Assembly: GCF_032854445.1 (NCBI RefSeq)
Contig: NC_088303.1
Location: forward strand, 31,847,265 to 31,911,264
Source of the DNA: Liolophura sinensis
Lineage: Eukaryota; Mollusca; Polyplacophora; Chitonida; Chitonidae
Reading direction: 5' to 3'
DNA: 64,000 nt
The notes beneath the pieces are model-generated. The model did not search any database and had not been told where the DNA came from. It was given only the letters and a program-made list of their open reading frames with translations. The position numbers and the translations under genes were made by a program. This document shows, piece after piece, positions 1-64,000 of the stretch (position 1 is the first letter of the stretch; the number at the start of each line of letters is the position of its first letter).

Positions 1-51
1 CACATATATTTAATTCACAGATCTTTTAACTAGGTTGTCTATATCTTGCAG

Positions 52-881
52 GTCCATGTTGGAACAACAACAACAGTAACTTCTGCAGGGCTTTGTTGCC
101 CAGACCACCTGCCATCGATGGGAAAATATTTATCAATCATGTAAGAAATAAGTTGAGTCTCAGTGTAGTATATATTGTACCCCATTGTGGTATACAACCA
201 CATGCAAACAGCTACATGGCATCCAAAACAGTTAGTGGTTGCAGATTAGATTCCATTAGTTTAAATCCCGCTTTGCATATTTGAAATAAATGACATGAAA
301 AGCTGTGATATATTTTAAACATAAAAACATATAGCAAAATTACTTGCAAAATGACATATTTGTAATTGTCATATAATTGAATGGTTTAATGGATAACAAT
401 ATATACAATTTGCTTTTATACACGGGTTATACATGTTTAGTCAATACAAAAATAATTCGCTGATCGACGGTAAAGGCATATTTTGTTATTTTGCAATATT
501 TTTTTCTGTTTTAAGGTAAACTCACGCAGGGAGCGACTGCACCAAATTCTGTTGGGGCCAGTGGCCAGGACGCTTGAGGCCATCCGGCTCGTCCTGGCGG
601 CCACGTTCCAGACGCTGAAGATTCCGGCGTCAGCACTGGCCTGGTCGTCCAGGGTCGACACGCATGGGAACCCGGAGTTTCTGGGAGTCCGGTCCCAGGA
701 CATCCGGGTTGATGTGCTGCTGGACCCAAGACAAGGCATCAACATCGATGTACAGCGTCTGGGTCCAGCACGCGGCCGTCTTCGGGAGGTGGCTTATTGG
801 TGCTACCAAGTGACCTACAGGGGCGTGGTTTGTACCGAGCAGGGTACTAACGTCCTGTATGGTTCACGCTGGGACCCTTAA
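52..881 (+). CDS. Secreted protein of unknown function, tandem copy 1 (3' part only)
   Basis: Only the last two exons lie in the window: 52-140 and 516-881. Both have AG acceptors; 140 is followed by GTAAGAAA, and the stop TAA is at 879-881. Comparison with copies 2 and 3 shows that exons 1-5 lie upstream of the window. The last exon encodes the conserved 121-residue C-terminal region. It differs from copies 2 and 3 by Leu instead of Phe in the ARTLEAI segment. A polyadenylation signal AATAAA is at 1433-1438. I do not recognise the family; see the complete copy at 2669-6127 for the protein description. No lesion is visible in the part seen. Confidence 0.85.
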
Positions 882-1607
882 GCCATTGGCCGTTTACTGG
901 GAAGGGTGTCTGCTTCAACAGGCAAACTTTCGATAGCCACAATCTTCAGCAAAATTTCACAGTTTAAAGCCCAAAAATTACCTTTCTAAATAATTAACCT
1001 CTTCTCGAAAAACATTTTTAAGGATTGTACATTTTTCGAGCTAGTAATTTATTTTCACAGTCTATACCCTTCCCATTAACCAGCCGCTGACCATACCAGC
1101 TTGTCACCATGCTAAATTTCTTCTGCAAAAAACAAATCAATACTATTACTAAACTTTGCACCTTTCTATTCGTTTCGATACAGATAAAAAGCTGGCACTG
1201 GGATATTGCGGCTTTAAGACGAACTTGTATGGTTGGTTTTTCGAATAACGCCGTGTGCACTGTAGAACATTTTTCCGACATAGGAAACCCTTTCGGGTTG
1301 ATAACGAGCCGGATTCGTGTACAATCGTCACTGGCCCTGGGATGCACAACATTCAGGAGTACTCAGCATCTGACCACACAGATATATATGCACTATACCT
1401 AAGGTTTCGTTGTACTTTCTTTATCCTTTACAAATAAACTCGTTATGTTGCTGTCAAGAAATGACTGTCTGTGGTAATTTTTCTTTCTGCCAGCTGTATA
1501 TATAGATAAACAGATTGATTTGTTGGTTCATTGATTGGCGATATTCAGCTCAGAACAAAATCCCAGTTTGTTGGGTAGAGATGTATTTATTTTACATTTA
1601 CATTTAC

Positions 1608-1720
1608 TGAGGGAGAGGAAGCCAAGTATGAGCTGGACTTGAATTCACAGCGACCGCATTGGTAGGAGCTTCTTGGTCATTGCGCCGTCCTTGTTTGCTA
1701 CACCACTCGGCCACGGAGGC
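1608..1720 (-). repeat. SINE family A, tRNA-derived head fragment
   Basis: Read on the minus strand it starts GCCTCCGTGGCCGAGTGG, a tRNA-Leu/Ser-like A box. It continues to GTGAATTCAAGTCC, which resembles a B box, then the start of the SINE body. Copies lie at the same place in the other two spacers. Confidence 0.6.
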
Positions 1721-2061
1721 TACCAATCTGATTTATGGGTAAAGGGAATCGAAAGCCGCGTTTGAATCACCGTGCATGTTTATACACTCTTACTAGTAAA
1801 CACTCTTCCATCTGTTTCTATCTGCTGTGTTCATACTTAATAAAAATGTTTTCACTGAACTCTACATTTAGATAGATTGATTGAATATTTGGTTGATCGA
1901 TTGGCGATATTCAGCTCGGAACCAGATTACAGTTTGGGGATAGAGATGTATTTACATTCAGTGAATTTTAGTATGGAAAAATTATTCGAGATTTTTTTGT
2001 ATATTTTACGTATTTGATTATGTTTCATGCTGTATTGAAGAATTTTTCACTTATCTGATTT

Positions 2062-2272
2062 CTTTATTTATTTCATTGGTGTTTTACGCCATACTGAGAA
2101 TATTTCTCTTATACGACTGCAGCCAGCATTTTGATAGAAGGAAAGCGGGCAGAGCCAAGGGGAACCCACAACCATCCGCACGTTGCTGTCACCCCTATCC
2201 ACTTACAGCCGGAGATCAAGCCAGCATGAGTTGGACTTGAATTCACAGCGACCGCATTGGAGAGATACTCCC
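2062..2272 (-). repeat. SINE family A, body and tail
   Basis: On the minus strand the body ends in an AAATAAATAAA-like tail (TTTATTTATTTC on the + strand). The block with TATACGAC, GGGCAGAGCC and CAACCATCCGC recurs at 7309, 13748, 36584, 41392, 60843 and 61312, so it is a dispersed family. Confidence 0.7.
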
Positions 2273-2576
2273 GACCGGCCACTGTAATAACTTACCTCAA
2301 GACTTACCGACCAACCTAAATTCTCTATGGGTAACCCTGCACCAATATAATACATTTTCGGTCATTACTGGCAAGTCCCACGGCTCCAATTACAAACATC
2401 ACATCTCCATCATGGACATAAGTTGTCAATCACGGGAGTCTGTAAACATTATCTCTATCTAAATTTTAATCATGTTCACAACGTCCAACATCATCTACGA
2501 TGTCCACAGCGCAGCATCAGCCTTTCTGACGGCAAGGCGACAAGCATATAGACGAGCGTACTTTTGTGAAGCTATA

Positions 2577-2618
2577 TGACGTCACGGGAAACTATGACGT
2601 CTTACCATAGTGACGTAA
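2577..2618 (+). promoter_or_regulatory. Triplet of CRE-like sites upstream of copy 2
   Basis: TGACGTCA at 2577-2584 is a perfect CRE palindrome. It is followed by TGACGTCT at 2595-2602 and TGACGTAA at 2611-2618, and the start codon lies 50 bp further on. The cluster is conserved at 9023-9064, and the first site survives at 15152-15159. Binding by CREB/ATF-type bZIP factors is inferred from the motif. Confidence 0.55.
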
Positions 2619-2668
2619 CAATCACAAAATTCCAGAGTTGATGTTAACGTACCAGTATTCCGTCAAGG

Positions 2669-5600
2669 ATGAAGATCGTCAGAGCATTGCCGATACTTTT
2701 GTTACTTATTGGTTTGAAGTGGGTCGCAGACACAACCCTTATCTTTCTTAATAATGAGTAAGTACATAATTCAAGTATTACCTGCTTCTCATAGAAGTTA
2801 TCTTCACTAACCATGGCATCTATACGAACAAACCGTAGCAATTTCATTCATCTTTGAATGTTGGTCGGGTCGGACATAATTTGTGCCATATGGGTTGATC
2901 AACTTGTCTTTAACGCCAATGTCTTACATTTTGCTAAAGACATGATACGATCTCCTTCAGTTCATCCTCAAAGATTCAAGCTCAAACTTTAAAAGTTAAA
3001 CACGCCACTTCAGACATCGTGAGGATATGATAATTCAAAATCTAACGCGACAAGAGCCAAAGAATCGACTGTCACATGTGGGAAAGTTCGTCAGTAGCTT
3101 GCCAAAGGTCAGTGGTCCTATTTCCTTCACCCATCAACCTTATCGCAATCCGGTTTAAGTTAAAAATTCTTGAATATAACGTTAAGCAACGCCCAATCAA
3201 ATAAATAACTATAAAACAAAGATTAAGAATGACAGTGTTGTCTGAAATCATATCAGCTGAAATGATCCATGAAACGCTTGGTTTGTATTTCTAAATTACC
3301 AGTATATAATGTGGCCTGGCCTATAAAATTACAAAAAATAAGCTTCTTAGCTTTTTATTTGGAGGGGGGACACAAAAATGAAAGCTACAGTTTTCCTCAA
3401 GCTCAGTGGTCAATCCGAAAATTAATTAAGTTGTGATGACATCAAAAGTGACACCGGAACAAATTTGTTGGGGGTCAGGGAGAGAGCCCAACTTGGGGGA
3501 GTGGTTTTACCAAGCTTGTCGTTCCCAGTATGTTCATCGATGACGTCCTTTCCGAATATTCCCGACTACTGACGGAAAATATGCATAAAATACAGGGGTC
3601 ATTAAGAAATGCAAAATACTTTTTTGACTTATCTTTCTTTAGTTTCCTTCAAACCATACTCTTCGTTTAATAGTACCTTTTCATGTATCCTTTTATTTAA
3701 CATAAGCTTTCTCAGTACTTTATTTTGTTTTTGTCCTAATATAGGTGCTACCAGGAAGGGATTTTTGAATCTCTCTTTACAAAACTTCTGGTTGTTCTCA
3801 GAATAAAGAACCCTACTGTACCAGCGTGGTGGGCGCCATTGTGCAGCCTTACAAGTATACAAGGTAAGGCATGCAGTATTTATCTTGCATCGCCTGAACT
3901 TTTTGTTAATAGAATCTTCCAGACTTTATCTATATTGTTTTCTGAAAACACATCTGAAATTTATGAAATTCATGAAAAAGTCATTTCAAGAATCAGTAGA
4001 AAAGAAATCAATTAATTTAACACATACAGCTATACAGAATTTAAAAAATATATTCAAACAGAAATAAATGTTATACATAATACATCATGAAAATAAGAAA
4101 GAATCCGATTTAATGTCAGCAAAAAGAGGCATAAATTTTGAAGTTGTCTGCCTTTCTTTATTACAGGTTATTTTGATCCAGCATTCGCCATGTTGACCCT
4201 GGCTTGGTATCTATATGCTTTTCTGCAGCTGAAACAGGGAAAAGGTATATTTTGGAAGGAAAAACGGTTTTTAATACACATGCATTGCATATATATTTCT
4301 GAAATATGGTTGCAAGGGTATTTGAGAGTAAGCATGAACCACACTCCTTTCCCGTGGTGCGTGAGAAGGTCTGACAGCAACTTCCGGTTAGCCAAGATTT
4401 TCCCCGGGCTCTGTTAGGTTCCTCCCATCACATTGCTTTTGGAATTGTTTTAAAGGATTAGTGTCCATGTCCATTATGTATTCATAATTAGCTACCCCTG
4501 TATACCCTTTGTTAAATTGAGTTAAAGATGTTAAGAAATTTACATTTATCTGATTTCTTTTTCAGAAAAAACATTACGAAGAAGATATTCAAAAGTACTA
4601 TCACTTCGAGGAAAGAGAGGCAAACGTAAGTGGCAATTTTTCTTGTTTAATTGTTTTTGAACACCGCACTGATGAATTTTTCATCATATGGCGGCTTTCG
4701 GGTTTATGTGTGGTGGAAACGGATTTGCCCGGAGTACTGCCCTTCTCCAGGCATGTTGTAAAGCTTAAGCTCTAAACAGCATGCTATAAGTGGAAATAAC
4801 TGGATTTGAACCTCCAACCTAATTGCTCAGAAGACTGACAGTCTCAGAAAATCAGGGATTTTAATCCCCTGAGCCAAGGAAGTGTCTCAAAACATGTATT
4901 TCTAAAGTAACAAAGTAAAACCGGAAATAAATTGTCATATGTGTCTTGTGATTTTGTTTTGTTCAATTAAATCTGTCTAGGAAAGCTTACCAAATGTATA
5001 GCTATTTATATGCTAGTGACAGATCAGAGCTTTATCATACACCTAGCCCTACATGTATATTTTCTGTTCCAGGAAAGCGCATCTCCGAGTGGCTAGAAGT
5101 GCTGCCAAGAAAACGTAAGTTCTTCTTGGCGACTTCACGCATCATAAGCATCTTTTAGATTTGACTGTATTGGCATCCATTAACGTCGTTTTAGAAATGT
5201 AGGCATACAATAATATTCATTGGCTACTGTTTTAGTTAAATTCACATATATTTAATTCACAAATCTTTTAACTAGGTTGTCTATATCTTGCAGGTCCATG
5301 TTGGAACAACAACAACAGTAACTTCTGCAGGGCTTTGTTGCCCAGACCACCTGCCATCGATGGGAAAATATTTATCAATCATGTAAGAAATAAGTTGAGT
5401 CTATATAGTTGTAGTATATATTGTACCCCATTGTGGTATACAACCACATGCAAACAATTACATGGCATCCAAAACAGTTAGTGGTTGCAGATTAGATTCC
5501 ATTAGTTTAAATCCCGCTTTGCATATTTGAAATAAATGACATGAAAAGCTGTGATATATTTTAAACATAAAAATATATAGCAAAATTACTTGCAAAATGA

Positions 5601-6127
5601 CATATTTGTAATTGTCATATAATTGAATGGTTTAATGGATAACAATATATACAATTTGCTTTTATACACGGGTTATACATGTTTAGTCAATACAAAAATA
5701 ATTCGCTGATCGAGGGTAAAGGCATATTTTGTTATTTTGCAATATTTTTTTCTGTTTTAAGGTAAACTCACGCAGGGAGCGACTGCACCAAATTCTGTTG
5801 GGGCCAGTGGCCAGGACGTTTGAGGCGATCCGGCTCGTCCTGGCGGCCACGTTCCAGACGCTGAAGATTCCGGCGTCAGCACTGGCCTGGTCGTCCAGGG
5901 TCGACACGCATGGGAACCCGGAGTTTCTGGGAGTCCGGTCCCAGGACATCCGGGTTGATGTGCTGCTGGACCCAAGACAAGGCATCAACATCGATGTACA
6001 GCGTCTGGGTCCAGCACGCGGCCGTCTTCGGGAGGTGGCTTATTGGTGCTACCAAGTGACCTACAGGGGCGTGGTTTGTACCGAGCAGGGTACTTACGTC
6101 CTGTATGGTTCACGCTGGGACCCTTAA
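2669..6127 (+). CDS. Secreted protein of unknown function, tandem copy 2 (complete, seven exons)
   Basis: Coding exons: 2669-2757, 3745-3863, 4167-4244, 4566-4625, 5073-5114, 5294-5382 and 5762-6127. All introns are GT-AG and all phases fit, giving 843 nt and 280 residues. Residues 1-20 form a signal peptide (MKIVR followed by PILLLLIGL). Residues 71-92 are a second hydrophobic stretch. Residues 97-130 are very basic with RGKRGKRKR and PRKR, which look like furin-type processing sites. Residues 131-159 hold a Cys/Asn-rich linker. Residues 160-280 form the C-terminal domain, ending in YGSRWDP, with two Cys in WCYQVTYRGVVC. The start is the only ATG before the signal peptide and lies 50 bp after the CRE cluster. 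AATAAA is at 6679-6684. A processed secreted factor or peptide precursor is my inference; I recognise no named family. Confidence 0.82.
4330..4440 (+). repeat. SINE family A fragment in intron 3 of copy 2
   Basis: GTGAGAAGGTCTGACAGCAA, then TTTTCCCCGGGCTCTG and GGTTCCTCCCATCA, match the family A body in sense orientation. The same fragment is in copy 3, so insertion predates the duplication. Confidence 0.6.
4655..4883 (-). repeat. tRNA-derived SINE in intron 4 of copy 2
   Basis: On the minus strand a canonical RNA polymerase III B box, GGTTCAAATCC, is at 4802-4812. It is preceded by a Leu/Ser tRNA-like head (TTGGCTCAGGGGATT). Its exact counterpart is in copy 3. Confidence 0.6.
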
Positions 6128-6852
6128 GCCATTGGCCGTTTACTGGGAAGGGTGTCTGCTTCAACAGGCAAACTTTCGATAGCCACAATCTCCAGCAAAA
6201 TTTCACAGTTTAGAGCACAAAAATTACTTTTCTAAATAATTAACCTCTTCTCGATAAACATTTGTAAGGATTGTACATTTTTCGAGCTAGTAATTTATTT
6301 TCACAGTCCATACCCTTCCCATTAACCAGCCGCTGACCATACCAGCTTGTCACCATGCTAAATTTCTTCTGCAAAAAACAAATCAATACTATTACTAAAC
6401 TTTGCACCTTTCTATTCGTTTCGATACAGATAAAAAGCTGGCACTGGGATATTGCGGCTTTAAGACGAACTTGTATGGTTGGTTTTTCGAATAACGCCGT
6501 GTGCACTGTAGAACATTTTTCCGACATAGGAAACCCTTTCGGGTTGATAACGAGCCGGATTCGTGTACAATCGTCACTGGCCCTGGGATGCACAACATTC
6601 AGGAGTACTCAGCATTTGACCACACAGATATATATGCACTTTACCTAAGGTTTCGTTGTACTTTCTTTATCCTTTACAAATAAACTCGTTATGTTGCTGT
6701 CAAGAAATGACTGTCTGTGGTAATTTTTCTTTCTGCCAGCTGTATATATAGATAAACAGATTGATTTGTTGGTTCATTGATTGGCGATATTCAGCTCAGA
6801 ACAAAATCCCAGTTTGTTGGGTAGAGATGTATTTATATTACATTTACATTTA

Positions 6853-6965
6853 CGGAGGGAGAGGAAGCCAAGCATGAGCTGGACTTGAACTCACAGCGAC
6901 GCATTGGTAGGAGCTTCTTGGTCATTGCGCCGTCCTTGTTTGCTACACCACTCGGCCACGGAGGC
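6853..6965 (-). repeat. SINE family A head fragment
   Basis: Duplicate of the fragment at 1608-1720, with a one-base deletion in the CAGCGACC stretch. Confidence 0.6.
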
Positions 6966-7308
6966 TACCAATCTGATTTATGGGCAAAGGAAATCGAAAG
7001 CCGCATTTGAATCACCGTGCATGTGTATACACTCTTACTAGTAAACACTCTTCCATCTGTTTCTATCTGCTGTGTTCATACTTAATAAAAATGTTTTTGA
7101 CTGAACTCTACATTTAGATAGATTGATTGAATATTTGGTTGATCGATTGGCGATATTCAGCTCGGAACCAAATTACAGTTTGGGGATAGAGATGTATTTA
7201 CATTCAGAGAATTTTAGTATGGAAAAATTATTCGAGATTTTTTTGTATATTTTACGTATTTGATTATGTTTCATGCTGTATTGAAGAATTTTTCACTTAT
7301 CTGATTTC

Positions 7309-7507
7309 TTTATTTATTTCATTGGTGTTTTACGCCATACTGAGGAATATTTCTCGTATACGACTGCAGCCAGCATTTTGATAGAAGGAAAGCGGGCAGA
7401 GCCAAGGGGAACCCACAACCATCCGCACGTTGCTGTTACACCTATCCACTTACGGCCGGAGATCAAGCCAGCAACAGTTGGACTTGAATTCACAGCGACC
7501 GCATTGG
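7309..7507 (-). repeat. SINE family A body and tail
   Basis: Duplicate of the repeat at 2062. It joins directly to the family B repeat at 7508, where the copy in spacer 3 keeps more intervening sequence. Confidence 0.65.
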
Positions 7508-7690
7508 GTCGGGTCAATCGGGTCAATTTTCTTGCTTTAACCTCTCAGTGCTGTGCGACAAGCGAGGCGGCACTGAGTACCAGTTTGAAAGTCTTTGTTA
7601 TGACCCTACCCGTGTATGATCCAGGGGTCTTTGAATTTCCAGACTAACCCTGTAAGCATTTAGCCACCGAAGCGGCCTCACTCATTAATT
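7508..7690 (-). repeat. SINE family B-like, truncated
   Basis: Matches the right-hand part of the longer element at 13960-14285 (TCAATTTTCTTGCTTTAACC through CACCGAAGCGGCC). The left half, including the shared central domain, is missing here. Confidence 0.5.
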
Positions 7691-9022
7691 TGGTCAGGGC
7701 CTTAACCGCCAGAGCCATATATAATATGTTATGTCATTTCCAGCAATTCCGTGAGAACTGCGGATATTGACTCATATCGGATAGAGTCTAGGAAACAAAA
7801 ACACCTGACAGACATAGCAGGTCCTACTGACCATCGTGTGGACAAGCGCTCACAGCTATATACAACCCAGTCTCTAACATGAGTTTAGGTGCAGATAATA
7901 TTTCGTGAACACCTATTCATTTGAAGTATTTGTGTCATTTTAATGAGAAACACTCAGGGAAAGCATGCACTTCATGGATTTTGATGGATACACTGATGTA
8001 TTATTAAATATTGAAGATAAAACTATGTGCTTTTTCAGATGTACAATTATGTGAATTTGAGTTCTGATCAGGAAGATGTACATATTTCCATGCAGTGTAT
8101 AAAACTAGCTATCAGGTTATCGTGGTGAGCATAGATGACGAGTGATGTGAAATGTGACACGGGGTTACCCATGCATCTATGCATGCACCAAAGATTAAAA
8201 GAGTATATGCAAAGCACTTGTAATTGTATCCTGAAATACATGTCTATATAGCATAAAAGGGGAAAATAGCAATTTGGTTAGCATGGTAACTCCAGAAATA
8301 GACAACTGTAACGCACGGATACATCGTCATATCTGCATATATCAAATTCAAGATGGCAGCACTTCTGACGTCAGCAATGGAAAACTCGTAAAACTCCTTC
8401 CAGCCTGTACCAAGACGCTCCGAAGTTGTGAACTCACTTGTTCTTTCCTTTATTACGTCCTAATTATTGGTGTACGTGTGCTCAAAAAACAAATATATAG
8501 TACATACACGTATACATAAATATATAGTATAGTACACACGCACTGCAACGACATAGAAGAAAACGAAGCGTTCTACTGTCATTTGGACCGCCTGTGTGGC
8601 TTTTCCTCGAGTCTCCCATAACATTTATTGACAAGAAAGGAGATACATAGCATGTAAAACGCAAAATATAGCCCATCCAACCGACTGACTGACAAATGGA
8701 CGGAGGGGCAGACAGATCGACCGGCCACTGTAATAACTTACCTCAAGACTTACCGACCAACCTAAATTCTCTATGGGTAACCCTGCACCAATATAATACA
8801 TTTTCGGTCATTACTGGCAAGTCCCACGGCTCCAATTACAAACATCACATCTCCATCATGGACATAAGTTGTCAATCACGGGAGTCTGTAAACATTATCT
8901 CTATCTAAATTTTAATCATGTTCACAACGTCCAACATCATCTACGATGTCCACAGCGCAGCATCAGCCTTTCTGACGGCAAGGCGACAAGCATATAGACG
9001 AGCGTACTTTTGTGAAGCTATA

Positions 9023-9064
9023 TGACGTCACGGGAAACTATGACGTCTTACCATAGTGACGTAA
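9023..9064 (+). promoter_or_regulatory. Triplet of CRE-like sites upstream of copy 3
   Basis: TGACGTCA 9023-9030, TGACGTCT 9041-9048 and TGACGTAA 9057-9064, with the same spacing as in copy 2 and again 50 bp before the start codon. Confidence 0.55.
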
Positions 9065-9114
9065 CAATCACAAAATTCCAGAGTTGATGTTAACGTACCA
9101 GTATTCCGTCAAGG

Positions 9115-12100
9115 ATGAAGATCGTCAGAGCATTGCCGATACTTTTGTTACTTATTGGTTTGAAGTGGGTCGCAGACTCAACCCTTATCTTTCTTAATAA
9201 TGAGTAAGTACATAATTCAAGTATTACCTGCTTCTCATAGAAGTTATCTTCACCAACCATGGCATCTATACGAACAAACCATAGCAATTTCATTCATCTT
9301 TGAATGTTGGTCGGGTCGGACATAATTTGTGCCACATGGGTTGATCAACTTGTCTTTAACGCCAATGTCTTACATTTTGCTAAAGACATGATACGATCTC
9401 CTTCAGTTCATCTTCAAAGATTCAAGCTCAAACTTTAAAAGTTAAACACGCCACTTCAGACATCGTGAGGATATGATAATTCAAAATCTTACGCGACAAG
9501 AGCCAAAGAATCGACTGTCACATGTGGGAAAGTTCGTCAGTAGCTTGCCAAAGGTCAGTGGTCCTATTTCCTTCACCCATCAACCTTATCGCAATCCGGT
9601 TTAAGTTAAAAATTCTTGAATATAACGTTAAGCAACGCCCAATCAAATAAATAACTAAAAAACAAAGATTAAGAATGACAGTGTTGTCTGAAATCATATC
9701 AGCTGAAATGATCCATGAAACGCTTGGTTTGTATTTCTAAATTACCAGTATATAATGTGGCCTGGCCTATAAAATTACAAAAAATAAGCTTCTTAGCTTT
9801 TTATTTGGACGGGGGACACAAAAATGAAAGCTACAGTTTTCCTCAAGCTCAGTGGTCAATCCGAAAATTAATTAAGTTGTGATGACATCAAAAGTGACAC
9901 CGGAACAAATTTGTTGGGGGTCAGGGAGAGAGCCCAACTTGGGGGAGTGGTTTTACCAAGCTTGTCGTTCCCAGTATGTTCATCTATGACGTCCTTTCCG
10001 AATATTCCCGACTACTGACGGAAAATATGCATAAAATACAGGGGTCATTAAGAAATGCAAAATACTTATTTGACTTATCTTTCTTTAGTTTCCTTCAAAC
10101 CATACTCTTCGTTTAATAGTACCTTTTCATGTATCCTTTTATTTAACATAAGCTTTCTCAGTACTTTATTTTGTTTTTGTCCTAATATAGGTGCTACCAG
10201 GAAGGGATTTTTGAATCTCTCTTCACAAAACTTCTGGTTGTTCTCAGAATAAAGAACCCTACTGTACCAGCGTGGTGGGCGCCATTGTGCAGCCTTACAA
10301 GTATACAAGGTAAGGCATGCAGTATTTATCTTGCATCGCCTGAACTTTTTGTTAATAGAATCTTCCAGACTTTATCTATATTGTTTTCTGAAAACACATC
10401 TGAAATTTATGAAATTCATGAAAAAGTCATTTCAAGAATCAGAAGAAAAGAAATCAATTAATTTAACACATACAGCTATACAGAATTTAAAAAATATATT
10501 CAAACAGAAATAAATGTTATACATAATACATCATGAAAATAAGAAAGAATCCGATTTAATGTCAGCAAAAAGAGGCATAAATTTTGAAGTTGTCTGCCTT
10601 TCTTTATTACAGGTTATTTTGATCCAGCATTCGCCATGTTGACCCTGGCTTGGTATCTGTATGCTTTTCTGCAGCTGAAACAGGGAAAAGGTATACTTCG
10701 GAAGGAAAAACGGTTTTTAATACACATGCATTGCATATATATTTCTGAAATAATGTTGCAAGGGTATTTGAGAGTAAGCATGAACCACACTCCTTTCCCG
10801 TGGTGCGTGAGAAGGTCTGACAGCAACTTCCGGTTAGCCAAGATTTTCCCCGGGCTCTGTTAGGTTCCTCCCATCACATTGCTTTTGGAATTGTTTTAAA
10901 GGATTAGTGTCCATGTCCATTATGTATTCATAATTAGCTACCCCTGTATACCCTTTGTTAAATTGAGTTAAAGATGTTAAGAAATTTACATTTATCTGAT
11001 TTCTTTTTCAGAAAAAACATTACGAAGAAGATATTCAAAAGTACTATCACTTCGAGGAAAGAGAGGCAAACGTAAGTGGCAATTTTTCTTGTTTAATTGT
11101 TTTTGAACACCGCACTGATGAATTTTTCATCATATGGCGGCTTTCGGGTTTATGTGTGGTGGAAACGGATTTGCCCGGAGTACTGCCCTTCTCCAGGCAT
11201 GTTGTAAAGCTTAAGCTCTAAACAGCATGCTATAAGTGGAAATAACTGGATTTGAACCTCCAACCTAATTGCTCAGAAGACTGACAGTCTCAGAAAATCA
11301 GGGATTTTAATCCCCTGAGCCAAGGAAGTGTCTCAAAACATGTATTTCTAAAGTAACAAAGTAAAACCGGAAATAAATTGTCATACGTGTCTTGTGATTT
11401 TGTTTTGTTCAATTAAATCTGTCTAGGAAAGCTTACCAAATGTATAGCTATTTATATGCTAGTGAGAGATCAGAGCTTTATCATACACTTAGCCCTACAT
11501 GTATATTTTCTGTTCCAGGAAAGCGCATCTCCGAGTGGCTAGAAGTGCTGCCAAGAAAACGTAAGTTCTTCTTGGCGACTTCACGCATCATAAGCATCTT
11601 TTAGATTTGACTGTATTGGCATCCATTAACGTCGTTTTAGAAATGTAGGCATACAATAATATTCATTGGCTACTGTTTTAGTTAAATTCACATATATTTA
11701 ATTCACAAATCTTTTAACTGGGTTGTCTATATCTTGCAGGTCCATGTTGGAACAACAACAACAGTAACTTCTGCAGGGCTTTGTTGCCCAGACCACCTGC
11801 CATCGATGGGAAAATATTTATCAATCATGTAAGAAATAAGTTGAGTCTCAGTATAGTATATATTGTACCCCATTGTGGTATACAACCACATGCAAACAAC
11901 TACATGGCATCCAAAACAGTTAGTGGTTGCAGATTAGATTCCATTAGTTTAAATCCCGCTTTGCATATTTGAAATAAATGACATGAAAAGCTGTGATATA
12001 TTTTAAACATAAAAACATATAGCAAAATTACTTGCAAAATGACATATTTGTAATTGTCATATAATTGAATGGTTTAATGGATAACAATATATACACTTTG

Positions 12101-12569
12101 CTTTTATACACGGGTTATACATGTTTAGTCAATACAAAAATAATTCGCTGATCGAGGGTAAAGGCATATTTTGTTATTTTGCAATATTTTTTTCTGTTTT
12201 AAGGTAAACTCACGCAGGGAGCGACTGCACCAAATTCTGTTGGGGCCAGTGGCCAGGACGTTTGAGGCGATCCGGCTCGTCCTGGCGGCCACGTTCCAGA
12301 CGCTGAAGATTCCGGCGTCAGCACTGGCCTGGTCGTCCAGGGTCGACACGCATGGGAACCCGGAGTTTCTGGGAGTCCGGTCCCAGGACATCCGGGTTGA
12401 TGTGCTGCTGGACCCAAGACAAGGCATCAACATCGATGTACAGCGTCTGGGTCCAGCACGCGGCCGTCTTCGGGAGGTGGCTTATTGGTGCTACCAAGTG
12501 ACCTACAGGGGCGTGGTTTGTACCGAGCAGGGTACTAACGTCCTGTATGGTTCACGCTGGGACCCTTAA
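9115..12569 (+). CDS. Secreted protein of unknown function, tandem copy 3 (complete, seven exons)
   Basis: Coding exons: 9115-9203, 10191-10309, 10613-10690, 11012-11071, 11519-11560, 11740-11828 and 12204-12569, with the same phases as copy 2 (280 residues). The few replacements I see against copy 2 are Thr22 to Ser next to the signal peptide and Asn instead of Tyr in the GTNVLYG segment near the C-terminus. Several other changes are silent (for example TTT/TTC in exon 2). This pattern of intact splice sites and mostly silent change suggests both copies are functional. The polyadenylation signal AATAAA is at 13121-13126. Confidence 0.82.
10776..10886 (+). repeat. SINE family A fragment in intron 3 of copy 3
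   Basis: Counterpart of 4330-4440 at the same place in the intron. Confidence 0.58.
11101..11329 (-). repeat. tRNA-derived SINE in intron 4 of copy 3
   Basis: Counterpart of 4655-4883; the B box GGTTCAAATCC (minus strand) is at 11248-11258. Confidence 0.58.
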
Positions 12570-13295
12570 GCCATTGGCCGTTTACTGGGAAGGGTGTCTG
12601 CTTCAACAGGCAAACTTTCGATAGCCACAATCTTCATCAAAATTTCACAGTTTAGAGCACAAAAATTACTTTTCTAAATAATTAACCTCTTCTCGAAAAA
12701 CATTTTTAAGGATTGTACATTTTTCGAGCTAGTAATTTATTTTCACAGTCCATACCCTTCCCATTAACCAGCCGCTGACCATACCAGCTTGTCACCATGC
12801 TAAATTTCTTCTGCAAAAAACAAATCAATACTATTACTAAACTTTGCACCTTTCTATTCGTTTCGATACAGATAAAAAGCTGGCACTGGGATATTGCGGC
12901 TTTAAGACGAACTTGTATGGTTGGTTTTTCGAATAACGCCGTGTGCACTGTAGAACATTTTTCCGACATAGGAAACCCTTTCGGGTTGATAACGAGCCGG
13001 ATTCGTGTACAATCGTCACTGGCCCTGGGATGCACAACATTCAGGAGTACTCAGCATCTGACCACACAGATATATATACACTATACCTAAGGTTTCGTTG
13101 TACTTTCTTTATCCTTTACAAATAAACTCGTTATGTTGCTGTCAAGAAATGACTGTCTGTGGTAATTTTTCTTTCTGCCAGCTGTATATATAGATAAACA
13201 GATTGATTTGTTGGTTCATTGATTGGCGATATTCAGCTCAGAACAAAATCCCAGTTTGTTGGGTAGAGATGTATTTATATTACATTTACATTTAC

Positions 13296-13408
13296 GGAGG
13301 GAGAGGAAGCCAAGTATGAGCTGGACTTGAATTCACAGCGACCGCATTGGTAGGAGCTTCTTGGTCATTGCGCCGTCCTTGTTTGCTACACCACTCGGCC
13401 ACGGAGGC
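13296..13408 (-). repeat. SINE family A head fragment
   Basis: Third copy of the fragment at 1608-1720. Confidence 0.6.
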
Positions 13409-13747
13409 TACCAATCTGATTTATGGGTAAAGGGAATCGAAAGCCGCATTTGAATCACCGTGCATGTGTATACACTCTTGTAAACACTCTTCCATCTGTT
13501 TCTATCTGCTGTGTTCATACTTAATAAAAATGTTTTCACTGAACTCTACATTTAGATATGTTGATTGAATATTTGGTTGATCGATTGGCGATATTCAGCT
13601 CGGAACCAGATTACAGTTTGGGGATAGAGATGTATTTACATTCAGTGAATTTTAGTATGGAAAAATTATTCGAGATTTTTTTGTATATTTTACGTATTTG
13701 ATTATGTTTCATGCTGTATTGAAGAATTTTTCACTTATCTGATTTCC

Positions 13748-13959
13748 TTATTTATTTCATTGGTGTTTTACGCCATACTGAGAATATTTCTCTTATACGA
13801 CTGCAGCCAGCATTTTGATAGAAGGAAAGCGGGCAGAGCCAAGGGGAACCCACAACCATCCGCACGTTGCTGTCACACCTATCCACTTACGGCCGGAGAT
13901 CAAGCCAGCATGAGTTGAACTTGAATTCACAGTGACCGCATTGGAGAGATGCTCCCGAG
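13748..13959 (-). repeat. SINE family A body and tail
   Basis: Third copy of the repeat at 2062. It extends into GTCATTGCGCC, the part of the family A head that is lost in spacer 2. Confidence 0.65.
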
Positions 13960-14285
13960 TCATTGCGCCCTGCTGGGTACATATACTGTTTCTTCTTCTG
14001 GCAAGCAGCCAAAGTACTGCTAGCACTGAAATATCGTGCCGAAAACACCAGCCGTGACACCACACACAATCATATTACACTGACACCGGGCCAACCAATC
14101 AATTTTCTTGCTTTAACCTCTCAGTGCTGTGCGACAAGCGAGGCGGCACTGAGTACCAGTTTGAAAGTCTTTGTTATGACCCTACCCGTGTATGATCCAG
14201 GGGTCTTTGAATTTCCAGACTAACCCTGTAAGCATTTAGCCACCGAAGCGGCCTCACTCATTAATTTGGTCAGGGCCTTAACCGC
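13960..14285 (-). repeat. SINE family B-like with a different tRNA-like head
   Basis: It carries the central motif ATTACACTGACACCGGGCCA, close to ATTATACTGATACAGGTCAA in the family B copy at 52733-53102. The right end is different and reads on the minus strand as GGCCGCTTCGGTGGCTAAATG. Two SINE types thus share a central domain but not a head. Confidence 0.5.
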
Positions 14286-14985
14286 CAGAGCCATATATGA
14301 ATATGTTATGTCATTTCCAGCAATTCCGTGAGAACTGCGGATATTGACTCATATCGGATAGAGTCTAGGAAACAAAAACACCTGACAGACATAGCAGGTC
14401 CTACTGACCATCGTGTGGACAAGCGCTTACAGCTATATAGAACCCAGTCTCTAACATGAGTTTAGGTGAAGATAATATTTACGTGAACACCTATTCATTT
14501 GAAGTATTTGTGTCATTTTAATGAGAAACACTCAGGGAAAGTAGGGCCTATGCACTTCATGGATTTTGATGCATACATTCATGTATTATTAAAAAAAATA
14601 TGTTAAAACTATGTGCTTTTTCAGATGTACAATAATGTGAATTTTAGTTCTAATCAGGAAGATGTACATATTTCCATGCAGTGTATAAAACTGGTTATCA
14701 GGTTGTCATGGTGAGCAAGGGATGTGAAATGATGCTTGATGTGACACGGGGTTACCCAAGCATCTATGCATGAACAAAGAATTAAAATCGTATATGCAAA
14801 GCACTTGTAATTGTGTCCTAAAATACGTGTCTATATAGTATAAAACGGGAGAATAACAATTTGGTTACCAAGGTAACTCCGGAAATGGACAAGTGTAACG
14901 CACGGACACATCGTCACATCTGCATATATCAAATTCAAGATGGCAGCACTTCTGACGTCAGCAATGGAAAACTCGTAAAACTCTT

Positions 14986-15166
14986 TCCAGCCTGTCAATC
15001 ACGGAAGTCTGTAAACATTATCCCTATCTAAATTTTAATCATGTTCACGACGTCCAACATCATCTACGATGTCCACAGCGGCGCATTAGCCTTTCTGACA
15101 ACAATGCGACAAGCACATACACGGACGTAGGCCTACTTTTGTGCAGTTATATGACGTCATGGGAAG
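14986..15166 (+). pseudogene. Truncated promoter copy of the secreted-protein gene
   Basis: The stretch TCAATCACGGAAGTCTGTAA onwards matches the upstream blocks of copies 2 and 3 through the first CRE (15152-15159, TGACGTCA). The match breaks after GGGAA at about 15166. No first exon follows. More substitutions are seen than between copies 2 and 3, so this unit is older or unselected. Confidence 0.65.
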
Positions 15167-15628
15167 GTATACTTCAGTTTATAGTTAAAGTACAGTATTT
15201 TGCGATATACATATATTTTTCTGTTGCTACAGTTAATTTTTTTCTGAGATTCTTATTGTCGTGGTGTTGCAGGAGTACATTTACATCGATGTTAATGTAT
15301 GTGTTTAAATATTAACTCCTAAAAGGGAAGGAAGGGGAGATAACTTTTTCTTTTTTGCGCCTCCTGGTGGATGGTTCGTGAGCTCAAAGAATGAACCTTA
15401 ACTCATAAACGGGAGTGCTGAAAATCTTGGATTAAAACATTCGGCATATATGGTAATAAGACCCACCCCCTTTGAAGTTTAGAAAAGCTTTTCTCTGACC
15501 TTAAAGACTTACACATGACTTACACCCTAATCTAAGGTGGGAGAAGAAATGGAAGAAAATCCGCGTTCGCTCATTGAAGAAATCTCCGGGTTTTACCTCT
15601 CCGACAGGAAACTTGGTGAAGGAGCTCA

Positions 15629-15632
15629 AGGT
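15629..15632. repeat. Left copy of the 4-bp target-site duplication (AGGT)
   Basis: AGGT directly abuts the first base of the element. The same four bases follow the last base of the element at 32614-32617. Confidence 0.6.
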
Positions 15633-16085
15633 GGCCTCGGACCCCCATTAATTTTCCATAAGCGACAATGTTAACGTCTAGCGCTGTAGCTCAGTCCCAA
15701 ACATTCCGTGGCCATTAAGCTTTGGTGCATACCTGGCCCAGCCTGTGAGAAAGAAGCCATAAAAATCTTGACATAGGTTGACCGTCAAAATCTGGACCTT
15801 TCCATGCCGGCAGCTGGGAGGCGTGCCTAGCAACGCCAAGGGGACGTCACTCGCAGCCTCATCACTACCTCACACCTTGTGTCCTCTCGCCCAGAATTTC
15901 AAACTTTCATCAATAAAGCTCATACCTCCTCAAAGTTTAGACAGTTTCCAGCATTTTAATACCAAGCATGCACCTGTGCACCAAAAATTGACGCCTGGGA
16001 GCAAAAAAAGACTTTATACCCTAAAATTCACAGAACTACAATCGTCCCTACCGAAAAACAGAAGTTGTAATGGGGGTCTGTGTCC
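15633..16085 (+). repeat. 453-bp terminal direct repeat 1, itself bounded by the inverted repeats
   Basis: It begins with the left TIR and ends with the right TIR (TAATGGGGGTCTGTGTCC at 16068-16085), so each repeat looks like a small MITE. No convincing coding frame is present. The frame of about 113 codons that runs out of it is not obviously a gene. It contains TGTAGCTCAGTC, which resembles a tRNA A box, but no B box follows. Confidence 0.8.
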
Positions 16086-16959
16086 TATCACACCAGCCAC
16101 CTTTTTTCAAAATCAATAATTTTTGCACCACACAATTCCTGACACTTTTGAACCTCACAGGCAAAATTAGGGCTTGATACATGCAGAAACTTTGGAGTTG
16201 AATGAATTCAAGTTGGGGTACCCCCATCTTGAACATGTGTCTTTTTTCCAGGGTGAAAAAACTCTGAGGGGTAAACTTTGAAGCCTTGCAGTGCATATAC
16301 CGTTCGAGATATCTCCATCAGGTCAACTGTTTTGGAAAGACAAGATGTTTATCTGCAAGAAAAGTTAAAAAAATCACATTGACAGAGCACTTTAGACTTT
16401 TCAAAAGCAACCATTTAGAGAAATATACATTTTTAAGAAGACTTTTCTACTCAGAGCAGCTTTAAATATCAAAGTTACAAGCCAAAAGTGTCAAAGCATA
16501 CATCAAAATATAGGTAATTTATCTGACAATTAAATGTCAAAATATAAGACATTTACTTCAGCAACTATGTGAAAAAAATTGACTGACAGTGTGGTAGGGG
16601 GTATCAAAGCGGATTGTCACGATTTCGGAACAATCACTTGTGACCAAAATCAAAGCAAGAATAATGCCTCAAGGTGATGAAGATCTACTCACAGGCACTT
16701 TTTTAGTGGACAGGACTTAAGAAAAGACTAGTATCCCAGTTCCCCACTGAATAACATGATGAAACCCTTTAAAAGACCACCCAGCCAGGCACCCCCCCCC
16801 CCTGCCCTCCTCCCCCATGACTGCTGATTGGCTGACCAGCTCACCATGCAAAAACCTCCCTGCACCATTGCTGTTGTCTCACAGCAGGTTATTACTCTGC
16901 ACAGTAACATCAAAGGGTGTCACATTGGCATCTACAATATATAAACAGAGAGGAAAAAT

Positions 16960-19014
16960 ATGAATTTAACATTTCCAATCAGGCAGCCACCAAGTACACC
17001 TATATTGGTCAGTCTGACAGTTAACAAGGCAAACAATCTACCCCAAAACACCATGAAGGGAGACAGAAAGAGGAAACAGTCTAGATTTCAAGCTGGAAAG
17101 GCCCAGAATGGCTCAAATAACCTGTCAGCAGTTACAGACATGCTGAATCCTGTGCCTGGGTGTTCCTTGATGGACACAGATTTCCAGCCCAATCAGGAGG
17201 CTGTAAGAACACACCAGCCTGACACAAAGAGAATACAGCGGCCAAGACGGTGCAAGGTAGATTCCACGGCTGGATCAGACAGAGATACACATGAGCGGGA
17301 ATGGGCTGCTGAAGGAATGCGACTCATAGATATACAGAAAATGGTGTGTATATGGAACAAAGTTATGCTTGAGCACAGTGAGACCAAGGACCACTGTCCA
17401 CTGCCCAGGTTAGAGATAGCTGCAGAGAAAAAGTGGGGTTTAGCCTGGGCGTTCAGTTTTAAGTGCTGTGACTGTGACTATGTATCTGGCTTCCACAAAT
17501 TCTACAAAGAGGTAGAATGCAACAGACCTGGCCAAAAAGCTGCGGCGGTGAACCGAGCTCTTCAAGTAGGCCTCCAGGACACACCAATGGGGAACACCCG
17601 AGCCAGACTCCTATTTGCAGCGATGGACGTGCCGCCTGCCACTCGTAGGAACATGCATCGCACTGCAAACCATGTCGCATCTGCAATCGCAAAGCTGAAC
17701 AGAGAGGATATGGCAAATAAGGTGGAAGAGGTAAAGGCATACAAAAGGCAAAGAGGAGAGGATGACAGCACAATAGATCTGGCCACAGACACTCGCTACA
17801 ACAGCATTACCATAACCAGTCCCAAGAAACCGGGCCAGAATGCTTCACAAGCAATTTCCCTGGCTGTGGAGACATCAACAGACAACCAATACATTGTCTC
17901 CGCAGCACTGAAGAATAAATTGTGTTGGACTGGGTCCTGGCTAAGAGGAAAAGGCTTCCAAGTAAAGTGCCCTGGAGGACACGAGGAGTGCACAGCGAAC
18001 ACAAACCCACATGCCCCCTGGTCCGAGTATAATATGGGGAACGAGATTGGCGAGGGATTGGCGAGGCAAGGTGTTTTTGCCAAACATGTAACCACAGACG
18101 GCGACTCCAGGTCAGCCAAGGGAGTGGAGGACGGCATCCGACTGGTCGAGCCACTGTGGGAGGTCGAACGGTTAGCAGACCCCACGCACCTTGGTAGATC
18201 CCAGTTCAAGAAATGTAACCAGGCTAAGTTCAGCGATGCCATGTTCGAAGGACAGGGCCGAACGAGGGAAGCCAGGAAGAAAGCACAGAAGGTGTTGAGT
18301 CAGGATGTTAAGGCCAGGTGTAGCTTGATATTTTCTCAACTTATGTCTGAGCACATTGGTGACATGAGGAAAATAAAAACTTGCCTACCCAGGGTTGTGG
18401 ATGCAACGGTCAGGTGTTACGGTGGGGACTGTTCCAAATGCCGCAGGAACAGTGTGGTTTGCTCCGGAGGGGAAACCAGCAGCTGGTGGGAGAGGTCCCT
18501 GTTTTTATCCACCAGTAAACTCTGCCCTTTTAACATGGATGACAACGACACGAAACTATTGACCGAAGTACTGCACATGAGGTTGAGCGAGACAGCCGTC
18601 ACCAGTCTCCGGATGAACACCAGCACTCAAAAGTGCGAAGCTGTCAACAGATCACTCAGCGTCTCCTTGCCCAAGAATGTAAACTACAGCAGAAATATGG
18701 AGGGAAGGGCGGCGTCCACAATCCACAGACTTAACAATGGCCAGGACAAGTCCACGGCTGCCAAACTCCAAGCTGTCGGCGCCAGTATTTCACCTAGGAG
18801 CGAGAGAACAGTACAACAGATTGAAAGGGTGAACCAGTACCACAAGGTTTATAAGAAGCGACAGACAGTTAAGGGGAGATCACTCCGCAATGCAGCCAGA
18901 AAACTTCGAGTGCACATTGAGTACAGGCTTTCAAATCCAGAAGAAAAAACTGACTATGCCAAGGGACAGCTGGACAACACCCAAACAGATCACACATACA
19001 CTAGATATTTGTAA
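16960..19014 (+). CDS. Mutator-like DDE transposase, unit 1
   Basis: A single uninterrupted frame of 684 codons. The N-terminus is basic (GDRKRKQSRF, a likely nuclear signal). Residues 169-172 are CCDC in FKCCDCDYVSGF. Acidic residues fit a DDE catalytic site: D273 or D277 in DLATDTRYNS, D380 or D382 in VTTDGDSRSAKG, and E560 in QKCEAVNRSLS. Putative metal-binding residues lie between them, including CPGGHEEC (337-344) and C486-x4-C491-x2-C494-x6-C501. The arrangement resembles the Mutator-like transposase domain seen in many invertebrate proteins. A TATATAAA at 16938-16945 lies only 15 bp before this ATG. Met32 at 17053, in context ACCATGA, may therefore be the real start. AATTAAA follows the stop. 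Expected role: cutting and joining the element ends. Confidence 0.78.
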   Translation: MNLTFPIRQPPSTPILVSLTVNKANNLPQNTMKGDRKRKQSRFQAGKAQNGSNNLSAVTDMLNPVPGCSLMDTDFQPNQEAVRTHQPDTKRIQRPRRCKVDSTAGSDRDTHEREWAAEGMRLIDIQKMVCIWNKVMLEHSETKDHCPLPRLEIAAEKKWGLAWAFSFKCCDCDYVSGFHKFYKEVECNRPGQKAAAVNRALQVGLQDTPMGNTRARLLFAAMDVPPATRRNMHRTANHVASAIAKLNREDMANKVEEVKAYKRQRGEDDSTIDLATDTRYNSITITSPKKPGQNASQAISLAVETSTDNQYIVSAALKNKLCWTGSWLRGKGFQVKCPGGHEECTANTNPHAPWSEYNMGNEIGEGLARQGVFAKHVTTDGDSRSAKGVEDGIRLVEPLWEVERLADPTHLGRSQFKKCNQAKFSDAMFEGQGRTREARKKAQKVLSQDVKARCSLIFSQLMSEHIGDMRKIKTCLPRVVDATVRCYGGDCSKCRRNSVVCSGGETSSWWERSLFLSTSKLCPFNMDDNDTKLLTEVLHMRLSETAVTSLRMNTSTQKCEAVNRSLSVSLPKNVNYSRNMEGRAASTIHRLNNGQDKSTAAKLQAVGASISPRSERTVQQIERVNQYHKVYKKRQTVKGRSLRNAARKLRVHIEYRLSNPEEKTDYAKGQLDNTQTDHTYTRYL

Positions 19015-19112
19015 CCGCCAATTTTGTATATAATTTGTCACTGCTGTTGTTGCTTATGAAAGAAATTAAAAAATGATAACAGAAATTGAGCAAAATCTAA
19101 AACAATCTGTTA

Positions 19113-19118
19113 TTTATT
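19113..19118 (-). other. Polyadenylation signal of the endonuclease gene
   Basis: AATAAA on the minus strand, 5 bp past the endonuclease stop. It lies in the 108-bp gap between the two convergent genes, and identical sites are in the other units. Confidence 0.5.
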
Positions 19119-19122
19119 ATTT

Positions 19123-19506
19123 TTAATGAGGGGAAACCAACCTGCTCAGTCTTAAATGCAACATGCACCTTGCATACTGCCCATGGCCGAGACAGCAGTG
19201 CTGCCTGTTATTGTTAACACAATGTGGTTCCAAGCTTATGTGGTCCACATTTACACAGCGTGTGTTGTGGCACACGTGTGAACAATCAAGCTTGGGATCT
19301 AAATGTGACAGCCCCTGTCTGGCCATATAAACAAGTCTACTGATGTGTTTCTTCTTCCATCGATGTGTGACGGGGTCTTTGTAGGAGGCAAGACCATATC
19401 GACCATCCCTCGTCAATGGTCCAGTCCACACTCGACAGGCTCCGTTTTCACTATAAACACTGAAACTTTCAATTTTTGCAGCAATTTCTGCTCTGAACGT
19501 CTCCAT
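19123..19506 (-). CDS. His-Cys-box (His-Me finger) endonuclease, unit 1
   Basis: 127 codons from ATG at 19506; the frame extends two codons upstream, but only from TTG. The C-terminal half reads CSHVCHNTRCVNVDHISLEP, then N-x2-R-x2-C and GHGQYARCMLH. This Cys/His spacing is that of the zinc-binding loop of His-Cys-box homing endonucleases such as I-PpoI. SHVCHNTRC would contain the catalytic His region, with the Asn in the following helix (CVNNNRQHC). The N-terminal half has ENGACRVWTGP and YGLASY, typical of the beta strands before the His. The small size fits a single-domain nuclease. It faces the transposase gene tail to tail. A role in DNA nicking for transposition or amplification is inferred. 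Confidence 0.75.
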   Translation of the reverse strand: METFRAEIAAKIESFSVYSENGACRVWTGPLTRDGRYGLASYKDPVTHRWKKKHISRLVYMARQGLSHLDPKLDCSHVCHNTRCVNVDHISLEPHCVNNNRQHCCLGHGQYARCMLHLRLSRLVSPH

Positions 19507-19764
19507 TTTCAAGCGTAGGAATACTAGAACGTTGCATGTTGTTCATTTCAGGATGCCTATACACATGCTACCCTACGCTGAACAGCATTTTACCGATTTT
19601 TCATCAAAATGGATATTTTCAAAATGTAAATAGCCCCAAGAAGCTATGAAACGGCCCAATCAATGCAAAACACATCACAGACATACCCACCAAAAATTAT
19701 CAGGCTGCTGCGAAATCTAAGCGCATAGTGACATTTTTCACATTTTGGTGACTTCGTCAGTACA

Positions 19765-20217
19765 GGCCTCGGACCCCCATTAATTTTCCATAAGCGACAA
19801 TGTTAACGTCTAGCGCTGTAGCTCAGTCCCAAACATTCCGTGGCCATTAAGCTTTGGTGCATACCTGGCCCAGCCTGTGAGAAAGAAGCCATAAAAATCT
19901 TGACATAGGTTGACCGTCAAAATCTGGACCTTTCCATGCCGGCAGCTGGGAGGCGTGCCTAGCAACGCCAAGGGGACGTCACTCGCAGCCTCATCACTAC
20001 CTCACACCTTGTGTCCTCTCGCCCAGAATTTCAAACTTTCATCAATAAAGCTCATACCTCCTCAAAGTTTAGACAGTTTCCAGCATTTTAATACCAAGCA
20101 TGCACCTGTGCACCAAAAATTGACGCCTGGGAGCAAAAAAAGACTTTATACCCTAAAATTCACAGAACTACAATCGTCCCTACCGAAAAACAGAAGTTGT
20201 AATGGGGGTCTGTGTCC
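19765..20217 (+). repeat. 453-bp direct repeat 2
   Basis: Identical to repeat 1 as far as I can see. No AGGT flanks it, so it is not an independent insertion. Confidence 0.8.
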
Positions 20218-21091
20218 TATCACACCAGCCACCTTTTTTCAAAATCAATAATTTTTGCACCACACAATTCCTGACACTTTTGAACCTCACAGGCAAAATT
20301 AGGGCTTGATACATGCAGAAACTTTGGAGTTGAATGAATTCAAGTTGGGGTACCCCCATCTTGAACATGTGTCTTTTTTCCAGGGTGAAAAAACTCTGAG
20401 GGGTAAACTTTGAAGCCTTGCAGTGCATATACCGTTCGAGATATCTCCATCAGGTCAACTGTTTTGGAAAGACAAGATGTTTATCTGCAAGAAAAGTTAA
20501 AAAAATCACATTGACAGAGCACTTTAGACTTTTCAAAAGCAACCATTTAGAGAAATATACATTTTTAAGAAGACTTTTCTACTCAGAGCAGCTTTAAATA
20601 TCAAAGTTACAAGCCAAAAGTGTCAAAGCATACATCAAAATATAGGTAATTTATCTGACAATTAAATGTCAAAATATAAGACATTTACTTCAGCAACTAT
20701 GTGAAAAAAATTGACTGACAGTGTGGTAGGGGGTATCAAAGCGGATTGTCACGATTTCGGAACAATCACTTGTGACCAAAATCAAAGCAAGAATAATGCC
20801 TCAAGGTGATGAAGATCTACTCACAGGCACTTTTTTAGTGGACAGGACTTAAGAAAAGACTAGTATCCCAGTTCCCCACTGAATAACATGATGAAACCCT
20901 TTAAAAGACCACCCAGCCAGGCACCCCCCCCCCCTGCCCTCCTCCCCCATGACTGCTGATTGGCTGACCAGCTCACCATGCAAAAACCTCCCTGCACCAT
21001 TGCTGTTGTCTCACAGCAGGTTATTACTCTGCACAGTAACATCAAAGGGTGTCACATTGGCATCTACAATATATAAACAGAGAGGAAAAAT

Positions 21092-23146
21092 ATGAATTTA
21101 ACATTTCCAATCAGGCAGCCACCAAGTACACCTATATTGGTCAGTCTGACAGTTAACAAGGCAAACAATCTACCCCAAAACACCATGAAGGGAGACAGAA
21201 AGAGGAAACAGTCTAGATTTCAAGCTGGAAAGGCCCAGAATGGCTCAAATAACCTGTCAGCAGTTACAGACATGCTGAATCCTGTGCCTGGGTGTTCCTT
21301 GATGGACACAGATTTCCAGCCCAATCAGGAGGCTGTAAGAACACACCAGCCTGACACAAAGAGAATACAGCGGCCAAGACGGTGCAAGGTAGATTCCACG
21401 GCTGGATCAGACAGAGATACACATGAGCGGGAATGGGCTGCTGAAGGAATGCGACTCATAGATATACAGAAAATGGTGTGTATATGGAACAAAGTTATGC
21501 TTGAGCACAGTGAGACCAAGGACCACTGTCCACTGCCCAGGTTAGAGATAGCTGCAGAGAAAAAGTGGGGTTTAGCCTGGGCGTTCAGTTTTAAGTGCTG
21601 TGACTGTGACTATGTATCTGGCTTCCACAAATTCTACAAAGAGGTAGAATGCAACAGACCTGGCCAAAAAGCTGCGGCGGTGAACCGAGCTCTTCAAGTA
21701 GGCCTCCAGGACACACCAATGGGGAACACCCGAGCCAGACTCCTATTTGCAGCGATGGACGTGCCGCCTGCCACTCGTAGGAACATGCATCGCACTGCAA
21801 ACCATGTCGCATCTGCAATCGCAAAGCTGAACAGAGAGGATATGGCAAATAAGGTGGAAGAGGTAAAGGCATACAAAAGGCAAAGAGGAGAGGATGACAG
21901 CACAATAGATCTGGCCACAGACACTCGCTACAACAGCATTACCATAACCAGTCCCAAGAAACCGGGCCAGAATGCTTCACAAGCAATTTCCCTGGCTGTG
22001 GAGACATCAACAGACAACCAATACATTGTCTCCGCAGCACTGAAGAATAAATTGTGTTGGACTGGGTCCTGGCTAAGAGGAAAAGGCTTCCAAGTAAAGT
22101 GCCCTGGAGGACACGAGGAGTGCACAGCGAACACAAACCCACATGCCCCCTGGTCCGAGTATAATATGGGGAACGAGATTGGCGAGGGATTGGCGAGGCA
22201 AGGTGTTTTTGCCAAACATGTAACCACAGACGGCGACTCCAGGTCAGCCAAGGGAGTGGAGGACGGCATCCGACTGGTCGAGCCACTGTGGGAGGTCGAA
22301 CGGTTAGCAGACCCCACGCACCTTGGTAGATCCCAGTTCAAGAAATGTAACCAGGCTAAGTTCAGCGATGCCATGTTCGAAGGACAGGGCCGAACGAGGG
22401 AAGCCAGGAAGAAAGCACAGAAGGTGTTGAGTCAGGATGTTAAGGCCAGGTGTAGCTTGATATTTTCTCAACTTATGTCTGAGCACATTGGTGACATGAG
22501 GAAAATAAAAACTTGCCTACCCAGGGTTGTGGATGCAACGGTCAGGTGTTACGGTGGGGACTGTTCCAAATGCCGCAGGAACAGTGTGGTTTGCTCCGGA
22601 GGGGAAACCAGCAGCTGGTGGGAGAGGTCCCTGTTTTTATCCACCAGTAAACTCTGCCCTTTTAACATGGATGACAACGACACGAAACTATTGACCGAAG
22701 TACTGCACATGAGGTTGAGCGAGACAGCCGTCACCAGTCTCCGGATGAACACCAGCACTCAAAAGTGCGAAGCTGTCAACAGATCACTCAGCGTCTCCTT
22801 GCCCAAGAATGTAAACTACAGCAGAAATATGGAGGGAAGGGCGGCGTCCACAATCCACAGACTTAACAATGGCCAGGACAAGTCCACGGCTGCCAAACTC
22901 CAAGCTGTCGGCGCCAGTATTTCACCTAGGAGCGAGAGAACAGTACAACAGATTGAAAGGGTGAACCAGTACCACAAGGTTTATAAGAAGCGACAGACAG
23001 TTAAGGGGAGATCACTCCGCAATGCAGCCAGAAAACTTCGAGTGCACATTGAGTACAGGCTTTCAAATCCAGAAGAAAAAACTGACTATGCCAAGGGACA
23101 GCTGGACAACACCCAAACAGATCACACATACACTAGATATTTGTAA
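21092..23146 (+). CDS. Mutator-like DDE transposase, unit 2
   Basis: 684 codons with translation identical to unit 1, exactly 4,132 bp downstream. The 10-11 C homopolymer and the TATA-like motif upstream are kept as well. The putative catalytic residues are present, so it looks intact. Confidence 0.78.
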   Translation: MNLTFPIRQPPSTPILVSLTVNKANNLPQNTMKGDRKRKQSRFQAGKAQNGSNNLSAVTDMLNPVPGCSLMDTDFQPNQEAVRTHQPDTKRIQRPRRCKVDSTAGSDRDTHEREWAAEGMRLIDIQKMVCIWNKVMLEHSETKDHCPLPRLEIAAEKKWGLAWAFSFKCCDCDYVSGFHKFYKEVECNRPGQKAAAVNRALQVGLQDTPMGNTRARLLFAAMDVPPATRRNMHRTANHVASAIAKLNREDMANKVEEVKAYKRQRGEDDSTIDLATDTRYNSITITSPKKPGQNASQAISLAVETSTDNQYIVSAALKNKLCWTGSWLRGKGFQVKCPGGHEECTANTNPHAPWSEYNMGNEIGEGLARQGVFAKHVTTDGDSRSAKGVEDGIRLVEPLWEVERLADPTHLGRSQFKKCNQAKFSDAMFEGQGRTREARKKAQKVLSQDVKARCSLIFSQLMSEHIGDMRKIKTCLPRVVDATVRCYGGDCSKCRRNSVVCSGGETSSWWERSLFLSTSKLCPFNMDDNDTKLLTEVLHMRLSETAVTSLRMNTSTQKCEAVNRSLSVSLPKNVNYSRNMEGRAASTIHRLNNGQDKSTAAKLQAVGASISPRSERTVQQIERVNQYHKVYKKRQTVKGRSLRNAARKLRVHIEYRLSNPEEKTDYAKGQLDNTQTDHTYTRYL

Positions 23147-23254
23147 CCGCCAATTTTGTATATAATTTGTCACTGCTGTTGTTGCTTATGAAAGAAATTA
23201 AAAAATGATAACAGAAATTGAGCAAAATCTAAAACAATCTGTTATTTATTATTT

Positions 23255-23638
23255 TTAATGAGGGGAAACCAACCTGCTCAGTCTTAAATGCAACATGCAC
23301 CTTGCATACTGCCCATGGCCGAGACAGCAGTGCTGCCTGTTATTGTTAACACAATGTGGTTCCAAGCTTATGTGGTCCACATTTACACAGCGTGTGTTGT
23401 GGCACACGTGTGAACAATCAAGCTTGGGATCTAAATGTGACAGCCCCTGTCTGGCCATATAAACAAGTCTACTGATGTGTTTCTTCTTCCATCGATGTGT
23501 GACGGGGTCTTTGTAGGAGGCAAGACCATATCGACCATCCCTCGTCAATGGTCCAGTCCACACTCGACAGGCTCCGTTTTCACTATAAACACTGAAACTT
23601 TCAATTTTTGCAGCAATTTCTGCTCTGAACGTCTCCAT
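23255..23638 (-). CDS. His-Cys-box endonuclease, unit 2
   Basis: Identical translation to unit 1; ATG at 23638, stop at 23255-23257, convergent with the unit 2 transposase. Confidence 0.75.
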   Translation of the reverse strand: METFRAEIAAKIESFSVYSENGACRVWTGPLTRDGRYGLASYKDPVTHRWKKKHISRLVYMARQGLSHLDPKLDCSHVCHNTRCVNVDHISLEPHCVNNNRQHCCLGHGQYARCMLHLRLSRLVSPH

Positions 23639-23896
23639 TTTCAAGCGTAGGAATACTAGAACGTTGCATGTTGTTCATTTCAGGATGCCTATACACATGC
23701 TACCCTACGCTGAACAGCATTTTACCGATTTTTCATCAAAATGGATATTTTCAAAATGTAAATAGCCCCAAGAAGCTATGAAACGGCCCAATCAATGCAA
23801 AACACATCACAGACATACCCACCAAAAATTATCAGGCTGCTGCGAAATCTAAGCGCATAGTGACATTTTTCACATTTTGGTGACTTCGTCAGTACA

Positions 23897-24349
23897 GGCC
23901 TCGGACCCCCATTAATTTTCCATAAGCGACAATGTTAACGTCTAGCGCTGTAGCTCAGTCCCAAACATTCCGTGGCCATTAAGCTTTGGTGCATACCTGG
24001 CCCAGCCTGTGAGAAAGAAGCCATAAAAATCTTGACATAGGTTGACCGTCAAAATCTGGACCTTTCCATGCCGGCAGCTGGGAGGCGTGCCTAGCAACGC
24101 CAAGGGGACGTCACTCGCAGCCTCATCACTACCTCACACCTTGTGTCCTCTCGCCCAGAATTTCAAACTTTCATCAATAAAGCTCATACCTCCTCAAAGT
24201 TTAGACAGTTTCCAGCATTTTAATACCAAGCATGCACCTGTGCACCAAAAATTGACGCCTGGGAGCAAAAAAAGACTTTATACCCTAAAATTCACAGAAC
24301 TACAATCGTCCCTACCGAAAAACAGAAGTTGTAATGGGGGTCTGTGTCC
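23897..24349 (+). repeat. 453-bp direct repeat 3
   Basis: Same sequence and same position relative to the genes as repeats 1 and 2. Confidence 0.8.
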
Positions 24350-25223
24350 TATCACACCAGCCACCTTTTTTCAAAATCAATAATTTTTGCACCACACAAT
24401 TCCTGACACTTTTGAACCTCACAGGCAAAATTAGGGCTTGATACATGCAGAAACTTTGGAGTTGAATGAATTCAAGTTGGGGTACCCCCATCTTGAACAT
24501 GTGTCTTTTTTCCAGGGTGAAAAAACTCTGAGGGGTAAACTTTGAAGCCTTGCAGTGCATATACCGTTCGAGATATCTCCATCAGGTCAACTGTTTTGGA
24601 AAGACAAGATGTTTATCTGCAAGAAAAGTTAAAAAAATCACATTGACAGAGCACTTTAGACTTTTCAAAAGCAACCATTTAGAGAAATATACATTTTTAA
24701 GAAGACTTTTCTACTCAGAGCAGCTTTAAATATCAAAGTTACAAGCCAAAAGTGTCAAAGCATACATCAAAATATAGGTAATTTATCTGACAATTAAATG
24801 TCAAAATATAAGACATTTACTTCAGCAACTATGTGAAAAAAATTGACTGACAGTGTGGTAGGGGGTATCAAAGCGGATTGTCACGATTTCGGAACAATCA
24901 CTTGTGACCAAAATCAAAGCAAGAATAATGCCTCAAGGTGATGAAGATCTACTCACAGGCACTTTTTTAGTGGACAGGACTTAAGAAAAGACTAGTATCC
25001 CAGTTCCCCACTGAATAACATGATGAAACCCTTTAAAAGACCACCCAGCCAGGCACCCCCCCCCCCTGCCCTCCTCCCCCATGACTGCTGATTGGCTGAC
25101 CAGCTCACCATGCAAAAACCTCCCTGCACCATTGCTGTTGTCTCACAGCAGGTTATTACTCTGCACAGTAACATCAAAGGGTGTCACATTGGCATCTACA
25201 ATATATAAACAGAGAGGAAAAAT

Positions 25224-27278
25224 ATGAATTTAACATTTCCAATCAGGCAGCCACCAAGTACACCTATATTGGTCAGTCTGACAGTTAACAAGGCAAACAA
25301 TCTACCCCAAAACACCATGAAGGGAGACAGAAAGAGGAAACAGTCTAGATTTCAAGCTGGAAAGGCCCAGAATGGCTCAAATAACCTGTCAGCAGTTACA
25401 GACATGCTGAATCCTGTGCCTGGGTGTTCCTTGATGGACACAGATTTCCAGCCCAATCAGGAGGCTGTAAGAACACACCAGCCTGACACAAAGAGAATAC
25501 AGCGGCCAAGACGGTGCAAGGTAGATTCCACGGCTGGATCAGACAGAGATACACATGAGCGGGAATGGGCTGCTGAAGGAATGCGACTCATAGATATACA
25601 GAAAATGGTGTGTATATGGAACAAAGTTATGCTTGAGCACAGTGAGACCAAGGACCACTGTCCACTGCCCAGGTTAGAGATAGCTGCAGAGAAAAAGTGG
25701 GGTTTAGCCTGGGCGTTCAGTTTTAAGTGCTGTGACTGTGACTATGTATCTGGCTTCCACAAATTCTACAAAGAGGTAGAATGCAACAGACCTGGCCAAA
25801 AAGCTGCGGCGGTGAACCGAGCTCTTCAAGTAGGCCTCCAGGACACACCAATGGGGAACACCCGAGCCAGACTCCTATTTGCAGCGATGGACGTGCCGCC
25901 TGCCACTCGTAGGAACATGCATCGCACTGCAAACCATGTCGCATCTGCAATCGCAAAGCTGAACAGAGAGGATATGGCAAATAAGGTGGAAGAGGTAAAG
26001 GCATACAAAAGGCAAAGAGGAGAGGATGACAGCACAATAGATCTGGCCACAGACACTCGCTACAACAGCATTACCATAACCAGTCCCAAGAAACCGGGCC
26101 AGAATGCTTCACAAGCAATTTCCCTGGCTGTGGAGACATCAACAGACAACCAATACATTGTCTCCGCAGCACTGAAGAATAAATTGTGTTGGACTGGGTC
26201 CTGGCTAAGAGGAAAAGGCTTCCAAGTAAAGTGCCCTGGAGGACACGAGGAGTGCACAGCGAACACAAACCCACATGCCCCCTGGTCCGAGTATAATATG
26301 GGGAACGAGATTGGCGAGGGATTGGCGAGGCAAGGTGTTTTTGCCAAACATGTAACCACAGACGGCGACTCCAGGTCAGCCAAGGGAGTGGAGGACGGCA
26401 TCCGACTGGTCGAGCCACTGTGGGAGGTCGAACGGTTAGCAGACCCCACGCACCTTGGTAGATCCCAGTTCAAGAAATGTAACCAGGCTAAGTTCAGCGA
26501 TGCCATGTTCGAAGGACAGGGCCGAACGAGGGAAGCCAGGAAGAAAGCACAGAAGGTGTTGAGTCAGGATGTTAAGGCCAGGTGTAGCTTGATATTTTCT
26601 CAACTTATGTCTGAGCACATTGGTGACATGAGGAAAATAAAAACTTGCCTACCCAGGGTTGTGGATGCAACGGTCAGGTGTTACGGTGGGGACTGTTCCA
26701 AATGCCGCAGGAACAGTGTGGTTTGCTCCGGAGGGGAAACCAGCAGCTGGTGGGAGAGGTCCCTGTTTTTATCCACCAGTAAACTCTGCCCTTTTAACAT
26801 GGATGACAACGACACGAAACTATTGACCGAAGTACTGCACATGAGGTTGAGCGAGACAGCCGTCACCAGTCTCCGGATGAACACCAGCACTCAAAAGTGC
26901 GAAGCTGTCAACAGATCACTCAGCGTCTCCTTGCCCAAGAATGTAAACTACAGCAGAAATATGGAGGGAAGGGCGGCGTCCACAATCCACAGACTTAACA
27001 ATGGCCAGGACAAGTCCACGGCTGCCAAACTCCAAGCTGTCGGCGCCAGTATTTCACCTAGGAGCGAGAGAACAGTACAACAGATTGAAAGGGTGAACCA
27101 GTACCACAAGGTTTATAAGAAGCGACAGACAGTTAAGGGGAGATCACTCCGCAATGCAGCCAGAAAACTTCGAGTGCACATTGAGTACAGGCTTTCAAAT
27201 CCAGAAGAAAAAACTGACTATGCCAAGGGACAGCTGGACAACACCCAAACAGATCACACATACACTAGATATTTGTAA
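25224..27278 (+). CDS. Mutator-like DDE transposase, unit 3
   Basis: 684 codons, identical to units 1 and 2, with no interruption. Confidence 0.78.
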   Translation: MNLTFPIRQPPSTPILVSLTVNKANNLPQNTMKGDRKRKQSRFQAGKAQNGSNNLSAVTDMLNPVPGCSLMDTDFQPNQEAVRTHQPDTKRIQRPRRCKVDSTAGSDRDTHEREWAAEGMRLIDIQKMVCIWNKVMLEHSETKDHCPLPRLEIAAEKKWGLAWAFSFKCCDCDYVSGFHKFYKEVECNRPGQKAAAVNRALQVGLQDTPMGNTRARLLFAAMDVPPATRRNMHRTANHVASAIAKLNREDMANKVEEVKAYKRQRGEDDSTIDLATDTRYNSITITSPKKPGQNASQAISLAVETSTDNQYIVSAALKNKLCWTGSWLRGKGFQVKCPGGHEECTANTNPHAPWSEYNMGNEIGEGLARQGVFAKHVTTDGDSRSAKGVEDGIRLVEPLWEVERLADPTHLGRSQFKKCNQAKFSDAMFEGQGRTREARKKAQKVLSQDVKARCSLIFSQLMSEHIGDMRKIKTCLPRVVDATVRCYGGDCSKCRRNSVVCSGGETSSWWERSLFLSTSKLCPFNMDDNDTKLLTEVLHMRLSETAVTSLRMNTSTQKCEAVNRSLSVSLPKNVNYSRNMEGRAASTIHRLNNGQDKSTAAKLQAVGASISPRSERTVQQIERVNQYHKVYKKRQTVKGRSLRNAARKLRVHIEYRLSNPEEKTDYAKGQLDNTQTDHTYTRYL

Positions 27279-27386
27279 CCGCCAATTTTGTATATAATTT
27301 GTCACTGCTGTTGTTGCTTATGAAAGAAATTAAAAAATGATAACAGAAATTGAGCAAAATCTAAAACAATCTGTTATTTATTATTT

Positions 27387-27770
27387 TTAATGAGGGGAAA
27401 CCAACCTGCTCAGTCTTAAATGCAACATGCACCTTGCATACTGCCCATGGCCGAGACAGCAGTGCTGCCTGTTATTGTTAACACAATGTGGTTCCAAGCT
27501 TATGTGGTCCACATTTACACAGCGTGTGTTGTGGCACACGTGTGAACAATCAAGCTTGGGATCTAAATGTGACAGCCCCTGTCTGGCCATATAAACAAGT
27601 CTACTGATGTGTTTCTTCTTCCATCGATGTGTGACGGGGTCTTTGTAGGAGGCAAGACCATATCGACCATCCCTCGTCAATGGTCCAGTCCACACTCGAC
27701 AGGCTCCGTTTTCACTATAAACACTGAAACTTTCAATTTTTGCAGCAATTTCTGCTCTGAACGTCTCCAT
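27387..27770 (-). CDS. His-Cys-box endonuclease, unit 3
   Basis: Identical translation to the other units; ATG at 27770. Confidence 0.75.
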   Translation of the reverse strand: METFRAEIAAKIESFSVYSENGACRVWTGPLTRDGRYGLASYKDPVTHRWKKKHISRLVYMARQGLSHLDPKLDCSHVCHNTRCVNVDHISLEPHCVNNNRQHCCLGHGQYARCMLHLRLSRLVSPH

Positions 27771-28028
27771 TTTCAAGCGTAGGAATACTAGAACGTTGCA
27801 TGTTGTTCATTTCAGGATGCCTATACACATGCTACCCTACGCTGAACAGCATTTTACCGATTTTTCATCAAAATGGATATTTTCAAAATGTAAATAGCCC
27901 CAAGAAGCTATGAAACGGCCCAATCAATGCAAAACACATCACAGACATACCCACCAAAAATTATCAGGCTGCTGCGAAATCTAAGCGCATAGTGACATTT
28001 TTCACATTTTGGTGACTTCGTCAGTACA

Positions 28029-28481
28029 GGCCTCGGACCCCCATTAATTTTCCATAAGCGACAATGTTAACGTCTAGCGCTGTAGCTCAGTCCCAAACAT
28101 TCCGTGGCCATTAAGCTTTGGTGCATACCTGGCCCAGCCTGTGAGAAAGAAGCCATAAAAATCTTGACATAGGTTGACCGTCAAAATCTGGACCTTTCCA
28201 TGCCGGCAGCTGGGAGGCGTGCCTAGCAACGCCAAGGGGACGTCACTCGCAGCCTCATCACTACCTCACACCTTGTGTCCTCTCGCCCAGAATTTCAAAC
28301 TTTCATCAATAAAGCTCATACCTCCTCAAAGTTTAGACAGTTTCCAGCATTTTAATACCAAGCATGCACCTGTGCACCAAAAATTGACGCCTGGGAGCAA
28401 AAAAAGACTTTATACCCTAAAATTCACAGAACTACAATCGTCCCTACCGAAAAACAGAAGTTGTAATGGGGGTCTGTGTCC
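28029..28481 (+). repeat. 453-bp direct repeat 4
   Basis: Same as repeats 1-3. Confidence 0.8.
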
Positions 28482-29355
28482 TATCACACCAGCCACCTTT
28501 TTTCAAAATCAATAATTTTTGCACCACACAATTCCTGACACTTTTGAACCTCACAGGCAAAATTAGGGCTTGATACATGCAGAAACTTTGGAGTTGAATG
28601 AATTCAAGTTGGGGTACCCCCATCTTGAACATGTGTCTTTTTTCCAGGGTGAAAAAACTCTGAGGGGTAAACTTTGAAGCCTTGCAGTGCATATACCGTT
28701 CGAGATATCTCCATCAGGTCAACTGTTTTGGAAAGACAAGATGTTTATCTGCAAGAAAAGTTAAAAAAATCACATTGACAGAGCACTTTAGACTTTTCAA
28801 AAGCAACCATTTAGAGAAATATACATTTTTAAGAAGACTTTTCTACTCAGAGCAGCTTTAAATATCAAAGTTACAAGCCAAAAGTGTCAAAGCATACATC
28901 AAAATATAGGTAATTTATCTGACAATTAAATGTCAAAATATAAGACATTTACTTCAGCAACTATGTGAAAAAAATTGACTGACAGTGTGGTAGGGGGTAT
29001 CAAAGCGGATTGTCACGATTTCGGAACAATCACTTGTGACCAAAATCAAAGCAAGAATAATGCCTCAAGGTGATGAAGATCTACTCACAGGCACTTTTTT
29101 AGTGGACAGGACTTAAGAAAAGACTAGTATCCCAGTTCCCCACTGAATAACATGATGAAACCCTTTAAAAGACCACCCAGCCAGGCACCCCCCCCCCCTG
29201 CCCTCCTCCCCCATGACTGCTGATTGGCTGACCAGCTCACCATGCAAAAACCTCCCTGCACCATTGCTGTTGTCTCACAGCAGGTTATTACTCTGCACAG
29301 TAACATCAAAGGGTGTCACATTGGCATCTACAATATATAAACAGAGAGGAAAAAT

Positions 29356-31410
29356 ATGAATTTAACATTTCCAATCAGGCAGCCACCAAGTACACCTATA
29401 TTGGTCAGTCTGACAGTTAACAAGGCAAACAATCTACCCCAAAACACCATGAAGGGAGACAGAAAGAGGAAACAGTCTAGATTTCAAGCTGGAAAGGCCC
29501 AGAATGGCTCAAATAACCTGTCAGCAGTTACAGACATGCTGAATCCTGTGCCTGGGTGTTCCTTGATGGACACAGATTTCCAGCCCAATCAGGAGGCTGT
29601 AAGAACACACCAGCCTGACACAAAGAGAATACAGCGGCCAAGACGGTGCAAGGTAGATTCCACGGCTGGATCAGACAGAGATACACATGAGCGGGAATGG
29701 GCTGCTGAAGGAATGCGACTCATAGATATACAGAAAATGGTGTGTATATGGAACAAAGTTATGCTTGAGCACAGTGAGACCAAGGACCACTGTCCACTGC
29801 CCAGGTTAGAGATAGCTGCAGAGAAAAAGTGGGGTTTAGCCTGGGCGTTCAGTTTTAAGTGCTGTGACTGTGACTATGTATCTGGCTTCCACAAATTCTA
29901 CAAAGAGGTAGAATGCAACAGACCTGGCCAAAAAGCTGCGGCGGTGAACCGAGCTCTTCAAGTAGGCCTCCAGGACACACCAATGGGGAACACCCGAGCC
30001 AGACTCCTATTTGCAGCGATGGACGTGCCGCCTGCCACTCGTAGGAACATGCATCGCACTGCAAACCATGTCGCATCTGCAATCGCAAAGCTGAACAGAG
30101 AGGATATGGCAAATAAGGTGGAAGAGGTAAAGGCATACAAAAGGCAAAGAGGAGAGGATGACAGCACAATAGATCTGGCCACAGACACTCGCTACAACAG
30201 CATTACCATAACCAGTCCCAAGAAACCGGGCCAGAATGCTTCACAAGCAATTTCCCTGGCTGTGGAGACATCAACAGACAACCAATACATTGTCTCCGCA
30301 GCACTGAAGAATAAATTGTGTTGGACTGGGTCCTGGCTAAGAGGAAAAGGCTTCCAAGTAAAGTGCCCTGGAGGACACGAGGAGTGCACAGCGAACACAA
30401 ACCCACATGCCCCCTGGTCCGAGTATAATATGGGGAACGAGATTGGCGAGGGATTGGCGAGGCAAGGTGTTTTTGCCAAACATGTAACCACAGACGGCGA
30501 CTCCAGGTCAGCCAAGGGAGTGGAGGACGGCATCCGACTGGTCGAGCCACTGTGGGAGGTCGAACGGTTAGCAGACCCCACGCACCTTGGTAGATCCCAG
30601 TTCAAGAAATGTAACCAGGCTAAGTTCAGCGATGCCATGTTCGAAGGACAGGGCCGAACGAGGGAAGCCAGGAAGAAAGCACAGAAGGTGTTGAGTCAGG
30701 ATGTTAAGGCCAGGTGTAGCTTGATATTTTCTCAACTTATGTCTGAGCACATTGGTGACATGAGGAAAATAAAAACTTGCCTACCCAGGGTTGTGGATGC
30801 AACGGTCAGGTGTTACGGTGGGGACTGTTCCAAATGCCGCAGGAACAGTGTGGTTTGCTCCGGAGGGGAAACCAGCAGCTGGTGGGAGAGGTCCCTGTTT
30901 TTATCCACCAGTAAACTCTGCCCTTTTAACATGGATGACAACGACACGAAACTATTGACCGAAGTACTGCACATGAGGTTGAGCGAGACAGCCGTCACCA
31001 GTCTCCGGATGAACACCAGCACTCAAAAGTGCGAAGCTGTCAACAGATCACTCAGCGTCTCCTTGCCCAAGAATGTAAACTACAGCAGAAATATGGAGGG
31101 AAGGGCGGCGTCCACAATCCACAGACTTAACAATGGCCAGGACAAGTCCACGGCTGCCAAACTCCAAGCTGTCGGCGCCAGTATTTCACCTAGGAGCGAG
31201 AGAACAGTACAACAGATTGAAAGGGTGAACCAGTACCACAAGGTTTATAAGAAGCGACAGACAGTTAAGGGGAGATCACTCCGCAATGCAGCCAGAAAAC
31301 TTCGAGTGCACATTGAGTACAGGCTTTCAAATCCAGAAGAAAAAACTGACTATGCCAAGGGACAGCTGGACAACACCCAAACAGATCACACATACACTAG
31401 ATATTTGTAA
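29356..31410 (+). CDS. Mutator-like DDE transposase, unit 4
   Basis: 684 codons, identical to the other three units. It is the copy nearest the right end of the array. Confidence 0.78.
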   Translation: MNLTFPIRQPPSTPILVSLTVNKANNLPQNTMKGDRKRKQSRFQAGKAQNGSNNLSAVTDMLNPVPGCSLMDTDFQPNQEAVRTHQPDTKRIQRPRRCKVDSTAGSDRDTHEREWAAEGMRLIDIQKMVCIWNKVMLEHSETKDHCPLPRLEIAAEKKWGLAWAFSFKCCDCDYVSGFHKFYKEVECNRPGQKAAAVNRALQVGLQDTPMGNTRARLLFAAMDVPPATRRNMHRTANHVASAIAKLNREDMANKVEEVKAYKRQRGEDDSTIDLATDTRYNSITITSPKKPGQNASQAISLAVETSTDNQYIVSAALKNKLCWTGSWLRGKGFQVKCPGGHEECTANTNPHAPWSEYNMGNEIGEGLARQGVFAKHVTTDGDSRSAKGVEDGIRLVEPLWEVERLADPTHLGRSQFKKCNQAKFSDAMFEGQGRTREARKKAQKVLSQDVKARCSLIFSQLMSEHIGDMRKIKTCLPRVVDATVRCYGGDCSKCRRNSVVCSGGETSSWWERSLFLSTSKLCPFNMDDNDTKLLTEVLHMRLSETAVTSLRMNTSTQKCEAVNRSLSVSLPKNVNYSRNMEGRAASTIHRLNNGQDKSTAAKLQAVGASISPRSERTVQQIERVNQYHKVYKKRQTVKGRSLRNAARKLRVHIEYRLSNPEEKTDYAKGQLDNTQTDHTYTRYL

Positions 31411-31518
31411 CCGCCAATTTTGTATATAATTTGTCACTGCTGTTGTTGCTTATGAAAGAAATTAAAAAATGATAACAGAAATTGAGCAAAATCTAAAACA
31501 ATCTGTTATTTATTATTT

Positions 31519-31902
31519 TTAATGAGGGGAAACCAACCTGCTCAGTCTTAAATGCAACATGCACCTTGCATACTGCCCATGGCCGAGACAGCAGTGCTGC
31601 CTGTTATTGTTAACACAATGTGGTTCCAAGCTTATGTGGTCCACATTTACACAGCGTGTGTTGTGGCACACGTGTGAACAATCAAGCTTGGGATCTAAAT
31701 GTGACAGCCCCTGTCTGGCCATATAAACAAGTCTACTGATGTGTTTCTTCTTCCATCGATGTGTGACGGGGTCTTTGTAGGAGGCAAGACCATATCGACC
31801 ATCCCTCGTCAATGGTCCAGTCCACACTCGACAGGCTCCGTTTTCACTATAAACACTGAAACTTTCAATTTTTGCAGCAATTTCTGCTCTGAACGTCTCC
31901 AT
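31519..31902 (-). CDS. His-Cys-box endonuclease, unit 4
   Basis: Identical translation to the other units; ATG at 31902. Confidence 0.75.
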   Translation of the reverse strand: METFRAEIAAKIESFSVYSENGACRVWTGPLTRDGRYGLASYKDPVTHRWKKKHISRLVYMARQGLSHLDPKLDCSHVCHNTRCVNVDHISLEPHCVNNNRQHCCLGHGQYARCMLHLRLSRLVSPH

Positions 31903-32160
31903 TTTCAAGCGTAGGAATACTAGAACGTTGCATGTTGTTCATTTCAGGATGCCTATACACATGCTACCCTACGCTGAACAGCATTTTACCGATTTTTCAT
32001 CAAAATGGATATTTTCAAAATGTAAATAGCCCCAAGAAGCTATGAAACGGCCCAATCAATGCAAAACACATCACAGACATACCCACCAAAAATTATCAGG
32101 CTGCTGCGAAATCTAAGCGCATAGTGACATTTTTCACATTTTGGTGACTTCGTCAGTACA

Positions 32161-32613
32161 GGCCTCGGACCCCCATTAATTTTCCATAAGCGACAATGTT
32201 AACGTCTAGCGCTGTAGCTCAGTCCCAAACATTCCGTGGCCATTAAGCTTTGGTGCATACCTGGCCCAGCCTGTGAGAAAGAAGCCATAAAAATCTTGAC
32301 ATAGGTTGACCGTCAAAATCTGGACCTTTCCATGCCGGCAGCTGGGAGGCGTGCCTAGCAACGCCAAGGGGACGTCACTCGCAGCCTCATCACTACCTCA
32401 CACCTTGTGTCCTCTCGCCCAGAATTTCAAACTTTCATCAATAAAGCTCATACCTCCTCAAAGTTTAGACAGTTTCCAGCATTTTAATACCAAGCATGCA
32501 CCTGTGCACCAAAAATTGACGCCTGGGAGCAAAAAAAGACTTTATACCCTAAAATTCACAGAACTACAATCGTCCCTACCGAAAAACGGAAGTTGTAATG
32601 GGGGTCTGTGTCC
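32161..32613 (+). repeat. 453-bp terminal direct repeat 5 (right end of the array)
   Basis: Matches repeats 1-4 except A to G at 32588, just inside the right inverted repeat. It ends exactly where the target duplication AGGT starts. Confidence 0.8.
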
Positions 32614-32617
32614 AGGT
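32614..32617. repeat. Right copy of the 4-bp target-site duplication (AGGT)
   Basis: Pairs with 15629-15632. Removing one copy and the element leaves GCTCAAGGTCACAG followed by GTATGT. Confidence 0.6.
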
Positions 32618-32622
32618 CACAG

Positions 32623-33842
32623 GTATGTGTGACATTATTCAAATCTTACCGATCGTAACTGTAGATATTGATGTTGAAACAAAACGTTTATCCAGTCTTG
32701 TTTTACGCTAAATTTTTAACCATACTTTGATTATTTCTTTGAATGATGTTATAAAAAGAAGCGTTTTTTTTAATAAGTTTATTTCAAGGAAATTGAACGA
32801 CAAAGACTGATAGGTGCTACAGGGTAACTTTCCTAAACGCGTTTGCACAAAGTGAAGAGATTCGCAGTTAAGTTTTCAGTTAGTATTTCAGCTGGTATTA
32901 TGTATATTTACTTAGACGAGTCAAGTGAAGTTTCCGTAGTGCAACTGTAACTTTCAGTTTGGTGGGCCTACGATACCTAAAATAAGTCAGTTCACGTACA
33001 CACATCGCGCATTGAATTCTGTGAAGATCAAATCACACACTAGGGAAGAAGTACGTTGGAACACTTTTTAAACGCTGAAATTTATATCTTTTGATGTGTA
33101 GCCATCGAATATGAAAGCTTATCAATATACTTGTGTTGTTTGTATAAATAAAAGTTGGTAAATTGAAATTTTAATAAACAACATTTGAATGTCAAGCATT
33201 GAAAAAATGGACATAGAATCCTGTTATATTTAGTTCAATCAACATCAGGGATTAAGCTGATATGCATATAGGCCAAGAAATAACGTAATTTGAACAACTA
33301 AATGGCGTTAAGTAATGGGTCAAAATGTTTTGTCTCGCACATTTTAAGAGCTGAAAATAGAAATGATGACCACTCATTGAGTCAAAGTCATCACAAAAAT
33401 AATTATGGAAATATTCAAGAAGACAGTTGAAGAATTAGTGTACTCAATTTGTGTAGAATTTGTGGGTAGTAAAGTGTTATATTGTACTTTTTATCAATGG
33501 GTTAGTAAGTATGTACTTTCGTGAAAAGTTGTGTGAAAAAGGATAATACCTGATGAAATAGTGTGACTATAGGCTATAGTTTTACTGATGAACTTTTTTA
33601 TTAAATTGTAGATTTTTATAATCTGGAGGTCATTTTTTCTAACAGTTGAACTTGAATTTTAGACTGGCATATCTGTAAACTTTGTAATAGTTGGCGACAA
33701 AATGACAAAGTCATAATAACTGAAAAATTGTTACTCTGATAAAATGCAATGCAGTAAGTTTCATACAAATTGTTGACAAATGATTTTGAAAGGAGTTTGT
33801 GAATGATTGCGTCTTCATTCCATATACCTCTTTATTTTGCAG
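32623..33842 (+). other. Intron-like AT-rich DNA, no gene seen
   Basis: It starts with a consensus donor (GTATGT) and ends with TTTATTTTGCAG before 33843. All frames are closed by frequent stops. I see no repeat family in it. Confidence 0.5.
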
Positions 33843-33866
33843 ATATACTCTTGATTACCCATTAAC

Positions 33867-36033
33867 ATGCAGACCAAAGCCCTATTGAGACAAAAGGCAA
33901 GTCATGAGTGACACGGAATTCAAGCACTGTGCAAAGGGCAGCCAAAATTTTCAAGTAGTTCCTTATTTATATTGTTGAGACCTCTATCGGGCACTATTCG
34001 TTGTTCATTGTGAAATACTGTAAAAGTACATGTTATATACAATGTGAACATTTGTAAATCCAGGTCTTGGGCAGATATTTTGTAGACCAGTCTCGCAGTT
34101 TGGTGGGGCGTTGAGCCATGGTCACAATGTAGAAAGTTTACCCCACTAGTCTTTCTCAAATATGGCCAACAAGTCATTGCTTAAGCTGATACTATAATGT
34201 CAAACTTGACTTTCTTGGATGTCTATCCAAGACATGTGAGCGTAGTTTACCTGTTTTATGTACTCAACCAATTCTGATAAACACATGTGCATATATGTGT
34301 CAATCTCAGGCAAATAGCCAGTTGAAATACAACTGAATTGTGAAGTACATGACACTCTGTCAACATCACTAATGCAATGCATTGTCCCATCCTTTTATTG
34401 ACTTAAAAACATTAAGCAGAAAGGTGGAGTTGACCTGCAAACTGATTGTATCTTGGGATAGGATAATGAGAGTAGGTTACCGTTTTGCTCTTCTGCTTTG
34501 TGAAACAAGAACTGGGTTTCTTATGTGTTGATATAACATTATTTTAAGAAAATGTAAGTCTGTCATTATCTGGTTTTAGATGAATAAATAAATTCTTGTT
34601 TTATAAATAGAAAGGATAAATATTTTGCTTTGTTTAACATTTACTGTTAGTAGTATGGTTTGATGAATGTTTAGCATGAATTTAATATAATATCTTCTGT
34701 TTCATGTATAATTTCAGATAGATGATGTAGGCAATATTACGAATAGAGATATCCACTCAGCTGATCTTAGCCCACCTGAGCTGAAGGTGTTTACCAGTAA
34801 AGGCAAGTTTCTAACCTCTTACCTGCTTGCTGACAGGCAAACAATATTTGCTCAAACAGGTAATCTTCTAGACAGTGTAATTGTTCTTCTTATTATGTTT
34901 TGGACTTGGCTTATCCCCAGATATACTTGCAATTTTCTGGACATCATCCAGCACTAGGTCTTAAGAGATTCCTTTACAGATAAGAAAGTTGAGAACTGGA
35001 TAAAATTTTCAGATGATCTTAGTATACAAGAAGACATTCCATAACAACACGTGTCTACTGGGAGTCTGGGACACCTTAATTGACACCAGTCTGTTGAAAT
35101 CTACTAGAAAACTAAATCACTGAGCTACTGGATGGTAACTGTGTGAATGAAGTGATTATGTATTTCTTCATCAAGACAAGGGCATAAATTTGGCTTTCAG
35201 ATTGGCATATATTGAAATTTGTTGATGTCCTTCACTTGTATTTATGGTTTTGCCGCTTGTATAGGCGTTTGAAAATAAGGTACATGCACATTTCCTTGTA
35301 AACATTTTACCTCAAGGGAGAACTGTTAATTATGAAGACATGGACAAAGGTGCACAAAGGTAACTGTTTTATTTACATATGTTTGGATTGAATGGGTGAA
35401 TGGGGTGTTTTCTTCATTTACTGTAATGGTTCAGTTTAAATCTATTAAACCAGTCAGAGTAAAATACCTACTTTACATGAAAACTTCAACTGTGTTTGAC
35501 TGCCAATAGTTAATTCTTGAGACAGTTCCCAACAACTGACAGCTTTCTTCACTGGTTGTAGTGAATGACAAAATGTATACTGTTTTCAGTGCATATCTGT
35601 TGGCTACTTGAAATATATTTTAATACATTATAACAGTGTTAATGAAATGTTTGAATCACCCATTAATTGTAACCGGTGTGGATTTTATGTGATCAACACA
35701 ATCTTTTATGGTGAAGTTCCATGAAAATATGAAAAGGTGTTGTGTGGCGTGAAATGTATGACAAGTTGTGGCAGTAATAGCATGGTTTCTTTATGTTAGA
35801 TGTGTAGACTCCCCTGCAGGAGTTAGAAAAATTTTATTGAAAGCTTCTGTGTGGCTTTTGTCAGAAATACATTCTCATATGCAGTAGCTTCACTACATAT
35901 ACCTCTTAAGCCAGTGTATACTTGGACAAAGTTTCGTTGTCCTTCATGGAGAGTGAATTTACCTGCAGACATGGATTTCCTTCTTAGCAGAATTAAATCA
36001 CAGATATCAGGCACTATGTTAAATATCATTTAA
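33867..36033 (+). CDS. Small host gene of unknown function (four coding exons, model)
   Basis: Proposed exons: 33867-33896, 34718-34859, 35317-35359 and 35865-36033. They join in phase (0, 1, 2) to 384 nt and 127 residues, starting MQTKALLRQK and ending SGTMLNII. The first exon is preceded by TTATTTTGCAG and ends AAAAG followed by GCAAGT, so intron 1 would be a GC-AG intron with a strong consensus. The others use GTAATC and GTAACT donors and CAG or AAG acceptors. Exon 2 is open only in the frame used, and exon 4 reads through 56 codons. I recognise no domain. Exon 3 could instead begin at 35265, but that breaks the phase. The weakest points are exon 3 and the start codon. The leader may be the exon ending at 32622, in which case the array interrupts its 5'UTR or upstream coding part. 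Confidence 0.42.
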
Positions 36034-36287
36034 GGCTCTCCCAGTACTAACGCTGTTACGTGTAACATATCTTGGTATAAATGCCATTTAAATATTAATT
36101 AAGTGTTGCACGACTTTCAACATGTAATGTTAAAATTATAACACCAAAAAGTCTTAATATTAAATAGCATTAGTGTTTACGATTTAACACTTTAACGCAT
36201 ACATGTGTTAATTAATTTGAATGTGCAGTGTACTTGTGATAGAGCTTTATCATATACTTAGGCCTGCATGTATATTTTCTATTCCAG

Positions 36288-37443
36288 GAAAGCGCATCTC
36301 CGAGTGCCAAGTGCTGCCAAGAAAACGCAACTTCACGCATTTGACTTATCCATTAAGGTCAATTAATGCAGGTTTATGATAATATTCATTGGCTACTGTT
36401 TTACTTAAATTAACATGTATTTAATTCACAAATCTTTCAACTAGGTTGTCTGTATCTTGCAGGTCCTTGTTGGAAGAACAAAAGCAACTTTTGCAGGGCT
36501 TTGTTGCCCAGGCCACTTGTCATTGATGGAAAAATATTTATCAATCATGTAAGAAATAATTTCAGTCTTCCTCGGATATACTGTATTTATTTATTTTATT
36601 TATTTCATTGGTGTTTTGCGCCGTACTCAAGAATATTTCACTTATATGAGGGCGTTCAGTATTACGGTGGGAGGAAACGGGGCAGAACCCGGCGGGAACC
36701 AACGACTATCCGCAGGCTGTTGACTGACCTTCTCACGCCCCTGTATGTATTGTACCCTATGTTGGTATACAACCACATAGTATCCAAAACAGCTAGTGGT
36801 TGCAGATTAGATTCCATTAGTTTAAATCTCGCTTTGCATATTTGAATTGCATAACGTGAAAAGCTGTGATATATTTTAAACATAAAAATATATAGCAAAA
36901 TTCCTTGCAGAATGACATTTTTAAATTGTCGTATTATAGAATAGTTTAATGGATAACTATATAGACACTTTGCTTTTATACACAGGTTATATATATTTAA
37001 TCAATACAAAAATAATTTACTGATCAGCGGTAAAGGCATATTTTGTTATTTTGTAATGTCTTTTTTTTTTTTTTAAAGGAAACGCATGGAGTGGGCGACT
37101 CCATCAAATTCTGTTGGGGCCAGTGGCCAGGACGTTTGAGGCGATCCGGCTCGTCCTGGCGGCCATGTTCCAGATGCTGAAGATTCCGGCGTCAGCACTG
37201 GCCTGGTCGTCCAGGGTCGACACGCATGGGAACCCGGAGTTTCTGGGAGTCCGGTCCCAGGACATCCGGGTTGATGTGCTGCTGGACCCAAGACAAGGCA
37301 TCAACATCGATGTACAGCGTCTGGGTCCAGCACGCGGCCGTCTTCGGGAGGTGGCTTATTGGTGCTACCAAGTGACCTACAGGGGCCTGGTTTGTACCGA
37401 GCAGGGTACAAAGGTCCTGTATGTTTCACGCTTGGACCCTTAA
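36288..37443 (+). pseudogene. 5'-truncated, decayed copy of the secreted-protein gene
   Basis: Counterparts of exons 5, 6 and 7 are at 36288-36326, 36463-36548 and about 37078-37443. Homology begins near 36236, so exons 1-4 are absent. The exon 5 donor GT is GC here and its exon is 3 bp shorter. Exon 6 is intact. The start of exon 7 differs and lacks one base relative to the others, which shifts the frame if the same acceptor is used. The rest of exon 7 is open to the same stop, with replacements such as YVSRLDP. Homology continues through the 3'UTR, with AATAAA near 38027. The open exon 7 suggests recent decay or conversion from active copies, but I see no way for it to make the full protein. 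Confidence 0.72.
36584..36748 (-). repeat. SINE family A inserted in the relic gene
   Basis: It lies between exons 6 and 7 of the relic and is absent from the same intron in copies 1-3, so it inserted after the duplication. It starts with a TATTTATTTATTTTATTT tail and holds the GGGAGGAAACGGGGCAGAAC body. Confidence 0.7.
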
Positions 37444-37761
37444 GCCAATGGCCGTTTACTAGGAAGGGTGTATGTAACAAGCAAACTTTCGATTGTCACA
37501 ATCTTCAGCAAAATTTCGCAATTAAACGCACCAGAACTGGCTTTTGTAAATAAGTAAAACGTTGTCGAAAAACGTTTTTATAGATTGTACATTTTTAGCG
37601 GGATTAATTTATTTTCACAGTCCATACCCTTCCCATTAATCAGCCGCTGGCTATACCAGTTTGTCCACCATGTTAAATTTCTTTTGCAAAAAATAACTAA
37701 ATAAGTAAATAACCCCAACAGAGAAGGTTATGACAAACTATGCACCTTTTTGTTCGCTTTG

Positions 37762-37786
37762 ATATATATATATATATATATATATA
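37762..37786. repeat. (TA)n microsatellite
   Basis: About twelve TA dinucleotides in the 3' flank of the relic gene, absent from copies 1-3. Confidence 0.85.
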
Positions 37787-38170
37787 AACCTTGAACTGGG
37801 ATATTGCGACTGTAAAACGAACTTGTATGGTTGGTTTCTGAATAACGCTTTCTCCTCTGTAGCGCATTTTTTCCCACTCGGAAACTCGTTGACAGCGAGG
37901 CGGATTCGTGGATTATGGTCACTGGCCCTGGAATACACACATTCAGGGGAGAATATTCAGCCTCGGGCCAAACAGACATGTATACACGCTTCCCTCTGTT
38001 TCAATGTCCTGTGTTCATCCTTCACAAATAAACTCGTTATGTTCCTATTATCGATGTCTGTCTTTGGTATTTTTTTAAACCAAACTGCATACTTTGATTC
38101 ATTCATTCGTTGGTTGGTTGATTGGCGATATTCAGCGTAGGACCAAATCACAGTTTGATAGTACAATGAA

Positions 38171-39052
38171 CGAATGAGTGTTTTGGGTTTAATGTTGTAC
38201 TTCAAAATTTTTGAGTCATATGACAATGAACAGTCATTAGGTATGTGTACATATTCTGTGTCTTCTTGTGGTAGGGCGAGTCCATGGCGCCAAAGTGCTG
38301 CAGTTTTCAATGATGTCGGAAAGACGCAAGATATGTTCTAGGCGACTAAGTGAAATAGCATTCAAATTGTGTACCGTGTGAGAATGTTAGTTGTCGATAA
38401 CAAAATGTGTATCTCTGTTGCGATTTGATTGCAACTGTTCATATATCCAACGTGGCGATCTAATTCAGCACGGTGGATATACAGCCACCAACCCCGCGTT
38501 AAACGGAATTGGTCACAATCATTAAGCACAGATTCTGGACGCTCTGTCCATATTTACTGACAAGCGAATTATACTCAATGTAAAACTTAAGGGACATGGA
38601 GTGAAGGCGTTTGATGGAGTAATCTTCACACACGGTTTTGCAGTAATAACTTGCGATGTTGCTTGAAACACGCAGAATCTAACAAGTGCTACAAGGCGAG
38701 ATAAGTGCACGCCATATGCAGGATCCTTCGGTATATTGCTGTCCAAGAAAGGATAATTTACAATGTCAAAATTGGAACTATCCGTTTTTTCCTTTCTTCA
38801 AATATAGGTCCACATAAAGTGCACCATCTGGAGAGTCTGTGGTTTCTTTTAAATCCATCGAAGGTGCTGTAAATATCTTTCACAGGCTTTGCTATAAATA
38901 TGGATTGTTTAAAGCCAGCAGATCACCAATATACCATTAAGTGAATGAAAAAGAAATATCATGCCAAAGACACCAGACATGACATCCCACTCAGTAACAT
39001 TATACTGACATCGGGCCAACAAGTCATGTTTGGTGCTGAGCGCCAAGTGAGG
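38171..39052 (-). repeat. SINE family B, split by about 600 bp
   Basis: The tail part (AATGAGTGTTTTGGGTTTAA to TCTTCTTGTGGTAGG, 38171-38300) matches the tail at 52733. The central part (ACATTATACTGACATCGGGC to GAGCGCCAAGTGAGG) is at 38990-39052. The DNA between, about 38340-38930, does not belong to the SINE and may be an insertion. I see no gene in it. Confidence 0.5.
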
Positions 39053-39331
39053 TAGAGATGATTTATATTCCGTTATGTATTTATATTCAGGCAATTTTTA
39101 ATATCGTGGGATTTTTCAAAGATTAATTTATTAATTTTATGTATTTCATTGTGATTAATGCCGTACTGACGCTTTTTTCACCTATATGGCAGTGTAGTAA
39201 TTCAGATTTATGGGTAAAGGGAATCGGAATGCTTGCAGTAAAGCACCGCTCTTTACCAAGTACCTGAATAACACTCCCGATATAAAGCAGCAATTGGATC
39301 AATTTGGAATAGTTGCAGTTGATGAAAACAC

Positions 39332-40855
39332 CTGTGTGAAGGTGTGGAAGTGTGGTCGAAATTAAAAATGTTGAAACCTGCTTTGTGAGGCGTATGGCAG
39401 CGTGGTCCAAATTGTAAATGTTATAGCGTCTTTGTGAAGATTTGGAAGTGTGGTCGAAATTGTAAATGTTGAAACCTGCTTTGTGAGGCGTATGGCAGTG
39501 TGGTCGAAATTGCAGATGTTGAAACTTGCTTTATGAAGTGTATGGAAGTGTGGTCTAAATTGTAAATGTTGAAACCCGCTCTGTGAAGTGTATAGAAGTG
39601 TGTTGAAACCTGCTCTGTGAAGCGTATGCAAGTGTAGTCCAAATTGTAAATGCTGAAACTTGCTCTGTGAAGCATATGCAAGTGTGGTCGAAATTGTAAA
39701 TGTTGAAACTTGTTCTGTGAAGCGTAGGCAAGTGTGTCGAAATTGTAAATGTTGAAATCTGCTATGTGAAGCGTACATGCAAGCGTGTTGAAACCTGCTC
39801 TGTGAAGCGTATGGAAGTGTGGTCAAAATTGTAAATGTTGAAACCTGCTCTGTGAAGCGTATATGCAAGTGAGATGAAACTGCCCTGTGAAGCGTATGGA
39901 AGTGGGGTCCAAATTTTAAATGTTAAAATCTGCTCTGTGAAGTGTATGGAAGTATGTCGAAACCTGCTCTGTGAAGCGTATGGAAGTGTGGTCGAAATTG
40001 TAAATGTTGAAACCTGCGCTGTGACGCGTATGCAAGTGTGGTCGAAATTGTAAATGTTGAAACCTGTTCTGTGAAGCGTATGCAAGTGTGGTCGAAATTG
40101 TAAATGGTAAAACTTGCTCTGTGAAGTGTATGGAAGTGTGGTCAAAATTGTAAATATTGAAACTTGTTGCGCAAAGCATATGCAAGTGTGGTCGAAATTG
40201 TAAATGTAGAAACCTGCTTTGTGAAGCATATGCAAGTGTGGTCGAAATTGTAAATGTTGAAACTTGTTCCGTGAAGCGTATGCAAGTGTGGCCCAAATTG
40301 TAAATGTTAAAACCTGCTCTGTGAAGTGTATGGAAGTATGTTGAAACCTGCTCTGTGAAGCGTATATGCAAATGAATTGAACCCTGCTCTGTGAAGCTTA
40401 TGCAAGTGTCGTCGAAATGGTAAATGTTAAAACCTACTCTGTGAAGCGTATATGGAAATGAATTGAAACCTACTCTGTGAAGCTTATGCAAGTGTCGTCG
40501 AAATGGTAAATGTTAAAACCTACTCTGTGAAGCGTACATGCAAGCGTGTTGAAACCTGCTCTGTGAAGCGTATGGAAGTGTCGTCGAAATTGTAAATGTT
40601 AAAACTTGCTCTGTGAAGTGTATGCAAGTGTGGTCGAAATTGTAAATGTTGAAACTTGTTCCGTGAAGCGTATGCAAGTGTGGTCCAAATTGTAAATGTT
40701 AAAACCTGCTCTGTGAAGTGCATGGAAGTATGTTGAAACCTGCTTTGTGAAACGTATGGAAGTGTCGAAATTGTAAATGGCGAAACATGGAGAGTCCTTG
40801 AAACCTGTACAGTGAAAAATATTGTGGCCGAAAATTGTAGTTGTTGAAACCTGGA
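39332..40855. repeat. Minisatellite, period about 50 bp
   Basis: The unit holds GGTCGAAATTGTAAATGTTG and AAACCTGCTCTGTGAAGCGT, followed by a variable ATG(C/G)AAGT. About 30 units are present, some shortened to about 32 bp by loss of the AAATTGTAAATG part. Units are 80-95% alike by eye. Since 50 is not a multiple of three and the unit lacks stops on the minus strand, long minus-strand open frames arise in all phases. I treat them as repeat artefacts. Confidence 0.9.
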
Positions 40856-42658
40856 CGCCGGAAATAAGAAAAGGAAAGAGGAAAGGCTGGAAAAAAGCGC
40901 ACACGTACAGGTCTAGTGACGACTGGATGCCAATACTGGATATCCTAACTGGTGAAGGGCAATTATCACTGGTTTTTGAACAGCTTGGAAGCTGAGAGTA
41001 CCAGCATTAACTATTTCTGAAAACATATATATTTCATTTTGCCGCACATCGTATACCAAGCACATGAGGTACTATGAAAAAAAATATGCCTGTGTGGGGA
41101 TATCATGAATATATATTTAATACAAAACAAGTTTCCTGTGAAAACCACAATTTGTTAGAAAATTACCCATTCTTACGAAAGCATAATACCTGGAAATGCT
41201 GTGCGTCTGCGTGACGAATGCAGAGGAAAACTTATTTTCATCTTTTCAGACAATTGTGTAGATATCTACAGTGTAGATACAAAGTGTGCCAATGTATCAC
41301 CGGAGAGGTCTTGAACTCTTGGGTTCCACGTTTTGCAGACTGGGTATAACTAACGTTAAACGAGCGATTCTGTTTACAAAGAATGAATGAATGGTTATTT
41401 ATTTATTTGATTGGTGTTTTATACGATACTCAATATTTCACTTCTACAATGGCAGCAAGCATTACGGTTAGAGGAAACCGCATGGAGCCGGCGGTGGTTC
41501 GCAGGTTGTTAGCAGACCTTTCCACATACAACCAAGAAGAAGTCAGCATTAGCTAGACTTAAACTCACATCAACCACACTGGCGACCGGCTCCTGGGCCA
41601 TTACACCGCACTGGCGTGCTTATCACCTTGGCCCCCATGAATGCTTGTGGTCACTTACATTGAACTCAGATATCTCATCACAAAGTTATGTTAGTTTTCT
41701 CTGCTGATCAAAACTGGGTGGTAACCTGATTTGTTTCTATCTGAAATGTAACTGCTGAACAGAAACACAAACAAGAAAGGATAAAATTTTAATCGCTTCT
41801 CTTTATTTAGCATAGATGTGTTTGGATAAAGCAGCAAATTCTTGAAGAATAAAGCCTACACGTGTGTTTCTGACACTACGTCAACAAGTACATTATTTAC
41901 GGTTTGCAAAGGCTTCAATCATCTTTAACTGTATACTGCTGTTTTGTAAATGAAAATCTGCCAAGAGTCCATATTTGCAAGAAACTGCACAATTAATTCA
42001 TCATCTATGTAGCTTACATTCACAGATTCTGCTAGAGGCAATCAGCTGGGTACAGCATAACATGATTACTGGTATGTCAGCTGTGGTAAACATTAAAGAA
42101 ATATTAAAAAATATTCTTATTGAAAAATCAGCACAACTGTTACAAATCAATATAGGCTATATAAATGTCAACTGTCTGAAATAAACAAATAAAATGCAAA
42201 TCAAGAGATGCTCCTCAGGGAAGCTCATACGCTGGAAATTATGACTGATGTACTGTTAAAATGATAACCACAAATGTTAATGTACATATAGTGTGGGAAT
42301 AGCGGAAACCCAGGTAGTGGTATGGTGATGGGGTTATCTCCCCTTGTGATAGGGGTTATCTCCCCTGGTCGTGCTACCCGATAACTACGTTTTGGACATG
42401 ACATCATCTGCACAAACACAAAAATTATACTGCATACACATGGTTCTCGAGGACACTGGATTGCACAGGCTCACCCATTAACAGAACACCATTAAAAATT
42501 ATTTATAAGTGAGCCAAGTATTGGTTATAGAATCAAAAAGACATTATCCTTCCAGTTTTTTTCTATTGGACCCTACATAGAGACTCCCATGACTCCAACT
42601 GAGCCAAAACTGTAATCAAATCAAGTGATTATAATTTGTATAAAGGTCTAATTAATAT
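40856..42658. other. Intergenic DNA, no gene seen apart from one SINE
   Basis: AT-rich, with a SINE at 41392-41640. It also contains a doubled GGGGTTATCTCCCC motif near 42330-42370, which may lie in the 3' flank of the cytochrome b5 gene. No exon is supported. Confidence 0.5.
41392..41640 (-). repeat. SINE family A, nearly full length
   Basis: A tail TTATTTATTTATTTGATTGG is followed by the body (GCAAGCATTACGGTTAGAGG) and the head side (CGGCTCCTGGGCCATTACAC, then CACCTTGGCCCC). Confidence 0.65.
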
Positions 42659-45600
42659 TCATGATGTAGCAGGAGCCAAAACCAATCGGTAGAGGAGAGC
42701 AGCTGCAATTGCCACACCCAGTGGGAGGAGCCAACTTGTCCAGGAACTAAAAACAGAAAGAAAGAGATAATATTGTGAAAATCTGGGATTCAGGTACACA
42801 AAAAATTTAGCAAAATGATGCACATACATTTTTAAATGGGGATTATTTGTTATCTGATTAGTGTTTAACATTGCAGTCAATGATTTTTCAGTTGGGTTTG
42901 TAAATTGTAGAAAATGTAGTAACGAGTACCCAGAGTAATCCACCGTCCTTTGTTTGTTTTTTTTTTTGCTGTTGTTTTGAATGCGAGGACAAATGATCAT
43001 TTTTCTTTTTTTCTTCACATATATATATCTTATAATATTAAAGGCCAAAAAAAAAAAAAAAACCATCATACACTGTCCTGGAAAATAGTTCAACTTATTT
43101 TATTTACCCTTTTTGTAACTCATTATTTAAAATATAGGATTCTAATGTGGTCTGTCTGGACAGAGGGTATCAATGACGTCCCTCCTAGTTCATATACACA
43201 CAGAACTTAAGCGTAAGTGAGCAGTGTTGAAGCAGTGGTTGAAATTACTCTATAAAAAAGTCACTTGGTACATGTATTTCTTTAAGCGTTTTACGTCAAT
43301 ATCGGGTGTATCTGCCCTGAGCCTGGATAATAGCCTGAACCCTTCTCCTCATACAACCTGTCAGCCTCCTGATACTCTAAAGGGGAAGTCGCTGCCATTC
43401 CTCATGCGAGGCAGCTTCCACTTGGGCCTGATCATGTACAGGTGGATCACTTGCTTGAACACGACAACCATCTGGCCCAATTAGGAGCTGCCTTGCACAA
43501 GGAATGGCAACAACTTTCCTTTCCGAATAACAGGAGGCTGAGAAGCAGTATGAGGACAAGGGTTTAGTTTGTCAAGTCTGGTGAACAGAAACTGACAAAA
43601 AAACACTTTAAGAGATATCAAGTGATGTTTTTGCTGAGTAATTTCAACTGCTGCTCACTCCAGAGGTCCATACTTGTAACGTCAATTTTTCACATCAAAA
43701 CCAGTGATGATAGAAATGCATGTGTGTTGTCATTAAAACATGTGGATTTCAATCATTCTGTCTTTTTTCAGCAGCCAAAGAGTCACACAATTCACAATCA
43801 ATCACAATTTACACTATTTTGATACAGAAGAACATGTGTACAAAATCGCCACAGGAAGGGGGGGGGATTTAATTAAGTTCTTTGTGTATAGCTTGAAATA
43901 GTTCTTTTCACCGTCCATTCACCGCTAAATACTGATGTGTGTGGCAACAATGAAGCAACAAGCTAACAGCAACAAGTTAACAGCAACAGTGCAGCAACAA
44001 GCTAATATGATGTCACTGGTCACAATATGGTCAGAAAAGGACACCACTGATTCAAATGCCATTTGCTAGGTAGAAGAATATTCTAAAAAAAAATATCGTT
44101 CTAATGTCCTGGACAGAATTTAATGTTTTTTTCTGAAGTATACTTATGGTATCTTTGTCTTTTATATAATGGTATTAAAAATAATGTGTTTTAGTCACTG
44201 ACTTGCACACACAGTGATTTGAAAACATACTTACTTCGAAGAGTCAGAATCAGGTACACTGGGGCCTGTGTTTGTTTTCTGGGAAAAATAACAAAACAAC
44301 AAATTTACTGAAGAGTTTTGAAAGTGGAAATTCCACAGATGATCATAAAACATAAAGCTGGAGGATTCAGTCCCGAGCTGCATTTGGCAACTTAGATGTA
44401 CATGTATTATGCTAATGTAGACTTGAAAGACAACATTTACTTGTGGTGTGCCAGCAAGTTGCAAATGGTCTTGGGTTTCCCCCTGGGCTCGGCCTACCTC
44501 ATTTAATCATGCCATAATGCTGGCTGCCATCGCATAGAAGCGAAACAGTCTTGGGTACTCCGTGTATGTAGAGTACCATTCAAATAAATAAACAAAATAA
44601 ATAAAGGCAGAACTTCACAGGTACATGTACGGCTGGAGAGCAAGCCAGCATAAGCAGGAATTGAACCCACAGTGATCGCACTGGTGAGAGGCTCCTGTAC
44701 TGCTGTGTTCATTACGGGTACAGCTGATGTACTTGTAAGTCAGAAAAATATATCTCCACAGTGTACTCCTGTACGCCACACAACATGCCTACTGCATCTT
44801 TAGTCTTTGCTGTGCAGGATTTCCATAACACAGACTCAATCTTAATGACAGCCATCTAAGGTTAACCTAAAATGACCATATTGTGCTGGGATTAAAGACT
44901 TCTCCAACATCAACCCATCTCCCCATGCTGTTTCTGGTGCATTCAAGTGCCCAGCAGAGTTTCCATCATGGTTCATGCCCCAGCTACACAGTCACATGCC
45001 ACGCATACAACACACCTGTATGGGGAGTTAACAGTGAAGTGGAAAGTTGTAATCTTCAAGGGAACTTTCACCCTGACGTCTATAGATTATAGCTCCATGG
45101 GACAATACAATTTATGGAAAAGTTGCAAAAAAAATTGATTTAAGCACAGGGAAGTGAAAAATTGTAATCCTCAGGACCAATTTTCCATCTGATAACAATT
45201 TATGGCAAAGTTGCAAAATTGATTTAAGCACAGGGAAGTGGAAAATTGTATTCCTCAGGACCAATTTTCCCTCTGATGCATATAGATTATAACGCCATAA
45301 GGCAACAAGATTTATGGGAAAGGTAACAACATTGATTTAGGCTCAGGGAAGTGGAAAATTGTAATCTTCAGGACCAATTTTCCATCTGATGTCTATAGAT
45401 TATAATGCCATAAGACAACAAGATTTATGGTAATGGTAACAATATTGATTTAGGCACATGAAGCGGAAAATTGTAATCTTCAGGACCAATTTTCCATCTG
45501 ACGTCTATGGATTATAACGCCATAAGGCAACATGATTTATGAGGAAGGTAACAACATTGATTTAGGCACAAGGAAGTGAAAAGTTGTAATCCTCAGGACC

Positions 45601-48600
45601 AATTTTCCCTCTGATGTCTATAGATTATAATGCCATAAGGCAACAAGATTTATGAGAAAGGTAACAACATTGATTTAGGCACAAGGAAGTGAAAAGTTGT
45701 AATCCTCAGGACCAATTTTCCCTCTGATGTCTATAGATTATAACGCCATAAGGCAACAAGATTTATAAGAAAGGTAACAACATTGATTTAGGCTCAGGGA
45801 AGTGAAAAATTGTAATCCTCAGGACCAATTTTCCCTCTGATGCCTATAGATTATAACGCCATAAGGCAACAAGATTTATGAGAAAGGTAACAACATTGAT
45901 TTAGGCACATGAAGTGGAAAATTGTAATCCTCAGGACCAATTTTCCCTCTGACTTCTATAGATTATAACGCGATAAGGCAACAAGATTTATGGTAATGGT
46001 AACAATATTGATTTAGGCACATGAAGTGGAAAATTGTAATCTTCAGGACCAATTTTCCCTCTGACGTCTATGGATTATAACACCATAAGGCAACAAGATT
46101 TATGAGAAAGGTAACAACATTGATTTAGGCACAAGGAAGTGAAAAGTTGTAATCCTCAGGACCAATTTTCCCTCTGATGTCTATAGATTATAACGCCATA
46201 AGGCAACAAGATTTATAAGAAAGGTAACAACATTGATTTAGGCTCAGGGAAGTGGAAAATTGTAATCCTCAGGACCAATTTTCCATCTGACGACGATTTA
46301 TGGCAAAGTTGCAAAACTGATTTAGGCCCAGGATCAAGAAGCGATCTTTTACAAAGACAACATTTTAATCATTAAATTTGACATGTTCCTTTCTGTTGTT
46401 TTAGTTGAAATTTTTGGCACAATAACTTACCCAGAATTTACGCAATATTTTTATGATATATTTTGACCTGGTTACATGAGAAATAATTTTAAAGTGATTT
46501 CAAATTTTGAATTTCAGTCTAAGATCGCTTCATGATCCTGGGGCAAGACCTCAGTTTCACTTTGTACATGTAAATCAATATTTCTTAAGCTTCATTCGTC
46601 ATTGTTTGACCTTATGGCCATTTGCTGTGAATCCTTAACCTTTTCAACCACTAAAGCCCTTTTTTTCAGTGGAATTTATGCATACCCTTATTATGAAAAT
46701 GATGTTGAAAATGATTCCTTTGTGTTACAATTCAACAGAATTATCATGGAGGAGAGGGGGGGCAGTTCGGTGCGGCGGGGGGGGGGGCAGTTCTGTTCGG
46801 GGCAGACATGAACAAACGCATGTTTCAAGGGTGTGAAGAATCTACATGAACTTTGTGGTGTTTTTGGTGTATGAAGTCTATCCTACCCTCAAATGAAGAA
46901 TCTGTTCAGCCAGGCTTACAGGATTGCACAGAATGATCTCCATTTCTGAAACAGGAGAATGGCCACTGTACAACATGCGGGGGGGGAAAGAACATATTCT
47001 GTGCAAGGCATGAGCCGCTAACTATGCTTGCTTTACATCACTGTGCCAACCACTACACAACCTTGACCTCTGGAGCCTGTGTGAGGCAGGTGGTCTTATC
47101 TAGGCTTAGCCTCACCCTTGCATGGGCCTATTTGATCACCATTTATGAATAAAATTGTTGCAGGTAATGGTTAAAAACATGTTTTATGCACCTTAGATAA
47201 AGAGAATGCATGTTTAAACAAAAGGTATTGTGAGAAATAAAGGTTGAAACAGTTTTTGTGTTTTCCGGCATCACTTCCAGCTTCATCACTGTGACCTCTG
47301 AACTCTGTGTTGTTTAAGATTTCTGTACAAAACTTGCTAGTAGTGGCAGTAATGTAAAACAAAAGCAGAGGGCGGCACATGCCCTGTTACGAGTATGAGG
47401 AAGGGAGGGGAAGAATGGCGAGGAGGAAGGTCAGCTTTTTTTCTCAACTACCAAGACCACAACATGGCATTCCCTAACTAAACACTTCAGAAAATTCCAA
47501 TGGTGGCATGTCACAATATTCCACTAGTATTGGTGAAATTATTCAACTGAATTTTCAACATGTAAAAGGCATGTTTGATTTGCCAAACGGTCTTGGGGAA
47601 AGTCAAAAAAGCTGTCATGACATATTTTCTTTTTTTTCTTTTCTCAGCAATTGCAATATCTACAGGAAGTCACGCAGCAGACCTTGCTGATTCTGGAAGC
47701 TTTGGCTATAGCTATACCAAAGCAAGTAAAGAGTTGTTCTTGCTGAGGCGACTGTTGACTGACTAGTCTTTACTCTGACATGCACATAAACTCATCATTG
47801 TTTTGCATGAAGTTGAAGATTGCTTAAATACTAAATACCAAAGCAAAGAGTCCTTTTCTTTGCAGTTATATCTCAACACTACACAGCTTCTCATGACCAG
47901 ACTTCTGAGAACTGCTGGTACAGGCTACACTCCATGATTTATGCTTCTGGGTCAGACAAACATAATCCTGTGCTATTTTCAGCTATGTTCTATTTTGCCT
48001 ATTGAGGCTTATTGAGGCATTTATCCTTTTTCTGCTTGTTGGGTGGTATCATTTTGTAGCGAAGGCTTCAGTTTTATTCCAAGTATAAACTGGTGTGTTT
48101 TTTGTGAAATGGAGGTGAACGCGCACCAGGCATTAGTGATAAGTATTGGCTGGCCAGCCTATGACTTCGGATTTCCCTAACCTATCAGGAATTTGAGAGG
48201 ATTTATTTCAGGGGACCAGGTGTTCGCATATTTAGGGACATTGCTAAAAGGACAAACATGTCATAGCAATGCTCACTATTCAACAGCACCTCTGTTATTA
48301 ACATGAATTATGTCTCATGCGCAAGATGCACTGTTTATGGATGATAAAAACATGCACAGCAAGTACATTATGCCAGGAGAGCTACAGTGTAAAGGGGCAC
48401 AACTCTGCAGACTTTTCCACAGTAAACCGTCATCTGGTATGGAAAGTAGATATATATTTTAATACAATATAGGTAATATGATGCACTATTATGGTAAAGG
48501 AAACAGTTCAAACCAATCCAGTGAATACTTTTGATTAAACTTCCCTAGCCTCAACCACACCTGTCCATGATGCTACCATACTGGTTATTAAACAAAATAC

Positions 48601-51600
48601 AGGTAAATCCAGATAGTCAAAGATGGGCTCTGATGCACAAGGAAAATGACTGCAGAAATTAAGTGCCCTAGTAAACAATATGATTTATTCGTGCATTACT
48701 ACTTGGTAGTTTGGAGACGTAGGACAGGATCATGCTTAGATGGCAAGCTAAGAAGCTGAGATGAGGGAGAACCTGCTACCTGTAAGAGCAAGTGATCACA
48801 TCTTACCTCTGAGGCCTGATCGACTAACTGACTGACTTAACTCTGGTGACAGGAGGGAGAGGAGGGTCAATATTAAGTAAACAACTCAAATAATAAATTT
48901 ACAATAAACTGATGACATGGGATGACAAAAGCGACAACACATCATGTCCACTAATGGTAATGAAGTACGAGTAGTGGAGACACCAGGGCAAGCAGGTTTT
49001 ACATGTCTGTCTGAACCCAGTGACATTGAATTGTGGAGATGTAAAATAGGGCAAATTTTTAACTTACTCAAATAATATGACAAATTGCAGTCAAGTATCT
49101 TCTTAAATGGCAGTTTCTGCGCATAAGAATTAGCCAGTTAAGAGTTCCCTCTCCTTCAGGCTCTGCACATGGGGGAGGGCAAATCTACAGTGTATGTAGG
49201 GAACTTTTGGCTTGAGTTCAATGTGGAATTTCTCTGTGTCATTCCTTATTCTTCACTACTATAAGTATGCCCTGGGCATCTATCCAAAGAGTACACCGCA
49301 CTTCACACTATAATGTGAATACATGTAGTACTTACGCTAGTTATTTTAGTGGAAGTTTCACCCCTTTTCAGTGAACTAATAAGTTCAAAGAAAATGTGGA
49401 GAATAAAAACTCTGCATAGAAATAAGTCTATGCAATCTACACTTACATGTAAAGGTACGGGGGAAATAACATACCAAGGACAAAGGTACACAGTTTTTAT
49501 CCACAGAGCCTTAACCTGACAAATGGCCTCCACAAAATTAAATCTCAGACAAAAAGTAGTTTGATGGACAAACACTAGAGCAATTCATAAGCATAAAGCA
49601 CTCATATACAGTAATAAGCCCTTGCACCACTTCAACTCCTGAAATGCAGCACACCAAAATTGGCTTGCAACTGTTCTTTCCAAAATTACCTCATTGCAAA
49701 CTTACACATACATGTATAAATGTAACTCCAACTCACTGCACCAAAGTACCCATAACATGTACCAACGTAATTACACCAAAAATACACAATTTCACATGCA
49801 CAAAGATACACTTCTCTATGTTATTTTACCTGGTGTTGTTTTGAAGTCCTGTCATCCTAAAAACAGAAAGGTAAAATGTTATTCCATATCCATTATATGT
49901 ATGATTAACAAACAACTATCCAGTTAGTCCAAAATCATTTGCAAATATGCTCTTAAAAACTACAGAAAGTAACCTTTCCTATGTTATGAATTTTCAGTAA
50001 ACCAAATTATTGAATCAAAATATCAAAAGATCAAAATAATATCACAGTTGTTTGCAAGTTATATGGACAAGCAGACAGATGAACATTTTTTAAATTTCAA
50101 TTTATCTGGAATTTAAACATTTAGGCTTACTAAGGTACAGTATGTATGATTCAAATAAAAAGCTAAATTAATTGAATTAAATTACGTTCAAATGCAGTCA
50201 AAGCGTCAGTCAAAGAATTAAAGTGATAATCCCTTAACATGCTTATCTCCAATCTTAATATCTACTGACAATTAGACAGTCGCTATCTGCACACATCAGC
50301 TGCTGAAACATAATCATTATTGTAGAGAATGCAGTCACTGCAGTAGCCACTCACTGCGTGCAACTCCCCGATCAGATACGTTTTCATCAATTCCCGCGCA
50401 TCAGTGGAGTGACCCACATCTTCAAATGCCTCTGTCCCATCACAACCTGAAACATACACAATATTGCACTGCATAACCATCATTAAATCTTTCACCCCAA
50501 AATACTAACATTTTACATTTTTGTGAAGTTAACAAAACTTTTTTTCCAGCTAAATTATTTTTTTTTTCATGTTGATTAGTTCCTTTATAGTTGACTCCTA
50601 CATAGATTTTCATGAGCCCCAAAACACATGCACCTGTGCTCCTTTATTTCAATCAGCCTCTTTAGACCCCCTCAAAAGCAATGACTCTTTCATCCAAGCC
50701 ATCCTTTCACCAACACAAGCCTTTAATGCAATATACCCTATAGAACAGCATTCGCACCAACCTATGTTTCCATTTCATTTCCAAGTATGTTATGCCAGGA
50801 CTGCCTAGCTAACTGTATGTATTTATATCATAGGATTGCCTAGCTAACTGTATGTATTTATATCATAGGATTACCTAGCAAACTGTATGCATTTATATCA
50901 TAGGATTGCCTAGCAAACTCTATGTATTTATACCATAGGATTGCCTAGCAAACTGTATGTATTTTTATCATAGGATTGCCTAGCAAACTGTATGTATTTA
51001 TATCATAGGATTGCCTAGCTAACTGTATGTATTTATATCATAGGATTGCCTAGCTAACTGTATGTATTTATACCATAGGATTGCCTAGCAAACTGTATGT
51101 ATTTATATCAGTACATCATTTTGTTACCCTTGACACACGTTTCATTTATCTGACTGATGTTTCGACACAGATGAGCATACAGGCCAAAAGCATATTGGTT
51201 AAATTCATAAGGGTAAAACTTTAACCAGATTCTGAAGGCAGTAGTTTTAAGCCAAGAAATGTACCACTTGGCTGCAAATAAATATATACATGTAAAACAT
51301 TAAAATATAGATTTTCATACCTAAATATTTTCATTTGAGTATTTTAATACCTCAAAACACTAAAGAATTTTAAATCATACATTAATAAAATGTACATAAC
51401 TGTGATACACCATTCAAAACTATAAATATTTCAAGTATATTGCATGAAAATCTCCACAAAAAAAAAATAAATAAATAAATTGCCTCAAAAACTGTTGTTT
51501 CTACACTTTACAAAATACATCTAAATCAACATGGCTATATTAGTAATCTAGTTGCTTGTCTGAGGTAAATTATTGCAGGCATACTTATACTCAAGTGCTG

Positions 51601-54600
51601 AGTCTTAGCTGTAAGGTTTAGATTGGACCAGTTTATATATGTGGGGTTGGATCAGTCCAGGGTGAAGAATAAAACACACATTTATTATTGGGCATGTCCA
51701 TATACAGAAAGCCGGTCAGAAAGTAAGAACAGGCATTTGACCTACATATTTTTATAACAACCCAACTAGTGTGACAGTGCTTCATTTTGCTAACTTCACC
51801 CAAACAGATGTGGTTTACCGCTGGCTAAAGAGTACGACAAGACTAATATAGACATAAACATAATTTATAATGATAATAGTAACATAATTTATGATGATAA
51901 CAGTAAGCTGATTTTGTGTTGTAATCATTCTGAAAGTATTACAAAGGTAATACATGTTCCATAGTGGTTTAAGCAGTTAAAATAATACAGCCACGTGTAC
52001 ATGTATGTCAAAGCCCATGAGAGAGCAAAAACCGCTATAATGGACGCCACGACTTGAAACTCAAACATGATCTGTGACTTGCCATTTTGAAACTAAGTAC
52101 CGAGTTTCAATATTCAGTCTCATGAACCGCCGAATAATTCAGGAAACTGCCAAAAACAGAACAAAAACAGAATATTGTGACAAGTGGACTGGATGAAACT
52201 GGTCAGTAATTGATCACTGTGAAGCCATGTATATGTATCAAGTTTCATTTCACTATGACCGACCTTTTCAAAAATAGTTTGGTAACTGAGTCATGATGAG
52301 GTCCCCTCTGGTACTGAAATATATTGCCAATATGTGAAGTAAAGTATGTGTGTAGTAAAGTATATGGGTGCACTACCTGTTGTGACCAATCCAACAGGTA
52401 ACATGTATTTCATACTACATGTATATACATGACCAGAGAGAACCCTACATAAGCTTCAGTCCTAATTTTTGATCATATTCCATGTATTTCTTAACATTAA
52501 AGTTTGCCAGAATCTTAAATCACTTATCAACTGTGACGACTTCCACCATAATGCTCTCCATCGGTTGTAAAAAGTGAAATATTCTTGAGTCCTGCATAAA
52601 CAACAATTAAATAAATAAATAAACAAATAAATCAATAAATCTTGTATATGGGATGAAATTACATCACAATGGGCAAATTTTACAGGAACTGCCAATGATT
52701 TTGTTTTTGAGGAATCATGTGCAGTGTACCAGGGAGTGAGTGAGTGAGTGCTTGGGGTTTAACATCGTACTCAACAATTTTTCAGTCGTATGACGACGAA
52801 GGAATCTTTAGAGTGCATGTACGTGTAACGTGCCTCCTTGTAGCAGGATGGATTTCCACCGCTCTTTTATTTAGTGCTGCTTCACTGAGACGACTTACCG
52901 AAGGCAAGTAAGCCGCCCCGCCCGAGCCATTATACTGATACAGGTCAACCAGTCGTTGCACTATCCCCTTCATGCTGAACGCCAAGCGAGGAAGTTACAA
53001 CTTCCTCTTTTAAAGTCTTAGGTGTGACTTGATCAAGGATTGATCCTGGATCTACTGGTCCCAAAGCGGACGCTCTACCAACTGTGCTATCCGGGCCGGT
53101 CAGTGTACCAGGGAGGTGTAATTTTTAATTACTTGATAAAAACTTCAAAATGCATATTTACCCTCCTTTCTTGATAGTTATACCATACATGTACCTTACG
53201 CACATAGAGAGATGTGAAGACCACTGTCTAAAAAATGTACAAATAAATTTGGAGAAATCATTCCCATTTGGGACATTACTGGCTGCAAATTGGGAAACAG
53301 ACCACTGGAAATATGGCCAAATATTGGCACTTGCAGCATGGGTAGAATATGCGCTGTAAATCCTCGTAATGACATTGTCTGGGTTGTAGCAACATAACAG
53401 ACGATGTCAACTACGAGATAAGTTACGAAAAATTGATTTACGAAGTTTTGTGACAGTGTGTCATGGTATAGGGAAAAGTTTGCAAATGAGAAAAGCCACT
53501 GCTGTCCAGAACTGGTAACAGATGTCATGTGAAATGTGTTGTATGAACAACTACAAGAACAGCTGTTGACACCGACAAACACAACCCCAAATCACAGTGC
53601 GGAGGATATGTTGTCCCACACCCGCGATATAAACATCCTCAATGGTCAGACCAATTCATAACAACTATCCCAATATTATTTGCTTAAAACAAACGGCACT
53701 TAAAAACATCACCTGTAACTTTTTATTTATTTATTTAGCCGAAATGTGACATTATCAGACTGGTTCTAAACTGAGTTCTCAAGAACATTTCACCTGTAAA
53801 ACAGAGGTCTGGTTTATGGAAATTTATAAAAAAAATCTTTATAAAAGATTTATATAGATTAAATTAAATTAACCCCGTCAAATTAACCTAACTAGAACTG
53901 CCTGCAGTTTCATGACTTCCAAGCAGTCTTCACAATTGATTTCAGCTTCTGCTTCAGAAGAGAGCAGCTTGAGACATGATGATGTTGTAACAATTGATCA
54001 GCTGCAAAGCCATGCTGTTAAGATACACAGCCTGTTTTGGGAAATCATGGCCACTTAATTATCAATAAGCGTCAATAACGTTCAGATATTAAGCGGCAGT
54101 TTTGGTGGCAGGGGTTTTGGTTAGCGACCTGCAGCCAGATACACCCAGGACTGCACAGTGCCATGTCTATCAAAATAATGTATCTATATTGTGTATAAAG
54201 TGTATCTTCCAACAGGGTCTTCTTCTGGTTTTAATTATGGATTGTAGACTACATAAAGGGTTGAAGGCCTTTAGAGCCCTAGAGTACATGTAAGTCATAT
54301 ATGGGCCAGACAGTCATTGATGGGTGTCAGGGCACACATATTTTTCAAATGGTCAGATGTAACCTGCAGGTTAGAATTAAATTTCTAAATGAATATTTTT
54401 CTACAATGCAAAAGATTATCACAGATCTTAAGGTATGTTCTATAAGGTGAATTAGGCCATGCTAAAGGCATCAGTGTTGGTTAAGCCATGTTCACAATTC
54501 TTGTCAACTCGTCAAATTTGACAAGTGCAATGGAAGAAGGACAAGTCTATTCTGTGCGCTGTATTTGTATCCTGTAAACGTGGCTATACTGGGCAAGTAA

Positions 54601-56872
54601 TCGGAGAACAACGGTATCCTAGTAATGCAGGAAACAAACACAAGTTACCCTAACTGTTACCCTCGTGGAGTTCCTCATTTCCCTGTTGGAAGGGGTAAAA
54701 AAAAGCTGATTATGTTCAGGACTATTTATGTAACTGTGTCAAGCAATCTTTCCTCTGGAGTTCAGTTAACATGTCCCTGTACAAATGTTTTAAGGTATTC
54801 TTTATGTTTTTCGAGCTGTCACATTTAATTCTGTCCCTGAAAAAATAAGAAATATCTCACCTGCTTGTTCTAATAACACCTCCTCCCCACCGGGATGCTG
54901 TAAGGACAAACACAGAGTTTAGATACACACAGTGTTGTAAAATACATGTATATACTACATACAAGTACATGCATGTTTGGAAACAACCTTAGGCACTTCT
55001 TCTGTGTCTGCTGTAAAAGTACAGGCCTCCACAAATATGCACGCTATAATTTCGGTGGCCTCACATTTATTCCTTAGCAGGCTACCCTAATTCTTCTAAT
55101 TTTGGGGGCAGATATTCGTAGTGCTGAGAAGAAGAATATTTCATTTCTTTCCTGGCTCATTGGAAAAGTAAAAATATGAGCATGTTGTTCATTAGATGGT
55201 CTAACCATGGGAGAAAGAAAAAAGTAAATAGCCCTGAGCACTACAATTACACGTATACTGGCTAAAAAGAGCAGACCAGATGTACCAAAAATTAGATGAA
55301 ATAGGGTAATGCCCTCAGTACAGTTCATTTGAAGCCTGAAACCGCTTTTCACCATACAAATCATTGTTGGCAGGTTTTTGTTTTACCATGGGATGATGAT
55401 CTTCCACTCCGCCAAGGTACTAAGGAATAAATGAAAGGTGACCAAAATTGCAGTGCTCATATTTGTGAAGGTAAGTATTTTTGCAGGAGACATACGCAAA
55501 GTGCCTGAGAAGCGCGACGGCGGTACTGTTGTATTTCTTTAACCTTTTCACATGTTTGCAAGGTGTTTATTCAAGCATACACTGAAGGCATTATTCTGTG
55601 TAGATGATAAAATTGTGAATTTTTCGTGAAACCCTGAAACTTGCCAATACAACCACTGCAGTTCTGTCTCAAAAATCAAATTAAAAATGTCCATAAATTG
55701 CACCATCAGTGGCTCTTTCATACATGTATGTGGAAAGGTTGAGAGCATGCCAAGAAAAACATGTGGAATCTTGTATGACTCCACTGGAATGACATCAAAA
55801 TCTAGGAGCAAAAATTGGCAGAGGCAGCCATAAATGTGTAAGATTCACAAGGAACACGTAACGCTGTTTACACGCGCAGTTAACCTTCCCTATCCAGCCC
55901 AAAGTGGCTATTTCAGTGCCTCTCTTTGTACTGGGTTGGTTGAGTATTACAGCCACAGAGGCAGCCTATGGTAAGCCAAACACTGATTCACGTCACGTCT
56001 GATTAAGTCCTTTCTAAACCGTGTCTGCAGTCCAAAACTGGTGTCATCTGTGGCTCTTACCTGTCAGCTCACCCACAAATGCATATTTCACTCACTTATT
56101 CACAACACAACAACCTACTTCAAACCAAGTCTGCCATCAAGCATGTCTTTTCAGGGTTAACGCCCATGTGCCATTCAGGAACGACAACTTTTGGTGAAAG
56201 CAAAATGGTTGGTGCTTCAGCAGTGACAGTCTCATGATTTCAAAGAGCCACAGTTGATGCCTGTTTTGGACTGCAGACATCATTTAGAAAGGACTGATCA
56301 GACATGGCGTGAATGGTGTGTAAGGTTTACCATAGGTTGCCGTAATACTCCGTAAACCAGTTTGAAGCAAGAGAGGAGTTGAAACAGCCACCTGGAGCTA
56401 TTCCCTAGCATATACGTCCACCGAGTGACCTATACCTATACCACTGAATCTTGTACTTCACCAATGCAGTGACAGAAAAATACAAGACTGAAGGCGGTGT
56501 CAAGTAGAACTAAGGCTGATGCAACGTGGGTGGTTATTGCAGTATAACTACTACTTTGGCATATAAAATTTATTAACAGCTGGAATTCAAATAACTGAAC
56601 ATCAGCTGTTTTGCACAAAAACAATGGTGACAAAAACATAAAATACGGAATAAGGTGTTTTTACGTCGTTCAAAATGGCACTCGTTGGATTCCTGTCAGG
56701 GCATTTTCAGTGCACGTTGTTGTTGCAGCATGTGTGTCGGACTCACCTCTTCCAAAAACTTGGTCACGTCGTAAACTTGATCGTGGATAATCAACCAAGT
56801 CGACTTTGAATCTTTGTGCGACTTTACTTCCTCCAGACGGATAGTTTTAAGACTTGAGCTTCCTTCGGACAT
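42659..56872 (-). CDS. CYB5: Cytochrome b5, tail-anchored (six exons)
   Basis: Coding exons in order: 56747-56872, 54862-54898, 50355-50446, 49830-49856, 44235-44278 and 42659-42746. Introns are GT-AG and phases fit, giving 414 nt and 137 residues, close to animal cytochrome b5 (about 134). The heme domain has [17 protein letters not shown], then HPGGEE with axial His43, then FEDVGHS with second axial His67, then YLIGELHA. A linker (DDRTSKQHQ and an Asp/Ser-rich piece) leads to a hydrophobic anchor at about 112-131 ([20 protein letters not shown]) and the short tail APATS. It carries electrons at the cytosolic face of the ER or outer mitochondrial membrane, to desaturases, P450s and reductase partners. 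The start is the ATG of MSEGSSS; upstream in-frame codons lack an ATG. The gene is intact. Confidence 0.95.
43338..43565. repeat. Long imperfect inverted repeat in cytochrome b5 intron 5
   Basis: Arms at 43338-43417 and 43486-43565 match after reverse complement. Shared pieces include TCCTCATAC, TCAGCCTCCTG, TTGCCATTCCT (TGCC in the left arm) and AGGCAGCT. Similarity continues inward through TTGGGCC, so almost the whole 228 bp can fold back. No coding content is seen. It resembles a fold-back or MITE element. Confidence 0.7.
44467..44604 (+). repeat. SINE family A fragment in cytochrome b5 intron 4
   Basis: GGTTTCCCCCTGGGCTCGGCC through CCATTCAAATAAATAAAC: body and A-rich tail in sense orientation, with a small inserted stretch near 44545. 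Confidence 0.6.
44630..44715 (-). repeat. SINE family A head fragment in cytochrome b5 intron 4
   Basis: GGAATTGAACCCACAGTGATC and GGTGAGAGGCTCCTG match the head and B-box side of family A in reverse orientation. It is a separate fragment from its neighbour. Confidence 0.55.
45035..46325. repeat. Minisatellite, period 112-113 bp, in cytochrome b5 intron 4
   Basis: Consecutive GATTATAACGCCATAAGGCA blocks start at 45285, 45398 and 45510. Each unit also has AACAAGATTTATG, GTAACAACATTGATTTAGGC and CTCAGGACCAATTTTCC. There are about eleven units. The first and last two are shorter or more diverged. No conserved reading frame runs through it. Confidence 0.9.
46631..46746. repeat. MITE fragment in cytochrome b5 intron 4
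   Basis: AACCTTTTCAACCACTAAAG, CAGTGGAATTTATGC and AAATGATGTTGAAA match the left half of the element at 63709-63920. The right end is not recognisable. Confidence 0.5.
50805..51107. repeat. Minisatellite, period 35 bp, in cytochrome b5 intron 2
   Basis: About nine nearly identical copies of a unit with ATAGGATTGCCTAGCTAACT then GTATGTATTTATATC. For example, TAGGATTGCC at 50831 recurs at 50866. Variants are mainly CTAGCTAA/CTAGCAAA. Confidence 0.9.
52563..52632 (+). repeat. SINE family A tail fragment
   Basis: GTGAAATATTCTTGAGTCCTG followed by CAATTAAATAAATAAATAAA is the family A 3' end. Confidence 0.6.
52733..53102 (-). repeat. SINE family B, nearly full length, in cytochrome b5 intron 2
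   Basis: On the minus strand it starts CCGGATAGCACAGTTGGTAG, a tRNA-like A box. It then has GATCCAGGATCAATCC as a B-box-like motif and a body with TCAGTATAATGGCTCGGGCG. The tail is AAACCCCAAGCACTCACTCA. A 67-codon open frame across it is a by-product. It is flanked by CAGTGTACCAGGGAG on both sides (52720-52735 and 53100-53115), a good target duplication. Confidence 0.8.
55890..56415. repeat. MITE-like element with arms of about 165 bp, in cytochrome b5 intron 1
   Basis: Left arm 55890-56060 and right arm 56244-56415 are inverted copies. Shared pieces include AGTATTAC, CCTATGGTAA, GTCTGAT, AGTCCTTTCTAAA, GTCTGCAGTCCAAAAC and TGTGGCTCTT. The unpaired middle is about 180 bp. There is no open frame. 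A long-TIR, non-autonomous DNA transposon is likely; the superfamily is not clear. Confidence 0.7.
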
Positions 56873-57237
56873 TTTGAAATCTGTGCAATCCACCGAAAAA
56901 TGACACGGCTAGTTACGCTTTCTGCCTTCCCAACCTAAAAGCACCTGTCTTCGAATGACACGGGGTTGGAGAGTACAATTTACCGTACCAAATCTATTTT
57001 GCGCAAATATCGCATTTATACACTAGAGAACAGACAACATGCTTTGGTATTGTTTGTTCTTTTGCGTAATTTGCAGCAAATGCTACATTTATATTAATCT
57101 TTGAACAGATTTGTACTCATCTAAATGACAGCTTTTAAGCAGAGAGTATTCATCGTGACATCAGAGGCGAGCCCCCAATATTGACCAATGGGTGACGAGG
57201 TCAGCCAGACCTTCCCGCATCGCGTGGACGAGAGGCA
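56873..57237. promoter_or_regulatory. Shared upstream region of cytochrome b5 and a divergent + strand transcript
   Basis: This 365-bp interval separates the cytochrome b5 start codon from an exon-like stretch on the other strand. It is richer in CpG near both ends than the surrounding introns. No TATA box is evident for cytochrome b5, as expected for a housekeeping gene. Bidirectional use is inferred from layout only. Confidence 0.35.
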
Positions 57238-57279
57238 GTGAAAACAGTTCAAGGTGTTTGTTCAGTGGAGAAACTCAAG
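57180..57279 (+). other. Probable first, non-coding exon of a divergent gene
   Basis: A GC-richer stretch ends CTCAAG followed by GTAAGAG at 57280, a consensus splice donor. Its only ATG (57188) opens a frame of 17 codons that ends before the donor, so a 5'UTR exon is most likely. The downstream exons would be in or beyond the last 6.7 kb, where I find none. Confidence 0.35.
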
Positions 57280-57984
57280 GTAAGAGCGGTAAACTTTGAG
57301 GAAGTGCTGTTACAGTTGTTTGTAAAGCAGTTTTCAAAGAGATCCATCGAACATTGTCAGCTGTCGTGGAATATTCTTCTTTCAAGACGTTTTTACAATT
57401 GGAACTGTCAGGGATGCTCTCTGTTGTTTTCTTATGTTCTCAATCCGTATGTGACCTTAGGCTTAACACAAGCTGTGGGGTTGTGCGACTTAATGGTCAT
57501 AATACAGCGTATCGATCCGTTTCAAACTGCGACATTTGGCAGCTTGCGATGGAATGCTCTGCTGTGGGTTAAATGATGGTGCTGTATTTATCGTTTTCAT
57601 CAGACATAAGTTAAAAAAGTTAATGCCGATGATGGTACCAGTGCAGCAGAGGTGAAATCAAAATTTCTATGATAGATTAAATTCCTGTAGGCCTAGCACT
57701 TTTGGTGAATCATTTACATGTGAATGTGTGAATACATAATTACATTCTTAGCGTAAAGAAATTTTAATCAAGGGCCTGTCACTTCATTTTCATCAATTTT
57801 GGTCTCACTGCATCTGCCAGATTGGAAGTTGATCAGACATTGGGTGTTAAAAGTAGTTACATATAAAATAGTCATCATTCAACCATTAAGCTTTAGACTG
57901 TTCCAGTGTATTTGAATTATACACTATCTGTCATGTGATGATGTCTTGATTTTTGGCCATCAGCAGATGAAATTTTGAGTTATT

Positions 57985-58105
57985 ACAATTTATTGTTTAT
58001 TTGATTGTTGTTTAACACATTACACAGTATGTTTTCATATGCATCAAGGCAGTCATTTTCATGGGTAGAGAAAGCCAAAGTGTGTGTCCAAGGCCAGGAC
58101 TGAAC
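57985..58105 (-). repeat. Diverged SINE family A copy
   Basis: TTTATTGTTTATTTGATTGT, TAACACATTACACAGTATG and CCAGGACTGAACCAGCA follow the order of family A tail, body and head but with many changes. Confidence 0.4.
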
Positions 58106-58125
58106 CAGCACTTTGTCATGACACC

Positions 58126-58149
58126 CCCTCTCCCCCCCCCCCCCCCCCA
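58126..58149. repeat. Poly-C tract
   Basis: An almost pure C run of about 24 bases (TCTCC then a long C run). Confidence 0.8.
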
Positions 58150-58445
58150 GCCCTTTGCCTTTGAAAAACAAAATTGGAAGCATTTTACTTTTCTTCTAAA
58201 GAAGTTATTGGATGTGAAAATAAGTTCAGCATATCATAAAACAGTGGCCATGGATGTCAGTAGGTATATTCAAGTGTCCTCAGCTCTTGTCTTTCGTCAA
58301 TATGGAGTTATTTCCCCTGAGGCTTTCTTGATCTGAATGTGAACATGAAGTCGTGCATTAATTTTAATATGTGTATAATGTGGTTATGTAGACACAACAT
58401 CAGTATAAATGTACATTTATGTATATTTCTTGAGCATCATTGCAA

Positions 58446-58447
<2 letters not shown>

Positions 58448-58489
<42 letters not shown>

Positions 58490-58493
58490 CATA
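58448..58493. repeat. (TA)n microsatellite
   Basis: About 18 TA dinucleotides followed by TTATATACATATATG. Confidence 0.9.
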
Positions 58494-59039
58494 TATGTTA
58501 CCACACTTGTTTAACATTGTATGGCGATGTGATATGATAGTACGTGTGGGTGAATGGGGGAGTTGTTTATATAACATAATGACGTGAACATTATTAAAGG
58601 GCCAGGGATTCCAGGTGTTGCACTATGGTTACGTCTATATTATAGTTAGATTTCATTGTGCCTGTGCCTCTTGTTTTGACAGTTCATTATCTGAGAGTTA
58701 GACGGATTGTTATGTCAGTGATTTATGCTGGGTGGTGGTGTGATGGTACATTGTATACCGATATGTATTTTACAACACAATGGTCCAAATGCAACCACAG
58801 AATTAAGGAATGCCTATATTAGATGAGAGAAGTTTAATTTACCTGCCACTTATGTACACTTATACCCGCACAAATGGAAAATAAATAGTCAGATATATAA
58901 AACTTATAACATATACAGCCTGGCCTGCAGGCATGCCAGACTTGAACTGCAGGTATATAGGCACCATATGCATATACATGTATAAATTTATGCTTTGTGA
59001 CACCTAAAAAAGACCTTAAAAAAGAGGAAGGTATAACTT

Positions 59040-59272
59040 CAGCATTAGGGGATAGTGTGATGACTAGTTGACCCTTATCAGCATAATGGCTCGGGCGGGG
59101 TAGATTACCTGCCTTTTGTAAGTTGTCTCAGTGAAGCAGCACTAGATAAAATAGCACTGGAAATCCATCCTGCAACAAGGAGGCACATTGCATACACTCT
59201 ATGGACGCCTTCGTCGTCTGAAAATTGTTAAGTACAACTTTAAACCCCAAGCACTCACTCATTGAATGTATT
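59040..59272 (+). repeat. SINE family B, 5'-truncated
   Basis: Same body as 52733-53102 in the opposite orientation: GGCTCGGGCGGGGTAGATTA, TCAGTGAAGCAGCAC, ATCCATCCTGC and AACCCCAAGCACTCACTCA. The tRNA-like head is missing. Confidence 0.75.
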
Positions 59273-60842
59273 AATAGACAGGGATTGCTCTCTATAAATA
59301 GAGATTTTTATTGAGAAATAGTGCATACATAAGATGTTTATTATGGTACCACTATCTGTATTTTGGTTCAGTCATGTAGAATGTTAAATGTGCTCCGATA
59401 CATTAGCAGACAAAAATGTACATACATGTATACAGACATTTTCAAATTATTATTTATACCAATTCTTGTACATTAAAGGAACCTATTATCTGTATTTTGC
59501 TTATTTCTGAAGGCATCTAGAACAAGAGTCAGTTAGCTTAAGGTAAATTTTTAAAGTTTCTGAATGGACAAAGTACCATGAGATAAGGGGCATTGAGCTG
59601 CCATACAGGGTTATCCAAAATGACAAGTCTGTTGACATGTAGTACCTATGGCTTTTTTTTAGATATGGACAATGACAGCAGAACTGATTCATATTTATGG
59701 TTAAGCTGCTTACAGGCTTAGTTAACTTAATAGATTATTCGCTATATAAGGAGAAGGAATGTGGAATGGTTATAGATGTGTCTCTCTACATATCAGATAA
59801 GAGGATGTTGACCCTGTAGTATTAAAGCTTCAAAAATGAATGGCCATGAAGATTATCATACCACTGAAGCAACTTTAAGCTCTCATGTTACAGACTTATT
59901 CATTTGTTAGGCATATTTCCTGTGTCATTCTACAGGTCAGAAGTCAGGGGTCAAGGGCTGAGTAGGTGTTCTTAACAGGTCACTTTGAAGCCTGCATGCA
60001 TGTATGTATAAATGCTAATTGACACCGACCTTAAGCTTTGCCCCAAAAAGTACATATTTAGTGGCATATGCATTTCACAAAATATTAATCTTGGTACTGT
60101 GACTTATTTTTCCACTAGGATACGTGAGCCTACAGCTATCTTTTAAATAAGTCTCAAACACAATTTAAGATATATAAAACTCTCACAATCGGACATGAGT
60201 GTGCTGCTTGGTCAGGGGCAACATTTTAAGTCATTTACAGTAGCTCAGGTAATTGTGTCTACAGGATACTTGATGTTCACTTGATGTTGCTTATGAAGAT
60301 GCCATAGAGGTATACATTATCTTAAATTAGGTCAGCATCCTTTGTAATGCTTTAAAAACAACTCCGCTGATAGTTCAGTGCTCTGTATTTTCACATTCCT
60401 CATCCACTCTCAAATTGATAGTTGCATTGCAACACTGACTTTAGGCTGTCGTTATATATATTTGTGTTACACCTGGGATTAAGATCTTAATCTCACGTTT
60501 GACCTTCGCTTGTGGTTAAGCGCAGTAGGTCTACATGTATAACTGTGAAGACTTTGAGAGGGTTGAATTAGAGTTACAACACCTTGTCTGAATTCTAACA
60601 GATTCTAGAAAACAAATTACATGAGTTTAAACTATGTGCATTTGAAAATCTGCTTTGAGCAGAAAAAAAATTGACAGTGAAAATATTGGGAAATGTGATA
60701 GCATAAATGTTACCCATTTAACATTGTTAGATGCTATGATCAATATTTTTTTTTTTTTACATGTACATGTATATTACTTTGGTCAGGTGTAGGAGATAGA
60801 GGAAACTTTAGCACCCGGATTAAACCATCGGCTTTTCTCCTG

Positions 60843-61052
60843 ACTGACCGAGGAGCCTCTCACCAATGCGGTCACTGTGAGTCCAGCTCATGCTGGCTTC
60901 CTCTCCTCGTCTGTACGTGGGAAGTCTGCCAGCAACCTGTGGATGATCGTGGGTTTCCCCCGGGCTCTGCCCGCTTTCCTCTCACCGTAATGTTGGCTGC
61001 CAACGTATAAGTGAAATATTCTTGAGTACAGTGTAAAACACCAATTAAATAA
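60843..61052 (+). repeat. SINE family A, 5' head partly missing
   Basis: TGAGTCCAGCTCATGCTGGC, GTGGGTTTCCCCCGGGCTCT, GTGAAATATTCTTGAGTAC and ACACCAATTAAATAAAT give body and tail in order. This is one of the best-preserved copies in the window. Confidence 0.8.
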
Positions 61053-61311
61053 ATTTCTCCTGACTTAAGGCTGCATCCAAAACAGTGAGAGCTGGAGGCG
61101 GACATGCACTCTCATTCGTCAAAAGTTTGGTAACTATAGCAATCGAAGCACCTTACAACCATCTGAACCAGCAAGGCCCCACATACAAATGCTAAGTACA
61201 TGTGTCAGATAAGCACCCGTGCTGTATATGCATGTACATATGATTATTACAAGTATTACATACATGTGGAACAAGCATAAACAATAGGTGTTGTAGCCCT
61301 ACATGTATATT

Positions 61312-61450
61312 TGATTGATTTATTTATCTGATTGGTGTTTTACTCCGTACTCAAGAATATTTCACTTATACGACGGTGGTCAGCATTATGAAGGGTGGAA
61401 ACCGAGCAGAGCCAAGGGGAGACCCACGACCATCCGTACATTGCTGCCTG
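61312..61450 (-). repeat. SINE family A tail and body
   Basis: Starts TTGATTTATTTATCTGATTG and runs to CCACGACCATCCGTACATTG; inverted relative to the copy 260 bp upstream. Confidence 0.7.
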
Positions 61451-63708
61451 ACCTTTCCTTGTACGTGTACATGTATAAAAAAAAAAACACAGGGAAACCT
61501 TCTCAAATTTCTACATTGGGGTATTCCATCTACAGTTGGAATGCAATGATGTAGAAATTTGAGGTTTCCTGGTTTTGTTCCCTGTACCACCTGTTCAACA
61601 CATCAGAAAATTCAGTTCAACTTTTTACTTCTAAAAAGTTTAACTTCTACATGTATGTATTGTAAGCCACATGAGGCTAAGGGTGGTTTTTTTTTCCCCA
61701 GGTGAAATGATCAGTGAATTACATGTATTAATGTAAAGCGCAATAAAATATTAACAGGATGCTACATTCTGGGAAAGATAAGGATTTTAAAAATGTCGGA
61801 TATCCAGCAAAATATTTGTACAGTGTATAACCTCTAACTCTTATCTAGCGACAATCCTAAAAGTCATGACCTGGTCACATGGTTACGGGAAATTGTGTCA
61901 TACAGAGGACTCTGGTCTGAGAAAAAAAGTTAAAAAAAAAAAAATCGTTTTATTTTTGTATAAAGAAGTTCCATTTAGACAATTTTTTAATATAATCAAA
62001 ATGAGTAATTCATATGGCAGATATAATTTAATGACCTTGATTACCAAATTTATTCTTTCTGAATAGCCGCTTCAATGAATTTGCTTAAAACTTGGTTAAG
62101 CTAGTGGTAGATAGAGTTAAGTTATTGCAAGATGCATCAAACATGTTTAAACTCAAACTAAATTTGCATTAAAGGGAAAGAAACATTAAACATTTTGACT
62201 GTAAGTCTTTATGGATTGCAATGATAATGCAAGAATGTTTTATCCAATCAGCTTAATTCTGTAACAGTTTTTGACTTTTGATTCACAGCGCACATTGTTA
62301 AGCTAAATCACATGGTTGTCTGTTAAATTACTTAGGTCAGTATGTCTGCAAGCTTGAATTATTTTGGTTCAGAGACTGGTCACATTAGACTAGCTAGGTC
62401 ATAGTGTTTGAATTAAGCTTGCTGACCAAGAATAATGTCACATTATGACCCAGAGTATGTTCAGTTATATTAACCTGAATTAACGCCAAAAACTAGTTTG
62501 ACCAGTCCATTCCATGTACAAAATTAGGTCAGTTTTAGAAAAAGAGAAGTATTTAAATACAATTGAGATAGGTGTAATAAATCTCCCAGAATGCACTGGA
62601 GGCAGTAGTGACATGAAGTATATCAAAGAAAACATTTAACTCTCTCTCTATATATACATATATCCATGTATATATATAACAAGTAACTTGTACATGTGGC
62701 CAGAGAAAACTATGTGCCTACTCTGATGTGGGCTAGACCAGTTTAAAAATTTTTTTAGAACTTAAGGGAAGTCTTCATTTTCAGTGTCTTTTACTTGACT
62801 CTAAATTGGACAAATGTGAGTTACTTTGAACCCATCATTTTTTGTTAAATTCACGTACAGTTACTTTGTACAGATACTGTGATCAAAGGAAACCTGTAAG
62901 TTTTATGAACCGATATACCTGTAGTGCAATTTTATGCTTGCTTGCAAAGGATTGTTATTTTGTCTCAAGATCTTCTAAGGTTTGAAAAGACAATTCCCTG
63001 CCAACTGGTTACATATACATTGTACATGAGTGTAGAAGTTCAGGAAGCGACAATTATTAGATAACCCTTCTGTTAGATAACAAAGGCGTTCAAACTACAA
63101 GCTGTTTATGGTATAAATGCTAGAAGAGAAGTTCTTTGTGTGGGTATCTGCTTTCTGTAGTACATGGCATGTACAATATATTGCATACTTGTGTACAGCA
63201 TAACAAGATTGCCAAACCTGATATATGTATTTATAATGTGATTTGTGTGTAGTCCTTGTGATTTTCCTTGTGTTATATTTTTTTCCTTCATTTTGAACAA
63301 CTATAAATTATGTCAGTACAGGTGTAAATCATATACATGTAAAAGTATGCAAGAAGCTTGTTTAAAGTTTACATATTTCTAAGTGATATAAATCTCTCTG
63401 AGAAGTTTGTGTAAATTTACAACACAGTACATGCCCATGCTCAGTTTGACAGTGACAGTAAGTTTAATGCGTATATGCCGAAATGAAGGTAAAATAGACT
63501 GGAAGGATTACTGATGAACAGGGTGAGGTTTATTACACGAGGTGTTCCACTTATGCCTAACGAAGCGTGATGGAGGAGGAAACTCAGTGGTGTGAATCTT
63601 CAGACTAAAAACAGGCGTTAGACAGACTTTCAGATGTTTTTGTCATAATTTAGAAAATTGACAAAACATCCAGTTTTTTGTCAAAATGCAAACAGTGCAT
63701 GACTGTAA

Positions 63709-63920
63709 ACCCTCAATCTTTTCAACCACCACTTTTTTTACAGTGGAATATATGCGTATAAATATTAGGTAAATGATGTTCAAATTATTTGCTTGTGTCA
63801 TTAAAGATGGAAGCTGCATAAAACTGCACAGATTATTTCTCCACACCCCATACTTCTCACAGAATGTTTGAGTCAAAATATTGGTTGCAGAGGCGATTGA
63901 AAAGGTTGAAGAATTAGGGT
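63709..63920. repeat. MITE-like element, 212 bp
   Basis: The left end ACCCTCAATCTTTTCAACC and the reverse complement of the right end, ACCCTAATTCTTCAACC, are similar inverted ends. The left half recurs at 46631-46746. It has no coding capacity. Confidence 0.55.
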
Positions 63921-64000
63921 AATTATGTGAGGTAAATGTAGGGTCAGTCATGCAGGTATATTTCAGACTTTTGATATAGGGCTCTGAGTTTCAGTTTTTT

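Follow-up and report, generated by a model that had tools for sequence, protein, structure and literature searches.

Tandem arrays of the form R-core-R-core-R are known for the IS26 pseudo-composite transposons of bacteria, and TRIM and LTR retrotransposons form tandem arrays in which terminal repeats are shared, as well as solo repeats and matched repeat pairs. KolobokP, an animal lineage of the Kolobok superfamily, was described by Kojima and Bao (2022; PMC9587614). According to that description, the internal region (INT) of KolobokP elements is enclosed by long terminal direct repeats (LTDRs), which measure about 450 or about 660 bp, each LTDR having its own short inverted ends of up to 18 bp and termini RR..YY. 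The target duplication is given as 3–5 bp, with no strong preference. The transposase is of the DDD/E type and bears C/DxxH and zinc-finger signatures; downstream of it, on the opposite strand, lies the gene of an I-PpoI-like His-Me finger nuclease. The elements are also described as solo LTDRs and as (LTDR-INT)n-LTDR multimers, both with flanking duplications and the latter common in the lineage, and INT-INT junctions are reported for some families. The same paper proposes IS26-like translocatable units and asks how the composite survives when single LTDRs can leave.

We analyzed a 64,000-nucleotide stretch of the Liolophura sinensis genome (the window). At positions 15633–32613 it holds five 453-bp direct repeats (LTDRs) alternating with four 3,679-bp cores (INTs); repeat comparison showed this layout, proposed in the first-pass annotation, to be exact. 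The LTDRs start at 15633, 19765, 23897, 28029, and 32161, with a period of 4,132, and the basic unit is 4,585 bp. The four cores are identical. LTDRs 1–4 are the same over all 453 bp, and LTDR 5 has a single mismatch, G for A at 32588, which is the only differing base in the whole array. The copy number of four is taken from the assembly, in which the window contains no N. The outer inverted repeats match at 15 of 18 positions, a level reached by none of 20,000 pairs of 18-mers drawn at random from the window's flanks. They had been assigned to the outer edges; they are indeed found there, but every LTDR itself carries both inverted ends. The LTDR termini are GG..CC, and the flanks (..AAGGT, element, AGGTC..) bear out the proposed 4-bp duplication. 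The features are as follows.

15629..15632, no strand: left target site duplication AGGT (flank sequence)
15633..16085, +: LTDR 1, 453 bp, with its own inverted ends (repeat comparison)
15633..15650, +: left 18-bp inverted repeat, 15/18 against the right one (end comparison)
16086..19764, +: INT 1, 3,679 bp
16960..19014, +: transposase ORF 1, 684 aa (Pfam PF20700)
19123..19512, -: His-Me finger (I-PpoI-like) nuclease ORF 1 (TTG start listed; in-frame ATG two codons later)
19765..20217, +: LTDR 2
20218..23896, +: INT 2
21092..23146, +: transposase ORF 2, identical
23255..23644, -: nuclease ORF 2, identical
23897..24349, +: LTDR 3
24350..28028, +: INT 3
25224..27278, +: transposase ORF 3, identical
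27387..27776, -: nuclease ORF 3, identical
28029..28481, +: LTDR 4
28482..32160, +: INT 4
29356..31410, +: transposase ORF 4, identical
31519..31908, -: nuclease ORF 4, identical
32161..32613, +: LTDR 5, single base changed (32588)
32588..32588, +: variant base, A in LTDRs 1–4 but G in LTDR 5 and, in the 29 other elements compared, in both LTDRs
32596..32613, +: right 18-bp inverted repeat
32614..32617, no strand: right target site duplication AGGT (flank sequence)

Transposase and nuclease

The transposase matches Pfam family PF20700 (E = 1.1e-76), which was found in all 20 aligned proteins, the array's transposase included. Residues D277, D380/D382, and E560 form a candidate DDD/E set, assigned from conservation; a CCHC group follows the first D, a DxxH motif lies at 407–410, and a cysteine group precedes the last E. 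The two proteins closest to this family are 56 and 58% identical; no near-identical protein was found, and a PDB search with the transposase gave no match.

The nuclease matches zf-His_Me_endon (E = 3.8e-08), and its best PDB matches are to I-PpoI, although weak (E = 0.038). Residues S97, H98, C100, C105, H110, E114, N119, R122, and C125 of I-PpoI are conserved by position, and the catalytic His-Cys stretch is collinear with that of I-PpoI. Checking I-PpoI zinc ligands in an ungapped alignment left the last three, C132, H134, and C138, unmatched by position; this region is called extremely variable in KolobokP (PMC9587614). In the LTDR we found no semi-palindromes as a nuclease site, with 0.83 expected from shuffles.

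One unit has seven ORFs of at least 80 residues; scanned against Pfam, they revealed no reverse transcriptase, and the five besides the transposase and the nuclease had no match to any family at E values up to 0.1. The gene content agrees with the initial reading of a DDE-type transposase and a nuclease.

We found no relatives of the nuclease in a large protein set. Viral contigs gave no relatives, by single sequence or by alignment, and bacterial and archaeal genomes gave none by single-sequence search. The alignment search of the latter yielded one 3,244-bp contig (L001), whose transposase is 50% identical. Inspection by eye of its frames of at least 70 residues showed no nuclease, and the LTDR of the array has no match to it; the contig probably represents animal DNA that was placed in a metagenome bin.

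Copies across the genome and assignment to KolobokP

To tabulate copies, we searched with the LTDR or with the beginning of the INT and kept complete LTDRs only, so that copies ending elsewhere would be under-represented. Before counting, we dropped L010 and L018 of the first set, which contain runs of N, and four of the 20 pairs of the second set, with an incomplete LTDR in the fetched piece. The 40 counted sites comprise 10 solo LTDRs, 29 single-core elements, and one array, that of the window. Among the best 40 of 282 candidate INT starts, which were scored, four are in the window and 34 are single; the remaining two flank a run of N, the second lacking a preceding INT. The other 36 scored INT starts showed no second array. 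Exact matches to INT-INT junctions were absent genome-wide.

At all 40 sites the LTDR match extends to both outer ends, although one element, L034, has a different first base. An exact 4-bp duplication is present at 33 sites and missing at seven; when the flanks of the first 24 sites were re-paired, exact matches averaged 1.65 and never exceeded seven. L034 has no exact duplication as scored and is counted as lacking one, although ATAA fits if its first base was lost. These results uphold the outer edges of the array as transposon ends. By the criterion used, no empty site spanning a junction was found for the window and the fetched loci; one edge match, 76% identical to the flank of L014, was set aside in that search.

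The duplications include AGGT, ACAT, and GTCT, but not TTAA; hence the element is not a Kolobok in the original, TTAA-specific sense. Mutator (MULE) transposons, with target duplications of 8–11 bp, were rejected as well, the duplication here being 4 bp and the Pfam name "Mutator-like" a label only. ANNT accounts for 14 of 20 duplications in the first set (background 0.103) and, more weakly, for 4 of 13 exact duplications in the second, judged by eye.

The first-pass annotation knew of no standard DNA transposon superfamily with this layout. That was wrong, as this very layout defines KolobokP (PMC9587614). The features tested, taken one by one, fit the published description: a 453-bp LTDR with its own 18-bp inverted ends (15/18), GG..CC termini of the RR..YY type, a short duplication (4 bp, exact at 33 of 40 sites), a predicted DDD/E transposase, an opposite-strand nuclease (with the weak PDB match, E = 0.038), solo LTDRs, and a multimer. 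Unlike some published families, the copies here show no INT-INT junction; they lean toward ANNT, while the description gives no strong preference, and one subfamily has its nuclease in two pieces. Other Kolobok groups (KolX, KolobokE, KolobokH), as described in the same paper, share the DDD/E type, the DxxH and zinc-finger signatures, and RR..YY termini, but have a TTAA target, whereas the duplication here is not TTAA and long direct repeats are present. IS26 is also cited there. Its transposons form similar R-core-R-core-R arrays, but with the transposase in the repeat and not, as here, in the core. TRIM and LTR retrotransposons, discussed there too, resemble the element in their solo repeats, matched pairs, and tandem arrays with shared terminal repeats; here, by contrast, no reverse transcriptase was found and the inverted ends are long. 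An LTR retrotransposon or endogenous retrovirus could also account for direct terminal repeats, for solo copies of them, and for a target duplication of 4 bp, but the two main ORFs encode a transposase of the DDD/E type and a nuclease of the His-Me type, the five others have no Pfam family, and the element has GG..CC termini and 18-bp inverted repeats instead of TG..CA, making such an origin extremely improbable. Taken as a whole, inferred steps of movement and growth included, the locus is very probably a KolobokP DNA transposon, (LTDR-INT)4-LTDR. Its layout is already published; what the copies in this genome add is evidence suggesting pair homogenisation.

Matched LTDR pairs and proposed growth of the array

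Within an element, the two LTDRs evolve in concert. Six variants recur in at least two elements each, and in 46 of the 47 cases both LTDRs of the element carry them. Calculated without gap columns, LTDRs differ on average by 0.86 within an element and by 3.35 between elements. None of 10,000 re-pairings was as low as the within-element mean, but this test ignores subfamily structure and the variant count is the firmer evidence. Differences confined to one LTDR of a pair number 29. The copies in the genome suggest that the two end repeats of an element become copied onto each other time and again, which adds to the cited parts of the KolobokP description (PMC9587614). The concerted-evolution test fits array growth, gene conversion, and circle integration alike.

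The array looks like an intermediate of such homogenisation, as it carries the derived base in LTDRs 1–4 and the ancestral one in LTDR 5. The transposase would bind the inverted ends of LTDRs and move anything that a left end and a right end enclose, be it one LTDR or LTDR-INT-LTDR. A single inserted element would have given rise to the array when unequal exchange, or the repair of breaks, between its direct LTDRs duplicated LTDR-INT units, a process that the nuclease may have provoked; tandem amplification of a 4,585-bp basic element with long terminal direct repeats, as first proposed, is borne out. A new base in one LTDR may later be copied to others, as suggested by A in LTDRs 1–4 and G in LTDR 5. 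A unit leaving the array between neighbouring LTDRs would take along a matched pair, and therefore array growth, or single-LTDR exchange, would keep pairs alike, whereas in LTR elements this is done by reverse transcription. Tentatively, and with less than even confidence, we suggest that KolobokP pairs stay matched without reverse transcription via tandem arrays (or other single-LTDR exchange), that the array is a step of the life cycle and not debris, and that the homing-type nuclease is unneeded in cis for transposition or pair matching.

Matched pairs could also arise without an array phase, if each new element was founded from a single LTDR, either by an LTDR-INT circle entering a solo LTDR or by template-switching synthesis. 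The match of pairs within elements and the recurring variants shared by both LTDRs agree with this. Still, such founding predicts pairs that are identical at insertion, while variant 51A is in the right LTDR only in L034 and in both LTDRs of 12 related elements, and the window array mixes two LTDR types; later mutation or exchange could explain both, and we consider this route possible but somewhat unlikely. Less likely again is that the array entered the site as a concatemer, or as a circle that was replicated and inserted. The single pair of 4-bp duplications bracketing the entire array and the IS26-like translocatable units proposed for KolobokP (PMC9587614) speak for it, but in-place growth predicts the same single pair, and the other 36 INT starts scored, among the best 40 of 282 candidates, gave no second array.

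An assembler looping over identical repeats could have expanded a single LTDR-INT-LTDR, as units are identical save one base and two other loci with the same element contain runs of N. Yet the window is free of N and multimers are common in the lineage (PMC9587614). Moreover, because LTDR 5 differs at one base from LTDRs 1–4, at least two LTDR types are present here, although this does not fix the copy number. We regard such an artefact as improbable. Both the homogenised look of the LTDR pairs and the array, in which four of the five LTDRs carry a new base, bear on how the KolobokP composite survives, and the question of array growth becomes testable.

Twelve elements of one subfamily have a nuclease split into two pieces (a count that leaves out C11:25.18). 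As nine of these 12 have exact duplications, the nuclease seems dispensable in cis; KolobokP families without an evident nuclease have also been noted (PMC9587614). That the split-nuclease subfamily still moved narrows the role of this enzyme.

Structure and coding capacity of the array

The first-pass annotation's reading of five 453-bp direct repeats alternating with four 3,679-bp cores is confirmed by the coordinates and by near-complete identity. We call these units the long terminal direct repeat (LTDR) and the internal region (INT):

15633..32613, array of the form (LTDR-INT)4-LTDR
15633, 19765, 23897, 28029 and 32161, starts of LTDRs 1-5

Cores 1-4 are mutually identical, as are LTDRs 1-4, and LTDR 5 differs from the latter by a single base at 32588. 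The array copy number, four units, rests on the assembly. The 18-bp outer inverted repeats (15 of 18 matching) and the AGGT duplication bordering the array on either side are likewise upheld, and both inverted ends are present within every 453-bp repeat.

Every core contains a 684-aa transposase frame (Pfam PF20700, E=1.1e-76); the opposite strand encodes a nuclease with a His-Me endonuclease-type zinc-binding region (PF05551, E=3.8e-08). Both genes support the DDE transposase and nuclease proposed initially. Both reading frames are open and identical in all four array units. All 97 relatives retrieved are annotated with PF20700, and those named by organism belong to Haliotis, Patella, Mytilus, and Mizuhopecten, which makes a molluscan host probable. 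A contig assigned to a Chromatiales bacterium (L001, JALTPW010000690.1), probably animal DNA in a bacterial bin, also encodes a transposase of the same type with 50% identity.

The first-pass annotation knew of no standard superfamily with this layout; it has, in fact, been published as the lineage KolobokP, as the main text of Kojima and Bao (2022; PMC9587614) describes. The window element fits that description in the LTDR length class, the inverted ends of each LTDR, the GG..CC termini, the 4-bp target duplication, and the occurrence of solo LTDRs and a multimer. The transposase also fits, with DxxH and zinc-finger groups (residues assigned from conservation among 20 sequences), as does the predicted nuclease by its catalytic His-Cys stretch, collinear with I-PpoI, with the last three zinc ligands unmatched by position. 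Set against the lineage description rather than family sequences, the element is probably a new family of KolobokP. A term search of the paper's main text gave no occurrence of "homogeniz" or "concerted"; relative to that text, the additions made here are LTDR homogenisation and a split-nuclease subfamily.

Copies across the genome

The 609-Mb assembly was searched with the LTDR, and the best 40 scored of 2,068 first-look candidates were considered the youngest copies, as each is 99-100% identical over the full length. From these, 24 sites were classified: the window array, 13 single-core elements (one containing an insert), and 10 solo LTDRs. Among the best 40 scored of 282 candidates for the INT start, four lie in the window array, 34 are single, and the remaining two flank a run of N on C12. 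LTDR pieces were fetched for 20 of the INT-query copies, and the 16 complete pairs were kept as a second set. The tabulation proposed in the first pass yielded all three forms (one core, solo, and array) among 40 sites. Ends elsewhere in the unit would have spoken against these transposon edges; the LTDR match reaches both outer ends in all 40 sites, the first base differing in one (L034). The 4-bp target duplication is exact in 33 sites (20/24 in the first set and 13/16 in the second).

The seven sites without exact duplication include L019 and L025, whose right flanks open with TATC, matching bases 1-4 of INT, and L052 (C9:17.44 Mb), whose left flank finishes with AGTACA, matching the final six of INT; these bases could be donor carry-over from a circle or neighbouring unit, or chance. 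At L016, a 239-bp piece (9175-9411), 88.7% similar to the LTDR and perhaps an older relative, adjoins a full element.

The right-end 19-mer occurs 609 times in the genome, and its reversed control not at all. Among 100 places listed, we counted by eye 16 same-strand pairs at most 10 kb apart: five at ∼4.1 kb, seven at 2.90-2.94 kb (C1 and C2), probably a shorter, non-autonomous form, and four at other spacings.

Concerted evolution of LTDR pairs

The two LTDRs of one element evolve together. In 29 single-core elements, the mean distance between paired LTDRs is 0.86 bases, with no base difference in 14, and the mean between elements is 3.15-3.55; none of 10,000 random re-pairings was as low as the within-element mean. 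Six variants recur in at least two elements; of the 47 element-by-variant cases, 46 show the variant in both LTDRs. Another six, absent from all other copies, occupy both LTDRs in five of the 29 elements. If the LTDR were merely carried along by cut-and-paste, a new base would be expected in one LTDR of the pair only. The 29 differences confined to one LTDR are as later mutation would give.

Possible intermediates of matching are L034, where one recurring variant is confined to the right LTDR, and the window array, with the derived A in LTDRs 1-4 and the ancestral G in LTDR 5. Unequal exchange of a right with a left LTDR produces the latter pattern when the crossover falls 5' of LTDR position 428.

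The ends, duplications, element forms, and concerted LTDRs are direct observations. Mechanistically, the transposase would join any left LTDR end with any right one, LTDR-by-LTDR exchange would yield arrays and solo LTDRs, and arrays, or single-LTDR exchange, would restore matched pairs. The window array may have grown in place or come as a concatemer. The nuclease may trigger LTDR exchange, as proposed in the text of PMC9587614.

Split-nuclease elements and other repeats

Twelve elements share, in both LTDRs, a type marked by three variants (51A, 83A, and 267G, numbered by alignment column), and in these the nuclease match falls into two pieces meeting near residue 79 (places matched by eye). 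Eleven elements have near-identical pieces; the first piece of the remaining one (C9:5.85 Mb) is only 62% identical. Two fetched copies (L076 and L077) have an open transposase with all four checked motifs and the nuclease in two pieces. Since nine of the 12 have exact 4-bp duplications, transposition seems to have continued with the nuclease broken in cis; uninterrupted copies also exist in the genome and may have supplied it in trans. Private bases occupy both LTDRs in two of the 12 (C9_5.85 and C2_7.33), so pair matching did not stop, assuming that the nuclease break came first. These sequence patterns suggest that the nuclease is not strictly needed in cis.

Upstream of the array, none of the four ORFs tried from window 1-15000 reached the curated cut-off of any Pfam family. 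Self-matches of the window revealed other repeats:

2272-7507 and 8718-13944, large direct repeat, 98.8% identical over 5.2 kb
1-2274, 5243-7507 and 11689-13958, three copies of a 2.27-kb part
36743-38157, a 1.4-kb relative
39313-40789, 45031-46332 and 50785-51110, tandem repeat blocks with short offsets
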